From Enoplolaimus lenunculus (lineage: Eukaryota > Nematoda > Enoplea > Enoplida > Thoracostomopsidae), in NCBI GenBank assembly GCA_030248215.1, contig JASANG010001625.1, positions 82,733 through 146,732 on the forward strand: a stretch of DNA of 64,000 bases, written 5' to 3'. The translations under genes were made by a program, and so were the position numbers. This document shows positions 1-64,000 of the stretch, piece by piece. The notes below the pieces were generated by a model, which did no database searches, was not told where the DNA came from, and saw only the letters and a program-made list of their open reading frames with translations. Positions within the stretch are counted from its first letter, which is position 1; each line of letters opens with the position of its first letter.

Positions 1-336
1 AAAATAAATAGCGAGTAACATCAATGCACTGTAAAATTACACAATTCTATTGAACGCAGAAGAAAAAATAAGAGTGGGTAAAAGCGGGTAAAACGGTAAA
101 GGAATTTTGCGCGGGTAAAACCAGGTTACGGATAAAGAAGTTTTGCGTGGGTGTATACCTGCGGGTAAAAAATAAAATTTCTGCGGGTACAGTGCAGCGC
201 GGGTAATAAATCTTTACTCACTTACACTTCTGCGTCTACAATAAGCAGGAAACCTTTTATTGATACCTTGGAGATGAACCTTCAACTGATCCAAACATGC
301 GCTATAACGTCTAAAATGATACCCATACACACTTAC
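1..336. repeat. Left edge, degenerate GCGGGTAAA repeats
   Basis: Between about 75 and 212 the motif GCGGGTAAAA or close variants (gggtaaaa, gcgggtaaaacc, ctgcgggtacag, gcgcgggtaataaa) recurs about seven times at irregular spacing. Nothing here reads as the next exon of the minus-strand M13 gene, which must continue beyond position 1. I see no other feature. Confidence 0.5.
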
Positions 337-3300
337 TCCTCTTTGTTATAAGGTGTTCCCCATCGGTCAAGTACCATTCGCGCGTTAGCTGCCCTTAAGC
401 TTCGTAACGAATTCCAATAATTTCTCGGTGTTACGTTATAATTGGCGTAAAACGCGTTTAGTTTGATGTCGTCTTCTAAGAAGTCAGGATATCCTATTTT
501 CGAAGCCATTGTTCGTGCCTAAAACGCAAAACATACTCTAATTCACGCATGCAAATGATAGCTGCAGTAAGAGAGGCGTTTCCGAGGATTCGATTTCGGA
601 AGAGTATAAATTTTGAAACAAGATGTTTGCGAGGTAAAATATGGAACGAGAAAAATTGTGATCTGTGCGTTTCACTAATACAATTTTTACCGCTGAATAA
701 AATGATTAATAAGAAAAGGGGTCCTTTATTTTGAGTTGCAATGGATAGGAGTCTGTATTCTTAATTGAAGTCCAATGGTGGATAGATTCCGTTTAGTGCA
801 TAGAATCCATAGTTCCAAATTACAGTCCACAAAAGAGGTTAAAGCAGAAAAATGGCCTGGACTGCTCGAATGTGCAACAGACAGTCTGGCACCTGTTGGC
901 TAAAATCCGATTTCTGCCCGACCTGCCGGCCTTTAAGGATACAAAACTGAGATCCAGTGACATTTGAGGGATAAAAAATTTAGGAAACCTTTTCAAGCGC
1001 CTTTGATTTGGTGTCTGTTGTCAACCATGTTTCTTCAGATAAAATATCTCTGAATGACGTAACGATATTTTTGATCATATCTTCAGCCTTAAACAACAGC
1101 AAGCACTGGCTAAACGCGATCATAGTAACGGATGTAAGTTAAGGTTGGAACCAGAAAATAAACACAAAAGTTATAAAATAAAAAAAACAAATACACAATC
1201 TGTACAATAATCCGAGAGCATTTTAACGTTTTTCGCTGATACTTTTTGTGGTTTGAAATTCTACAGTTCGTAAACACAGCATTAGCCAGCAAACATTTCG
1301 ATGCTTTAACGTTACCAACCTCATGTTTTGCTTCGGAATCAAATTTAGCACGAACATAGAGTGCGCCAGTTGCCATACGCATGAGCATATTAATGTTATT
1401 AACGCATTCTTGCCATCTGCTTATGGGAGCAGGGGCACCTAAAAACAACACGTTTTCCATAATTAAAATCGTAGCTACCGGGCCAGTAGCCAGAGGTGGC
1501 CAAGGGGGCTCACCCCCCATTAGAAAAACTTTGGCCTTCCTAGATAAATTTCAAACGTGCTTGTACATCATTACAAACCCTTGTATGCCATCCTCCAAAA
1601 TTTTCCAGTCCCCATCTGTAAGGTGAGCTGGCTACGGGCTTAGTAGAAAGGCTATCATATTTTGAGACAGACAGAAAAGGCTCTAAACAGACGTAAATTT
1701 AGAAGTACGTGGTTTATTTAAAACATTGCAGCTCTTAGTTTTGAGGGAAGCCAAATTTCTTTAGGTCGACCTTGCGCACAATATGGTCTGATATACGGTG
1801 AATATATACCTCAAGGTTCTATGGTGTAAAACCAAATTTCTCGCTCACATTCAAACTCTCGTTTGTTGTAGTAATTTCAACTGAACATTTTACCTGTAAT
1901 AACAGTTAAAAATCGATTATAGTGAACACGAAAGCGACCAGGTAATGCCGGCAAAATCGAATCCATAAACCATCGCCACATGACAAAGTTCACAAGTTCG
2001 CTAAAACGTTCAGAACAGTGTACAAAAACATATAAATTCAATTACAGCTTAACTAAATTTGAACATGTGTTTACGTAAAACGTAAAATGCTAGATGGACT
2101 GACTAAACTAGATTTTTAAGTTCAATTTAGACTAACATTTTTTAAGTTAAGGGCGAGTTTAAGCTAAATTTATTTTTGGCTTAAGATATAAATGCTATAC
2201 TCAGAAACTTTGTAGCTTTTGGAATTCGTTAAGTTTAAATTAAACTAAAATAAATCAGATTGCAAATGTGTTTAAGCTTAATTTACCAGTAAAGGTATCG
2301 CTATACTTTTGATGACGTCCGATGGCGTCCTTTCTCATGCGGTGCAGTCTGGTGTCGCCTGCGCCGTCCGTCGCCGTCTGGTGCCATACGTCACCATACG
2401 TCACTTTGTGGTATCGTACGTGAATCACTCACGTACGATACCGTATGGTGACTGACCGCGCCCGACGCTTTGACAAGTATAGCGCTACACTTAGTTGAGA
2501 TAACCTAGAGAGTTAGTTTAATATTGCTAGATTAGGTTAAGCTCACACGGGCCTGTAGACAAGAAGGCCAAGGGGGCTGATCCCTTCCTGATAGAATTTT
2601 GTCCCCCTCTTAGAAAATTTCTAACCTTCATTGTAACTCATAGAAAACCCTTCAATGCCCCTTCTGAAAATTTTTTAGCAACAGCAAGATGAGCTTGCTA
2701 CACGCCTGAGCTTACATAGAGTTAGTTTAAGCTTTTAGAGCGTATACTGAACATTTATGAGAATAATCATTTTATTGCTATACATTTGAAAAATATTTTC
2801 CATGTATATGTCGTGTCCTGAACGCGTATTTGATATTCACTTTACAAACCTGACGTTTGCTTTTTGAAGCATCAAATTCAATTCTTCGAGGTAATCTGGA
2901 TTTTGTACGATAACATAGTCGCGTGCAGGCGAAATACGTCGATTGGGATACAAAAGTTGAAAAAAGTAGGTCCAGTTGAACTTAAAGTAAATTGTGAAAA
3001 CTATTTTTTAATTTACAAAGGTTACAAATTCAAATCTAAGCGCCGAGTTCAGTAAATTCGTTCATAGCCAGCGTACGATATATTTCCGAAATCACACTTG
3101 GTGTTAAAAATTATGCGATGCATATTGTTCGTCGGAGGCTAAAACGGAACCTCAAAATATGGCGACAATATAAGACAACTTTCAAAGATTGTGTATAGCA
3201 CCGTCAGCGCAGTTTGGGCCCATGTATATAAAGATCATAGGCGTGACGTTTTTCTACGGGACTGCTATAGAATAAGCTTAAGCTTTGAACAATTTTTTTG

Positions 3301-6300
3301 CTTAGGTTTAGGTATAAACTCATCCTTAAGCTTAGGCGTAGGAATACACTTATACTACTACTGTTACGACCAACGGCGGTGATAATGGGGCGATGGGGCG
3401 CGCACCCCCATTAGGCAAGTCGACGAAACTTCTTTCTGCCTAATTAGTAAGTTCCAATTATTTTTCTGAAAAAATGTTAGAAAAAATTACGCCTCGCGCA
3501 AATATACCAGCTACGGATCCTTTATGCATTTTCAGCGCGTGATCACATTGGTTATCAAGCTTACCTCTGTGGAAAAAGTATGCTATTTGGAGGGTCTTTT
3601 CCCTAATCCTTTAGGGTCCGTAGCCAAGGGGGGCAGGGGAGCTGGTGAGCCCCATAGAAAAATTTTGGGACCCCTGGAAAATTTTCAGTCTTGCTCGCAA
3701 ACCAACGAAAATCCAGGTATGCTCCACATGAAACAGTTTTAGGCTTCCCAAGTAAGGTGAGCTGGCAGCGGGCCTGTATCCTCCAGCCGGCGTGCGCCCA
3801 AATATAGTTGGATTTTGAAAATTATTGCATACTTTCGCTTCTAATTCCCTGGTCATTTCTTGGTTAAATTTGAATTTTTGAAAAATTTGATTTTTTTAAA
3901 GTTGCAAGGTCCCACTTTGGTACCCAAGAATTTTTGTTAAAAAGTTAGACAAAGTATATACTATTCGACGCAACCTGTGGAGCTGCGTACAATTGTGCTA
4001 AGTTTTCCTCAGTCAAACCTTTGGTTAACGAGTTATGGTCAAATATTATTTGCGCTGTCCGATATGGTTGGCAGCGCGTAGAATCAGTTATTTGGCCATA
4101 ACTAGCACAGTCGACCCAGCTCCACAGGTTGCGCCGAATGTTATATAACTTATCCAACTTTTTAACAAAAAATTGGGTCCTAATTGGGTCTTTGAGACCT
4201 TAAAAATCAAAATTTTCCACAAAATTCAAATTTTAGTATAGACTAACTATATATACTATGAGGTGCTAAGAGAAGCTCAAATATGCCAAAAATTATTAAA
4301 ATCCAACAACCTATGCGCAAACACAACCTGGGGATAACCCAAAAGACCAAAAAAATGCGCATGCGGTCCCGCCCCCTTAGGTTCTTCATATTACCGCCCT
4401 TAATTACGGCTTGATCTATACCATCCGCAATTTGTAAGCCTAAGAACATTGATACATTTGTTGAACACTCTTAAATAATTATAAATACTTCAAAAGACAA
4501 AAAAGTGTTATTTTACGCCGAAAAATCCTGGATCCACCATTGTATTAGTGAAATATCGATCACATTCTGTTGTGTTTATTTTATAAAAATCCCTTTGGTC
4601 ACCTGTATTCTTCAAATACTTACGGTCGTATACATCACATAATCACAATACCTGAGTGTACGTTGCTTGAAGGTCTTGAATTGATTTTCGATGATAATAT
4701 CGAACAACGTCGAGTCTTGCGGTTTCGTTTCGAGAAGACTAAAATTAGAAACAGTTGCAGTTAACAAAGTAGGAATTTCTGATCCGAAAAATTTGAAATT
4801 TTAAGGTCACTGGCGCAACGGCGGTGTGGCGATTATCTGAAGGAAACCGGGGTACTAGTATTATTGGCAGTGCGCAGGGCGCAGTGTTTTACACAGTACT
4901 AAGTTACTGGCGTTATGGCATAGAGGGGAAACTTGGAATTATAAGGAAACCTGGGGAATCGTAGCTTAGTAAATCTAACTGGGTTAGGTTTACTATTCTG
5001 CAACGGATTGGGCCATTTTAACGGGGTTAGTTTGGTCGGAAATTTGGTGTATCTCTAAGGGGTAGAGTGCACGGTTCGGAATATTGGGAAATCTGGAGTG
5101 TAATTCTAACGGGGTTAGGATTGCACAGTTTAGTGGAAAAATCGGAAATATTGGTATTTGTGAACCAGTGCCTAGATTAACCAGATTTACGCACGGTTTA
5201 CAAGGATTTCGGATCATGCTACAAGTTGGATATATTACCTGTGTCTTACTTGTTCATATTCGGTGTTATATTGGCATCAGGGTGGGGCACTAAACAGTTA
5301 TCGGCCGCGTCACTAAATCAGAGCGATACGCATTGCATCGGGATAGAACAAATTCGGAGTTGTCATTCAGGGACCCCTTAGCTAGAAAAATCACGAACTT
5401 TTCACACCCTTTATGGTTGCATTTTCAGCGTGCAACCAATTGGTGTTGTGAATTGCCCCTGTGAAAAACGTAGGCTAAACTGCAGGGTCTATTCGGATGT
5501 TTCCCCAGTCGGTGTTTGCGCAAAGATATTTGGCTTTTCAAAAATTGTTACATATTTGAGGTTTTTGCTACCTTCCCTGTCATTCTACGACCAAATTTCA
5601 TTTTCCGAAGAATGTCATTTTTTATGGTCCCAAGGACCACGGTACCCTCTGAGACCCAAAAATTATTTGTTCAAAAGTTATACGAATTAAACACCATTCG
5701 ACGAAGCCTGCAGAGCTGAGTCCAACTGTGTCAGTCAAACCTCTGGTTAACAAGTTATAGTCAAATAACTGATTTGTCGCTGTTCTACAATCGATGGCGG
5801 TGACCCAAATCAGTAATTTGTGAAAGTTTAACACAGTTGGACTCAATTTGCAAGCTGCATCGAGTGGTATAAAATTTGTCTAAAATTTTTAACAAAATAA
5901 CTTTTGGGTGCCAAGGGAGGAACTTGAGGCCTTAAAAATTCAAATTTTTCAAAAATTCGAATTTGAGCGTGGAATGACCAGATGATATTAGAAGCTCAAA
6001 TAGGCAAAACCTTTCAAAATTCAACCATCTTTGGGCAAACGCTAGCTGGGGGACACACGAAAAGATTAAACAAATGGGTGTGCACCCTTCCCCCTTAGGT
6101 TCTTCATAGCACCACCCACCTTCACTCGCGTGATCAACATAACCATAGGTTTAGCGATATAGCCAAGACTTTTTACGAAAGTGTTTATAACTGCAAACTC
6201 GAGAACGATTTGCATATTGTTAATGCTGGAAGTATTGCGGCTGCGTCACGATTCGGACCACGGCGTTGAAATTCTCGATCAGACGCAACACCCTAGCACT

Positions 6301-9300
6301 TCAGTGCGGCGCAGTTGTAGTGCAAATCGAACAATTGCATTCATGCTTTCTGCAGTAGCAATATGCTACATACATACTAGCAATATTCTACATTAAACGT
6401 ACCAATGCGATCCGGCGTTCGAGTGCAACTATTGCAATTGCAGTCTTCTTTGCCAAGTCAGCGTCTACTCCAAGATCTTTAAGAGTTTTCAATACCAGCG
6501 ATACGTACTGGGCTCGTTCCTCGGCACCGTCGTCAGTTTCGTAAATGGTTCTTGCTTTTAGGGCCAGAATAGGTTCAGAAATCTAGAAAAATATATAACA
6601 ACAGATTTATGATCTTATTGGTTCGAAAGTTTCAAGACCTAGCACCAACTGGTAATGACTGCTTTTTGCATTTCAAGTTGCCTAAACGCAATGCAAATCT
6701 GTATTCTGCGTAGAATAATGCATTAAAACTAGCCGATGGAAACCAGGAAATCATTTCATAACTGGCTATACATAGAGGGCCGAAGCCAGCTCAAAATGCT
6801 AAAAGGAAAAGAAAAAATTCAAGAAGAGCATGCTCGAATTTGGCATCACTTACAAGTTGGGTTTAAACTTCTATCTATAGAGGGGTGACAAAGTTTGTTA
6901 AAGGAGATGTGCACCCTATATCTCCCTCCAGCTTCTAATCTAGACAAATGCTGGATACATTTGACCATACGGTACTACTTACCACAAACGCATAAATACT
7001 CGAATTTTTGTCGTCAGGATTAACCATAGTTCGAAACAAATAATTCGGCTGTTCCTCTATAGGTTGTCCCTGGTTAAGGGTCAGGTGCGCCATTAGCCAT
7101 TCAATTGAAACTGGCTTTGAAGGATCTGATTGTCCACTGGTACGGCGTCTTCTTAGCGTCGTTGCCATTTTTGCCCATTTTGTATCAGACAGAACTGGCC
7201 AAGGAACTAGACGAAGCATTTTGAGAAAATACTGCTCCCAGCCGGACACAACCAGAGCTGAAAAAATTATTTTAAAATTCATTTGCAATTTAAAGGCTTT
7301 AACATTTAATTAAATTGAATAAGAACAGTGATAAATTTATGTTGGGTTTTAACACTAGGAACCTATTTTGAAACAGCGACATGAAAGTTAAATACACAAT
7401 ACGTAGCATTTAACTATTTCAGCTGCTATAGTTACACGAATAAGAGGAAGAGACTGATATTTATTTTGCCCATGCATTAGGTACATCCTGTTATCCGGTT
7501 ATGGACTGTTATTTATTTTAATTCACACCGTGTTTACTTGGACCGAACACCCTTCTATTTATATTTTTTTGGCCAAAGCTAAGCTGCTTCGAAGCATTTT
7601 TAATCGGCATGTACGTTAATCTTTTTCAGGATTTAATGGTTTATGCGAGTTGTATGAGTCTCTGTTCGATATTTCAGCAGTCTAGGCAACTCCTGTTTGG
7701 TCTGTTTTATGGAATAATTAAGACTTATAGACCCTATCCACTAACAGCCTTGGAATGCAAACTCCTATTGATTGGCACTCAAAATGGGGACGCCCTGTTA
7801 TTCGGGTCACTAAAGTATGCGTAATACAAAATTTTCAGGTCTGATAATAACCCACATTAACGCTCACTGGTCACCACTCTTCGAAGCAGAGATAGCAAGT
7901 GCCGACCATGCTATGACCCTGAGTTCAACCAATAGATTGAAATTAGACGCTTGGCAAAATCGGATATATTAATCAATTGGCTGTGTTAATAGTTTCGCCA
8001 CATAATTTTGATCAACTTACAATCGTTGATGCATGCTGAATAAAATGTTTTCGCTTTCTCTGTTGCTGAAAGCGAGTGCGGTTTTGGAGATGAAAATGTT
8101 GTAAAACGATTATGAGCCATATAATCTCTAACAGCCTCGTTATTTTCGAGCAGTTCTGAAATATTCGCGTAAATGTTTGCGTATATATCAATATATTACA
8201 TATTGGGTGTAAAAATCAAACGATGCAGAGGTCGCAATATTTTTTGATTTAAACATAAAAATAAGTGAAAATTGTGATATGAAGCATGCAAGTTTTGTAC
8301 AAGTTGCATACAATTTGGAACTATAGTTATATTTTTAAATGTCCTTTCCTCTCAAGACTGAAGTTTGTATCTCTTTTGTTTAAATCGATCTTGATGGTAC
8401 AGTCGGTTGATTTTGTGTTTGGATAAACACGCTTTGGAAGCATAGCTTATCCTGGTTAATATAATAAGTTTTAGCAGATTTCCAAACAATAGAAGAACGC
8501 TACTAACATTTTCAACACGCAATTCCATTTTCAACAGCGATCAAGAATGTCAGAAACAAGTTTATTTCAAAACGTTTAAAAACTGCTAATTGGTGCTACA
8601 CACATCTGACAATTGCTTAGGCTTAGGCTTAGGCTTAGGCTTAGGCTTAGGCTTAGTAAACGACTTTAATTCTTACCTTTGAGAGCATAATTGAGCTTTT
8701 CGTGAACGTTTCCAAACGCCGAAACACTACCAAGTCCATCGGGAATGTGATTTTCGCGGAGCCATCCACCACAGGCGTAAGTATAGAAGTCATCACAAGG
8801 ATCAACTGATGTATCAATTGATTGCAAAATGTCGCTTGCTGAAGTAAAAAATGTAGCTTGATTGAAGAGACTGTACTTAGTTTATTTTAACTTACAAAAG
8901 TTATATATACGTACATATCTATGTGTATATATCAGGGTGCAGCCGCGCAGTTCCTGTGTTTGTCGGAATTCCTAGAAAAATCCAATTCCTGTTCCAGTTG
9001 CTGTTCGTCATTTTTGACCTGTAACGCTCTAAATAAGATTCAGTTTTCTTAAATAAGTAACGCTCGAGTACTTAAAATTTACACTGACTTTACTAAACAA
9101 ATTCATTTTAACAAATGAATGCCAGTTTTGACCAGTGGAATAACAAGGATATCATAGTTTTGCTTTATAGCTGAAGATACCTTGAATCTGTAATATCAGT
9201 TTTACAACGCTAGTATTCCAAACTTCAAAGTGTCTGAAATTAAATGCGTTCATTGGTTTAAGTATTCACTTGAATAAGCAAACGTTTCGCTCTCCAAACT

Positions 9301-12300
9301 TTTCAGAAATAAACAAATTATTTCCAGAAAGCATATTGTAGTAAGAAAAATTTATTTTAGCAGGGCCCAAACTTTTTAGTGTGGAAAATATTTTTAAGCA
9401 GAGCGAATCCATGAGTCTCTTTCCTTTCTTGGTTACAGACTCGGATCGTCGAAGTATAAAACTTCATCATATGGGCCTGTGATATTCATTTATAACTCAC
9501 CTGTTTTGACGCATTCAGCTGTATGACAAATAAATTCATGTTTGGATTGTTTTGCTGAAACAAATGGTTTGTTTATGTCAGCTTCAAAACGAGGCAGCGT
9601 TTTGGTTGCATACGCAATAGATACACATACGAGTGAAACATATCACCACTCGTTCACAACTTCATGTTCGGTGGGCATAAGAACGTGTAAAAGTTGGTTG
9701 CGAACGAACGCAGCGAGCGATGAAAAGTTTTGACATATTGTATCCAGAAAATTATTGAAAAAGGCTGTTAATCAAATTGTGTTTATACCTGATGAATGAG
9801 CTTTCGCTGGCATATGTTACTTTACTTATACAACTTCCACAATAACATGCGTACACCAGGTGGGGGTAGTGTCATGAACTTTAAAGCCAAAAAAACTTCG
9901 GTATCCTGAACGTTGAAGCCAAAAAGCTTCAGTGTGAAAGCTGCTCAAGCAAAAAATGCTTCAGCGTCCATGACACTACCCCCTGAAAAGTCACCTGGTG
10001 TACGCATGTTAGTGTGGAAGTAGCATTAATACCAATTTTACACGCCGAAAATCTCTATAAAGACCCAATAAACTAATTGAGTTTGTTTAGAAAGCAAAAA
10101 TATAAGCAATAGAATCGTTTCTGACCAAAGGCTCTGAAACATTCATCAGGACTGAATTCAGAGAATAATTTAAGACGGGTTCACTGGCGGGGATTAGCAG
10201 AAAATACCGAATATATAGAAATGCAAAACAGTTTCTACGCTAGAACGATTAAAACTTGTCTACATTTTACCATGTTCAACGTACGAATTCTATTAAGTAC
10301 AAAATAAAACACATGGAAGTTTTGTTTTCGTAATAAGCAACTTGAATGCAAGTATTACAGCACAGAGCGATATCGCACGCACTCAACTGATACCGTCCGA
10401 GTCGAGGTATTCGACCAACAATAAATACAACTTAAAATGTAAGAAAAATCAGATTTGAACACAAAACGTGAACTTACAATAAAATATATACATAGTCGTT
10501 AGCAGGAGTAAAATTAAAAATATAATAACACACAACAACAACATAATAATAATCCTGAGTCGACACGAAGACTTTGATCTGTCGCTGGAGTTTCGATGCT
10601 TTGGACCAATAGTTACCACAGTTGCAGTGTCGTTTAAGCGATTACCGGCTGCTGCCGGCAGGTAAGGCGGGTCTTCGGTTCCGTTTAGGGGCCTGAAACA
10701 AAATTTTAAAAATGTATTACTGATTAATGGAGGTTGCAGACTTATCACTTGAATCGACCTTCGAATAATGTAAATTTTAGACTAGTCAAACTATAGGGTT
10801 ATGTCTAAAGCTTAGATATTAATGCGTAGTTTCTGTATGAGATATTTAGTTTAGCACAAAACTCAGATTGCGAAAATTAACACAGGTTAGGGGCAAAATG
10901 AATTTGCCGGCGCAGAAATATTCAATGTAAAACTCTGACGAATTAAGTGAAAGCTGAAAATCATAGTAAAGTCTTGACTAATAAACATCAAAACTTAATT
11001 TAGTTCTTGTTCCTGCAACCCAGCCAAAGACGTCGTATAATTGTCATTTTGCACTGGTTAATTTTAAAACGTTGGAAATATCTGTCTTCACAAATTTTGC
11101 AACATTTGCAAGTAAAAATCAGTGGCGTAACGTTTTTCGGCAGGACTACAATAGAGTAAGCTTACGCTTTACACTAATTTTTTGCGTACACTTAGGCTTA
11201 GGCTTAGGTGTAACCTCATTCTTACGCTTAGGCTGAGGCCTAGGCGTCGGCTTAGGCTTTAGCAACACCCTTCTACTACTGTTACGGCCCTGTTCAATAC
11301 ATGAGCCGCATCTGTTAACAACAATCTTAGTTTTAAGCGCCAGCTTAATCTCCTGTAGTGCTTTTTATAACTGTTAGCTTTGAAGTCCACCGTGATAACC
11401 ACCGAAGTACACGCTGCCCGAGAAATCTGTTGCGAACGAAGTTAATATTATCACATATGCGTGTGACGAGTATATATTTTCAAGACACACGCAATAAAAT
11501 ATTTCACTCACAGTTCCCCTCAAGGCTGCGCTGGCACAAAAAATCTGCCGTTCCATTTTGTTATAAATCGGACCGCCCACATTCATGTTACCAAAATAAT
11601 TACTTCACCAAGATTTTTTTATTTTGTTGACCGACTCAAATTCCATAAAAACTATTCTAAATTTAATATTATGAATTGACGTGGACTAAGTCATTACTTT
11701 CAAAGTACCTTCAATTAACAGCCCCATTCACACGCCCAAGTTTTTGCAGAATGATGTTTCAACCGCAACTTTTATTAATGGGTTTTAGATCAAATATTTC
11801 CTTGCGCAAAATTACAGTTGCGAGTTCTCGTAAAAACCTGCATATGTGATTATAGCTAAGATCTATTATATATTAACTGCGGAGAGACATTGTATTGGTG
11901 AACTAAAAAGGTCCTAAGAGAGATGCGCCTATTTGTCAAGGCTTACTTCGTTTCGGCCCCCATCTCAACTGCAGGTCCTGTCCGCCTCATATTTCCAAAT
12001 GGCATCATGTAAAACGCGGCTTTCGAATTCTTTTTCTCTGTTTTTCCGGTTCCAGCTGCCTGAGTAGATGCGCTAGCGCCTGCTGGAACGCTTATAAAGC
12101 TTTTAATCGCTTCAATTGAAGGTTGAAGTGAAAGTTTCGCAGAAATTTGAGCTCCTTTGCCCAAACGTTGAGTTGAAATAAAGCTGCGTTTACTCGTAGT
12201 TCGTGCATCTGATTGCAGTGTGAGCTGGGGTTGTGTGGCTGAATGGTTTGTTTGGATGCAATCGGGGCCAGTGCTGATTTCAAAGGTGTTGCTGACGGAG

Positions 12301-12341
12301 GAAGATTCAACTCCTTCTGGGATAGTTTCAATTTCTGTCAT
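337..12341 (-). CDS. M13 family membrane metallopeptidase (neprilysin/ECE-like), 3' part off the left edge
   Basis: Family role: zinc endopeptidase that cleaves short peptides outside the cell; type II membrane protein. Thirteen exons in transcript order: 12341-11947, 10692-10478, 9554-9501, 8838-8677, 8155-8021, 7257-6983, 6582-6403, 4738-4652, 2980-2850, 2000-1894, 1438-1320, 1087-989, 518-337. All junction phases agree and give 713 codons plus two bases. Residues 1-178 are a Ser/Thr/Ala-rich cytosolic tail, about 179-203 one hydrophobic span, then the M13 ectodomain. Visible landmarks: paired Cys 213 and 218, the DPCDDFYTYACGGW block (234-247), Cys 317, an RW..C block in exon 11 and IGYPD at 661-665. 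The window ends just before the segment that should hold HExxH, the third zinc ligand and the C-terminal CxxW, so activity cannot be judged. The start is the first ATG of the open frame; introns are full of short transposons. M13 identity is firm; NEP versus ECE subtype is not decided. Confidence 0.93.
690..822 (-). mobile_element. Fragment of family B element (GACTC-rich MITE)
   Basis: Reads gaataaaatgattaataag, then a 'ggggtcc..ttttgagt' and 'gtccaatggtggatagattcc' run matching the inverted copy at 20.6 kb. No intact terminus. Lies in the intron between M13 exons 12 and 13. Confidence 0.55.
1480..1640 (+). mobile_element. Family A MITE, copy 1
   Basis: About 160 bp, running from gggccagtagcc plus a 'ggccaagggggctcacccccc' type stretch to aaggtgagctggctacggg. 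The ends are inverted repeats of GCCCGTAGCC. It sits in the M13 intron, about 40 bp upstream of the exon 11 acceptor in the gene's direction. Confidence 0.7.
2292..2489. mobile_element. CpG-rich inverted-repeat element with a perfect hairpin
   Basis: Ends match as imperfect inverted repeats of about 25 bp around TCGCTATACTTTTGATGACG. The interior is unlike its AT-rich surroundings: repeated cgtc/cgcc words, and a perfect 14-bp stem with a 5-base loop at 2410-2442 (ggtatcgtacgtga, atcac, tcacgtacgatacc). Probably a non-autonomous DNA transposon in an M13 intron. Confidence 0.6.
2548..2709 (+). mobile_element. Family A MITE, copy 2
   Basis: Starts acacgggcctgtagacaag, contains ggccaagggggctgatcc, and ends agatgagcttgctacacgcc. 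Same layout and length as the copy at 1480, more diverged. Confidence 0.6.
3216..3372. mobile_element. Family C MITE (TTAGGC core), copy 1
   Basis: Begins gggcccatgtatataaagatc, then gcgtgacgtttttctacggg, a core of TTAGG(C/T)-like units (cttaggtttaggtataaac, cttaggcgtaggaatac), and ends tactactactgttacgac. Order and termini match the better-preserved copies at 28.5, 33.6 and 37.7 kb. Confidence 0.6.
3480..4440. mobile_element. Family M large palindromic element, copy 1
   Basis: Its centre is a long imperfect palindrome, roughly 3867-4235. The inner arms read attcgacgcaacctgtggag and, inverted, ctccacaggttgcgccgaat; the outer arms are A/T-rich blocks around ttgttaaaaagttagac. A second copy lies at 5.4-6.15 kb. 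No coding capacity seen. A family A element is nested in its left part. Confidence 0.6.
3614..3776 (+). mobile_element. Family A MITE, copy 3, nested in family M
   Basis: Runs from agggtccgtagccaagg to aaggtgagctggcagcgggc and interrupts a family M copy: the matching copy at 5.4 kb lacks it. Confidence 0.6.
4960..5130 (+). repeat. Degenerate short tandem repeats (aacggggttag)
   Basis: taactgggttaggtttacta, taacggggttagtttggtcg and taacggggttaggattgcac follow one another at roughly 55-85 bp spacing, with gaaatttgg/gaaatattgg words between. Diverged minisatellite in an M13 intron. Confidence 0.45.
5370..6150. mobile_element. Family M large palindromic element, copy 2
   Basis: Same order as copy 1: gcattttcagcgtgcaacc, accaaatttcattttccgaa, a central inverted repeat (cattcgacgaagcctgcag against ctgcatcgagtgg), gaagctcaaataggcaaaac, and cccccttaggttcttcata near the right end, with cgcgtgatcaacat beyond. 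Free of the nested family A copy. Confidence 0.6.
7424..7821 (+). mobile_element. Family B MITE, copy 1
   Basis: Left end tatagttacacgaataagag, right end gttattcgggtcactaaagt: imperfect inverted repeats of the family consensus TACTGTAGTGACCCGAATAAGAG. Inside are actgatatttattttgccc, gttatccggttatggactg and caaaatggggacgcc. Lies in an M13 intron. Confidence 0.65.
8615..8656 (-). repeat. (TTAGGC)n tract
   Basis: About 41 bp of uninterrupted cttagg units, nearly seven copies of TTAGGC. It starts about 20 bases beyond the 5' splice site of M13 exon 4 (donor at 8676). TTAGGC is the nematode telomere repeat. Here no terminal inverted repeats of family C are obvious, so it may be a stripped core or an independent tract. 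Confidence 0.85.
8931..9010. mobile_element. Family E element fragment
   Basis: Begins atcagggtgcagccgcgcag and continues with cggaattcc and ccaattcctgttccag, as at the start of the element at 59.0 kb. No matching right end nearby. Confidence 0.45.
9833..10021. mobile_element. Palindromic MITE with ~45 bp inverted repeats
   Basis: Left arm acttccacaataacatgcg, tacaccaggtg, ggggtagtgtcatg; the right arm is its reverse complement, ending gcatgttagtgtggaagt. The interior is made of repeated aa(a/g)cttc / gaagccaaaa words that can also fold. About 190 bp, in the M13 intron between exons 2 and 3. Confidence 0.75.
11113..11306. mobile_element. Family C MITE (TTAGGC core), copy 2
   Basis: Left part ggcgtaacgtttttcggcag and gagtaagcttacgctttac; core acttaggcttaggcttagg with further variants to about 11265; right end ctactactgttacggccctg, ttcaatacatg. 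M13 intron between exons 1 and 2. Confidence 0.7.
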
Positions 12342-12559
12342 CGTTAATAATTTTTATATTTTGAATTTGGACAATTTTTTCAAGAGCTTTTTTTATAAAT
12401 TAGGAATAATGATACAAACGCTGAACTAAGTTTTCAAAATGTTCAATTCACTGATTCAAAAGTTGAACGATCTAAGCATTAACTGTTTGCTTGTGACGTT
12501 TACCTTCGATTCATTTAAGCTTATTAATATATTGTTTGAGATTTCTGTAATTTCACGGT

Positions 12560-12700
12560 AACAGCGGGCCCGTAGTGAGAGGGGGCAAGGGGGTTCACCT
12601 GTCTGGAAGAATTTTGCCCCCCGCCCGAAAAAATTTTAACCTTGGTCGTAAGTCATCGAAAATCCTTGTATGGCCTCCTGTCAAATAGTTGCAACGCGTG
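12560..12700 (+). mobile_element. Family A MITE, 5' half
   Basis: Begins acagcgggcccgtagtgag and agggggcaagggggttcacc, then ttgtatggcctcctgtcaaa, after which similarity stops and a TTAGGC-like sequence follows. It lies about 220 bp upstream of the M13 start codon. Confidence 0.55.
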
Positions 12701-15700
12701 GTACTTTGGTTGGTGTCCAGTTTCCGGCGGAACGACGAGCAGCCTTAGGCTTTTGACTAATCTTTTGCGTATTAGCTTAGGCGCAAGCTTAAGTTTCAGG
12801 CATTTTAAATTTATTCTTGCATTGTGATTTTGGCTTACATACATTTGAGCTTGGCTCAGGAATGAGATTATACTATTGCTAACTTTGTCATCAAAAAATT
12901 CACACGAAGACACATGCGTAACTGCTAAAACATATGCGGCACGGCATAATTATTCACATTTTCACAACGTCTGTGACATTAAAAATTATAGATATGGTAA
13001 CTCATAGATGTATTTGTATTTCAATCAGGGGCGTAGTGAGAATTTACAGTTCGGGATGACATAACTTCATGTTTGTGTTTTGCAAGCAAACGTAAATGAG
13101 CAAGAAAATTTCCTTGACTTTTAGAACACACTAGGTTAGTTGTAAACACTGTACTGATGCCTATTTTAAAGTTATATTTCAAGGAATTTAGATGATGCAG
13201 TGTCAAGCAAAATTGTTATTAGAGCATGGATCTCGCTCGCTACAACTAAGTGTCAAGATAAACTGCAAGCAATCAAACTTCACTACTTTTACTCACTGAT
13301 TATTAAGACAACCACTCCGCCCAACAGGTCCGCAGCCAGCTCACCTTACTAGAGCGCTAAACATTATTCATGAAACGCATACATGACTTTTCGATGACCA
13401 ACGAGCAAGGTTGAAGTTTTCTAGGTTCCAAAATTCGTCCAGGGAGGGCTGAGCTTCTATGACCGTCTCAATATTTAGCGAACATTAGGGAAAATATTTG
13501 CATATTTCATATTTTTTAAGAAATTAACACCTTCTAAGCGGTTTAAGCTTGCAAACGCTTGCAGCAGGCATCAAATTTTTAGTACAGCAATCAAAACACC
13601 AATTTTTATTAAATGAGAACTAACACTAAGCTCTGTACTTTTGAAAGGCGTAATTAGTCGCGGCATGACATGCTACATTTATCCCAGTACGGAGATCAGA
13701 CGGATTTTCCTCGATTAAAATGTATAAACAGGTTTTAGGTAGCGACAGTTTTAGCTTGTAGCGATAGAAACCTAATCCCGTACTTTCAAATGTGTGTAGC
13801 ACATATCTGGTTATAGGTCTTGTAGCCTGCGATCCAGTGAACTCTGGGCCTCAATGCACATTTTTCGCATTTGATTTGCTCTACTCGTTTACCAATTTTG
13901 AGTTCAACAACTAAAATAGTTAGTGGTAACGTAAATTAAACCTTTGGCTGTGAAAATTGTGACTAAAGTAAGGAATTTATTTTTACACAAATCAAACTAT
14001 GCTCACCAATGTTCCTTAGTCTACTCTTGCATAGAGGGTGCTATAATCAAGTAATTGCGAAATTTTTGTACGTGCAATCAATACACAATGTACAATGTTT
14101 AATAATTAATATTTGTATATGTAGTTCGAAATCTACACAAGACGTGTCGAGAGCACCTTTGAGCTTAAACGTCAATCAAATATAGCTCATACAGCATAGC
14201 AAACGCCATCAACCGAGAGACTCGTGCTTAAGTTCTGGGTTGAAAATAAGTGTGTGACGAAATAAAAATATTCATGCTGGAAAGGGTTAACGATTTGTAT
14301 ACTTTATACAAACTGTTCCCAAACTTATCTCGAGAAAAATGCTTCTAAGAATGACCTAGGTTCTCGGCTACTTCCATCGTAAAAGTTCGACCACTCAGTT
14401 TCAGGCCAAGCGCAGATCCTTGGGGAATGGGGGTATGCATCCCCCGCCGGCAGCCGAGTGAAATTTATTCAGGGCTAAAATCAAAATTACACAGCAAATT
14501 TTTGTTCCAATATCTTGAAATTTCACAGTTCCGTAAGGGCTTCGTCCAGAAGCTTCGCACAACTAATTTTACAAGTACTCTGACCATTTTCTAAACCATG
14601 GCACCGCCGGTGTTTAAATATATAAGCTTATATTAGTGCGGATTCAGCAGACATAAGGAATGAATGAATTTACCGGCGTACGTATGAGTTTCTGTGTAAG
14701 TTTTGGCTTGTTTTATATGCGTAAAAATATGTTGTGCATCCGCGTACCAGGAATTTCTAGATCAGCCAGTGTTTCAGCCTAAGGCTTAGCCTGGATCTAA
14801 GCTTTGCTCTAGACTTGTACTTTGGGTTTAATACCTTGCAAAATCTCAGAAAACGTTTGTTTTCAAAACAATTTACATCAGTTGTTGAGTAGACGTAAAC
14901 AAACAATGGGGGCCAGGACTCAGTACCTACGGGATTCCTTGCCCACAGTAAATATTTGTCACAATTTAACATCACGAAAATGCAATATCTTATCGGTGAC
15001 AGGCAAAAACAACTTTAGGTTGACTTGAAAATCAATTAACAAACTACTTTGTTTACCGGTTTGCATTAAAGTTTACAGTGAAAACTTTCGCCGCAACAAA
15101 TATTTGTTTATTGCGAGACTTTTGTGATGTCAAAGCGGTCATTTAGAGCCCAGAAAGAGGAGAGTCGACCAAAACGTACACAATTAAAGGTGAAATTGAA
15201 ACTTTGAATGAAAAATGCACAATTTATTAGACGTATCCAGATTTGTCCATAGTCAAATGACGCCGGGGTTCCTAGCCAGAGATGCTAAAAGGATGTCTGA
15301 CTTTTGCATAACAACTTTCGTACTTGTTTAGTTTCCCTCGACAATAGCGTAAATTTGATAGAACGCGAAAGACTTCAACACACTACTGCTGATTATATAT
15401 TTGCCTAACCCTAAGCTTATCCCTAGGCTTAGGCTAAACCAGAGCGTAAACTTGGACTTGCCCTAAAGCCTCAGCTTATATTATTAATCCACGTCATAAT
15501 ATACGGGGGTCATTTTGTGGAGGAGAATGAAAACAAGTCTTTTATATTGTATGTCTTACAATGCATATTTAAAAAAGCGTCCCATCGACATCTGCAAAGT
15601 TTTTGCTAAAATTATATTTTGGCATATACAGAAGTCACCAGTTAATTCGTAGGGACCGAACGATTTTATCACAAAAATTCTAACGGCAGGGCGTACGCCC

Positions 15701-16080
15701 CTCGCCGTCCTTTGGATCCGCGAGTGACCCTGAGTATATCTTGGGTACTGCTAATGCGCGACGGGGTGGGAGTACGTTTCCCTTTCCATATTATGACATC
15801 GGTGAGAAACCTAACCCTCTGTGAATACCAACAAATTGTTTTGCTTCTTAAATGTAATTATCACAAGACTTCGTTCAAGCTCAGCTTATATTTTTCATTT
15901 TCGACTCTCGTTTGCTTGAACACCGCTGCGAAATAACTCAACCGTATCTGTTGCAAGCAACGACTTTACCAAATATGCATGGCAAACGCAAATTGTCACG
16001 CTTTGTAGTCTACGATGATTTTGTTCAAAAACCTTAGTTTGAGAAAAGATACTAAATTTTCGATCCGTATTCAGTAACCA
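12700..16080. other. No gene seen; one family A remnant
   Basis: AT-rich sequence with no exon-like frame bounded by plausible splice sites. A reversed family A remnant at about 13328-13470 contains gcagccagctcaccttacta and a degraded second end. TTAGGC-like words occur at 12740-12790 and 15400-15480 (ccctaggcttaggctaaacc). About 14.4 kb has a C/G-rich patch with no recognisable identity. Confidence 0.4.
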
Positions 16081-16094
16081 TTTTAAATCATGAG

Positions 16095-16247
16095 TAATAA
16101 ATCTATCAGACAGGGAGAACTCTGTCCACCTGAAAGTGTCCCCCTAGAATACATTCAACCTTGCTCGTAAGTGATCGAATACCCTTTATATGACTGTCCT
16201 GAAAAACGTTTAGCATCTCCAGCAAGATGAGCTGGCTACGGGCCTGG
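16095..16247 (+). mobile_element. Family A MITE, 3' portion
   Basis: Contains gaatacattcaaccttgctcg, catatgactgtcctg-like middle words and the terminus agatgagctggctacgggcc. The left end is degraded. Confidence 0.5.
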
Positions 16248-16507
16248 TTACATGATATAAATCCTGTACATAAACGTAGGAAAAGATTGTCTACATTAAT
16301 TTAATTAACAACCATGGAAACATCTCTCAATTTCATTGATGTTGCATTAAAATTGTACTGAACACAGTGCCTTAGCACAAAATTCTAGCTACAGGTTTGC
16401 GATGAAATAAGCTACCAAGCAACGAAAGCAAAAACTGTTGATATATTAAACACCTGAAATATTCGGAATTGAAATATTTTATTGTAATCCCGCGATAACA
16501 TAACATG

Positions 16508-16965
16508 TACTGTAGTGACCCAAATAAGAGGGGGGACTGATATTTATTTGCCCTGTCCAGAGGATACCGCCCCGGTTATTCGCTTACGGACTGTTTTTTA
16601 TTTTTAATTCGCCATCCGCCGCCCTTCGTTACTGATATATATTTGGTATTGCAACTATCCGTTAAATTAAACGTTTATTTGCCTTGTATATCAAAAGCTT
16701 GAGCGATAATGCAAGGTTACACGTTAGGAATGTACTTTCAAAAGTTAAGTATGCTCTAAAGTTTCAAACGCACCTTTATTTGGTCCTGGAGTAATTCTAT
16801 GCACTAGAATTAGAGATAATTGGCGTTTATTGACTTTAATTGGGTTTAGTGACTATCCGCTTATGGATTCTTATTACGGATACGGACTCCTATTGATTGG
16901 GACTCAAAATTCGAATCCACCCTGTTATTACTCTCCACTCCTCCTTTATTCGGGTTACTACAGTA
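16508..16965 (+). mobile_element. Family B MITE, copy 2
   Basis: Starts tactgtagtgacccaaataa and ends tattcgggttactacagta: inverted ends of about 20 bp. The interior has ggactgatatttatttgccc, a block gttattcgcttacggactg, an A/T-rich middle, then tacggactcctattgattgg. About 458 bp with no coding frame of note. Confidence 0.75.
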
Positions 16966-17140
16966 TAAATATATCATTATTTCAGATTATTGTGATATAT
17001 ACAATTTGTAATTCTTTGTGATATATACGATTTGTAATTCTGGAACATAATCACAGTGTACCGGTTTACTTCTTCCATACTACTGTTACTTTGAAACAAG
17101 GTCAAAAATCTCCCCGCCACGTTTATATTATTCTTTTACC

Positions 17141-17971
17141 TACTGTATTGACCCGAATAAGAGGGGGGACTGATATTTATTTGGCCTCTCCAGAGGGCAC
17201 CCCCTTGTTATTCGGTTACGGACTGTTAGTTATTTATAACCCACGCTCTGCCACCCTTCGTTACTGATATATATCCGGTACTGCAATTATCCGTTGAATT
17301 AAACGTTTATTTGTCTTGTGTCAATAGCTTGAGCGATAATTCAAGGATATACTTATGAATGTACTTTCAAAATTTAAGTACGCTTTAAAGTTTCGAACTC
17401 AAATTATTTGGTCCTGGAGTCATTTATGCGCAATAATTAGGGTTAATTGACATTTATGCAGTTGCGGATCCACGGGGGGCCACCCCGGCCGTGGCCCCCC
17501 CAACAGCATCTCGACAAAAATTATATAGTGTCAATTGCTGTTCTACGCTGTTTATTTCTCTGTTTTATACACAATAGTATAAGCACGTTTTAAAGTTTCT
17601 TGGCCCTGGAGTCATTTATGCGCTACAATTAGGGATAATAGACATTTATGGACTCTAAACAAGGGCGTAAGGACTATACCCGCTTACGGATTCTTATTAG
17701 GGATACGGACTCCTATTAATTGGGACTCAAAATGGGGACCCCCCTCTTATTTGGGTCACTACAGTATGGGTCAAAAATAAGTTTAGTACCTGTGAAATTT
17801 TGGCCCCCCTTCATTTTGAGATCCTGGATCCGCCACTGCATTTATGGACTCTTATTAGGGTTTAGGGACTCTATCCGCTTACGGACTCTTATTAGGGGTA
17901 CGGACTCCTATTGATTCGGACCCAAAATGGGGACCCCTCTTATTACCCCTCTTATTCGGGTCAATACAGTA
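17141..17971 (+). mobile_element. Family B composite (two overlapping copies)
   Basis: Starts tactgtattgacccgaataa. A first right end, ttgggtcactacagta, lies at 17751-17766; sequence then resumes in family B text and reaches a second right end, ttattcgggtcaatacagta, at 17952-17971. The short phrase 'tacggactcttattaggg' is repeated several times. This is nested or tandem insertion. Confidence 0.65.
17470..17508. repeat. GC-rich hairpin inside family B
   Basis: acggggggccaccccggccg followed by tggccccccc forms a near-perfect GC-only stem in otherwise AT-rich DNA. It occurs in this copy only. Confidence 0.55.
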
Positions 17972-18236
17972 AACTAAACATTAAAATTAAGCTAAGGTAC
18001 GAGCGAATCCTAATTCTAAGCCTAAGCCCAAGCTTAATGCCCCAACTTATTATATATTTTTATGTTTCCAGTTTATTTCACTGAAAGTACGAACTTGGGG
18101 GGATAATCGACCAACTTATAATAGACCTCAACTGGAATGAAACTTAGGCGATATCGGTATATGTGTACGTAACTGCATATAAAGCAAATGTTGCCGTGCT
18201 TGTGCATATACACCGGTATAAGAAGTTGTTGTAATG

Positions 18237-18309
18237 ACCGCGTGGTGTAGTGGTAGCATGCGTGGCTCGAGCGCAAGAGGGCCTAGGTTCAATTCCAGGC
18301 GTAGTCTTT
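18237..18309 (+). repeat. tRNA-like sequence (SINE head or tRNA pseudogene)
   Basis: Box A-like tggtgtagtggtagc and box B-like aggttcaattccagg are correctly spaced. The acceptor stem (gaccgcg against cgtagtc) has a mismatch and a wobble pair, and the anticodon arm is poor. Together with a trailing unique-looking body this suggests a tRNA-derived SINE rather than a working tRNA. A similar head on the minus strand at 48.2 kb supports that. Confidence 0.55.
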
Positions 18310-19662
18310 AACTTTGGGCAAAACTTCAAACAGGGGTGGCGGTGACCGTTAGTACCAGCAGGCCAGTGTTCTCAAATTTGGATAGCATCATACAAAAAAG
18401 ACTAATTGTAAAAAGGTACAGATGTCAAGCTCCATGCCGAAACTTTTGTTCCCCCTGTGCTGTTCGTTAGACCTAATACAACTTAATAAAATGAAAAATC
18501 ATTCAATTACAAAGGGTGAAATTAGTGATCGCAAGACGCAATATTCTTTTCTAGTGTTTTAGAGAGCTGGAAATTGTGTCGTGCAAATCGTTCGTTTGAA
18601 GCTCACAGTGGGATATACTTTGGATACTAATAAAATAATGACAACAAAAATAAAGCTATATTGTTCCATAGGTCCAATATGTAACTTTGCACAAATTTTG
18701 CTAACCATTGGATAAAAACTGCAAAATTTCAAAGCAAATAAGTATCTTACGCCACCAATAAATCGTTGATTCAACAATGTTATATACCTATGCTAACCAG
18801 TCGAAGTGGCAGGAGTGTACTGTTTCAAACTAGGCGAATATTATTCACTCGAGCAAAAAATGTAATTCTCGGTTCGCAAACCGGTATTTGGTATCCACTT
18901 GAAAGTTGTTTTGAGGAAAAAAGTCTTTTTAAAACTCATAAAAATGTGTATTCTTAACATACAGAACTGGTGAAAAATCGCCAGCTAATAATTTAAAAGG
19001 CATAAGTAACGTTATAGTTTAAACATGTTTCTAAACCTATATATCTAAGCCTAACCTTTAGAGTAAAAGATTGGTTTAAAAGTCTATGCCTACACTATTG
19101 CAGTCCACCGAAAACTGGGACGGCTTTGAAATTAACATAGGCTATAAAAACTAGTAGTTCCAGTATCAAGCAAACTAGAACAGTGCAAAATCTAAATATT
19201 TCAAAGCTTTTCGTATAAAGAAAAGATCAAAGAAAAATAAAAATATTCAGCAGTCTTGTATGGTTCAAGCGTACGTGGTTAGACAAGTAAAAGAGTTATT
19301 TAGTATGCTGTGTTTTCAAAGTATGTTTTGCTCCTGGTTAATTTTATAAAATCGGGCACAAAAACACTGTCCCAACTTTAGTGACCCAAAGCACCGAGCA
19401 AACAGGGGGCAAGGGGGCACCCCTGCCGATAACCAAAATTTTGTACTTGTTTAACCAAACCAGCTAATCGCTCTCTGTACAAATTTTAGAAAATACAGGC
19501 TTTCTTATATTGCGCCTTGGAATGTTTTGGCAATCATTTCAGAAATATCACTGAAAAACTTAATAACTAATTTGATTATTTTTTACTGTTTATGTTTAGT
19601 TTTGACTCAATTGTAAATAAAGGTATCCGACAACTATTCAAGAAACTCCTTTATTTATGTAT

Positions 19663-19690
19663 AGAAATAAATAAATAAATAAATAAATAA

Positions 19691-19737
<47 letters not shown>
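19663..19737. repeat. Microsatellite (AAAT)n then (AT)n
   Basis: About eight aaat units are followed directly by about seventeen at units. Confidence 0.95.
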
Positions 19738-20399
19738 CGTTTTTGTTTCTGATTCGAATTAGTAGCTATAAAAATTGACTGACTTTCGCGACCACATACG
19801 AGATTAAAATACAGACTTTTACCATTGACATGATTCTGTAATTGCGCAAAATAGTTTTAAAGAACATAGTCGTATGGAGAAATGAAGGCGCTTCAAGCCT
19901 GATGATAAACCATATGGTTCTGCCTGCCACCGTTTGAGAAATAAAATTTTCTTAGCAAAGTAGTTTAAAAAAGCATGTTCAAAAAATAAGTAATATAAGT
20001 TTCTGAAATTCGTTCCAATTAATATGTTTTGTTGGCTGCTATGGACCCAAGTTTTAAAAATCGTACTACGTTTGGTTAAAATTTAACTAAGTAGGCATTC
20101 TATAAAAATACCCACCCTTTATGAAGTAGCATTATCAATGCGGTTTGGGGCCTAATTAAATGACATCAAATAGTTTACAGCAAACAAAGACCGAAACGAA
20201 ACCACTGTACAATGTATAAAAGCTCAGATGTTGAATTTTAATTGTGGTTAATTTAATTTTGCTTGCATATAAAACTTGGAAATATATCCGAAACGCAGAC
20301 CACAACAAGGAATTGTTATACTAGACGGTGCATGGGAGGAAGCAAGAAATTTTTTCCGGCCGCCCATGTAATGATCAAGGGCGGAAAGATTTTCTGCAG

Positions 20400-20545
20400 G
20401 AAAATACTTGAGCAAGCCTAACCTTTAGACTATTTTTTGTTTAAACGTAGGCTTAGGCTGTGGTATATGCTTATTCTTGTGCTTAGGCTTAGATTTAGGC
20501 TTACAAATGTGCTGCTGCTACTGTAACGGCACTGTTCTGTGCATT
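20400..20545. mobile_element. Family C MITE (TTAGGC core), copy 3
   Basis: gcctaacctttagactattt, taggcttaggctgtgg, gcttaggcttagatttagg, then tgctgctactgtaacggcac and tgttctgtgcattggccc. The right end fits the family; the left end is unclear. Confidence 0.55.
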
Positions 20546-20585
20546 GGCCCATTTGAAACAAGGTAAACCTTAGTAAGGTATTTAC

Positions 20586-20975
20586 TGTACTGACCCGAAT
20601 AAAATGATTTAATAAGAGGGGGTCCTCATTTTGAGTCCTAATCAATTGGGAGTCCGTATCCCTAATAAGAGTCCGTAAGCGGATAGAGTCCCTGAACCAT
20701 AGAGTCCATAACTGTCAATTATCTTTAATTGCAGTCCTTAAATGACTCCAAAACCAAATAAAGTTTAGCTCGTAACTTTAAAGCATAAATTTTGAAAGTA
20801 TATTCCTAAAGTATAACCTTTTACTTCATCGGCTACGCATTTAATACAACACAAATAAATGTTTAATTCAACGGATAGTTGCAATACTGGATATATATAA
20901 GTAACGAATGGCGCCGGAGGGCAGGTTAAAAACAAATAACAGTCCGTAACCGAATAACAGCGGGTACTCTCTGGA
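20586..20975 (-). mobile_element. Family B MITE, inverted copy
   Basis: Reads tactgtactgacccgaataa, then ccctaataagagtccgtaag and, near the other end, cagtccgtaaccgaataaca followed by gcgggtactctctggag: the reverse of copies at 16.5 and 17.1 kb. Confidence 0.65.
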
Positions 20976-21518
20976 GATGCAATTGCAGTCTATAAAATTA
21001 CGATGGCGCGATTCCGCGTTGGACATGGACTACATTTCCGTGTGTTAGATACAAATGAAATCTAAGTTGCATTAGGTTCAATTTCTTGTTCGTGATAGGT
21101 TTTCAACAACAACATACGTTGGTTTACTTTTTTCCCGAACGCACGAAGTTGTGCATGGAGCTCATAAGTAGACAGCGTACCTTAATGAACTGAGCATAAG
21201 ACTCCCTTCCAGCTCAGAACCATAATTTGTCCAGAAACTTTGCGAAAGCTGAAGATTTTTATAAATTGTTTATTATAAAGAATGTGGCAACATATTCGTA
21301 CAACAGTAGCAACGCAACACTACTCGGAAAAACAGTTGGAAGTCAAAGTATTAGTAGAAACCAGGAACAGAACATAAAAGCATCAAAAAAAGTTTTCGTT
21401 CGTTGGGGTTTATCTCCGCTGTTTTGCCTATACGGCCCAACTCATGCATGATTGTCGGACCTTGTGGTAATGACACCCTCTAATATTGAGATCCCTAGCC
21501 AAAAACCCAAAATCTTAC

Positions 21519-21604
21519 CTGGCAACCATTGGAATGATCTTTTCGTCATCAGACCAACGTGGCGCTTGATGATACTTGTGATGTTGCCGATGAGCTGACG
21601 TCAT
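21519..21604 (-). CDS. Candidate first coding exon of an unrecognised gene
   Basis: ATG at 21604 opens 28 codons rich in His and Arg early on, then RWSDDEKIIPMV, followed by a strong donor (gccag, then gtaaga) in phase 2. No continuing exon was found downstream on the minus strand (12.4-21.5 kb), and the protein is not recognised. It may be a real short first exon or a chance frame. Confidence 0.25.
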
Positions 21605-23060
21605 TTGTGTGTGAAGATTAAAATTAGTTAGCTAATAACCAACATGAATAATTGAGTGGTTTAGAAATTATGAGAAATGTTGAATTATTGATAGAGATAT
21701 GTTTTAAAACACTGAAATATATTTTTTAAAATTCTTAGAATTTTAAGCAATACGGGTTGCGATATATTTCAAAATGCCGTGCTGCGCTGTCTGATGTACA
21801 ATGAAACAATTTTAATGTGACATGCGGCGGTTTCTGGCGGTACATGGCTGGTACAGGGCAACTTTAACCGGTCCTTGTATTTAAAATTGAAAAAAAGATG
21901 CAAATCCAACTTCCTGCAATAAATGTTCAATGATACACCATTGGGTTAAATCATGGTGAGAGGTAAAACAGATATGTTACCGGCAGGATGGGGTTGAGTT
22001 AAACCCATTTCATAACGCAATAAAATTCATTGCTGGTTTTTTTAAAAAGATTTGAAATTAAAATTAAATTTGTTAAAACCAAGGGTGACATCATAGGGGT
22101 GGCTTCAGTATAGTCTACGTAAAAGATTAAAAATTTCAAGATTTGACTCAAAATTACAATATGTGTTACGAATCTACAATTCGTCTGCCGAGAACTTGAC
22201 ACCTAACAGAATAATATAGCATATAAATAAGAGCAGAATCCAAGTGTAATCCTTAACCTGAGCCTAAGCCTTAACATAATGATGGGTGACGTATGGTCGA
22301 GTTGATGAAATTCGGATTGCAAGTTGTCGGGCGACAAGGTGTCGATCGGCACATTGTAGTGATACCAGGTGTTATATGCACAACTTTGCAAATGCCAGGC
22401 TGTGTTTATGCGGGAAGGATTTATTAATGCTCAGAATTAGCGCAAAAACAACTTCAGATTTTCATTAGAGCAACCAGAAAAATGGTTATAAATCATTATC
22501 ATCCACAGTGACATACAAGCACGCATACAAAGGTTGTTTGGGGAGACATATTCCTTCAAAATTTGCAGAGACAAGAAAAAACATTTTAGTAGAATAACCT
22601 AACTCGATCCTATACTTCGAAAAATATTTTTCGCCCGATACGGTCAGTCTTAAAAAACATTTAATAAAGTTATACTCTTCGAAATGAAATCCAAACTATA
22701 CGTCTCTAGTACCTTATGCATTGAATGCTTATTAGTTCTATAATGGGTTTGCCTACAGCAACTATAATTCTATAAAGTTTGTATATTTTTCAGAGATATT
22801 AAATGGAATTTTTTTAAAATGAATTGTTTACTTTAAGAGTTGGATTACTTTTTCTGGGTTTGCTAAGAGCGATTAGACTTGCATTATTATTACACTTGCA
22901 TAGAACCTTTTGACCATACCAGCCAGACCATGGACCTTAACACAAGGGAATAAAACCGAAAGTAATTGTATTAAGATTTTACACAAAAATGGCGAGACAG
23001 CTTTATTCGCTGGCAGTATCCAAAACGACTTCTGAAACAAAATCAATACTGTGGCAGTTA
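21605..23060. other. No gene seen
   Basis: AT-rich; only short unbounded frames. A degenerate TTAGGC-like run (cctgagcctaagccttaac) lies at 22256-22275. Confidence 0.4.
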
Positions 23061-23066
23061 GTATCA

Positions 23067-23408
23067 TCAAGAGTGGATGATCACTCTTTATAAGAAGAGT
23101 GTCCAACTGGGTACATTCTGTGTATTAAAGAATGTACCCGGCACGTGTTGCGTGTTTTTGGCCTACCCCCCTTATTTAGGGGATCTGTATGTAGTTTTGT
23201 ATCGTATCGTAGTAATGCTATGAGCTAATTGTACCCCCCTTGTTTAAGGGGGGTAGGTGTACTGAAGCATACTGTTAATCTCTTGCTTAAACCCCCCCTG
23301 ATTAAGGGGCGTAGGCGAAAAACGCAACGCGTACCGGGTACATTCTTTAATACACAGAATGTACCCAGTTGCACACTCTTGTTATAAAGAGTGATCATTC
23401 ACTCTTGG
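23067..23408. mobile_element. Family K MITE with 80-90 bp inverted repeats, copy 1
   Basis: Left arm tcaagagtggatgatcactc, ctgggtacattctgtgtatt, aaagaatgtacccgg; the right arm is its reverse complement, ending tcactcttgg. The centre has taccccccttgtttaagggg-type foldbacks. Flanks tatca and tgtca could be a 5-bp target duplication with one change. A copy at 56.1 kb is very similar. Confidence 0.85.
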
Positions 23409-23413
23409 TGTCA

Positions 23414-26079
23414 TGAAGACCTTTTTTCGTTCGAGTTATGTGCTGATTATCTCTATTCAGAATTATTATATTAATTTCTTTCATCTGAGATGTAATTTCA
23501 AGCGTGTAATCTAGCCCCGAACTCTCGGATACGTTACGTTTACGATCACGGCTGGATTACAAGAGCTTGGGGCTCGACCCCGAGGGTGTTGTCAGGTTCA
23601 GTGTAAATATTTCGTCCGGAACTGCACATACGCATACATAATCTATATAATTAAAGCTGGAACGTCCTGTATATTACTGGCAACTCAATCTTATATTCTG
23701 CAACACCCGTAAGTCAGCTGACCTCGCTATGGACATATAGTTTAGGTTTTTAAATGACTTACAAGCGAGGCTGACGCTTTTAGTTGGCAGGATCAAAATT
23801 TTTCTATTGGAGTGATACTTGGACTCTACTGGCTACGGACTCGCGTTCTGCACACGAAACGTCAGCGTTGCAAATTTTGCAACACCGTTAACTAGTAAAC
23901 ACTCGTGTTTTAATTTCAGGTTATAAATTTTACACTGAATTGCTGCAATATTAATAATGTATATAATACTCCCGGCCGAAAAACCAATCTTTAAATTTTG
24001 AAACCACGGGATATTTTATAAAACCCTATTGACCGTTTAAACCGTACCCAGTATGACGTTTCAACAATGTGACATGAATCACTGATATCAACATAAAGCG
24101 GCCTCATAATCGAACTAATTAAGCGGACGAAACCTACTGGTGGTACATTGGAACACCTGGGGTCCTCACTGCCGGATTCCAATCCTTTGTTTAATCTAGC
24201 GGGCGATGATCTAAATCAAGTACCGTATACAACATGTGTTAGATGTCTATTACCGGATTTTGGAAAAGCAGGCGCAATATTGTATACAAAATCGGATCGG
24301 GGTATTTTCTTGTGTTCGCAAGTCAAAAGGTTCTTATGAGAAAACCAGATAAAAATAGTAAGGTGAGTTTAACCCCTAAACCCGCCTCGCTATGTCCTTG
24401 GGGATACATGAGATGAAAATATAATTTTCATTCGGCGAAGTTGTATATTTTTACAGTGAACTCCTGGTTAATACGCGACGACAGCCAGGAAGTGGGGGGG
24501 GGCGCCGCGCCTACAGAGGCTGCGGTTTCCGCCACTTCAGCTGCCACAGGAAGAAATTCAGAAAAATTTTCGGTAACATACCAGATTCAGCGACCGCTGG
24601 AATCCAGTGATGTTCAGGATTAAAACTGCTTTTGCTCTGAACAGGAATCAAAACTAAAATTTTGAATTTAGTACAAAATTCCGTTTGGTTTCTCGCTCGC
24701 ATAGCTCCGCAGCGTTTGTCACTACTATCTAATGCGTGGCCTCCAGCATAAATTTGTGAACCTAAAACTGGTTTTCGTCAAAATTACCAATGGCTTCACG
24801 ATCGCTGCGCTAGCGATGTTTTGTTCAGTATTACATATATATTTCAAAACTGTATATTTAAGCATTTTAAAAAAATCACAAATACAACTCTTCAGTTCTT
24901 TAGAATGCCTTCGACATTTGTAAAAATTCACTTTTTTAAAACAAAACATGGTTTCATGTGGGGGTGTATACAGGGTGGTTATATGGGTTGTACGTATTCT
25001 TATCGATATTTCTAGAGAAGTAGTAAAAATTAACATTGTTTACCGGCTTTAGCCTGCTAAGTACTGGAGACTTCAGTACCCCGAATTGATACCAAGCTAT
25101 TTAATTCAGTAACCAATTTTTAATACATTTTATTTTTCGTACATCCGATTTTTAATGTAATGATAAATGTGTTCTCCAACCTAATTCTTGCCTGTAATCG
25201 CCGGAACCATTAGCCGCGCAACGCCGGCTAGCTGAACTACGTCTGGACTATACTGCCACATGGGTCGGGGCTAAGAGTCTCATATCCTTGCGTTTCCTGC
25301 CCCTGGATAAAGTGTCTGACCACTGGCGGGCTATTTCCTCAGCCATTCGGTGGGCACGAAAAATATTGAAGTACGGGGGGAATAATGTTTTGGTAAAAGA
25401 ATTTGGTTTAAAAGGAAAAAATCGGGGACACGCACCGTCCATTTCTAGGACTGTAGAAACTTTTAGACATCACGATCGAGAAACACAAAAAAGCCCAAAA
25501 ACGAGACAAAAGAAAGACGGAAAAAAATTTACAAACAGTGTGCAGTTTGAATCCGGACGATAACAAATTCCCATCCTAAGTCAACCTATTCCGAATTTAA
25601 GTATTCCTATTTCAGATTAAACATTAATACTACAGCAAAATTAAAGAACCCCCTGAGCGATAATTTACCGCAATTACTGGGTAAATTTTTCAAAATACTA
25701 TTAATTCAAAAGCCTGCACCCTAGGGTATCCCTACAATACTGATTTTCCTTTTAAGAAATAGCCCCAAACAGATTTACCGGGGGCATTTCATTTTATGAA
25801 TAGGCAACGGTGATGACAAAATTTATAGCAATTAATCAATCCACACGACAAATACATGGCTACCACAAAAAATTCACCAAAACATGCTATACATTTTTAC
25901 GACGCAGGAACAGTTAGTTCAAATTACACAGGAAGTTTGAATGAATCAGGAAGCAGTTGTATAATTTGTTTGTTTATTTCAATTTTCCATACCCACTAAT
26001 TCGACTTAGACATGCTGAATAAATTTTTCCAACAAAAGCAATATAATACCTATTGAAAACAATATACTATTTGTTTCCA
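23414..26079. other. No convincing gene
   Basis: Contains a box B-like ggggctcgaccccgag at about 23570, a G-run (gtgggggggggcgccgcgcc) near 24490, and open frames at 24.15-24.7 and 25.3-25.56 kb that lack splice signals and recognisable motifs. I assign no function. Confidence 0.35.
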
Positions 26080-26279
26080 CACTGCAAGAAATGGTGAGTC
26101 AAATTGACTTTCTCCGAAATAGGCTTTTCCTGACGACACAAACTGAGTCAAAATTCGACTCCGCCAGAGTCAAACTGAGTCGAACTTGACTCTTGCGGAG
26201 TCAAATTTTGACTCAGATTGTATAGTCAGCAAAAGCCTACTACTGAGTGAGTCAATTTGACTCACCACTTTTTGCAGTG
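26080..26279. mobile_element. Family F MITE, 200 bp
   Basis: Termini cactgcaagaaatggtgagt and, inverted, actcaccactttttgcagtg give about 30 bp of inverted repeat, continuing through caaattgact. The interior repeats TTTGACTC / GAGTCAAA words many times in both orientations. Confidence 0.8.
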
Positions 26280-26281
26280 CA

Positions 26282-26488
26282 CGGCTGTGCCAATACAAGG
26301 TGGGATAGGGAAAAGTAGCGCCCTAAACTTTCCTGATCCAAAAATAATACCGGCTGTGCCAATACAAGGTGGGATATGGAAAAGTAGCGCCCTAAACTTT
26401 CCTGATCCAAAAATAATACCGGCTGTGCCAATACAAGGTGGGATAGGGAAAAGTAGCGCCCTAAACTTTCCTGATCCAAAAATAATAC
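26282..26488. repeat. Minisatellite, 69 bp x 3
   Basis: Three near-identical 69-bp units start at 26282, 26351 and 26420 (each begins cggctgtgccaatacaaggt); one unit has tatgg where the others have taggg. 69 is a multiple of three, so frames on both strands stay open through it; this looks incidental. It directly abuts the family F element. Confidence 0.95.
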
Positions 26489-26499
26489 CATCATGGCTG

Positions 26500-28030
26500 C
26501 TTGACATCAAACACCATTTTTCCCGCTCGCTTCGATCGATTGCAAAAAACTTCTGCACAAAGTTAAAGGTGCTGTACACTACACAAAGTGAAATCTTCGT
26601 TATACCAATGATATATGTATAACTGTATATATACATATATAGGTATATTCATGTATTGCGACGAATTTGATGCTCACCACCGTTACCCATTTATAAATTG
26701 AAAAAACCCCGTAAAATCCGTTTGGGGCTGTTTCTTACGAGGGACACCAGTGTCATATTATTGTTGCTTCGGGGCACACCTGGTTGAAGTTTTGAAGAGG
26801 GCGGATGAGAATCTCAAAGCCAAATATGTTTTAGTAGCTTTGAGAAGACATATATTCACTTCATTAAAAAACCAGATATATATACTTACACAAAAGCTGC
26901 TAAGTTTTAAGGTTTTGTTCACATCTTGGATTTCGTACTCGATAACTTCACGGTTCAGTTTTCATGAAAATTGATGATACGAATATTTTCAGATTACATT
27001 ATCTTACAAGTTCTCGAAAGTTCCAGTGCACAGTTTTTTTTCGAATTTAACAATTTAAACCAATGCTGATTTTTTAAACAATATTGGCCCAACCTAACGT
27101 GTTGCTCAGATCATGGCAGTATTAACTCGAAAGCCTACGCTTACAAGTTTAATGACAACCGAGAAATATTGCCTCCCGTAATTTTTGAATATTTTGATTT
27201 TAAAAATTAAAAAAATTACCTTTTCCGCAATGCGATACCGTTCCGAAATCAAACTTTTCGCTACTCTTCGGGCTTTATTGGTAAAGTTTGTCCACTTTAT
27301 GAAATGACATTTGTACACTCAGAGGGCAGCAAAAACTTGTACTTTAGCAAATACCTCAACTCTCTGATATAGGACGTTGGAACTATTAGCATTATTCACG
27401 ATTAATGGCGTGTGAACTTTGTATTAACGCCGCAAAATGAGTAAAATAAAACATATTTCGTGAAAGTGTAAATACAGCTTGGGTGCCTATGTTATTTTTA
27501 GGTGTGACTTGATTTGAAGCGAGACTAAATTTAAGTAGGCTTGGACTTTAGAAATTTAAACTAATTTTAATGCTTAAATCTTAGAGCTTAGACTTGAGAC
27601 TTATCGTTTGATTTGAGGCTTATTTTGAAGAATTAAGCTTAAGCTTTAGGTAAAACTAAACTTTTTACGCTGAAGTTTAGGCTTAGACCATTGTTGTGGC
27701 ATGCCTCTGTTTCAAAAATATTTCTTTGTTTCAACAAATTTGTCTGAGTATGAAGATTCCAGGTTCTGCAGCTACGTGGGCAATTAATATATTTAACGTA
27801 ATTCAGTCCCAATTATTGCGGTTTTACGAGTTTTAGTAATATATAGTAAATTGCGAGACTAGAATCACTTCAGGCTTTTAATACTATCGATCTTTGATTT
27901 GTTTGTTAAAATTGTTATTGTTCGCTACACCTTTAACATTAGCGCTTAAGCTTAGACTCAGAGTTGGGATTAAAAACGGTTTAAAGTAAACAACTTTTGG
28001 GGCCGTCCCGTTTTCTCGCATGACTGCAAT
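26500..28030. other. No convincing gene; degenerate TTAGGC-like words
   Basis: A short frame at about 26780 (HLVEVLKRADENLKAK) faintly resembles the connection region of LTR-retroelement reverse transcriptase but is isolated. From 27510 to 27690 run many ctta(a/g)(a/g)ctt words, a decayed family C-like core. Confidence 0.35.
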
Positions 28031-28039
28031 ATGCTAAAA

Positions 28040-28140
28040 CTAGAGTTTGGACTAAACCTTTGCTTAGACTTAGGCTTACTTAGGCTTCATTACGCTTATG
28101 TTTAGGCTTTGCGCTAAAAGTAACATTGGCCAAAGATATT
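28040..28140. mobile_element. Family C remnant
   Basis: cttagacttaggcttactta, ggcttcattacgcttatg and taacattggcca at the right end match the family's core and terminus; the left end is degraded. Confidence 0.45.
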
Positions 28141-28542
28141 GAATCGACAGAAATACGAACATTCCAAGCTTCAGATTTAAACTACAGATACTTTTTGACG
28201 GTTAAAAATTTTCTCGATCACTACTTTCATTTGCAAAAATCTTTACTTCAAGCTATAGCCATCCGAAATGAAATCTTGTCTACACAGCTATTCTAACACT
28301 TTATAGCCAAACCTGCGTTTTGTTTGCTTTTCAAATATAATTTCAACGAAACTTGAATAATATTTCAATATTTTTTTGCAAAACATCAAAAGTTACCCGA
28401 CCCACCATGTATGAGCGGAAGACTCAAAAAAACCGATCGGAGCGCATATATTCAACATTAGAGAGAATCAGTTTGATCTCTCACGCTGTGCGTAGAACAC
28501 AGTTGGGGTCCGCAAACAACTCTGGTTGCATTATTTGCTAAC

Positions 28543-28752
28543 GGCCAATGTAAAGAACAGGGGCTGAACAGTGTTATGAGCATATTCCTAAGCCTAAAGC
28601 CTAAGCCTAATCCTAAGCCTAAGCGTAAGAATGAGCATATTCTTAAGCCTAAGCCTAAGCCTAAGTCTAAGCAAAAAATTAGTCTAGAGCTTAAGCTTAC
28701 TCTATTCTAGTCCTACATTATAAACTTTCCGCCCCTGATCTTTACATGGGCC
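28543..28752. mobile_element. Family C MITE (TTAGGC core), best-preserved copy
   Basis: Left end ggccaatgtaaagaacaggg; right end, read inverted, ggcccatgtaaagatcaggg: a 20+ bp terminal inverted repeat. The core holds two runs of (GCCTAA)-type units (cctaagcctaagcctaag) separated by gcgtaagaatgagcatattc, then gcaaaaaattagtctagagc. No coding capacity. Confidence 0.8.
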
Positions 28753-29122
28753 TGCTAAACGAATATAAAACCTGTAAGTACCGACAAATTTGGATTGATG
28801 GGGTACAAGTCCGAAAAAGCGATTAAAATATTGGTTTTAATATGGCATGGCATTGGTAAATCGCTACGAATGTTCACAGTGAGACCGAGTTAATAAGAAA
28901 TATCAATTTGTATTAGGATACTGCGATGCCCTCTGTAGCTCTCTTTTTGGTTATCTTCTTAAACCGATAACTTTTTCGCAAGATTTTGATCAGAGAACAG
29001 GTGGGTCGCAGCGGCGGATCCAAAATCAACGAGCCTCCCATGTGAAGCTGCAATCTGTAATGAATGACGCAAAAGGGTTCGGAAAACGATCGAATTAGAA
29101 CTTTTGTGTTTTTGGCCAATTT

Positions 29123-29281
29123 ACAGAACACGGCCGCAACAGTAGTAAATGCATATTCCTAAGCCCAAGCGTAAACCTAAGCCAAGGTTTAAACGTAAGC
29201 ATAAGCAAAAAATTAGTCTAAAGTTTTATGCTTATTCCAATCCCGTAGAAAAACATTCCGCCGCTACCTTTACATGGACCG
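29123..29281. mobile_element. Family C MITE (TTAGGC core)
   Basis: aacacggccgcaacagtagt, cctaagcccaagcgtaaac, gcaaaaaattagtctaaag, then cgctacctttacatggaccg at the right. Same order as the 28.5 kb copy. Confidence 0.65.
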
Positions 29282-29289
29282 TATATTTT

Positions 29290-31790
29290 ATAAGATATTC
29301 GCTTCAATTTTGTAGTTCGAATGCAAAATTTTCTGACCGCAAAAATGTGAAACACCCCCTCCATGACCCCCAACTGCAGCGCCATTGCTGAAGCTTCAGT
29401 GAAATTTGCGAGTAATCACATTGCCTCAGCTGACATATTTCTGAATTAAACTTTTTCAACCCCAGTGGGATTCCTTAGCGCCCTGGTTTACCTTTTATTT
29501 AGCTCTACGCAGTTGTACTCATGACAGAACCTATTGGGCATAAACCTATGGCGATCGTTGAGTGCACGTAAACGTGACAGTTTTACAGGAATTTCCGAAA
29601 CCTTCCGGTACGATAATTCAAATATAAGCCTCAGTAACTTTTGCATCGCGTTGTTAAAAACTTGGTTGGACAGCAAACATGGACTAATTTGGCCACGCAG
29701 AATAAATAAATATTCTAAAATGATGGAGTCGTAGAAAGTAAACAAAACTCCGAATAGATCTTAATCGAAGGGTTAATATATTAAGACCCGAGATTGCAAC
29801 AGCTTTACACGGATCCGCCAAGTTGTGGCGATCGAGAAGCTGTGAACTAAAAGAATTTTTTAATTGTATGAAGTGATTGCATATACAAACTGGTATGCCT
29901 TTATAAACAATGACAAAGTTGAAAGAGAAGCGATAGAAGATGCGGAAGCTAGCTAAACGTCGTCCTAAGTACAATATTCCTTCATTTAGAACTTCAGTAA
30001 AAGCCATGAATGCAGTGGCGGAACGAGGATTTTTGGGGGTGGGGAGTGGCGGAAGCAGTGGCGATTAACCATATCCAGTCTACTGGCAGTTAATATATAG
30101 TTGTGAATAAGTGACGAAAGTCTCGCGAACGAGAAGCTAGCATTTTATTGGATTTATTAATACAAGGAAATGTTTTGTATTAGCGTATGTCCGGAGGGTG
30201 AATCGATTGTTATAATCTTGTATTTGCATCATAGGTAACATATAAACAGCGCCGCAAGCGAAAATTTTAGGCGTATCAGCGCCAGACACTTTTATAAATA
30301 TAACTATCAATGCTATGTCATTGTCAGACGGAATAGAGGGCGGTTGCTCTCTTTCACCCCCCGCCCCCCTTGTGCAGGAATATTTGAACTGTTGTCCATG
30401 GCTGAAACCCCAGAAAATAATTTCTCACAACAATACAGGCACTACATAAAAGCACTATACCATCTATTTTATATCAAATGATAAGCATTGTACTAGAATA
30501 AAACACTCACTAAACTATAGAATGTATAGAGCTATCTCATCACCAAATTAAAGTCTGAGCCAATCTAATATTTTTTATCTCGGAAAATTACCTAGCTACC
30601 ATTTATGCTCTCACTAGACAACATAGTATTTTTGTGATTAATAAACTTTGATATATGGTCATCTACTTGTATAAACCCGGGCTCTCACTTTAAAGAGAAG
30701 ACATAGAGATTTCTTAAATAAAACTACAGGTAAAAATTTTCAGAATTGTACGTCAAATACAATTTAATTCCGTCTGCAGCAGCCCCTGAAAATCGGGGGA
30801 AACAGGCATGACAAGAGTATACCTTTGATCTGGTACGATTATTACTAACAATCATTTGTATTACTATTTACAGGTTCTACAGTTTGGTATAAAAACGAAA
30901 ATTAGTGATTTTACTTAATGAAAAAGTTGAAAACAAACAAAGGTAAATGGTGACAGTTTCCTATAATTAGCAAACTTCTAAAAGTTTTTAACTGGAAAAC
31001 TGGTTGAGCAAAATTGCCAACCTGATTCTCCGGTTTGGTTTAGCCTCAATGTCAATCAACTGTAACGCTATCAAACTTTACCGTGGCTTTTCAAGCCAAT
31101 GGTACATCTGTGCTGAGTATGCTTTACAGTATTCCTGACAGCAGAGGGATAGTTTTTCTGCTTTCATCTTGTGAAAAATTGAGAATTTCTGAAGTATTCG
31201 TGCGTCCCGAAATGTGACAAACGAGCAATACAAGTTTCTGTTGTTTTGAAAAATTAAACAGAGTGTCTCTGGCTGAGGACAGCTGCAAGTGTACATCCGA
31301 TATGATCAACACAACAGAACAGACAAAGCCTTTTCGACGAAAATGATTACTTCTGACGCGGTGGTGACAGTGAGAAATGTTAATTAAAAGTCGGCGGCCA
31401 GTGGTTTTAGCCACTGCCATATAAGCATTCTTGTTTTTTGATGTAACACAGTACAACGGGGCATTAGAACGTTTCAGCTATTAGCCAAGGTATGACAATT
31501 TAATTTGTCGCGCGTGTAGGCAAAGGGGGCAAGCAGGATTCACCCGTTCCAACAAGAATTTGACTTCTTGATAATTTTTAGCTATTTTTGGAAGCCATAA
31601 CATTCACGTATATATTTCGCCGGAATGTTTTGTGCTTCCTCATAGCATGATGAAGAGGTAACGCTCCTTGTAACCTGTTCCACTGATTTGCAACCGAAAA
31701 ACTAGTTATGTTTCGGTATGACAAGAGATACTTTCAATATGTGTTTTTACGCGTTTTAGTGTAAACTTAGTAGATTATAAAGAGTACATA
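29290..31790. other. No convincing gene; one family A trace
   Basis: Long-ish frames overlap on both strands at 29.5-30.0 kb but lack matching splice sites or recognisable domains. A family A-like start (gtgtaggcaaagggggcaag) is at about 31513. Elsewhere nothing identifiable. Confidence 0.35.
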
Positions 31791-31793
31791 GCT

Positions 31794-32166
31794 ACTAGGG
31801 TACAACCGGGGGTCTACTTCCGGCTCCGGCAGAATATCATGTTGTGGCTTCGGCTGTCGTAAGAATTCTGTCGCAGGATCCGGCAATTTCTGTTGTGAAA
31901 TTTTTCGTAGTTTAACAAAATTTGTATTGTTCGGTGCGTTATGATTTAACTTTCGTTTAATTTTTTACAGTTTAATTGTTGTGAATTATTAAAAACAAGC
32001 CTAAATCCAAAATTATTAACAGCACTTAGCACTTTGCAGATATTTGCTTCAGTTAGCCAATCAAACATTGCTTTAACTACATAATTTCACTTACCATGGG
32101 CTCCGGTTTAGGCAAATTTTGTTGCCCTCTGGCTCCGGTATTTTCACCCCCGGTTGCACCCTGATA
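31794..32166. mobile_element. Family E MITE, copy 1
   Basis: Left end agggtacaaccgggggtcta; right end ccccggttgcaccctgatag, inverted to each other. The inside repeats ggctccgg/tccggcag words. About 370 bp. Confidence 0.7.
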
Positions 32167-32481
32167 GCTACATATAGTGGATGGTCTGAAAACAGAGGTC
32201 TGTATGCGGTTCCGGTACAAAATCAACATCTGGTCGATGTTCTGGTACTATTTACGCTGGAGGTTATCTGCTAGTTCGGTAACAAAAACCTTTTACCGTT
32301 CAAATTATTTTGATCAATGATTTATATTAATTTTGAGATTTTTAATTTTTATTTGCTGGAGTTTGTACACAAATAATATCTTATTAGCAATTATTGACAA
32401 ACGCTTAATAGAATATATACTACTAGAATTTGCAGCTCATGTTTATGACGGAGGCCTGTCCACTGAGAAACGAGGACACTG

Positions 32482-32725
32482 CACTGTAAATCCCGGTGAA
32501 TCAATTTTAATTCAGAACGAGTTGAAGCACTGAGTTTGAATTAAGTCTTTCGGAAGTGAGAATTCTGAATTGATTAAAATCATTCTGAATTAAATTTATA
32601 TATTCGCAATTAACAAAACCAACTCAGGGTGAGTTAACGTTTGCTGTTATTAATTCAGAAATAACTAGCGACTAACACGGTCTCTGAGTCTGAGTTGATT
32701 AATTTACTCACTGGAATTTTACAGC
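32482..32725. mobile_element. Family G MITE, 244 bp
   Basis: Left cactgtaaatcccggtgaat, right (inverted) gctgtaaaattccagtgagt; similarity continues with AATTTTAATTCAG-type words. The interior is made of repeated TGAATTAA / TTAATTCA in both orientations. Confidence 0.7.
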
Positions 32726-32729
32726 ATGA

Positions 32730-33585
32730 AGGATTGAAGATTCTTGTTGACATACCCCGATTGTTTAAGCGAGTAAAATAAGCAATTTCGACATCATTAT
32801 AGCTACTTCTAAGCGTGTCATCGACACAGATTATTTTTTATGGCATTTTCGTGAATCCTATGATTAATTATAAGGACGACAGTAATTATTGCGTGCTTAC
32901 AATGATTGAGTATTTTAGTTTTCGAGCGAAATATACATAATTGGGAGGCAATAACAAGTCAAAGGTTGACGATATTAAGTCTGCAAATTTAACGCTAAAA
33001 GCTTAACGATTGTAAGTCGGGACTACGTAGAGAACAAAAAACCTTATATATTGAATATGAATTTACATCGTTGGGCATAAGCAATGCGAGGTAGAAAGTG
33101 ATTCAAAATGTTGTAAAGAAATTTCATGGTAGATCTTGGTTAAATAAATCAGGAAACGAGTGGCGAATGCAGGATTTTTCGATGAGAGCATGTTTTTTTG
33201 CATTTTGAAATTTTAAAACTTTTTCATGCGTTTTGGACAAACATTTCGGCCAGAATTCAACATGTAAGAATAAGAATTTAAGTCTATGATTGAATGTAAG
33301 TGGTTGCTAAAGATCAAACAAGTCTAGATCCCAGCGGACAATTTTGTGTCTCAGTGGCTGGGCTAATCGAATCGCACTTAAGCGTTTACTTAAGTTATAC
33401 ATTAGTAATTACTTAAGTCGCCGGCCTAGTACGTATATATTGAATACTTAACTTTTTTTACCAAAAACAAAAAGTAATTATATATAAACTTAGTTTAAGT
33501 ACGCTTTTAAAAACGGCCAAATGGTAAAGCAATTAATTACAAACATTACTTAAGTACGAAGTTGTACTTAGAGTAAGTAGGGTTT
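32730..33585. other. No gene; acttaag-rich stretch
   Basis: At 33365-33590 the word acttaag / cttaagt occurs about eight times in both orientations, suggesting another decayed foldback element. No termini could be fixed. Confidence 0.35.
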
Positions 33586-33588
33586 TAG

Positions 33589-33721
33589 GGCCCATGTATA
33601 GAACAGGGCCGGAACAGTAGTATAAGCATATTCAAACCTAAGCAAAAAATAGTCTAAAGCTGAAACTGTCTCTATTATAGCCCCTCCGGAAAACGATCCA
33701 TCCCTGTTCTATACATGGGCC
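33589..33721. mobile_element. Family C MITE, 133-bp short form
   Basis: Ends ggcccatgtatagaacaggg and the exact reverse complement ccctgttctatacatgggcc: a perfect 20-bp terminal inverted repeat. The TTAGGC core is reduced to caaacctaagcaaaaaatag. This short copy defines the family's ends. Confidence 0.85.
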
Positions 33722-34245
33722 GGTTTCAGAAGCCCAGCTAATGTTGGATGAACAGATTGGGCCTACGTAAGCAAAACTACCTTTTGGTAATAAGATCAAA
33801 ATACTGACAGTTCTGGGATTTTTGTAAAAAACTTTTTAACTGCTGAAACTAGTTCTAGGCCCATTCTTGTGTTTTTATATGGTCAACGAGACTGCCGTCG
33901 AAACAATCGGCTATAAAAGGTATATGCCTTTCGAAATTTTTACTAGATGAGAATGATATTTGGTATTAATGGCGTATATTTGTAGATGGCATGGGATGGG
34001 GAGAATATACGTATTGTTTTCCGAAATTTCTGAAGACACTACTGAAACTTTTTTACAAGCACAAGAATAAGTGCTCGATTTTAAATGTGAAAAAATATTT
34101 TTTCCAATGAAATAGTTTTCGCTTTCGTATTTCTGGGTTTTAAAAGGTTCTATGAATTATTAACGTACTGTATCCTAGGGGCCAAATTTTTGACCGCTTG
34201 GTAAATTTCAGCTTTCAAAAATATTTCTTTCGTGATACAAACAAC

Positions 34246-34446
34246 GGCCCATGTTACTTTTATTGCCGCCCCGGTTTCTGGTGGATCTCTAAAAGAGTAG
34301 GCATACATTCTAGACTACATTTTTGCTCAGTCTTAGGTATATGCTTAGGCTTAGGCTTAGGAATACACTTTTGCAACGCTTAGGCCTAGACGTAGGCTTA
34401 GGAATACGCTTAATGGACTGCTACGGTCCTAAAAGTAACATTGGCC
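34246..34446. mobile_element. Family C MITE (TTAGGC core)
   Basis: Left ggcccatgttacttttattg, right cctaaaagtaacattggcc, inverted repeats of about 18 bp; core taggcttaggcttaggaat and gcctagacgtaggcttagga. A subfamily with ggcccatgttactttt ends, as at 37.7 kb. Confidence 0.75.
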
Positions 34447-34748
34447 TAAACAACTATCGACCTCCCGAAATATTAAAATCCTGACCGCATCTCTAAATGA
34501 GACCTTTGGAAGAAAGCTTATTAGTTTTGATAATGTGCTCTACCAAACTGTTGCCGAAACGGACGGGAAACAGAAAGCCAAACAGATCTACACGAGGGAA
34601 ATCGAAAAACCAACGATGTAAAGAACATTATATTTAATTAACCTTTGAGAGTCAACAAGTAGGTAATATAACTGATTTCTGATATTTTAAAACCTGCAAT
34701 GCACAAGGGATTGGGTGATGCATTCTGCATGCATCAACCATTGCTTAT

Positions 34749-35145
34749 CAGGGTACAATCGGAGGTCTGTCTCCTGCTCCGGCTACGGCAGAAAATCAAC
34801 CTCCGGCTTTAATTCCGGTGGAATTTTTTCCGGAGGTTCTGGTAATCTCAGGAGTGAAATTTTGCATAGTTTTACAAAATTTTATCTGTATGGCGCGTTT
34901 TGTTTAACCCTTTGGCAGAATTTGGCGCGTTTCGTTTTAACGTTTGCAGAATTTTGAAAAAAATTGCCGAGATTTTGTACAAAATAAGCGTGAAACCAAA
35001 CAATTTAACACCACATTACAGATATTTGGTAAAATTAACAAATTAAACACCATTTCAACTACCGAATTTTACCTCACCCACGGCTTCCCTTCCCGCTGCT
35101 GCATCGGCGTCGGCATTTTCACCTCCGTTTGCACCCTGATACATA
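34749..35145. mobile_element. Family E MITE, copy 2
   Basis: Left atcagggtacaatcggaggt, right cacctccgtttgcaccctga. The interior matches the 31.8 kb copy (ctccggctacggcag; gaaattttgcatagttttac). Confidence 0.7.
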
Positions 35146-35339
35146 TCACTCTCAATATAGACTAGGATTGTTTGTTCAATACCTTTGTGTGCAACGCCAA
35201 TAACCATCTGTGTGCAATTCTCACGTTTGCAGCACCTATTACCAGTTGATAACTCGAACAACTGTTGCTCTAAAAACGGTGAGTATAAAAATTTAGAACC
35301 ATTGTTTCCGGTTTGCAAACATCGGCTACGCCTCTAAAC

Positions 35340-35810
35340 TTTTTCTACCAACCAAAAGGAATCATACCTACGCTTGAACTTTCCACTTTTTCACTTTTCC
35401 GGTTTTCCGAACAGAACCACGTATCCCAATTTTTCAGACAAACCATGTTCCTTCCCTGCCAGACATTGAGAAAGTCTATACGTTTTCTTTTCCACTTTTC
35501 CCGTTTGCCGGAATTCGCATACACCTACAACTTTCCCTACAAACCCAAAGGAATCGAATACGTACGCTTGAATTTTACACTTTTGCACTTTACTCGTTTT
35601 CCAAACCGAACCACCCATCCCAATTTTTCAGACAAAGTAACCAAATCATTCCTATCTTGCCACACCTAAAGAAACAATATACGTTTAACTTTTCCACTTT
35701 TCCAGGTTTCCGGAACTCGCATAAACTTCTAAGTTTACCTACCAAACTGGAAATATTCAGGTGTCTGAATATTCCACTTTTCTAGTTTTCCCAGCCAAAA
35801 TAATTCTTGT
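35340..35810 (+). repeat. Tandem array of ~195 bp diverged units
   Basis: The phrase accaacc/caaaccc-aaaggaatc followed by acgcttgaa(c/t)ttt(c/a)cac and a 'ccgttttcc(g/a)aac' segment starts near 35346 and again near 35539; a third partial unit starts near 35738. About 2.4 units. A 118-codon frame overlaps but is not supported as protein. Confidence 0.6.
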
Positions 35811-36245
35811 GATTTTTCCAGTCGCAATACAGGAGTGGCTGCGCTGCAATACTGGTCATAAGTTTTCCACGTTGCAAAATGGGAAGCACCTGTGCTACAC
35901 ATTGACCGCTTATGCTAATGCAAATGTCAGGGTAGTGGTATCAGTTCCCTGTCTACCCTCCGGCGCTGGCGCCGCGTTTGTTTCCTATTCCTCTCTAAAA
36001 TCAATCACATGAGTTAAATCATGCATCACAAGTTTGACACATTTTCATGGTATACACTATACAGCTTGAAGTATTTCCTATTTACCTATATACATGAAAC
36101 AACAAATATATAAACCAGTAAGTAAATCAGATTAGTAATCAACTTAATAAATAGAGTCAGTTTCCTGGCAAGACAAACCTGAATGCCTATACTTGATGCT
36201 AATTAGAATAAATGTAGGTAGGTAACCGTTGTAGTTTCGTTGCGT

Positions 36246-36620
36246 ACTGTAGTGACCCGAATACAGAGGGTGGAAACCATAAGAGGTAGACAAGGGTTTC
36301 CATATTGATTCCCAATACAATAGAAGCGTGTTAACGTCCATAAGTCATAAATGTTTAAATTAGAGTTTATAAATTAGAACAAAACAGAAAGGCATAGAGT
36401 GCTCAAAACAGACATACAGACAACCAGCAGAAACTTTATATAATCGAAAAAACATTAGCCGACATGACAAACAACAATAAATCCGAAGGAGAATGTAAAT
36501 TCTGATCAAAAGAAATATTTTTAAAAAAGAAGGATGTTGGATCCAACTATCATGACTTGAATTAAATATGAATAACAGTTCGTAACTGAATAACAGAAGG
36601 GCACCCACTGGAGAGGCAAC
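36246..36620 (-). mobile_element. Family B MITE, inverted copy
   Basis: Starts tactgtagtgacccgaatac; near the other end are aacagttcgtaactgaataa, cagaagggcacccactggag. The interior differs more than other copies. Between 36640 and 36760 gacag(c/a) words repeat (gcctggacagcagaaacag). Confidence 0.55.
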
Positions 36621-37232
36621 ATTAATATTTAAATCAATATAGCTGTCTTGACAGATATTGCTTAAAAATGTGGGTGAGTCGCCTGGACAGCAGAAACAGA
36701 AAGTCAGCCTGGACAGAAAGACCTCTCAAACAACCGGTACAGCAGGACAGCCGGGACAGACAAGTATGAAATCGTACATGAATAGGGTTATAGAAACCAG
36801 CTAATGGGTAAAGCAGGAGTTCGATTTGTACACGGATATTAAGAATAACGAAATTGATAATGATTAAAATAACGGAAACGGAAACAGAAAATGAATATTG
36901 AAGTATGAAAAATTCAAACATGTTTCATTTTTCTGTTAACACAATTGAAGCTTGCTAATATTTACCTTTGCTTTCTAAAATTTTAAAGAACAAATAGCGG
37001 ATGCATAAAAATTTTTATATTTGCATGAATTTTGTAATTTTTTATGTTGTATCGAACAATTGCAGTTAATTTGCAATGAAAAATGACGAGTTGTGTACGT
37101 GACCTATTGTTAATTTTGAGCATAAGGACAACAGAATTTCCGTATTTTGATAACGGAAACGGACACCGATTTCTACCGGAAATGGATATCTACTTACACC
37201 CTGCAGGAGTCTTTAAGCATTTTTGCTTACAG

Positions 37233-37327
37233 ATGCATTATTGTATGTTGTTGCGGGACAACCGGACCTGCATCAGCGTAACATGGGGCGCCCGATCAAA
37301 AATCGAAAACATGCAGAATATGCTACA
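37233..37327 (+). CDS. Candidate internal exon, unrecognised protein
   Basis: Preceded by a strong acceptor (catttttgcttacag) and followed by a possible donor (gctaca, then gtaaat). In phase 1 it encodes 31 codons, ALLYVVAGQPDLHQRN onward, basic at the C-terminal side. No partner exon was identified and the family is unknown. Confidence 0.25.
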
Positions 37328-37679
37328 GTAAATGAATGTCTCAGATCGCATAGAAGTTTTCAAACGAAATACGTATCGCTTTTATATTTGAATTGTGATT
37401 TCATTAGCGTACAATTTAAGGGATGGGTAAAATTAGGGCACTTGTACTAAATTTCTCTTACCAAGCTATCTCAACGCATAGCTTAAAGCCCATTTAATTT
37501 TTGGGAGCCGTGCTGCCAAAATGTTTGTTATAAGTTCAAACTAAAAGTATACGTTCCTACCTGGCTGGGTGCAGCCCGAGATCAGTTTATTACGTATTTT
37601 TATGTTCAAAAGTAGTTCTAAAATCGCTAAAAACCAAGCAATTTTAAAATATGTGCTACAATTGTTTGACAAAATTAAA

Positions 37680-37877
37680 GGCCAATGTTACTTTTAAGGT
37701 CGTAACAGTAAATTAAGCGTATTCCTAAGCCTAAACTTTAAAGCCTAAGCGTTGCAAAAGCGTATTCCTCAGCCTAAGCCTAAGGCTAAGCCTAAGCAAA
37801 AATGTAGTCTAAAATGTACGCCTACTTTTTTACAGACCCACCACTAACTGGGATGGCCCTAAAAAGTAACATGGGCC
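37680..37877. mobile_element. Family C MITE (TTAGGC core)
   Basis: Left ggccaatgttacttttaagg, right ccctaaaaagtaacatgggc: inverted repeats. Core of agcctaagc units split by cgttgcaaaagcgtattcc, then gcaaaaatgtagtctaaaat. Confidence 0.75.
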
Positions 37878-38895
37878 AAAATAAAGATGACGAAATTTAT
37901 TCAAATCATAAAAAATTGCGTGCATTTTTACTATATCTGTTGTAAAACGTTGCTCCACGGGGCGTGGCTAAGGATAGGGGTACCCTGTGCGTACATGATG
38001 AGATTCACTTAGAAACCAATTATTTTACCTCATGAAGCACGTCAAGAATAGACGTGAACTATTATGCACTCAAATAATCGAACACAAGACATTTTACTAT
38101 AAGTTAATAGTAAAAAGTTTAAATTGAGAAATACAATCGGCAAACATAAAACATCGGATATTTATGGCAAGAATAAAACCAATGTTAATTTGCAAGAGTA
38201 CCTGCCAGTTTTTCGGGTAAGCTTGCGTCATTAAGAAACATTTAAAACCCAATAGAAGTTGATATCGGACGAAAGGCAAGTCATGAGATTGCAGCCAAAG
38301 TTTGCCCTATGCTGATTTTTGTCTGAAAACGAATAGTTTATTACACCTTAGTCACAAAATTTACTATTTTTCAAAACCAAACCAGCTGCAATAAAAATTA
38401 AATTGGAAACAAGGGCCGGCATTCCAAACTCACATGTAAAGTATACCGACCATCGTCTGATCACAAATTGCGGAATCGCAGCGTTCTTGGTCATTAGTCT
38501 AAAACCTATTGCGTACTAAAATAATAACAGGTCCAACCGCCACTTCACAAAACTAGCTCATAACTCTAACTGCATTGTAAAGCTCATACGAAATCTAAAC
38601 AAAAACGTAATTTACTAAGTGTCAGTCCCACGTTACCGTTGGCTTGGGTTGCACACGAATTGCCCGCCTCTTTATTTTTTCTGTGGACACATTAGAGTAT
38701 CGCAATTACTCTGAGCGGACATTTTGTGCGCAATCCAAACCAATGGTAACGCGGGAGTGACATAAAATCGCCTTATTCAAGTCGTACGAGTTGTAGTGTC
38801 TATTAAAACTTGATCCCCAAGTTTGGCTATTCGGCTATATATACACCTCTGCGTTTGGGCAATCAATACACGTACATTCTCACAGATATTAAACT
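37878..38895. other. No gene seen
   Basis: AT-rich. No exon-like frame with splice sites, and no repeat family recognised. Confidence 0.35.
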
Positions 38896-38898
38896 TTC

Positions 38899-39092
38899 AG
38901 GCCCATTAAAAATCAGAGGCGGAACGTTGTTCTATGACGCCGGAACAGAGAAAAGCTTTTTAGGGTTTAGGTTAGGTATTGTATTTTTATAATAGAAAGC
39001 TCGTTTTTTACGCTTCGGCGTTAGGCTCGGTATAGGCTAAACCTTAGGTTTAGGAATATGCTTATACTGTTCCGACCCTGATAATATTGGCC
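38899..39092. mobile_element. Family C MITE
   Basis: Left ggcccattaaaaatcagagg, right ccgaccctgataatattggc. Interior tttagggtttaggttaggta and ggtataggctaaaccttagg: the core has drifted to TTTAGG/TTAGGT. Confidence 0.6.
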
Positions 39093-40384
39093 AATTTTTC
39101 AAAGAGACAGCCCCGCAACATTGGATCGCGGGGACAAGAAACTTCTTGATAGGCCCCACGAAAATTTTCCCTATAAAGTGTATTTTTTGAAAATAACAAA
39201 ATTCTAGTCAGGGTTGCAAAGTCTTCCGAATTTTACTGCGTAATATTTTCTGACGGCAACCGTCTGTAGTGTTCTGTTTGAAGTTTATTGGCGACTACAG
39301 CACTAAATTCGTTTCAAACCTGTAGACGATTGCTAAAATTGAAAGATTCAACCGACAACACCTGTCCTGATTTTGTTATTAGAGTCAAGAACACTTCCAC
39401 AATTTCATAATTTAAGTATTCGTCCACGAAAACCAGTTACAAATAGCAGTTGTCTTGAAATTAAAAATGTTGAAAAATTAAAAAAATAGTAGCACATGCT
39501 GCCGTTTATTGTACAGTAGATGGCAACCGTCTATACTGAATAGGTTAAAAAGTCTCCAAACGATAGATTAAATGCATAAGAATATAAAGCAACATAAAAT
39601 CGCTGAACAGCCACAGTTTTTTGTTATGTAACTATAATTTTCGCGAAACAGATGGGACACGTTTTTTCATGGGAACCCATCGGGCGGCAACGCAAAATCA
39701 TTCATTGGGTGGATCGAAAAGGGCTGAGCGCTGGCCACCCGACTCCCATCTCTGATGCAGCAGCTATGTAATTGTGCAAAGTGTCAGAATTCGTTTCCGT
39801 ATATATATCACTTTGCAACCGCTGATGAAGTTGCTAAAATATATAAAAAACTAGTATCAGAAGATCTCGGAGAACAGTTGAAGTTCGGCTTGTGATACGT
39901 ATGTTATTAAGCAGTTACGTCTTGTTCTCTACTCGTGCATGCTTGAATGGCAACATTTTCGCTGCCGCAGATATTCAAACACACGTTGATATCTTGGTTT
40001 GAACCTGCACTGACAGCTGTTCAGCATGCTCTCCTCTCAGTGTGCACGATTCCAGTGTACTGAAAATAATTGTCATAGGCAACATACTGCACTGTATACT
40101 GCAGGATCAAACGCTGCGTTTAAAAGAGCTGACTTAACATTTCATCGGATGAGAATATTATTTTTGGTTTTTATAAGGTGATTGTTAAGAATCTTATGTT
40201 TTTGTGCGGTACCATGGTTTTGATTTGGGTGCCAGCTAACGTTAATCCGGACATCAACTAGAGGATTAGCATTTGCGTAGGCGCTGCGGGATTTTTAATA
40301 AATAATTTTTACAGTGCCGCGCGTCGGCGAGCATATCGCAACCGTTACCCTTAAAGCAGAAATAAGAATCTCGGTCATTTGGCA

Positions 40385-40475
40385 CATATCGGTCTTGGTC
40401 TCACTTTTTTGAGCTTAAGTGGTTTGGAACCGACACCAGAAGTCGAGGATTCAGCAAATGTGTGACTGTATTGTT
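40385..40475 (+). mobile_element. Family D repeat, left half (split by the LINE)
   Basis: cggtcttggtctcacttttt and accagaagtcgaggattcag, caaatgtgtgactgtattg match 50.07-50.16 kb, but the match stops at the LINE. The right half resumes at 44527. Confidence 0.7.
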
Positions 40476-40552
40476 ATCTATATATCATATATTTACTATA
40501 TATTATTTTACATATTTTCTTCATGTAGCTATTAGTTACATAATACGTATTT

Positions 40553-41199
40553 ATGGAACAAAACGAAGATGATGGTGATGACGAATTTTCGGAAGCGGTG
40601 CCTGATGCCACCGGGACGGGCGGTGGTTCGTCAACAACAACAATCGGCGGCAATCGTTGGCCGCAGTCCCGCCCGGTCCACCTCAGAGGGCCGGTGTCGA
40701 AGAATCAGGGCTTAGTCCCTTAGTTTTGAACTTAGACATAACCACAAGTGACAATGCCTGTTCAGGTAGGGGGGCCGTAGCGCCTGCTGTACTACCTGGG
40801 CAGGCATTAGCTTTGTCAGTCGAACAAGACTCGTCCTGTTCAGCAGAGGGGGAGCTCCAAAGCTTGCTGTATCTGCTGGAAAGCGGGTCTGATCAGTCTA
40901 AACAGATTTCTGAGCTTAGGCAGAAATCGAGCGACTTTTGGAAGAAATTTCCTTCCAAGGGCCAACCGAAACCGCCTCAACAGAAAGGCTATGGCCTTAG
41001 CGGTGCTCAGAAAAAAAAGAACAAGAAATTAGCTGCAGAGATAAATTTCCCACCCTTACCTCCGGGGGCAGATATTCCACCTACTTCGGGGGAAGGTCAG
41101 AGCAAGCGCAATAGAAGTCCGACGGGGAAACTCCAGAGGACAGGAAAACAGTCAAAATCAGCTATAAGCAAGCAGCTCAAGGAAGTCGGAAGCTTTTAG
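40553..41199 (+). pseudogene. LINE ORF1 (gag-like), frameshifted
   Basis: An ATG at 40553 begins an acidic stretch (MEQNEDDGDDEFSEA); the frame then shifts near 40655, and a 180-codon frame continues to 41199. It is rich in Pro, Gln and Lys, includes a Leu-rich helix (LQSLLYLLESG) and a lysine cluster (QKKKNKKLA). No zinc knuckle is visible. A further in-frame piece in another frame, 41220-41398 (EHDKITEQITQLKRKD onward), follows. Confidence 0.6.
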
Positions 41200-41379
41200 C
41201 ACATGACTGTGAAAATCCTACAAGGAAATTCACACCTGAAGAGCATGATAAGATTACTGAACAGATCACCCAGCTTAAAAGGAAAGATCCTAATAGAGGA
41301 AAGATCCACTTCGAAGTAAGTGGACTTTCACAAGATGGATTCAGCATGTACACTGACTGTGCAGTAGCTGAAAGAAGCA

Positions 41380-44300
41380 ATGAAGGAAATAGACTTTGAT
41401 GGTCTAAGTTCGCTGGAAACGCTGACCGAGAAGGAACTGAACCTCGTTACGACTGGTTATAGGATGCGATGCAAATGCCCATCATCTAATTTGGGGCAGC
41501 ACGAAGCGAAAAGGGCTAGCCTTGCTATCCATGAGTTTGCCAAGAAACCATGTTGGTGGACTGAAACGTTGGATAGATTAAGGAAGAAATCCAGAAAACT
41601 TTATCGTTATGCAGTAAGATTCTGCACTGATAAAGACTGGTCTAAATACAGGAAAACTCAAAGACTATATAAAGCAGATTAAAGAAGCACAGAAGAACTC
41701 CTGGAGGAAGTTCTGTGGGGAACTGTCTAGTGTTAAAGATACAAGTAGAATTGTTAAAATCTGTTCAAAAAGTTGGAAATAGAAATTAACACAAGTTAAG
41801 AAAAGTAATGATGAGTTAACAGAGACGTGTAAAGAAACCTTAGAATGTCTTTTAACTAGCCATTTTCCAGAAGCTATTCTGGGTGAGATTGTTAATAAGA
41901 TTAACATCCGCAAACACTTTTATAGAGTTAACGCTGCGGATAAAAGTATAATTAATGAGATAGTTACACCTAACCTTGTTGGAGTATCGGTAATTTTAAG
42001 AGCTTTAAAGCACGTGGAGTAGGTGGCAGTCACCCAAGACTCTTACAAGTAGGTATTGATATACTTTTACCAATACTTATTACGATATATAAAGCGTCGT
42101 TGATTAAAGGATATATACCGAGATTATTGAGAGAAGCTAAAGTTATCTTCTTGCTGAAACCAGGGAAAGATGATTATACCGAAGCCAAGAGTTTTTAGAC
42201 CAATCTGTCTAACATCCTTTCTGTTGGAAGGCCTTGAAAGACTAATGAACAGATGGTTAAGGAAACAGATTGGGAACAAGATGCATAGAAACCAGCATGC
42301 ATATCACAGAGGGAAAAGTACAACGACAGCATTGAGCAATTTAATTGCACAAGTAGACGATAGTATGACCAAGAATAAACACACGGTCTGTGTTTTTATA
42401 GACATTGGGGGTGCTTTTGATAGTATTAATTTAGATTCCTTCAAAAAGGCCTTTGAGGCTTTCAAGCTAAATCGCATAGTTAAGAACTGGCTCACAGAAC
42501 TACTGATTAACAGATGGGTAACAGAATACTTCGGCATATGTGCAAGCATATTCAGATGATGTAGTTATAGCAAGTAGTAGTGGAAATGAGATAATAGCAG
42601 TAAGAAGAGTTCAAACAACGTTAGATAAGATTTATCAGTGGTGTTCAAAAAGAGGGTTAACTATAAATCCCAATAAATGCAATGCTATGATGTTCACAGG
42701 GCGATAACGTGTTTAGTATCAAAGGACATAGAAAGTACTCGGCTGAGATCAATCAACTTGATGTGCTCAGCTTTCCTTCAGATTACATGTCAGGTAAAAT
42801 AATAGATTAACCGACATGGAATGTGTTGTTTCCATCTAGAGTATTTTGGAATAATTTTATAAAAGATTTTTAAAGAAGACGATATAGTATGCTACACTGA
42901 TGGCTCTGTCGTTAAAGTGCAGCAAGGAAATTAGCAGGTGCTGGAATTTTCGCAGAGCACTTCATGGTCAGCCGATTACTCAGCCGATCACTAGGAGAGT
43001 ATGTCTCAGTTTTCCAGACAGAAATCCTTGCGATCAAAATATGCGCAGAAGAGTTAACAGGAAGGAATACTGCTAAAAAGAATACTCGTTATTTCAGACA
43101 GTCATGCGGGGTTCACGTTATAACCGGGGCAGTTTGGGACACGTTTGGTCCCTATTAGACTATTGGGTCACATTTTGTCTGCTTGTAGATCCCATATCGT
43201 ATTCAAAAATTCGTATTTGTCTGCTAATATAATGTGTAGGTCACTTTTTGTCCTTCAATATCATATGATACTCGAGGTATTGTCTGCGAATATCATATGA
43301 TATATTTTCAAATGTTTGTATAGTTGAGGTAACATACCCAAATTGTCCTGTTGAATATCATATGATACTAGAATTTGAAATTTGAATTTTTGAATTATGA
43401 AGCTGTGGTTTCGATTTTGTGTCGGAAATGATTTGCAGACATGTATTTGGTATTTAAAACACGTTTGTGCCTCTGCCGTCCAACTTTTCATTCATTTATT
43501 AGTACCCAAATGTTACACTGTCCCGATGAATATTATATGATATTCGTTGAAATTTTGGAATATCATATTATATTCGCATAAATGTCTGACAGTGTCCCGT
43601 GACATATCATCCCTTGTACACATTGATCATTTGAGAGCGATGGTTTGTAAGCTAATGTCATATGGCATTCGAGTTTTGTCTGTTGACCAGATATAAGTGC
43701 CCGAACTTTAACGTTGACGTCGAATCAACATGCGACAAACCGTGTCCCGCCTGCCCCGGTTATAACTTGATCCCCGCAGGCAGCACTGAAAGCTTTACAT
43801 AGTATCAAAATTAGATCTAAAATAGTTAACGAGTGTCGAATACAATTAAAGAGCTTTCACAATTAAATGAAGTTTGAGCGTAGTGTGGGCACCGGGTCAC
43901 TCTAATGTAACTGATAATGATTTATCGGATGAATTAGCAAGGCGTGGATCAGGTAGACCATTTTTATGAGGCCAGAACCAGTATGACTATATGTAAGCGG
44001 GAGGTTCGCTTAAGAATTACATCATGGATGCACAGAAAATTTATATAGATGGATAAATTAAAAAAATCTGTAAATTTAGAAGATCAATAATTCAAGAACC
44101 AAACATAAGAAGAAGTAGATTTTTATAGAAGCTTAATAAAGACAAACTTAGACAATGTGTTCAGATTTTATCGGGACATTGTTGGTTAGGTTATCACTTA
44201 TTTAGAATGAGAGTAGCTCAAGATAAAATTTGTTCAGAATGCAATGTAAGTGAGACTGCTTAGCACTTTTTATGCGTATGCAAGCAGTGGGAAGAAAAAC

Positions 44301-44395
44301 GCTAGCAATTTCTTGGTAGGAAAACATTAGCTGTTAGAGAAATTAGATCTCTTGATATAAGAAAAAATCTATAAGTTTATTATTGAAACAGAACG
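41380..44395 (+). pseudogene. LINE ORF2 (RT + RNase H), broken, endonuclease deleted
   Basis: WWTETLDRLRKKSRKLY (41554-41604) is the usual linker between endonuclease and RT, yet ORF1-like sequence ends just before, so almost all of the endonuclease is gone. RT blocks follow in shifting frames: FRPICLTSFLLEGLERL, QHAYHRGKSTTTAL, VFIDIGGAFDSI, then directly AYSDDVVIASSS near 42538. The conserved PQGG..SPxLW block normally between these last two is absent, an internal deletion. RNase H begins CYTDGSVV (about 42892), is cut at ISDSHA (about 43092-43107), and resumes as AALKALHSIKIRSKI near 43780. A knuckle (CSECNVSETA, stop, HFLC) ends it. Confidence 0.8.
43106..43777. mobile_element. Family J inverted-repeat element inside the LINE RNase H
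   Basis: Left terminus gcggggttcacgttataacc, ggggcag, gggacacg; the right terminus inverted is gcggggatcaagttataacc, ggggcag, gggacacg: about 36 bp with few mismatches. 672 bp, no protein frame of note. The interior carries at least five copies of the palindrome atatcatatgatat or a close variant. Target duplication not clear. Confidence 0.85.
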
Positions 44396-44526
44396 TCTAA
44401 AGGTTAATGTAGAATGACACACAGAGTATATAAGGTCTTAGGATGTCGCAATCGACAATGTTTTACTTTGTCTACGCGAACGCCCCCACAGTGGCGTCAT
44501 ATCCTTTTCTCACTTTATCTATCTAT

Positions 44527-44795
44527 CTGTGGTTGATAAATAAAATTTCTCTGAAAAATTGTGACATTTCATAGTTACGCAAAAATTATGAGCAGATATT
44601 CTGAAAAAGCAATAAAAACTATCAAAAACACAACAAACTACAGAAAAATATTAGAAATAATTTATTTTCAAAATTTTAATATTTTTCAGTGATAATAATA
44701 ATTGACCGAGACATTCACGGTCGACCTCGGTACTCAGATCTCAGTCCCAGGCTCCGTTTTAAGCGAGACCGCCCATCCCTGCCATAAAGTACTGC
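44527..44795 (+). mobile_element. Family D repeat, right half
   Basis: ctgtggttgataaataaaat, catagttacgcaaaaattat, gagcagatattctgaaaaag and ttgaccgagacattcacgg track 50.18-50.41 kb in order. It completes the copy begun at 40385. Confidence 0.7.
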
Positions 44796-45679
44796 ACGTT
44801 TCACAACGTGCAGATATCGCCTTTGGGCAACGCTGTAATCTAAGGTACCGTAACGCATAAAAAATTTTCTCCCCCAAGTGGTTGTTGCTAGCAAGTATAA
44901 AAACAATATACAACCACAGGTCATAGCAGTTTCCTATCAATGATGCGAACGTTTTCGGATGTCGTTGTGCTGTTCTATAGTTTCTTGAATTTCATAGCCC
45001 ATCTTTATACACATTAACACACAAACTTATAAATTGAGTCAAATCCGACACCTGATATTTCTGAAATACATTAAAAGAATTTTAAATTATGCCTTACGGT
45101 TGTCGACAGCTGAACTATTACTATAAACTCTGACTAAGGCTAGATAAAAACACTTACCAAGCTGTGCGTCCACACAATCGGAAAACACACAAATTCGGAC
45201 GTAGATTAAACTGAGTACTGATATCTTTAATTTTGAATTATATAAGCCTAGATTACCTTTAATATAAGCGTTGACCTGAACAGAACGACACGTACGTATA
45301 TCGATACTGTAACGTGGGCGGACGAATAAGTTTTTTTCTACATTAGTGACAATGTCCGTCGTCAGCAGACAGGCAGTTAACTAATTTTCGAAACGCCGCT
45401 GCTGCGCTGGCGTATATATTAGATTGCTCTGTGGTTGAGGCTAGCAAACTGCAGCTACAGCAGACGGAAGATGCCAGGAAGAATATAGCAGCAGGAATCT
45501 TTACAGTGAAGCAATTGGCGCTAAATAGCAACGCTAGTCGCTAGTCGGAGCCGTACAGTTTAACTATTGCTTATGGACCTAGCGCCGGTAATACCAGGAC
45601 GCCAAACAGAGAACTGCTACCTAAGAACGCCGTTTGTACCAGGCGTAATTGTAAAACAACGAGCTTGTATTAAACTTAC

Positions 45680-46073
45680 TGCACAACTTTTCAAGACTAA
45701 CCCATCGCCGAGCTAAAGGTTTTATTAAAGCACAAACTGAACCATCTTTCACCGATATACAGCAAATTTTATACCAATGTAATAACCCAAACATCATTAG
45801 TTGAAAGAATGCTAAGAATATGTTATTTTTTGAAATATACCATGAAAACATAATTTTAAATCTAAGAGATTTCAACCTTTTTAACAGTCAAAATAATATT
45901 CTTGGAATTTGAACTTATACTTATATTTTTGAAGGCAAGAAAAGACAAAGGGGGCAACACCCGCTACAATGCTTGTCTTTTTTAACATACGTACAAGTTT
46001 TATGCAAGCGGTTGCACTTTGATGCACAGCTATATCGCTCATGTTAGTTAAATGTTCCCAAAGATATGCCAAA
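45680..46073 (-). CDS. Two candidate exons of an unrecognised minus-strand gene
   Basis: 46073-45991 reads LAYLWEHLTNMSDIAVHQSA onward to a gtatgt donor; 45736-45680 reads CALIKPLARRWVSLEKLC and ends at a strong gtaagt donor. They join in phase 1. The helical, Leu/Ala-rich character recalls HEAT-type repeats, but acceptors are weak and no other exon was secured. May be chance. Confidence 0.22.
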
Positions 46074-46399
46074 CTACGCATTTAAAAAGTATTAAGATAA
46101 ACATGCTTAACCTCTTCAAAATTTTCTAAAATTATATTAAATAAGCGAAACAAAAACGCCCCAACAATTAGCTATTGCTGTAAATCTATAAAACCTTATG
46201 CGTGAATAACACTTTCCTGTGCATCGATAGATTTGGCAAAATCTTTAGAATTCTACCTCTATTTTTTGTTGAAAACTAAAATTTATACGTTAAAGTTAGA
46301 AGTGCACAAAATCCTGCATAATTCTCCAAAAATACACCATGTTTCTCTTACCACATCAAACTCCGGTTCCCGAATACTCTATTTTTTGCTATTAATCAA

Positions 46400-47857
46400 C
46401 TAATTCCACGTGCTCAAATGAAGCTGTCGCGACAGACTGGCCACCCCAGCCCCATCTTGGATTAAAGAAATGCATATGTGAAATCAGTCGCCATATTTAA
46501 AACAATACAAAAACAATAACATAAGCACCCAAGCCCTAACTATAAGATACAGCGCCGTTTACGGATCATCCACGTTAAAATGCACGCACATTTGTAAAAA
46601 ATGTCCCTTCCTTTTGGGTGCCCGCGTTGTCCCTACCCACTATCTTTATACACTGTCTGAGATGTCAATATGTCGTTGTCTGAACTTTTAGACAATGCAT
46701 ATGCTCTAGGCATAGATATTTCATTGTACTGACATCATTATCAGGAACTGTTATGGTCCATAGTCCCTCGGAAGGGACTCAATTTTTTGTGTTGAATGAT
46801 GCGTGTGAGTACGTGTGTACAGCGTGTGTTTTTATATGTGTGCGCGTGCACTATCGTAATGTCCTGTCATCCTACAGACAACATGTATTTATCCAGTGTC
46901 CCTTCAAACAGAGTCTAACACTATATAAGCACATGAAACTGTACCTTGCCTCCAGTAAGGATGCGTATTTTGATGCTGTTCCAAATTGGGTGGGTGGAAC
47001 ATTTATTACATCGGCGCATGCACATTTTAACGTGGATGGCCCATTATGCGGGATTCACGATATAATCGTGGCAAGAGGGTCACAGTTTGTCCCATGTTGA
47101 TGCGACATCAACATTAAAATTCGAGCACTCATATCGGGTGAACAGATAAAACTCGAATGTCATATGACATTTACTTAATACAAACCAATGCTTTCATAAG
47201 ATCAATGTGTACAAAGACAATATGTCACGCGATACCAACAGACATTTATGCGAATAGCATAAGATATTCCAAAATTACAACGAATATCATATGATATTCA
47301 GCGGGACAGTGTATAATCTTCGGTTGCTAATAGATTAATGGAAAGCCGGATGGCAGAGGAACAGATGTGCTTAAAATATCAAATACACGTCTGCAATGCA
47401 CAGCCGTTTCCGACACAAAACCGATTAGAAAACAGTGTCGTAATTAAAAAACTCAAATTTCAAATTCTAGTATCATATGATATTCAATAGGGCAATGTGC
47501 ACCAATTGGATAGTTCTCACACTATATATTTGTACGCACCTGGAAACTTTTTACTAGCAAGGTGAATTGATTGACACCACATCAAACTACTTAAAATGTT
47601 CGCTGGGTTGCACAGACATGACTTTAAATCGACCTTTGACTGAAGTCGATCTTGGACTAGCTCCATTAACGTAGCTGTACAGGTCGGATGTTTTGATAAA
47701 CTGGCTGCCTCTGGAGGTGCAAACTGTCCCATTTTAAAGTTACCGCTAAAGAGTAGGGAACCGTTTGTAATGGGCAGATAAATGTAGGTATCGGTGTGGC
47801 TGCTTCGGCACGCCAAGTCTACTTTTTTGATTCTTGTTTTAAACACCTTAGGGTAAC
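46400..47857 (-). CDS. Candidate 3' exons of an unrecognised gene
   Basis: 47857-47540 (318 bp, phase 1 at both ends) lies between acceptor caagcag and donor gtgcgt. It encodes 105 varied codons with no low-complexity bias, including KVDLACRSSHTDTYIYLP and GNFKMGQFAPPEAASL. A second piece, 46455-46400, after acceptor ctttaatccaag, continues in phase as DGAGVASLSRQLHLSTWN and a stop. The 318-bp exon looks genuinely coding; the join is a guess. The family is not recognised. Upstream exons are not visible: a SINE-like element lies at 48.0-48.24 kb and the ArfGAP gene starts divergently at 48481. Confidence 0.4.
47048..47505 (-). mobile_element. Family J element, second copy, inverted and truncated
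   Basis: Begins gcgggattcacgatataatc and follows the right half of the 43.1 kb element in reverse (tttgtcccatgttgatgcga; caaaattacaacgaatatca; tcatatgatattcaatagg), stopping near 47505. The other terminus is missing. Confidence 0.7.
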
Positions 47858-47959
47858 CTGCTTGCCAATTGTAACCAATTAAAAACAAAAGTTTTAGATC
47901 TACGCCTTTCGAAATAACCAATTTGCTGCTGAATACAGCTATAACAAGTTAACGATATA

Positions 47960-48240
47960 GCTAGGCGGCTTATGTGTGATGTTACGTGGTGGATATCCGT
48001 AGTAAACAACAGGGTTTTTGAATCGCACGGTGCCACAACGCCAAGGCAGTGCGTGGTGTACATATGGACTGCCCGTCTCGTTGGGACCTCCATGTCAGAA
48101 CTGCACGGTCGGGACGTCCCCTTTCTATGAAGTATTGGGAATAAACATGGATTTTCACTCAATTTCCCCGAAACACTACCACGCCGGGAATCGATCCTCA
48201 GACCTCTCGCTCGAGAGACCCATTGCACCACGGGGCCGTT
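47960..48240 (-). mobile_element. tRNA-derived SINE-like element
   Basis: On the minus strand, box A-like tggtgcaatgg (about 48220-48230) and box B ggatcgattccc (48186-48197) are tRNA-spaced, preceded by cggccccg. A roughly 200-bp body follows. The true 3' end is not defined. Confidence 0.55.
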
Positions 48241-48480
48241 ATCATAATTTCTTCTGGTGCTTTATGTGTTCGAGTATGCATGTGTCTTAACATTACAAAC
48301 TGCGCATACACGAGCTACACCACATACAATCACAGGTGCTGGCCATAAGTAAATCGCCAGCACTGCGCACGTACATATATACACACATATATAATACTTC
48401 AAGCAAATTTCTATGTATTTAAATTTTTTTAATAAGTATATAACTTATAGTAATCGATCTTACGGCTTTTAAATTTTTTT

Positions 48481-51400
48481 ATGGCTAGTGATCACGGAAA
48501 ACCTTCCAAAACTGATCTAGCATCTGTATTCAAGAAGCTTCGTTCACAAAGCACTAATAAGGTACTGTCGGCGGAATTTCATAAATGTATGGAGCTACCG
48601 TTACATCAGGATGTTTATCCGTAGGTAACAGGATTCCCGCGTGTCAGTCTTGGTGGGAACCCGAACTTCAGACCTTTTTTACTAAACAGCTAGAAAAACA
48701 TACTTACGGAGCGGGAATCAAACTTCAAGCTTATGCGTCCTTAAGGTAATGGTATACCATTGCGCCTCGTCTCTTTACCGTCGACTGAATGTGGGCCATA
48801 TGCTGCAGGCAAGGGTACTTACAGTCACAGTGCAAACTCCGTCTCCAGCTTATACATTAAAAGATGCAGGATCCGGAATATTTATTGTTTTGATTCCAAT
48901 TACGAAGAATTAGGTTAAAGCTAAGCTTTGCGTCTCAAAAAATCTACTGATACGCAGCTTCGTTTCAGAACTGGAGTTTCGTCTGCCAGTCGGCGAACCT
49001 CTTATTTTATTTCCCGGCATAGTCAGTTAGCAGTCGTTCAGCACTTCAATATCTGTGGAATTTTTGTTATGGTTCATGTTCCTTTTGTAAGTGTAAAATG
49101 AATTCCTGTTGTGGTTCTGCGGATTGTAGTTCCTGTTGGAACAAGATAATTAAATGTGTCAAAGGTACGTACTCGGCCATTAGTATTTAAACTAAACTTT
49201 ACACAGTTGTTTAATCCTTTTGTGTACTAACTTAATGTACGTAGCTATTTTAGGTATGCTTTGATTGTGGCGCTAGTAGTCCAACATGGGCTTCGGTAAC
49301 TTACGGTGTTTTTATATGTATCGATTGTTCTGCGATTCACCGCGGTCTTGGCGTACATTTGTCGTTTGTGCGCTCAACTCAACTGGATACAAATTGGACA
49401 TGGCTACAGCTTCGCGCGATGCAATGCGGCGGAAATGCATTAGCGGTAAGTGTCGGGGTAAAAATGACTGGTTACACGGTCTGTGTTGGAGAATTGATGT
49501 TCGAAACAACTTTTTCATCGGTGCGGGCTAGCCATGGTGCAGTATATACTAAAATTCTGCCACAGCCGGAGTTGGATATCCTATTTCCGTGTAATGAGGT
49601 TGTATGATGATGCTGGGAATATTATTAGGATAGTATTTTAAACTTTAAAGGAAATTTATATTGGCAGAAACAAGCGTAAATATAGAATATAGTACCGTTT
49701 TGCTTTAAAACGTTATTGATTAGATTACGTTGTTTTTGTTATAGACTGACTTTTTCCGGCAGCATGGTTGTACTACAACAGACGCTACGACAAAGTACAA
49801 AAGCAGAGCTGCACAGTTGTATCGTGAAAAGTTGCATCATTCTGCAGCCGCTGCTATGAGACTACACGGTGCCAAAGTATGCTTAAGGCTTTTTGGTTTG
49901 AAATTTTCCTTAGTAAACTTAAGTGAAAATGTTTCTTTACAAATTTTTAATTTGGCATAAGCGTGACACGGTAAGGTTTGTTTTACAAATAAACTAAAGG
50001 TATATCTAAGTAGACCCCACAAGTGCAAATTTTTAAACCGTACACTAGCGGCGATGGGAGTCTTGATCTCGGTCTTGGTAAGTCTCTGTATTTGGCAGGC
50101 TTTCGTCTGGGTCTCCCTTTTTTGACCAGAAGTCGAGGATTGAGCAAATGTATGACTATTGTTTAAGTAAAAGTGATGGCTGATGAATAAAATTTTTCTG
50201 TGACATTATGAAATTCCATAGTTACGCAATAAATACGACCAGATATTTTGAAAAAACTAAAAGACAATGAAAAATATAAAAACCTGTAAAAACACAAAAA
50301 ACGACGAAAAAACCATTAAAAATAGTTTAATTATTGTCCGAGACCGAGATTTTTCTTGACCGGTCTCGGTAATAAGGGCTCGGTCTCTGTTTTTAATCGA
50401 GAACGACCGTGCCTGTACACTTGTTGACCGTAACACTCGCACAGATCTGTGTATGGCGTTTAAAAATTATTGTGAATTACGTGTATATTTGATTAGGTTC
50501 ACGTTGACATTGCTCACGGCAGTGAACCGCATTCTCCGATTTCACCAACCGGTAAAGAAGTTGACTGGTTCGAACAGCATACAGCACCGGTAATTGGCGA
50601 TAAACCAGTGATTAGTTCCGGCGGAAATAGCAGAGTGAAATCAAAACTCGCCGCGCAGAATGGAAATTCAAATGGATCAGAAAATAATACAGATTCAGAT
50701 GTAGCCGCAACGACAGACTCGGAGCCTGACGGTGGGTCTAAAGCACAAAATGGCACTGTGATCGGAAATAGACCTATGGGTCAAACTAAAGGCTGTTGGG
50801 CTTCCGCTTCGGGCACAGGTATTTTATGCGTTTTGTTAGGGTAAATGCGTGCTCAGTGTAGTAGGGGTAAACCCTCATTTTTTTATTTTCGCTTTAAATA
50901 TTTTCTAATAGTGCTTTAACAAAATTCATCTTTCAAACTCCGGGATGCACACATTGTTGGTAGGGTAACGCTTTGGTTTGAAAGTGTGTTAGATAGATAT
51001 AGTTAGTACGTATATGGATGGGTTTACGTTGAAACATGGCTTAACGTACACACGTTAGGTAGTGTTTAAAGAATCATGCTTAGCTAAAGTTTAGTCCTTT
51101 CGATTCGCAAGTTGTCACGAAACTAAAATGGTTAATGAGCAGTCTGAAGATTTCGTAGTGTATTTTTGGGGTCTATATCTGGAAGTTTAAATTTAGGTAT
51201 TATCCATGGGCAAAATAAATGTATGCATTTAAAGGTTTTTATTATGTTTCGTGTTCATTTCAAAGAAGCTGCGTCTGCACGAGTTTTTGAGTATTTCATT
51301 TATCATATTGTAGTGCATTTGAAAATACACAGTAATGCAGTATTATTTACTTCGTCAACAAATAAATTAGTTAGTAGCACATATGGTGTATATATTCATC

Positions 51401-54400
51401 ATACTGCTTATTTATTGTTATAAGGATACGCTTGCACTTTGGGTACTGTATATAATCCTGCTGGTTTGACAGTTATAGGTATATATTCGTATTGCAATGA
51501 TCTGTTTTTGATCACTCCATTATATAGCTGTCCTTTGGCCGGGGCCAGGTTTTCGAAGTGATTCACACATCAGAACAGCTCTAATGTGTAGGTGGACAGG
51601 AAATTTATATGATATGCAAAATCTACTAAAATGTTTACGAAATTAGATCCTTACTTAGTTCATTTTACTGATCGATTTTTCTTGTTGCTTGGTCCATAAT
51701 CAAACTTATTGTTTGGTTTTAGCTTAGAACTCGTAAGATAATGATTAGTTGGTTCGTCTCTCAAGCCAAAATAAATTTTAAAAACAGTTCTGACAGTTTT
51801 TAACTAGTTTCAAGCTCCTCAACATACTCTGACTTATGGTGAAAACAAAAGAATCTCTGACTCATTTTAGATTCAAAAGTTTTGTGTATATTCTGAAATA
51901 GTGATAACCTGCGAATACTAAATTCAAAATTATTCCAATACAACTTTTCAGTTTTATATATGTCTGCAAGTCTAACTCGGATTTCTAACTTAAGTACATA
52001 CTAAATCCTGATTGAAATCATGTTGATGGTTCGGCTTTTGAAGATCTGGGTGTTGTCTTTTTTTCACCGCACCTTCTAGCATTGGTGCCGAATGTTAGCC
52101 AAGGGACAGCACTACTGTTCGAAATCTGAATCTGATGTTAAGTTTTGTTACCAAAAAATGCGCTACGTATATAGTTTACAGTATAATTAGATTAAAATCT
52201 GCGATTTGATAAACATTTATATTCGAGTTCTTATGGAATATACGATATAAACAACTTTATTACTGCTCATTATTTTAATTCCTAAGCCTAAGCTCAAGGT
52301 TACCTAAAGCATAAGCATTTTTTATTATCCCGGTCATTTTGTGTGTGGGGAAAAAGTAAACAAGTTTGTTCATTTAATCAACACCGATAATAGTACTGTT
52401 ATTTTGCTATATATACTGTATATACGTATTATTATACAGAATTAAACGTTGACGCAATTCTTGGCAGCAGTCCGCCCGGCGGGGCACCAAACGTACCTGG
52501 ACAGGGCCAAAACGATTCCCCTAGAACTACGCTGATTGGTCAACGAAAACCAGGGGCGAAAAAGGTAAGCAAACAAACTACGACATTTTATGAATGACAG
52601 TTTTTTGTGGTACGTTTGCTGATGCGGAGCTCAAACGCAACGCTTTCCCGTATGAATGCTGCGTACAGTTTGTTAGTAAATTTTGGTCTCTAATGAAAAC
52701 TGCATCGGGTTCGGAAATTCGATATAAACCTACCGCATGCCAACGGTCAGCAAAATTTGGAAGAAGCCACGGTTCTAACCTGTTTGTGTTTGCAAACTGT
52801 CAAGCGTTCGGTGATGTTAAGTAGTAGCGTGTTGGTGGAAGAAGTTAAACAGACATATAGCTAATTTTAGACTTCCGGAAAAAAAGGCTTTGGCGCACAG
52901 AAAGTGTCCACTGACTTTGCTGCGATCGAGAAACAAGCCGAAAAATTAGATAAAGATCGTGAAGCGTCTGGCATTCCAGCAATTATAGCGTCGACCACTC
53001 CAGAAGTTCAGCAGTAAGGCATTGTTTTTGGTTGGGTGTGGCGCTTGTGTAGGTGGAATGAAGAGTGAGTTGTGTGCTAATGGTATAGTCACAGCCAGAT
53101 TTATATAAGTGCGCATTATTGTACTTATCGCTATTGTGTCTACTTTGACCCGCAGCTGCGATTTTGTAACCGCGTTTATAAATGATTGGAAACTAATACT
53201 AGGTAACCGTGGCTGAAGTTACGATTATACGATTATGCTCGCTGTTGGTTCGCTATATTTTTACTTTTTGATTTTGTGGATGGGTTTGAATCCTGTCCGC
53301 ATAATTTAAAAGAAAATCAGATTACTGTATGTCGATATTATATGATTTCTAGCTTACCGTTTTAGCAAATTTAATGAAATTTCTTTCTGCAAGTATTGCA
53401 TTGGTATTTTAAAGTTTTTAAAGTATTGTAATCAATATTTTATTTTCAAGGCTTTCTACGCGTTTAATGGTTCAGGACATATCAAAGCAGCGTGAAACGG
53501 CGGAAAAGAAGCTTGTTCATTTAGATGCGAGCAAAAGTGAACAAGCCGAACGTTTGGGAATGGGTATTCTCAATAAATCGTAAGTGAATTTCAGGCAGCT
53601 CAAGTGACTACAAATGGTAACTAGTTGTACACAAGTGTCCGTCGCACGGAAGCATTCAATTCAATATCCGTCAACCACCCCCTCAAAAGTTACCATGTAT
53701 ACACATATTGTGGAACTTACATTAAACATTCAGAAATGACAGCTGTTTTCATTATTTTTTGTTATTTATATATGTTGTTTTTATTATTATTATTAGTATT
53801 AGTATTATTATTATTATTATTGAGTTACTTTGTTATGGAGTTATTTTGTTGCAGTGCTGTTAGTCATTCGGTATTGTCTGAAATGAAACCAGTACAACAC
53901 GATGAATCTTGGAGCAAACCGCGTAGCGTTCTCTCGACGAAAAAAGAACAGCCTCTGGAAGACGAATGGGATATTATTTCGTCGCATGGGTAAGTTGACC
54001 AGACTAATGGCTCCCATGGTGAGGCTGGATACCAGGAAATATCGGAGCCAGAACCCTATATCTGGTCGTACACTAAAGCAGTATCAGGCATCGGTAGCTA
54101 TTATGTGATACCAGTGAAGATGAGTTTACAGACTGTGATCCGTGTTGCTTACCACTTCGACCGGTTTAATCTAGAGATTCATCATAATTAGCGAATTATG
54201 ATTCACATAATATTGGAATTTTAAGGATTAATGTCGTTGGGGGGTTCAGGGGTTAAAATTCTCCCCATAGTGACGAGGGCGCATTAAGCGATATTTCTGC
54301 AACCTAGCTAGCAGATTCAAGCAGGAATTAAGTGCTATCGGAACAAGAACACGAATTGAAATTGAATTTTTTGCAGGAACCGAAACATAATAGGAAGGGA

Positions 54401-57400
54401 AATTTGGAATAATTTTCATCACCGAATTTTTTAGGTATCGGTCTAGTGGTTTGGGTGGCAATGAAGATTTTTTTGGTTCAACGTCTAGTTCAATGAAAAG
54501 AAATATGTCTAGTGATGATATGTTTTTTGACGCAATTGATGCCGCCGCTACTGATGAGTAATTTGAATCCTTTATTTAGTGTTTTATGCTGAATCGAAAA
54601 AGGCTCAAGTAAAATTTAGTTTTTTAAAAAACAATTCTTAATATTTATAATTTAGATGTTACTTATATTTGTAGATTTAAAATTTGCAGAGCTGGTAATT
54701 CATATGTCGTGGCTTTGAGCCTGGACGCATCCGCAGCAAAACTTTCATGACGGACTCTACATGGTACTGCTTACTTAAATTTATTGCACTTACAGAACGT
54801 CAAAACCGATTGCGCGAGTCGCGACGAATCCTTCGTTAGGCAGCGGAGGTCGAGCAGGTGTTGGTAAAAGTGGCACCGTTGGAGAAATGACAGATGCTCA
54901 GAACAAATTTGGCAACGCGAAAGCTATTAGTTCAGATATGTTCTTCGGGGGCAAAGCGGGGTGTGATGTAAGTACCAGTGGGTGTTACCGGAAGAAAAGA
55001 ATTAAATTCAGGTTCAGATCACATCCTTTAAGAACTATTTTATTTACCCGTTATAAATCAAAGCGCAATAAATATGGAGTGTGGTTTGTGATGGGCTCGT
55101 TACCGATATTTATACTTCTAATTTGCTTTGCTTGTTTGTTTGGGAACCCATCGCTAACTGTTTATTAGAGTTATATAATAACAGACAAGAATACTATAGA
55201 TTATGGTACTATATTACTCTTTACTCTTTAGTGGCATGTCTTTCAACTTTCGAATGAAGGCGACGAACGGTCACTAACCGGTGTCAGGTGTTATAGGCAA
55301 TCGAGAATGCCGACAGCTGCGTGTTATTTTTTGTTGTTTCTCATTTTAGGGTATTGGCACTAGTGCGACCAACCGATTTGACGGACAGTCGGCAATTTCA
55401 TCGGATCAATATTTTGGCAAAGATGAACCAAGAAAAGCAAACTATGGAAGTGGTAGCTACGCTTCATATACATCAGCCTACTACCAGAATGTGCCAGAAA
55501 TGGCGGATATTAAAGATTCAGTACGGATGGGTGTCACAAAAGTCGCTGGAAAACTGTCAAATATATCAACTTCAGTATCGACTTATATTGGAGTAAGTTT
55601 TGGACAAATATCCACCTGGTTAGATTGTTTTGAACGCTGAACCAGAAGAATTGGTTGTATGATTTAACCGCTTCTCTGATAGAGTACACTGCGAGCCACT
55701 CCGCGCAGACGGTGCTTGAAATAATGCATAATTCAGAATGTATAATAATAAATTATTACGCGTACGAGTAGAACAAAATCTGAATATTATGTTGAATGCA
55801 TTCCATGCATTTTCTGCTGCTAGTTATACTAACTAGTTTTGAGCAGGATATTAGTACTAATGCTAGCAGGGCGTGGCCAAAAACTTTGTGATACTTTAGC
55901 GAAATAACTAAAGCTTAATCAGACAGAACACTGGTTGCTAGTAAAACAATGTTTTGTCTTTAGAACTTACAAATTGAAGTCTATAAAATTTCAATAACAC
56001 TGCGCCATGAACTTACTCTACAGTTGTGTACAATTTCTCATCCATAAATATGGTTGTTTTTCTTTGTTTTAAAAATGTTTTGCTAACTGGTGACAGATGC
56101 TAGGCGATTTGAGAATACGGTTACTTCGTAGAACCAAGAGTGGATGATCATTCTTTATAACAAGAGTGTGCAACTGGGTACATTCTGTGTATTAAATAAT
56201 GTACCCGGCACGCGTTGCGTTTTTGGCCTATTCCCCTTGTTGTTTAGGGGGTCTTTATGCAGTTTTGTATCGTAGTAAAGGAGGAAATTGTAACCCCCCT
56301 TGTTTAAGGGGGGTAGGTGTACTGAAGCATACTGTTAATCTCTTGCTTAACCCCCCCCCTGATTGAGGGGGGGGGTCGAACAAAAATTCAACACGTGCTG
56401 GTACATTTTTTAATACACAGAATGTACCCAGTTGCACACTTGTTATAAAGAGTGATCATCCACTCTTGGTAGAACTAATTAGTATGTCTAGTGTGTGATG
56501 ATTTAAGGTTTGTGGATTGTAACATTTTAATATATTTCCTACGGCTGAACCAAAGTGTCATAAATTAGCGGACAGTTTTTCAGATTTTAAAATTAAAACC
56601 CCAAAATAAAATGGTTTGCTTCAGCTCTTGTGAAGTTGTAAACGAAATGCATTTTTCTTTTAAAGTTCGGGTAGGAATAATAAAATTTCGGTGGAACATG
56701 TCGTAGAAGGATATCTTTGTCTGTTCTGCATTTCCATGCTTGCGTAGAAAAACAGTCTCGCGTATATATAATGTAGACTTTTCGGAACTTGTTTAGTTCC
56801 CTCACATTAGTGCTAATTTGATTAAACACGGAAGTTTCTCCCACACTATTGCTGGTTATTTCCTTACGCCTAAGTTTATGCTTAGTTTGAGAGTTAGACG
56901 AAACCTGAGCCTAAGCTTAAGCCACAGTCTGTTTTATTAATCCAGTCATTATGTGTGGGTGAAGCAAACAAACACCGATTTTTCCTGTAGAGTGCAAACC
57001 GCTACTAAATCATTTTACATTGTTTTAGCGCAAATGACAATTAGAACTGTCGTTTCAACTTACACCGCTTGCTGCAACCCACTTCTGCTTCATTTCTCAG
57101 TTAATTCTGCTGTTTAAATTGTGTTTATTTAATAATATTATTATTATAATTCACCAACATAACGTATACTGCGTACACGTTTCCGAACTAACAATGCGTG
57201 TTATTTGTAGGAGTAAAGTGTAAACGGGGGTTAAGTGCAATCGTAGTGTGTGAAACCATGATCGGGATTAAATAGCCATTTTTGTGTCTTATTTTCTGTG
57301 TTGCACCCCTCCATTCTACCTGTATCTATTATACTCTCCCACCTTTCTTCTACTGGTCCTGTATCTTTTTGCCTCCTCCCCTCCCCCTCGCCCGCTCATA

Positions 57401-57929
57401 TGTCAAACTGTGTATATGAGTGTTCAACATAACTGGTGTTTAATGTGGATATGGCACATCGGGTTAAAAGATATCGATGGGATTGGTAAGTTTTTGAGTT
57501 ATATGGCAGGGGATGTCAGAGGGGCCTCAATCCTATTTTTGCGTTATTACAGACAACTAGTGGATTTATTGCTTACATGATTATAATTAAATCTGTGATT
57601 GTGTTGCACCAGCTGTTTAGCCGTGTTCAAATTTATTTTATTCTGTCAACTTTGGTGTCCCTTGGTAGTAATTCCACCTTGGGCCTCTGAAAGCCAAAAT
57701 TTTCGCAATCAAAGAAAGATTTAGGGCAACTTTTGATTGTTCGACACCGGTGGACACACAGAAGATTGCAAAAAAAGTTTTGAAACATATAAATTATTGA
57801 TAACCTAAAAATCTTCCGAGTAATTATTGATTTTAATACTGTAGTCGGATGATGGAAACAGCCATATTGTCACACCGAAACTGAAATTATATTTGTACTT
57901 TGTTTCAGGATGCATATTTCAACAGTTGA
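48481..57929 (+). CDS. ARFGAP2/3: ArfGAP2/3-type Arf GTPase-activating protein
   Basis: Activates GTP hydrolysis on Arf1 at COPI-coated Golgi membranes (family knowledge). Exons: 48481-48561, 49254-49445, 49745-49876, 50497-50818, 52440-52564, 52871-53013, 53451-53579, 53855-53989, 54435-54557, 54796-54967, 55350-55592; phases agree and give 599 codons. The zinc finger C29-x2-C32-x16-C49-x2-C52 and finger Arg 57 are intact, with FFRQHGCT in exon 3. A serine/Asn-rich linker, two basic GAKK/GKKGFG segments, a charged helix (exon 7, EQAERLGMG) and [10 protein letters not shown] follow. The Glo3-type motifs are MSSDDMFFD (444-452), ISSDMFFG (505-512) and ISSDQYFG (534-541). The last firm exon ends at a gtaagt donor; a candidate terminal exon, 57909-57929 (DAYFNS, stop), follows a good acceptor. 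If unspliced, the frame instead ends at 55638-55640. The start matches the family N-terminus. Confidence 0.95.
48635..48775 (-). mobile_element. tRNA-like SINE fragments in ArfGAP intron 1
   Basis: Minus strand: ggcgcaatggtatacc (box A-like, 48751-48766) and gaagtttgattcccgc (box B-like, about 48711-48726). A second box B-like ggtctgaagttcgggttccc lies at about 48658-48677. Confidence 0.5.
50050..50420 (+). mobile_element. Family D repeat, uninterrupted copy
   Basis: ctcggtcttggtaagtctct, accagaagtcgaggattgag, caaatgtatgactattgttt, gtgatggctgatgaataaaa, tacgaccagatattttgaaa, then ccgagaccgagatttttctt and gctcggtctctgtttttaat. Serves as the empty-site reference for the LINE at 40.5 kb. In ArfGAP intron 3. 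Confidence 0.75.
50819..52439 (+). other. ArfGAP intron 4
   Basis: 1.6 kb between exon 4 (donor gtattt) and exon 5 (acceptor attatacag). No nested gene seen. Near 52283 lies a TTAGGC-like trace (cctaagcctaagctcaagg). Confidence 0.7.
53765..53822 (+). repeat. TTA-rich microsatellite
   Basis: ttattattattattagtatt and onward: imperfect (TTA)n just upstream of ArfGAP exon 8, where it forms part of the intron's pyrimidine-poor 3' region. Confidence 0.85.
56134..56469. mobile_element. Family K MITE with 80-90 bp inverted repeats, copy 2
   Basis: Termini ccaagagtggatgatca and tgatcatccactcttgg, each followed inward by gggtacattctgtgtatta and a nested foldback ending aatgtacc. The centre holds ccccccttgtttaagggggg and cccccctgattgaggggg. 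Flanked by a perfect 5-bp duplication, tagaa (56129-56133 and 56470-56474). In the last ArfGAP intron. Confidence 0.9.
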
Positions 57930-58800
57930 CAATTGACTAGTATGTACTGCTACTTCAAAGTTGGCGCGTAGGTTCAGGGTTTGGATGTTTTGGACTGAAA
58001 CGGGCGAAATTAGTGTTATGTTTTTAAGCGGAAAGTCATTGGTTGGCAATTTAATGCAGGTTATTTGTTGATTACACATTATGGAGCGTGTTTTTTGTTT
58101 AGGTGTATTATAATAGTGTATAATGGTAGGATTGCAGAGATATGATCGTGGTTGACCTCCAATTTCAGTGGATTTTGGACTTAGCAAACAAAGATACTAT
58201 GGTTAAATGTTTTAGGAATTGGTTAAATTATGGTTGCAAAGTCAGGACTACAAACTGAAACTGAAAGCTAATGCTACTTTCTAGCGATATCGACTATTTT
58301 GTTGTGCGGAAAACTTACTGACATTCGTGGATTTAACTAACAGTTAAAAGCTTTAGCGGAACCTCGACTGGTAAATATTGAACTTTGTCATTTCTCTGCA
58401 ATCCATCGAATATCTAATTTCTGGTTAGGGTTTCCGTTAATATGTCTTAGTTTAATGATATAGTGGGTTTTATAGGAGCGTGCTTAGTTTGGCTTTAGCC
58501 GGAAGTGGGCAAGAGCGAAGTTTACCCTAACATGAAAATCTTTTCGAATATAGTTTTTTACTCGAAGTCATAAATGACATATTCAACGATAGAGGAATGA
58601 TTCTAGCACTTCAATCGATTAGGCAAAGTTTGTGATACCATTTTCAAACTCTGACTTAATGATGATATAGTTTTGTGCGTAACAAACCTATTCTATACTG
58701 ATGGATCTCTTGATGTGTTTCGAATTATAACTGAAATACAAATGGCCTTTGGCGAACGGGTTAAGTTTTCAAATAACAAATTGATAGAATTGTTCTGCAT
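56480..58800. other. ArfGAP last intron remainder and intergenic
   Basis: A TTAGGC-like trace at 56860-56930 (cttacgcctaagtttatgc; gagcctaagcttaagccac). A pyrimidine-rich frame at 57.3-57.4 kb is compositional. The candidate ArfGAP terminal exon lies at 57909. No other gene seen. Confidence 0.4.
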
Positions 58801-58818
58801 TATTTGAGCATTGCTTAT

Positions 58819-58882
58819 CATCAACATTGAATGTATTTGTTTTTGTTCTTCATCAACATTGAATGTATTTGTTTTTGTTGTT
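58819..58882 (+). repeat. Tandem duplication, 32 bp x 2
   Basis: catcaacattgaatgtattt, gtttttgttctt is repeated at once with one change near the end (gttgtt). Confidence 0.95.
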
Positions 58883-59002
58883 CAGTTTAATTAAGATCTA
58901 TTGTAATCGCGGGGTCTTAGACATGTAGCTATCTAATTACGAATGTTTACCGTGTTCAAGTCCATTGCCATTGGTAGACAGTCAGTAATAATTCATTTTT
59001 CA

Positions 59003-59267
59003 GGGTGCAAAGCGGAACTGGATTATACCTGAATCGGAACAGCAAATTTACACCGGAAACGGAATACAAATCTAAGAAACGTAGCATGAACAAAATGGCA
59101 TTCATTTTTGTGGTAGAGATGAACTATAATCAATTATTGATTGATAAATTAACTTATCGAAAATAATTTAAATGTTGCAGAATTTTTATGCAACATATCA
59201 TAACAACTAGGCTTAAAATTAAAATATCAATCGGAATCGAAGAGGAATTCCGGTTGCACCCTGATCT
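59003..59267. mobile_element. Family E MITE, copy 3
   Basis: Left tcagggtgcaaagcggaact, right aggaattccggttgcaccct; inside, ctgaatcggaacagcaaatt and aatcggaatcgaagaggaat. Inverted ends as at 31.8 and 34.7 kb. Confidence 0.65.
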
Positions 59268-60840
59268 TTTTCATTGATTTTGGGGAATGAAGACATTTGA
59301 GAAACCATGCTTTTCGCGGACCTTTTTTTATACCGTCGGGACCCAGAAATTTAATTTAGGCGAGGGGATTATTTAGATATTTTTAAGTTTAAGGGTTGCG
59401 GTATACTTTGCTGTAGCGGACGCTGTACCAAAAATATAGGTAGAATTTATATATTTGGTGGCATGCGACCATTTTTAATAAAATTTGTCGTGGCGCACGG
59501 CGGTGCGCGGCGAGTACAGAACAACCCTAACTGTTCGTTTCGATATATTTAAGCGTTCATTTTGATTCTAATAAACTGTGAAGCTTATGAGATCACTGTG
59601 GTTATGTGTTGTTTCGTTTTTTGTTTACTTATATTTATGGTATTTAACTGTCAGCGTTTTATAGGTTAAACTAAATGAAAATGAAATTTTTCTAACAAAA
59701 GTTTTGATTGTGTTTTTGGAAGATGTTTCTTGTTTTAATGTAGAAACTTATATTGACAAAGAATTGCTGTGTAGCTTCATAAAATCAAACCTAACCACCG
59801 ATAAATTTTTATTTTGCTTTTAATGATCAGCGAATACAATACGGTCTCTGTTTAAAAGCTGGCGAAACTCAAAAACCGAGGCCGACATGAGCCAAATACC
59901 GAGATTTTTCGAGACCGAGACTATCAATCCTTTATGATTCGGCAGTTAAGTTATGAATATCTTAACGCGAATTTCCGTAGTGGCATATCTAACAATGATA
60001 GCATCTTTATATCCATCCGTTTTATCAGTTGTGTGTGGCACTTGTCATCAGTTAGCGATGGATTTCGAACATATTGAATGTAGTACTGAACCTTGTATTT
60101 CAAGAGTTGTCAAATAGATTTATTGTTCGCGAGTTATAGTAGAATCGTATCATTTGGGTAACGGTATTACACACATTTGAAAACGCTTCATTTTATGCGT
60201 GTTCGCATCCAGTAAAACGATATAATAATGAAATGCATGAATTAAATAACGTTGATCAATAGCGTTTATAATATAAATTGTCAACTTTTACAGTGTATAA
60301 TAGAGTAAAAAATATGGGTTTACCTAAAATAAAAAATGGGGTGTGTCGTTTGTTGGAGGCCTGTTTTTGAGCTGGTCGAACTTGCGATGAGTTGTGTTTG
60401 CTTAAATGCATGTATATTCTGAACTGACTTGCTTTTATTGTTTCCAGTTTGCACTAGGTTTCAAAAAAACGAGCGAACGTCATTTTATATCTTTAACGGG
60501 ATTCACTGTGTTGCAAAGGTGGCACATTTCAAGATCGGTTGGGAACGTTTTTCTGCAAAACTGCAATAAACAAATCTTGTCTAATTTATCTGATTAATGC
60601 GCTATCCAGGTTATACTGCGCTCGCCAATGTCAAAAAATGTACCACCATTTTTACATCTAGCTAATTTACGAACACTCTAAAAATAATGTCCAGAATTTT
60701 AGGTACACAAATGACCTACCAAATAATGCGACCGGACAAAAATAGTGTATAGAAAAACATCACCCCTTTAAAACACAGTGCAAATTGTACGGCGAATGAT
60801 TAGAAACTGCAGAGCTTAAAATTTTTTCTTAGTTTTTCAA
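59268..60840. other. Intergenic; family D fragment
   Basis: A family D fragment at about 59845-59930 includes cggtctctgtttaaaagctg and gagatttttcgagaccgaga. Otherwise no repeat or exon recognised. Confidence 0.45.
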
Positions 60841-60842
60841 AT

Positions 60843-61053
60843 TTTGGCGCTGAAATAAAGTTTCGAGCTCAAATTTATTTGGTCCTTGAGTCATTTATCG
60901 GCTACAATTAGGGATAATAGACATTTATAGACTAATTAGAGTTTAGGGACTCTATCCGATTACGAACTCTTATTATTGATACGGACTCCGGTTGATTGTT
61001 ACTCAAAATGGGGACCCCTCTTATTACCAACCCTCTTACTCGGGTCACTACAG
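60843..61053 (+). mobile_element. Family B MITE, 3' half, next to the AK3 gene
   Basis: Contains tttggtccttgagtcattta, cggactccggttgattg, caaaatggggacccctctta and the right terminus cttactcgggtcactacagt, a. The left half is absent. It ends about 60 bp upstream of the AK3 start codon, so the gene's promoter or 5' UTR probably overlaps or abuts transposon DNA. Confidence 0.7.
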
Positions 61054-61104
61054 TACTTGATAAATTTTAGTTTCTATTTTAACGGCGATTCAACACTGTT
61101 TTTA

Positions 61105-61116
61105 ATGAACACATGA
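61105..61116 (+). promoter_or_regulatory. Short upstream ORF overlapping the AK3 start
   Basis: ATG AAC ACA TGA: three codons and a stop that overlaps the AK3 ATG (61113-61115) in another frame. It would matter only if the transcript begins upstream of 61105. Confidence 0.5.
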
Positions 61117-63786
61117 ATGCGTCGCGTATAGCTTCTTTGGCAGAACGTCAATACGTTCGCATGTTAATTATGGGTCCTCCTGGATCTGGCAAAGGAACAG
61201 TCGCTGAACGAATAGTTAGAGATTTTGATTTCCTTCATTTGTCGTGTGGGAATGTGTTGCGGAAAGAAATGCGAAATGAAACCGGTACGTTTGGGCTGAG
61301 TTTAGCTTATTTTGTGGCTGAGGTCTATATTTATTGGGTTTTATTTTGAAATTGCTTGAAAAACTTTCTGGGCCTGGAATTGAAAAGAAAACAATGGACA
61401 CAATTTTAACAATGACAGTTGGAAATAGTTTTTATAAATTTGGTTTGTTTAAACTACAAGTTGCTAATTCATTGTCACACGGCACAATAGCTAAAATGTA
61501 ACCAAAATTTTATTATTTAGATTTAGTGGCCTAAATTCTAACAATCTTATCGGGTATTTGCCAAGTAGGCCATATGGTTAGTCGAACCACCCCTGTTGTA
61601 ACCCATAATATTTGTAATCGAGTTGTATCGCTTTCGAATTGGTATTTTTTTATATTCTGCAGGAATAGTATATATACGTTATTGTGGATGACGTCTAATG
61701 TTACTGTAATGTATAAGTTTTGTACAATTGGTGAACTGTATAACAATTATGCGACGATAAGTGCGTGTTAGGACTATGGTTTCGAAATTGTCAGTTAGGT
61801 TTTGTACACCGCTTCCGCAGACCTAAGCTTAAGTAAGTTATTTTAAAGATTGAAAACGTTAAAAACTTTCGGGGAAAGTGTACAGGATGAGTCCGATCAT
61901 TAAAAGTCTTTCATTTGTCTGTTTAGATCTCGGCATAGAAGCAAAAAGATATATTCTTAAAGGACATCTGGTTCCCGATGAGCTGATTTGCAACGCAATG
62001 GCCAACGAACTTAAACAACTCACGGCAAACAATACACTTGTTGATGGTAAGCCGTTTTGGGTGTAAAATGTTTAGCAGCATAGACATTTGGACCAGCAAG
62101 GCGGCTGGATGGTTGCAATCCCACCAAAATTTGAATCAGTGGGCTCTCGGGGCTCGAACCTTGTCCCCTTTTTTCCAGACCACAATTTTGCGAAAAAACT
62201 GAAAATTTCACACGATTTATATCAATGTTAAAATTTGACATTGATTAAAAAAATCGGTAGCAGTTGTTTCTTTAACTTTTTATTTTCGTGTGTTTTATAT
62301 ATTATTCAACACAAATAGGGTCTTTGGGAGTCATATCTGCAGGCGCCTCCCAGGACACAATGAAATTGTCGTGTTTTGAATTTTGATGTGGTTTTCACCA
62401 GTTGTACGAAACTTGCACAAGTATAGCGCCGCCCTAAGAATTGGTGTTTGGAACGGTCAGTTGCTAACTGGGACAAATTGCTGTTTGAACGATTCGTAAT
62501 TGTTTAAGGTTACCCCCGAACACTTAAACAAGCTCACTTTGCTCAACAACACACGCCACTTGATTGTGCAGTTGAACTGGATGTACCGTTTTGGGTCATT
62601 GAAGAACGAGTCAAAGATCGCTGGATTCATGAACCTTCCGGACGTATTTATAACCTTAAATTCAATCCGCCCAAAAATGAGGTTTGCCGGGGAATTTTTG
62701 GCATTTTTCAGCAAAGCCCCCTTTGATGACCTCTTGGGTTTGGTTAGAGTTATGGGTGTTTATACAGGGTAGATATCTAAAAAATTCTTGTGTCAAATGA
62801 AAAAATAAGCAGATATTCACATAGGGAGTGGAAAGAACACTTACAGTCTTGAATGTAGCATATATGTCAAAGCGGTATCTGGGTCGCTGTACTATCGTAC
62901 ATCATTGCTATGCTCCTGGGTATGCCTTCCTGTCTGGTGTAACAGTTGGATTTTTAGAATTCCAAAACTTCACAGATGAGCTGCTTAGTTTTGAAAGCTG
63001 TAGACTTTGATTACCTTAAAGAATCAAATTGTCATGTGTAAACCAGTAAATCGGCTAAGTTTATGTTGTGGTAGTTATAACAACGATCGGGGCTCTAAAT
63101 TTTGACGATGGATCTAATTAAACTTTTCGGCTGTGTTCTAGGGATTGGATGACGTCACTGGAGAACCGTTAACAAAGCGTCATGACGATAAACCGGAAAC
63201 AATGACTGCTAGGTTGAGAAGCTACAGCGAACACGAAAAACCGGTTGCAAAGTATTTAGCGTAAGTTTTGTCGAGCTTTTTCGAAGTTTTGCCGAAAGTT
63301 AACGCCACGCCGGGAAAAACCACTCGAACGCGCAGGTTGTAACAATTTCTGGTTCCAGTATATGGGAACATATACGGCATTTGCTTTAGATAGACATTCT
63401 GAGCATACCGACATCACTGGCGTAGTCACAATTTTTGAAAGAAAGTTATGATCTAGAATAAGTCTACGGCAGTTTCCTGCATTACCAGCTGGAAAACCTT
63501 TTAAAAATCGCATTACTAGCTGGAAAACTTTATAAAAACCTATTGAAAAAATCACTAAAAAGGATTTGGCTATTTTTTCGGGACACGATCTTGGCAACCC
63601 TGTGGGTGGACACCCTTAGTGCCCTTGGGAGTACTTTCAAGTACATTTGAATTTTTATGTTACAGCGATTTGGGTCTGCTTGTTACGTTTGCTGGCCAAC
63701 GAACTAATGAAATTTGGCCTCATGTATTTGAATTTCTTGCCCGATTTCGGACTCCATTGCAAAGAACGCAATATGCTCAATCTTAG
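61113..63786 (+). CDS. AK3: AK3-type adenylate kinase (GTP:AMP phosphotransferase)
   Basis: Transfers phosphate from GTP to AMP; the vertebrate relative works in the mitochondrial matrix. Exons 61113-61284, 61927-62046, 62509-62681, 63142-63260, 63666-63786 sum to 705 bp, 234 residues and a TAG stop, against about 227 in vertebrates. Landmarks: P-loop GPPGSGKG (21-28, Lys27), VDGYPRT (96-102; most relatives have Phe for Tyr99), RWIHEPSGRIYN (135-146) opening the LID, NPPK, GLDDVTGEPL (156-165), R168 and the DDKPET motif. There are no zinc-binding cysteines in the LID, as in AK3/AK4. The C-terminal EIWPHVFEFL helix matches AK3. No cleavable mitochondrial presequence is evident, as in AK3. The exon 3 donor is gtttgc rather than gta/gtg. 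The start is the only ATG upstream of the P-loop that fits family length. A family B transposon end lies 60 bp upstream. Confidence 0.97.
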
Positions 63787-64000
63787 GAATTTTTTCAGAT
63801 TTTAATATTTTTTATTTTAATTTTGATCTGTATTGTTGTTATATATATGCATGCTATATAACAGGTCCTGAATCGGAGAGATACATTAGTGGAGCAGCCA
63901 TCCCCATATTAGGGGCTCATCCCAATAGAGCCTGCACTGTAACCATTTCGAACCAATTCAGAAACAAGAGTAACGTTAGAACAATCAGCAAGCTACTTAA
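63787..64000 (+). other. AK3 3' flank
   Basis: T-rich run after the stop, then unrecognised sequence to the window edge. No clear aataaa signal within about 60 bp of the stop. Confidence 0.4.

What the first reader, a model, noticed from the sequence alone, without database searches (positions are those of the whole stretch)
28543..37877. A short transposon family built around telomere-like TTAGGC units
At least eight 130-210 bp elements (3.2, 11.1, 20.4, 28.5, 29.1, 33.6, 34.2, 37.7, 38.9 kb) share ends of the type GGCC(C/A)ATGT...GAACAGGG and a core of TTAGGC/GCCTAA units. The 33.6 kb copy has a perfect 20-bp terminal inverted repeat but almost no core; the 28.5 kb copy has a full core. So the hexamer array is a variable internal part of a non-autonomous DNA element. 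TTAGGC is the nematode telomere repeat; the family could spread interstitial telomere-like DNA, or the match may be coincidental.
Basis: partly seen in the sequence, partly recalled or inferred. Interest (0 to 1): 0.75.

Follow-up and report, generated by a model that had tools for sequence, protein, structure and literature searches.

The report
Mobile elements carrying telomere-like DNA repeats
A roundworm genome is peppered with very short mobile DNA elements whose middle is made of the same six-letter repeat that caps roundworm chromosomes, which gives one concrete way for chromosome-end DNA to be scattered through the inside of chromosomes.

Summary
The finding largely holds up. The window has nine copies of a dispersed short element (133-210 bp) with GGCC[C/A]ATGT-type termini and a core of TTAGGC/GCCTAA units. 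In 55 genome copies the flanks match best at exactly 8 bp (mean identity 0.81, against 0.24-0.37 at other lengths), and joined flanks restore an uninterrupted repeat at three sites. It is therefore a non-autonomous cut-and-paste element (MITE) with at least three subfamilies and thousands of copies or more. The hexamers point one way inside the element (53 of 55 copies; the other two have no exact hexamer). Core length runs from none to 65 and 78 perfect units, sometimes a 48-bp minisatellite. The genome is a nematode (116 cuticle-collagen matches), and TTAGGC is the canonical nematode telomere repeat in print. The elements do not explain everything: 7 of 14 hexamer clusters in the window and 9 of 13 perfect arrays inspected lie outside recognisable copies. 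An 8-bp duplication, GG-termini and a resident Merlin-type end matching 11 of 15 bases suggest Merlin transposases; an autonomous partner with the same ends was not found. I rate it a new variant of a known kind: a tandem-repeat-bearing MITE whose repeat is telomeric.

The parts
28543..28752 (+). Full element, 210 bp, long subfamily (A): termini GGCCAATGTAAAGAACAGGG / GGCCCATGTAAAGATCAGGG (18 of 20 identical), two hexamer blocks
   Evidence: flanks TTGCTAAC/TGCTAAAC, at best 6 of 8 with a 1-bp shift
28586..28670 (-). TTAGGC/GCCTAA core of the 28.5 kb copy: two blocks split by a non-telomeric spacer
33589..33721 (+). Full element, 133 bp, short subfamily (B), perfect 20-bp terminal inverted repeat, target duplication GGTTTTAG/GGTTTCAG (7 of 8), almost no hexamer core
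29114..29280 (+). Element with degenerate core (no exact hexamer), flanks GTGTTTTT/GTATATTT (6 of 8)
34246..34446 (-). Element of subfamily C (termini GGCC[C/A]ATGTTACTTTTA), hexamer core, flanks AAACAACG/AAACAACT (7 of 8 with a shifted border)
37680..37877 (+). Element of subfamily C, TIR 18 of 20 identical, flanks AAATTAAA/AAAATAAA (7 of 8)
38900..39092 (-). Degenerate element
20362..20549 (-). Element, subfamily A-like, hexamer core; no target duplication recognised
11110..11307 (-). Element, subfamily A/B-like, one good terminus, hexamer core of 11.5 copies by Tandem Repeats Finder
3217..3371 (-). Element with one recognisable terminus
27993..28131 (-).
19066..19142 (+). Right-arm remnant of an element
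60521..60578 (-). Right-arm remnant of an element
8615..8656 (+). Free-standing perfect (TTAGGC)7 run with no element ends: an interstitial telomere-like tract outside the family

Best explanation
The elements are a family of miniature, non-autonomous cut-and-paste DNA transposons (MITEs). Shown: conserved GGCC...GGCC termini with inverted repeats, an 8-bp target-site duplication, three empty sites, a non-random target site, at least three subfamilies with different inner ends but a similar core plan, and a TTAGGC-hexamer core that is fixed in orientation and variable in length. Inferred: a transposase in trans, most likely of the Merlin/IS1595 superfamily, recognises the termini and moves everything between them. 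Each transposition therefore plants a short run of telomere-type repeats inside a chromosome. After insertion or between rounds, the run shrinks to nothing, grows to dozens of perfect units, or turns into a larger minisatellite (48-bp units), most simply by replication slippage and unequal exchange. The family is thus one source of interstitial telomere sequence in this genome, not the only one.
For: Flank identity peaks at exactly 8 bp: 0.811 mean, 18 of 55 perfect, against 0.236-0.366 at 2-7 and 9-12 bp. Of 60 loci, 3 were too short to use and 2 lacked definable ends; L034 and L035 share flanks, so they are probably one insertion, and L001 and L031 are window copies. 44 of 55 have at least 6 of 8 identical; the site is AT-rich, with T at 69% two bases outside it when both sides are pooled. 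Joined flanks restore an uninterrupted sequence at three of 55 sites: L053 inside another copy of the same family (E 2e-31), L049 and L043 inside other repeats (two weak profile hits, L038 and L057, E about 6e-5, not counted). Consensus: long 207 bp, short 143 bp; subfamily C from 16 sequences, 4 of which were dropped before its profile was built. Core orientation: 53 of 55 copies carry GCCTAA on the consensus strand, 2 have neither, none has TTAGGC. Expanded cores: 78 perfect units inside a 573-bp element with flanks AAACGTCC/AATCGTCC, and 65 perfect units inside a 604-bp element with flanks AGAACAGG/AGAACAGG. A 48-bp minisatellite of 17.8 units lies between two element arms. Genome-wide: 4,286 right-arm/hexamer junctions at up to 3 mismatches, reversed-pattern control 0; 132 left junctions followed by 6 perfect units, control 0. 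Enrichment: 7 of 14 (window) and 56 of 69 (flanks) hexamer clusters lie within 60 bp of an element, against 5.4% and 12.4% of bases. Merlin-type transposase domains are present (15 PF12762 matches). A Merlin-like family with two 98.9% identical copies ends in GGCAAAGGTACGGAA, 11 of 15 bases shared with GGCCAATGTAAAGAA.
Against: No autonomous element with the same ends was found. Five of 15 PF12762 places were looked at (L091, L092, L104, L105, and the two flanks only of the C1711 place, L106/L107), within roughly 0.4-1.2 kb on each side. None has paired GGCC[C/A]ATG ends; single 10-base matches with up to 2 mismatches do occur. The 11-of-15 end match is the best of five element-end variants compared (the others 10, 9, 7, 6), and that transposon's other end is not recognisable. 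9 of 13 perfect arrays inspected have no element ends, including three of the five arrays of 33 or more units; one of these three has an element end 115 bp away. In the window only 25 of 63 exact hexamers lie in the nine elements. The real telomere of this species was not seen at a contig end. No transposition was observed; even the best copies are on average 6.7% diverged from consensus in the arms, so activity may be past.
Confidence: 0.82

Rival explanations
1. The core is a TTAGGC-like minisatellite by coincidence and has no historical or functional tie to telomeres.
For: The core has a non-telomeric spacer and degenerate units; some copies have no exact hexamer. Core expansion also makes 48-bp units that no telomerase would write. 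The species telomere was not seen directly.
Against: The repeat is exactly the canonical nematode telomere hexamer (PMC10767889) in a nematode. Two cores are 65 and 78 perfect units, and all three subfamilies keep it.
Confidence: 0.15
2. The telomere tracts came first, by telomerase-assisted repair of breaks, and the elements merely inserted into or beside them.
For: Free-standing perfect arrays with abrupt borders exist (window 8615-8656; 9 of 13 arrays inspected).
Against: Inside elements the array sits between the same arms in the same orientation in every aligned copy that has a hexamer, and target duplications lie outside the arms, not outside the array.
Confidence: 0.05
3. The elements are moved by another superfamily with 8-bp target duplications (hAT, MULE) and not by Merlin.
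For: 8-bp duplications are also listed for hAT-like MITEs (table in PMC4405373). No Merlin element with the same ends was found here. Transposases of hAT or MULE type were not searched for.
Against: hAT ends usually start with CA/TA rather than GG (recalled). A resident Merlin-like element ends in GGCAAAGGTACGGAA.
Confidence: 0.35
4. Long perfect arrays inside elements are written by telomerase acting on breaks in the core (or on excised elements), not by slippage.
For: Arrays of 65 and 78 units without a single change inside copies whose other core parts are degenerate.
Against: Slippage can also give perfect young arrays. The 48-bp minisatellite shows that non-telomeric units expand in the same place.
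Confidence: 0.2

Closest known systems
Tandem-repeat-carrying MITEs: bivalve pearl family/DTC84 (passages of PMC5139131), insect MITEs with hitchhiking (GTCY)n microsatellites (Coates et al. 2011) and Xenopus Xstir MITE (Hikosaka and Kawahara 2004), the last two seen only as table and reference entries in PMC6947457
   Same: Short non-autonomous element carrying an internal tandem array that can seed larger arrays
   Different: Here the internal array is the canonical telomere hexamer of the host's phylum, and single copies reach 65 and 78 perfect units
Merlin-like MITEs (Nosema table: 8-bp TSD, TIR 24-34 bp; PMC4405373 passage)
   Same: 8-bp target duplication, inverted repeats of about 20 bp or more, GG start shared with a resident Merlin-type element
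   Different: No autonomous partner with the same ends found; telomeric core
Interstitial telomere sequence (ITS) tracts of C. elegans (review PMC9071541, passages)
   Same: Degenerate TTAGGC tracts dispersed inside nematode chromosomes
   Different: There their abundance is called a mystery; here a large share of tracts sits inside a defined mobile element. I have a vague recollection of a C. elegans inverted-repeat family (Cele14) linked to telomere-like hexamers; a search for the name listed 3 papers, none opened, so a precedent is not excluded

Membership tests
MITE (non-autonomous cut-and-paste element) | Terminal inverted repeats conserved between copies | tested here: met
MITE (non-autonomous cut-and-paste element) | Fixed-length target-site duplication | tested here: met
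   8 bp; (0.811 mean identity at 8, 18 of 55 perfect)
MITE (non-autonomous cut-and-paste element) | Empty sites / insertion into other repeats | tested here: met
   L053, L049, L043 of 55 joined flanks
MITE (non-autonomous cut-and-paste element) | High copy number and short length | tested here: met
   129-219 bp in the aligned copies; at least 4,286 junction matches
Merlin superfamily | 8-9 bp target duplication and ends starting GG (recalled definition; 8 bp for Merlin-like MITEs in PMC4405373) | tested here: met
Merlin superfamily | Autonomous partner encoding an IS1595/ISXO2-type DDE transposase with the same ends | tested here: inconclusive
   15 PF12762 matches; 5 of 15 places inspected, none with the same paired ends; one end 11 of 15 similar
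hAT | 8-bp target duplication | tested here: met
   shared with Merlin, so not diagnostic
hAT | Ends of the type C/T-A-G (recalled) | tested here: not met
   ends are GGCC[C/A]ATGT
Interstitial telomere sequence | Tandem copies of the species telomere repeat inside a chromosome | tested here: met
   arrays lie well inside contigs (lengths); the repeat is canonical for nematodes, own chromosome ends not seen
Interstitial telomere sequence | Bound by telomere proteins or used as telomere seed | not testable with these tools
   needs ChIP or genetics

The most novel reading that the evidence does not exclude
The elements act as mobile telomere seeds. Their cores are maintained, and in some copies freshly written, by the telomere machinery (telomerase or telomere recombination) and dock telomere-binding proteins. 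Transposition thus distributes telomere-like sites that can template chromosome healing or internal telomere-protein sites, and is a main origin of interstitial telomere tracts in this nematode.
Probability: 0.18. Interest if true: 0.85.

Novelty: new variant of a known kind. Interest (0 to 1): 0.55.

Why it matters
[quoted passage not shown] Here a defined transposable family carries such tracts, bears the marks of an 8-bp-duplicating transposase, and has copies in which the tract has grown to dozens of perfect units. That makes one origin of the tracts directly testable by presence/absence of insertions. Nine of the 13 perfect arrays inspected still need another explanation.

Tried and rejected
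Coincidental tandem DNA without an element: rejected by TSDs and empty sites. Element as the sole source of TTAGGC runs: rejected (9 of 13 perfect arrays free). A second family at 15.4, 52.3 and 56.9 kb with CCCACAC-type ends and TTAGGC-like cores: seen by eye; the 56.9 kb copy finds 12 places including itself, mostly partial. I left it as a side note. Species identity: nematode by 116 PF01484 (Col_cuticle_N) matches, none in 14 control genomes; that this domain is nematode-specific is recalled, and the make-up of the control set is not known to me. ArfGAP and reverse-transcriptase protein searches did not name the species, nor did the PF12762 ORF. Genome-wide copy number by extrapolation (11 arm clusters in 64 kb, scaled to 296 Mb, about 5e4) is only an order of magnitude. 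The junction pattern matches none of the window's nine copies at up to 3 mismatches and gave 17 hits in the central regions of 58 loci, so it is an undercount. Papers: the full-text searches listed no title that reports a telomere-repeat-cored MITE, and none of the passages opened does; most listed papers were not opened. The library holds only openly licensed papers; two wanted papers (Satovic and Plohl 2013; Frenk et al. 2019) are not held. The 3 papers listed for Cele14 were not opened.
Full report
Observation. The window is contig C623, bases 82,733-146,732, of a 296-Mb assembly in 3,185 contigs. The 33.6 kb copy has a perfect 20-bp inverted repeat and no exact hexamer; the 28.5 kb copy has seven. 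The double hexamer TTAGGCTTAGGC with up to one mismatch occurs 33 times against 0.26 expected.

What it is. Two genome searches returned 30 loci each; 40 candidates were scored of 747 and 40 of 2,330. Of the 60 loci, three were too short to use and two had no definable second end, leaving 55. Their flanks agree at exactly 8 bp (mean identity 0.811, 18 of 55 perfect) and at no other length between 2 and 12 bp (0.236-0.366). The 44 better duplications are AT-rich, and with both sides pooled (so symmetric by construction) the surroundings resemble GTTA-N8-TAAC. Removing the element and one duplicate restores an uninterrupted sequence at three of 55 places, one of them another copy of the same family. 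These are the marks of a cut-and-paste element; at 129-219 bp it is a MITE.

Subfamilies. A (207-bp consensus, GGCCAATGTAAAGAACAGGGGCGG end, two hexamer blocks split by GCGTAAGAATGAGCATATT) and B (143 bp, GGCCCATGTATAGAACAGGGCC ends, one short block) come. C (GGCCAATGTTACTTTTAGGGGCG end, two blocks) comes and includes the window copies at 34.2 and 37.7 kb; the 34.2 kb copy has 4,003 first-look candidates genome-wide, of which 40 were scored and matched. Arms diverge 6.7% from consensus on average in A and in B. These are the best-matching copies, so the family at large is more diverged.

The core. GCCTAA reads on the consensus strand in 53 of 55 copies; two short ones have no exact hexamer, and none has TTAGGC. 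Block lengths differ between copies mostly in steps of six. Two copies have grown to 65 and 78 perfect units, making 604-bp and 573-bp elements with flank matches of 8 of 8 and 7 of 8. Another has a 48-bp minisatellite of 17.8 units (15 perfect) between element arms; its flanks TCAAAATT/GTCTGTAC show no duplication. Genome-wide, 132 places have the left junction followed by six perfect units, and the reversed control has none.

Share of telomere-like DNA explained. In the window 7 of 14 hexamer clusters, and in the flanks of fetched loci 56 of 69, lie within 60 bp of an element, a zone covering 5.4% and 12.4% of bases. The flanks were fetched because an element is near, so the second figure is biased. 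I looked one by one at the 13 distinct perfect arrays among the rows that searches listed; both lists were cut after about 100 rows, in contig order. Four lie in elements: two with both ends and 65 and 78 units, one with both ends and 6 units, one with a single end. Nine stand free, one of them 115 bp from an element end. Hence the family spreads such tracts but is not their only source.

Organism. 116 matches to the cuticle-collagen domain PF01484, none in 14 control genomes, make it a nematode (the domain's restriction to nematodes is recalled). TTAGGC is called the canonical nematode telomere repeat (PMC10767889, passage). The genus is open; canonical SL1 was not found. A link to programmed DNA elimination, known in Ascaris (PMC9894435, passages), would be attractive but nothing here tests it.

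Mechanism. Shown: marks of transposition, a non-random target, fixed orientation, core length differences. Inferred: a transposase in trans. The genome has 15 matches to the IS1595/Merlin transposase domain. I looked at five places. Two copies of one family are 98.9% identical over 1,178 bp and end in GGCAAAGGTACGGAA, 11 of 15 like the element's GGCCAATGTAAAGAA and 10, 9, 7 and 6 of 15 like four other end variants. Their other end is not recognisable, and no autonomous copy with paired GGCC[C/A]ATG ends was found. hAT and MULE transposases were not searched for. I put Merlin at roughly 0.6.

Known or new. MITEs with internal tandem repeats are known in bivalves, insects and Xenopus (passages and table entries). 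Nine topical full-text searches listed no title on such an element with a telomeric core; most listed papers were not opened, the library is partial, and a half-remembered C. elegans precedent (Cele14) could not be checked. I therefore call it a new variant of a known kind. It bears on a question that a review calls a mystery, the abundance of interstitial telomere tracts.

Noticed in passing
window 15402-15478, 52278-52316, 56836-56963: A second, rarer family with CCCACAC-type ends and a degenerate TTAGGC-like core, grouped by eye; the 56.9 kb copy has 12 matches genome-wide including itself, mostly partial.
   Followed up: partly
L091:473-1995 and L106/L107: IS1595-type transposase ORF (329 aa in L091) followed by an ORF with a weak DUF3987 match (E 9e-4, below the Pfam cut-off) and a GPSGFGKT motif; the flanks of the C1711 place read alike.
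   Followed up: partly
L104:695-1872, L105:673-1849: Merlin-like family, two copies 98.9% identical, left side of the similarity ending at the same point in both.
   Followed up: partly
L041:762-1202, L057:603-820: Minisatellites with 30-bp units that contain TTAGGC (14.6 and 7.3 copies), without a complete element around them.
   Followed up: partly
window 26282-26489: 69-bp tandem repeat, three copies at 98% match.
   Followed up: no
window 42158-42559 and 49254-49607: A reverse-transcriptase fragment (RVT_1) and an ArfGAP exon.
   Followed up: no
whole assembly G000: No exact match to the canonical nematode SL1 spliced leader (recalled 22-mer) in a genome with 116 cuticle-collagen domains.
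   Followed up: partly
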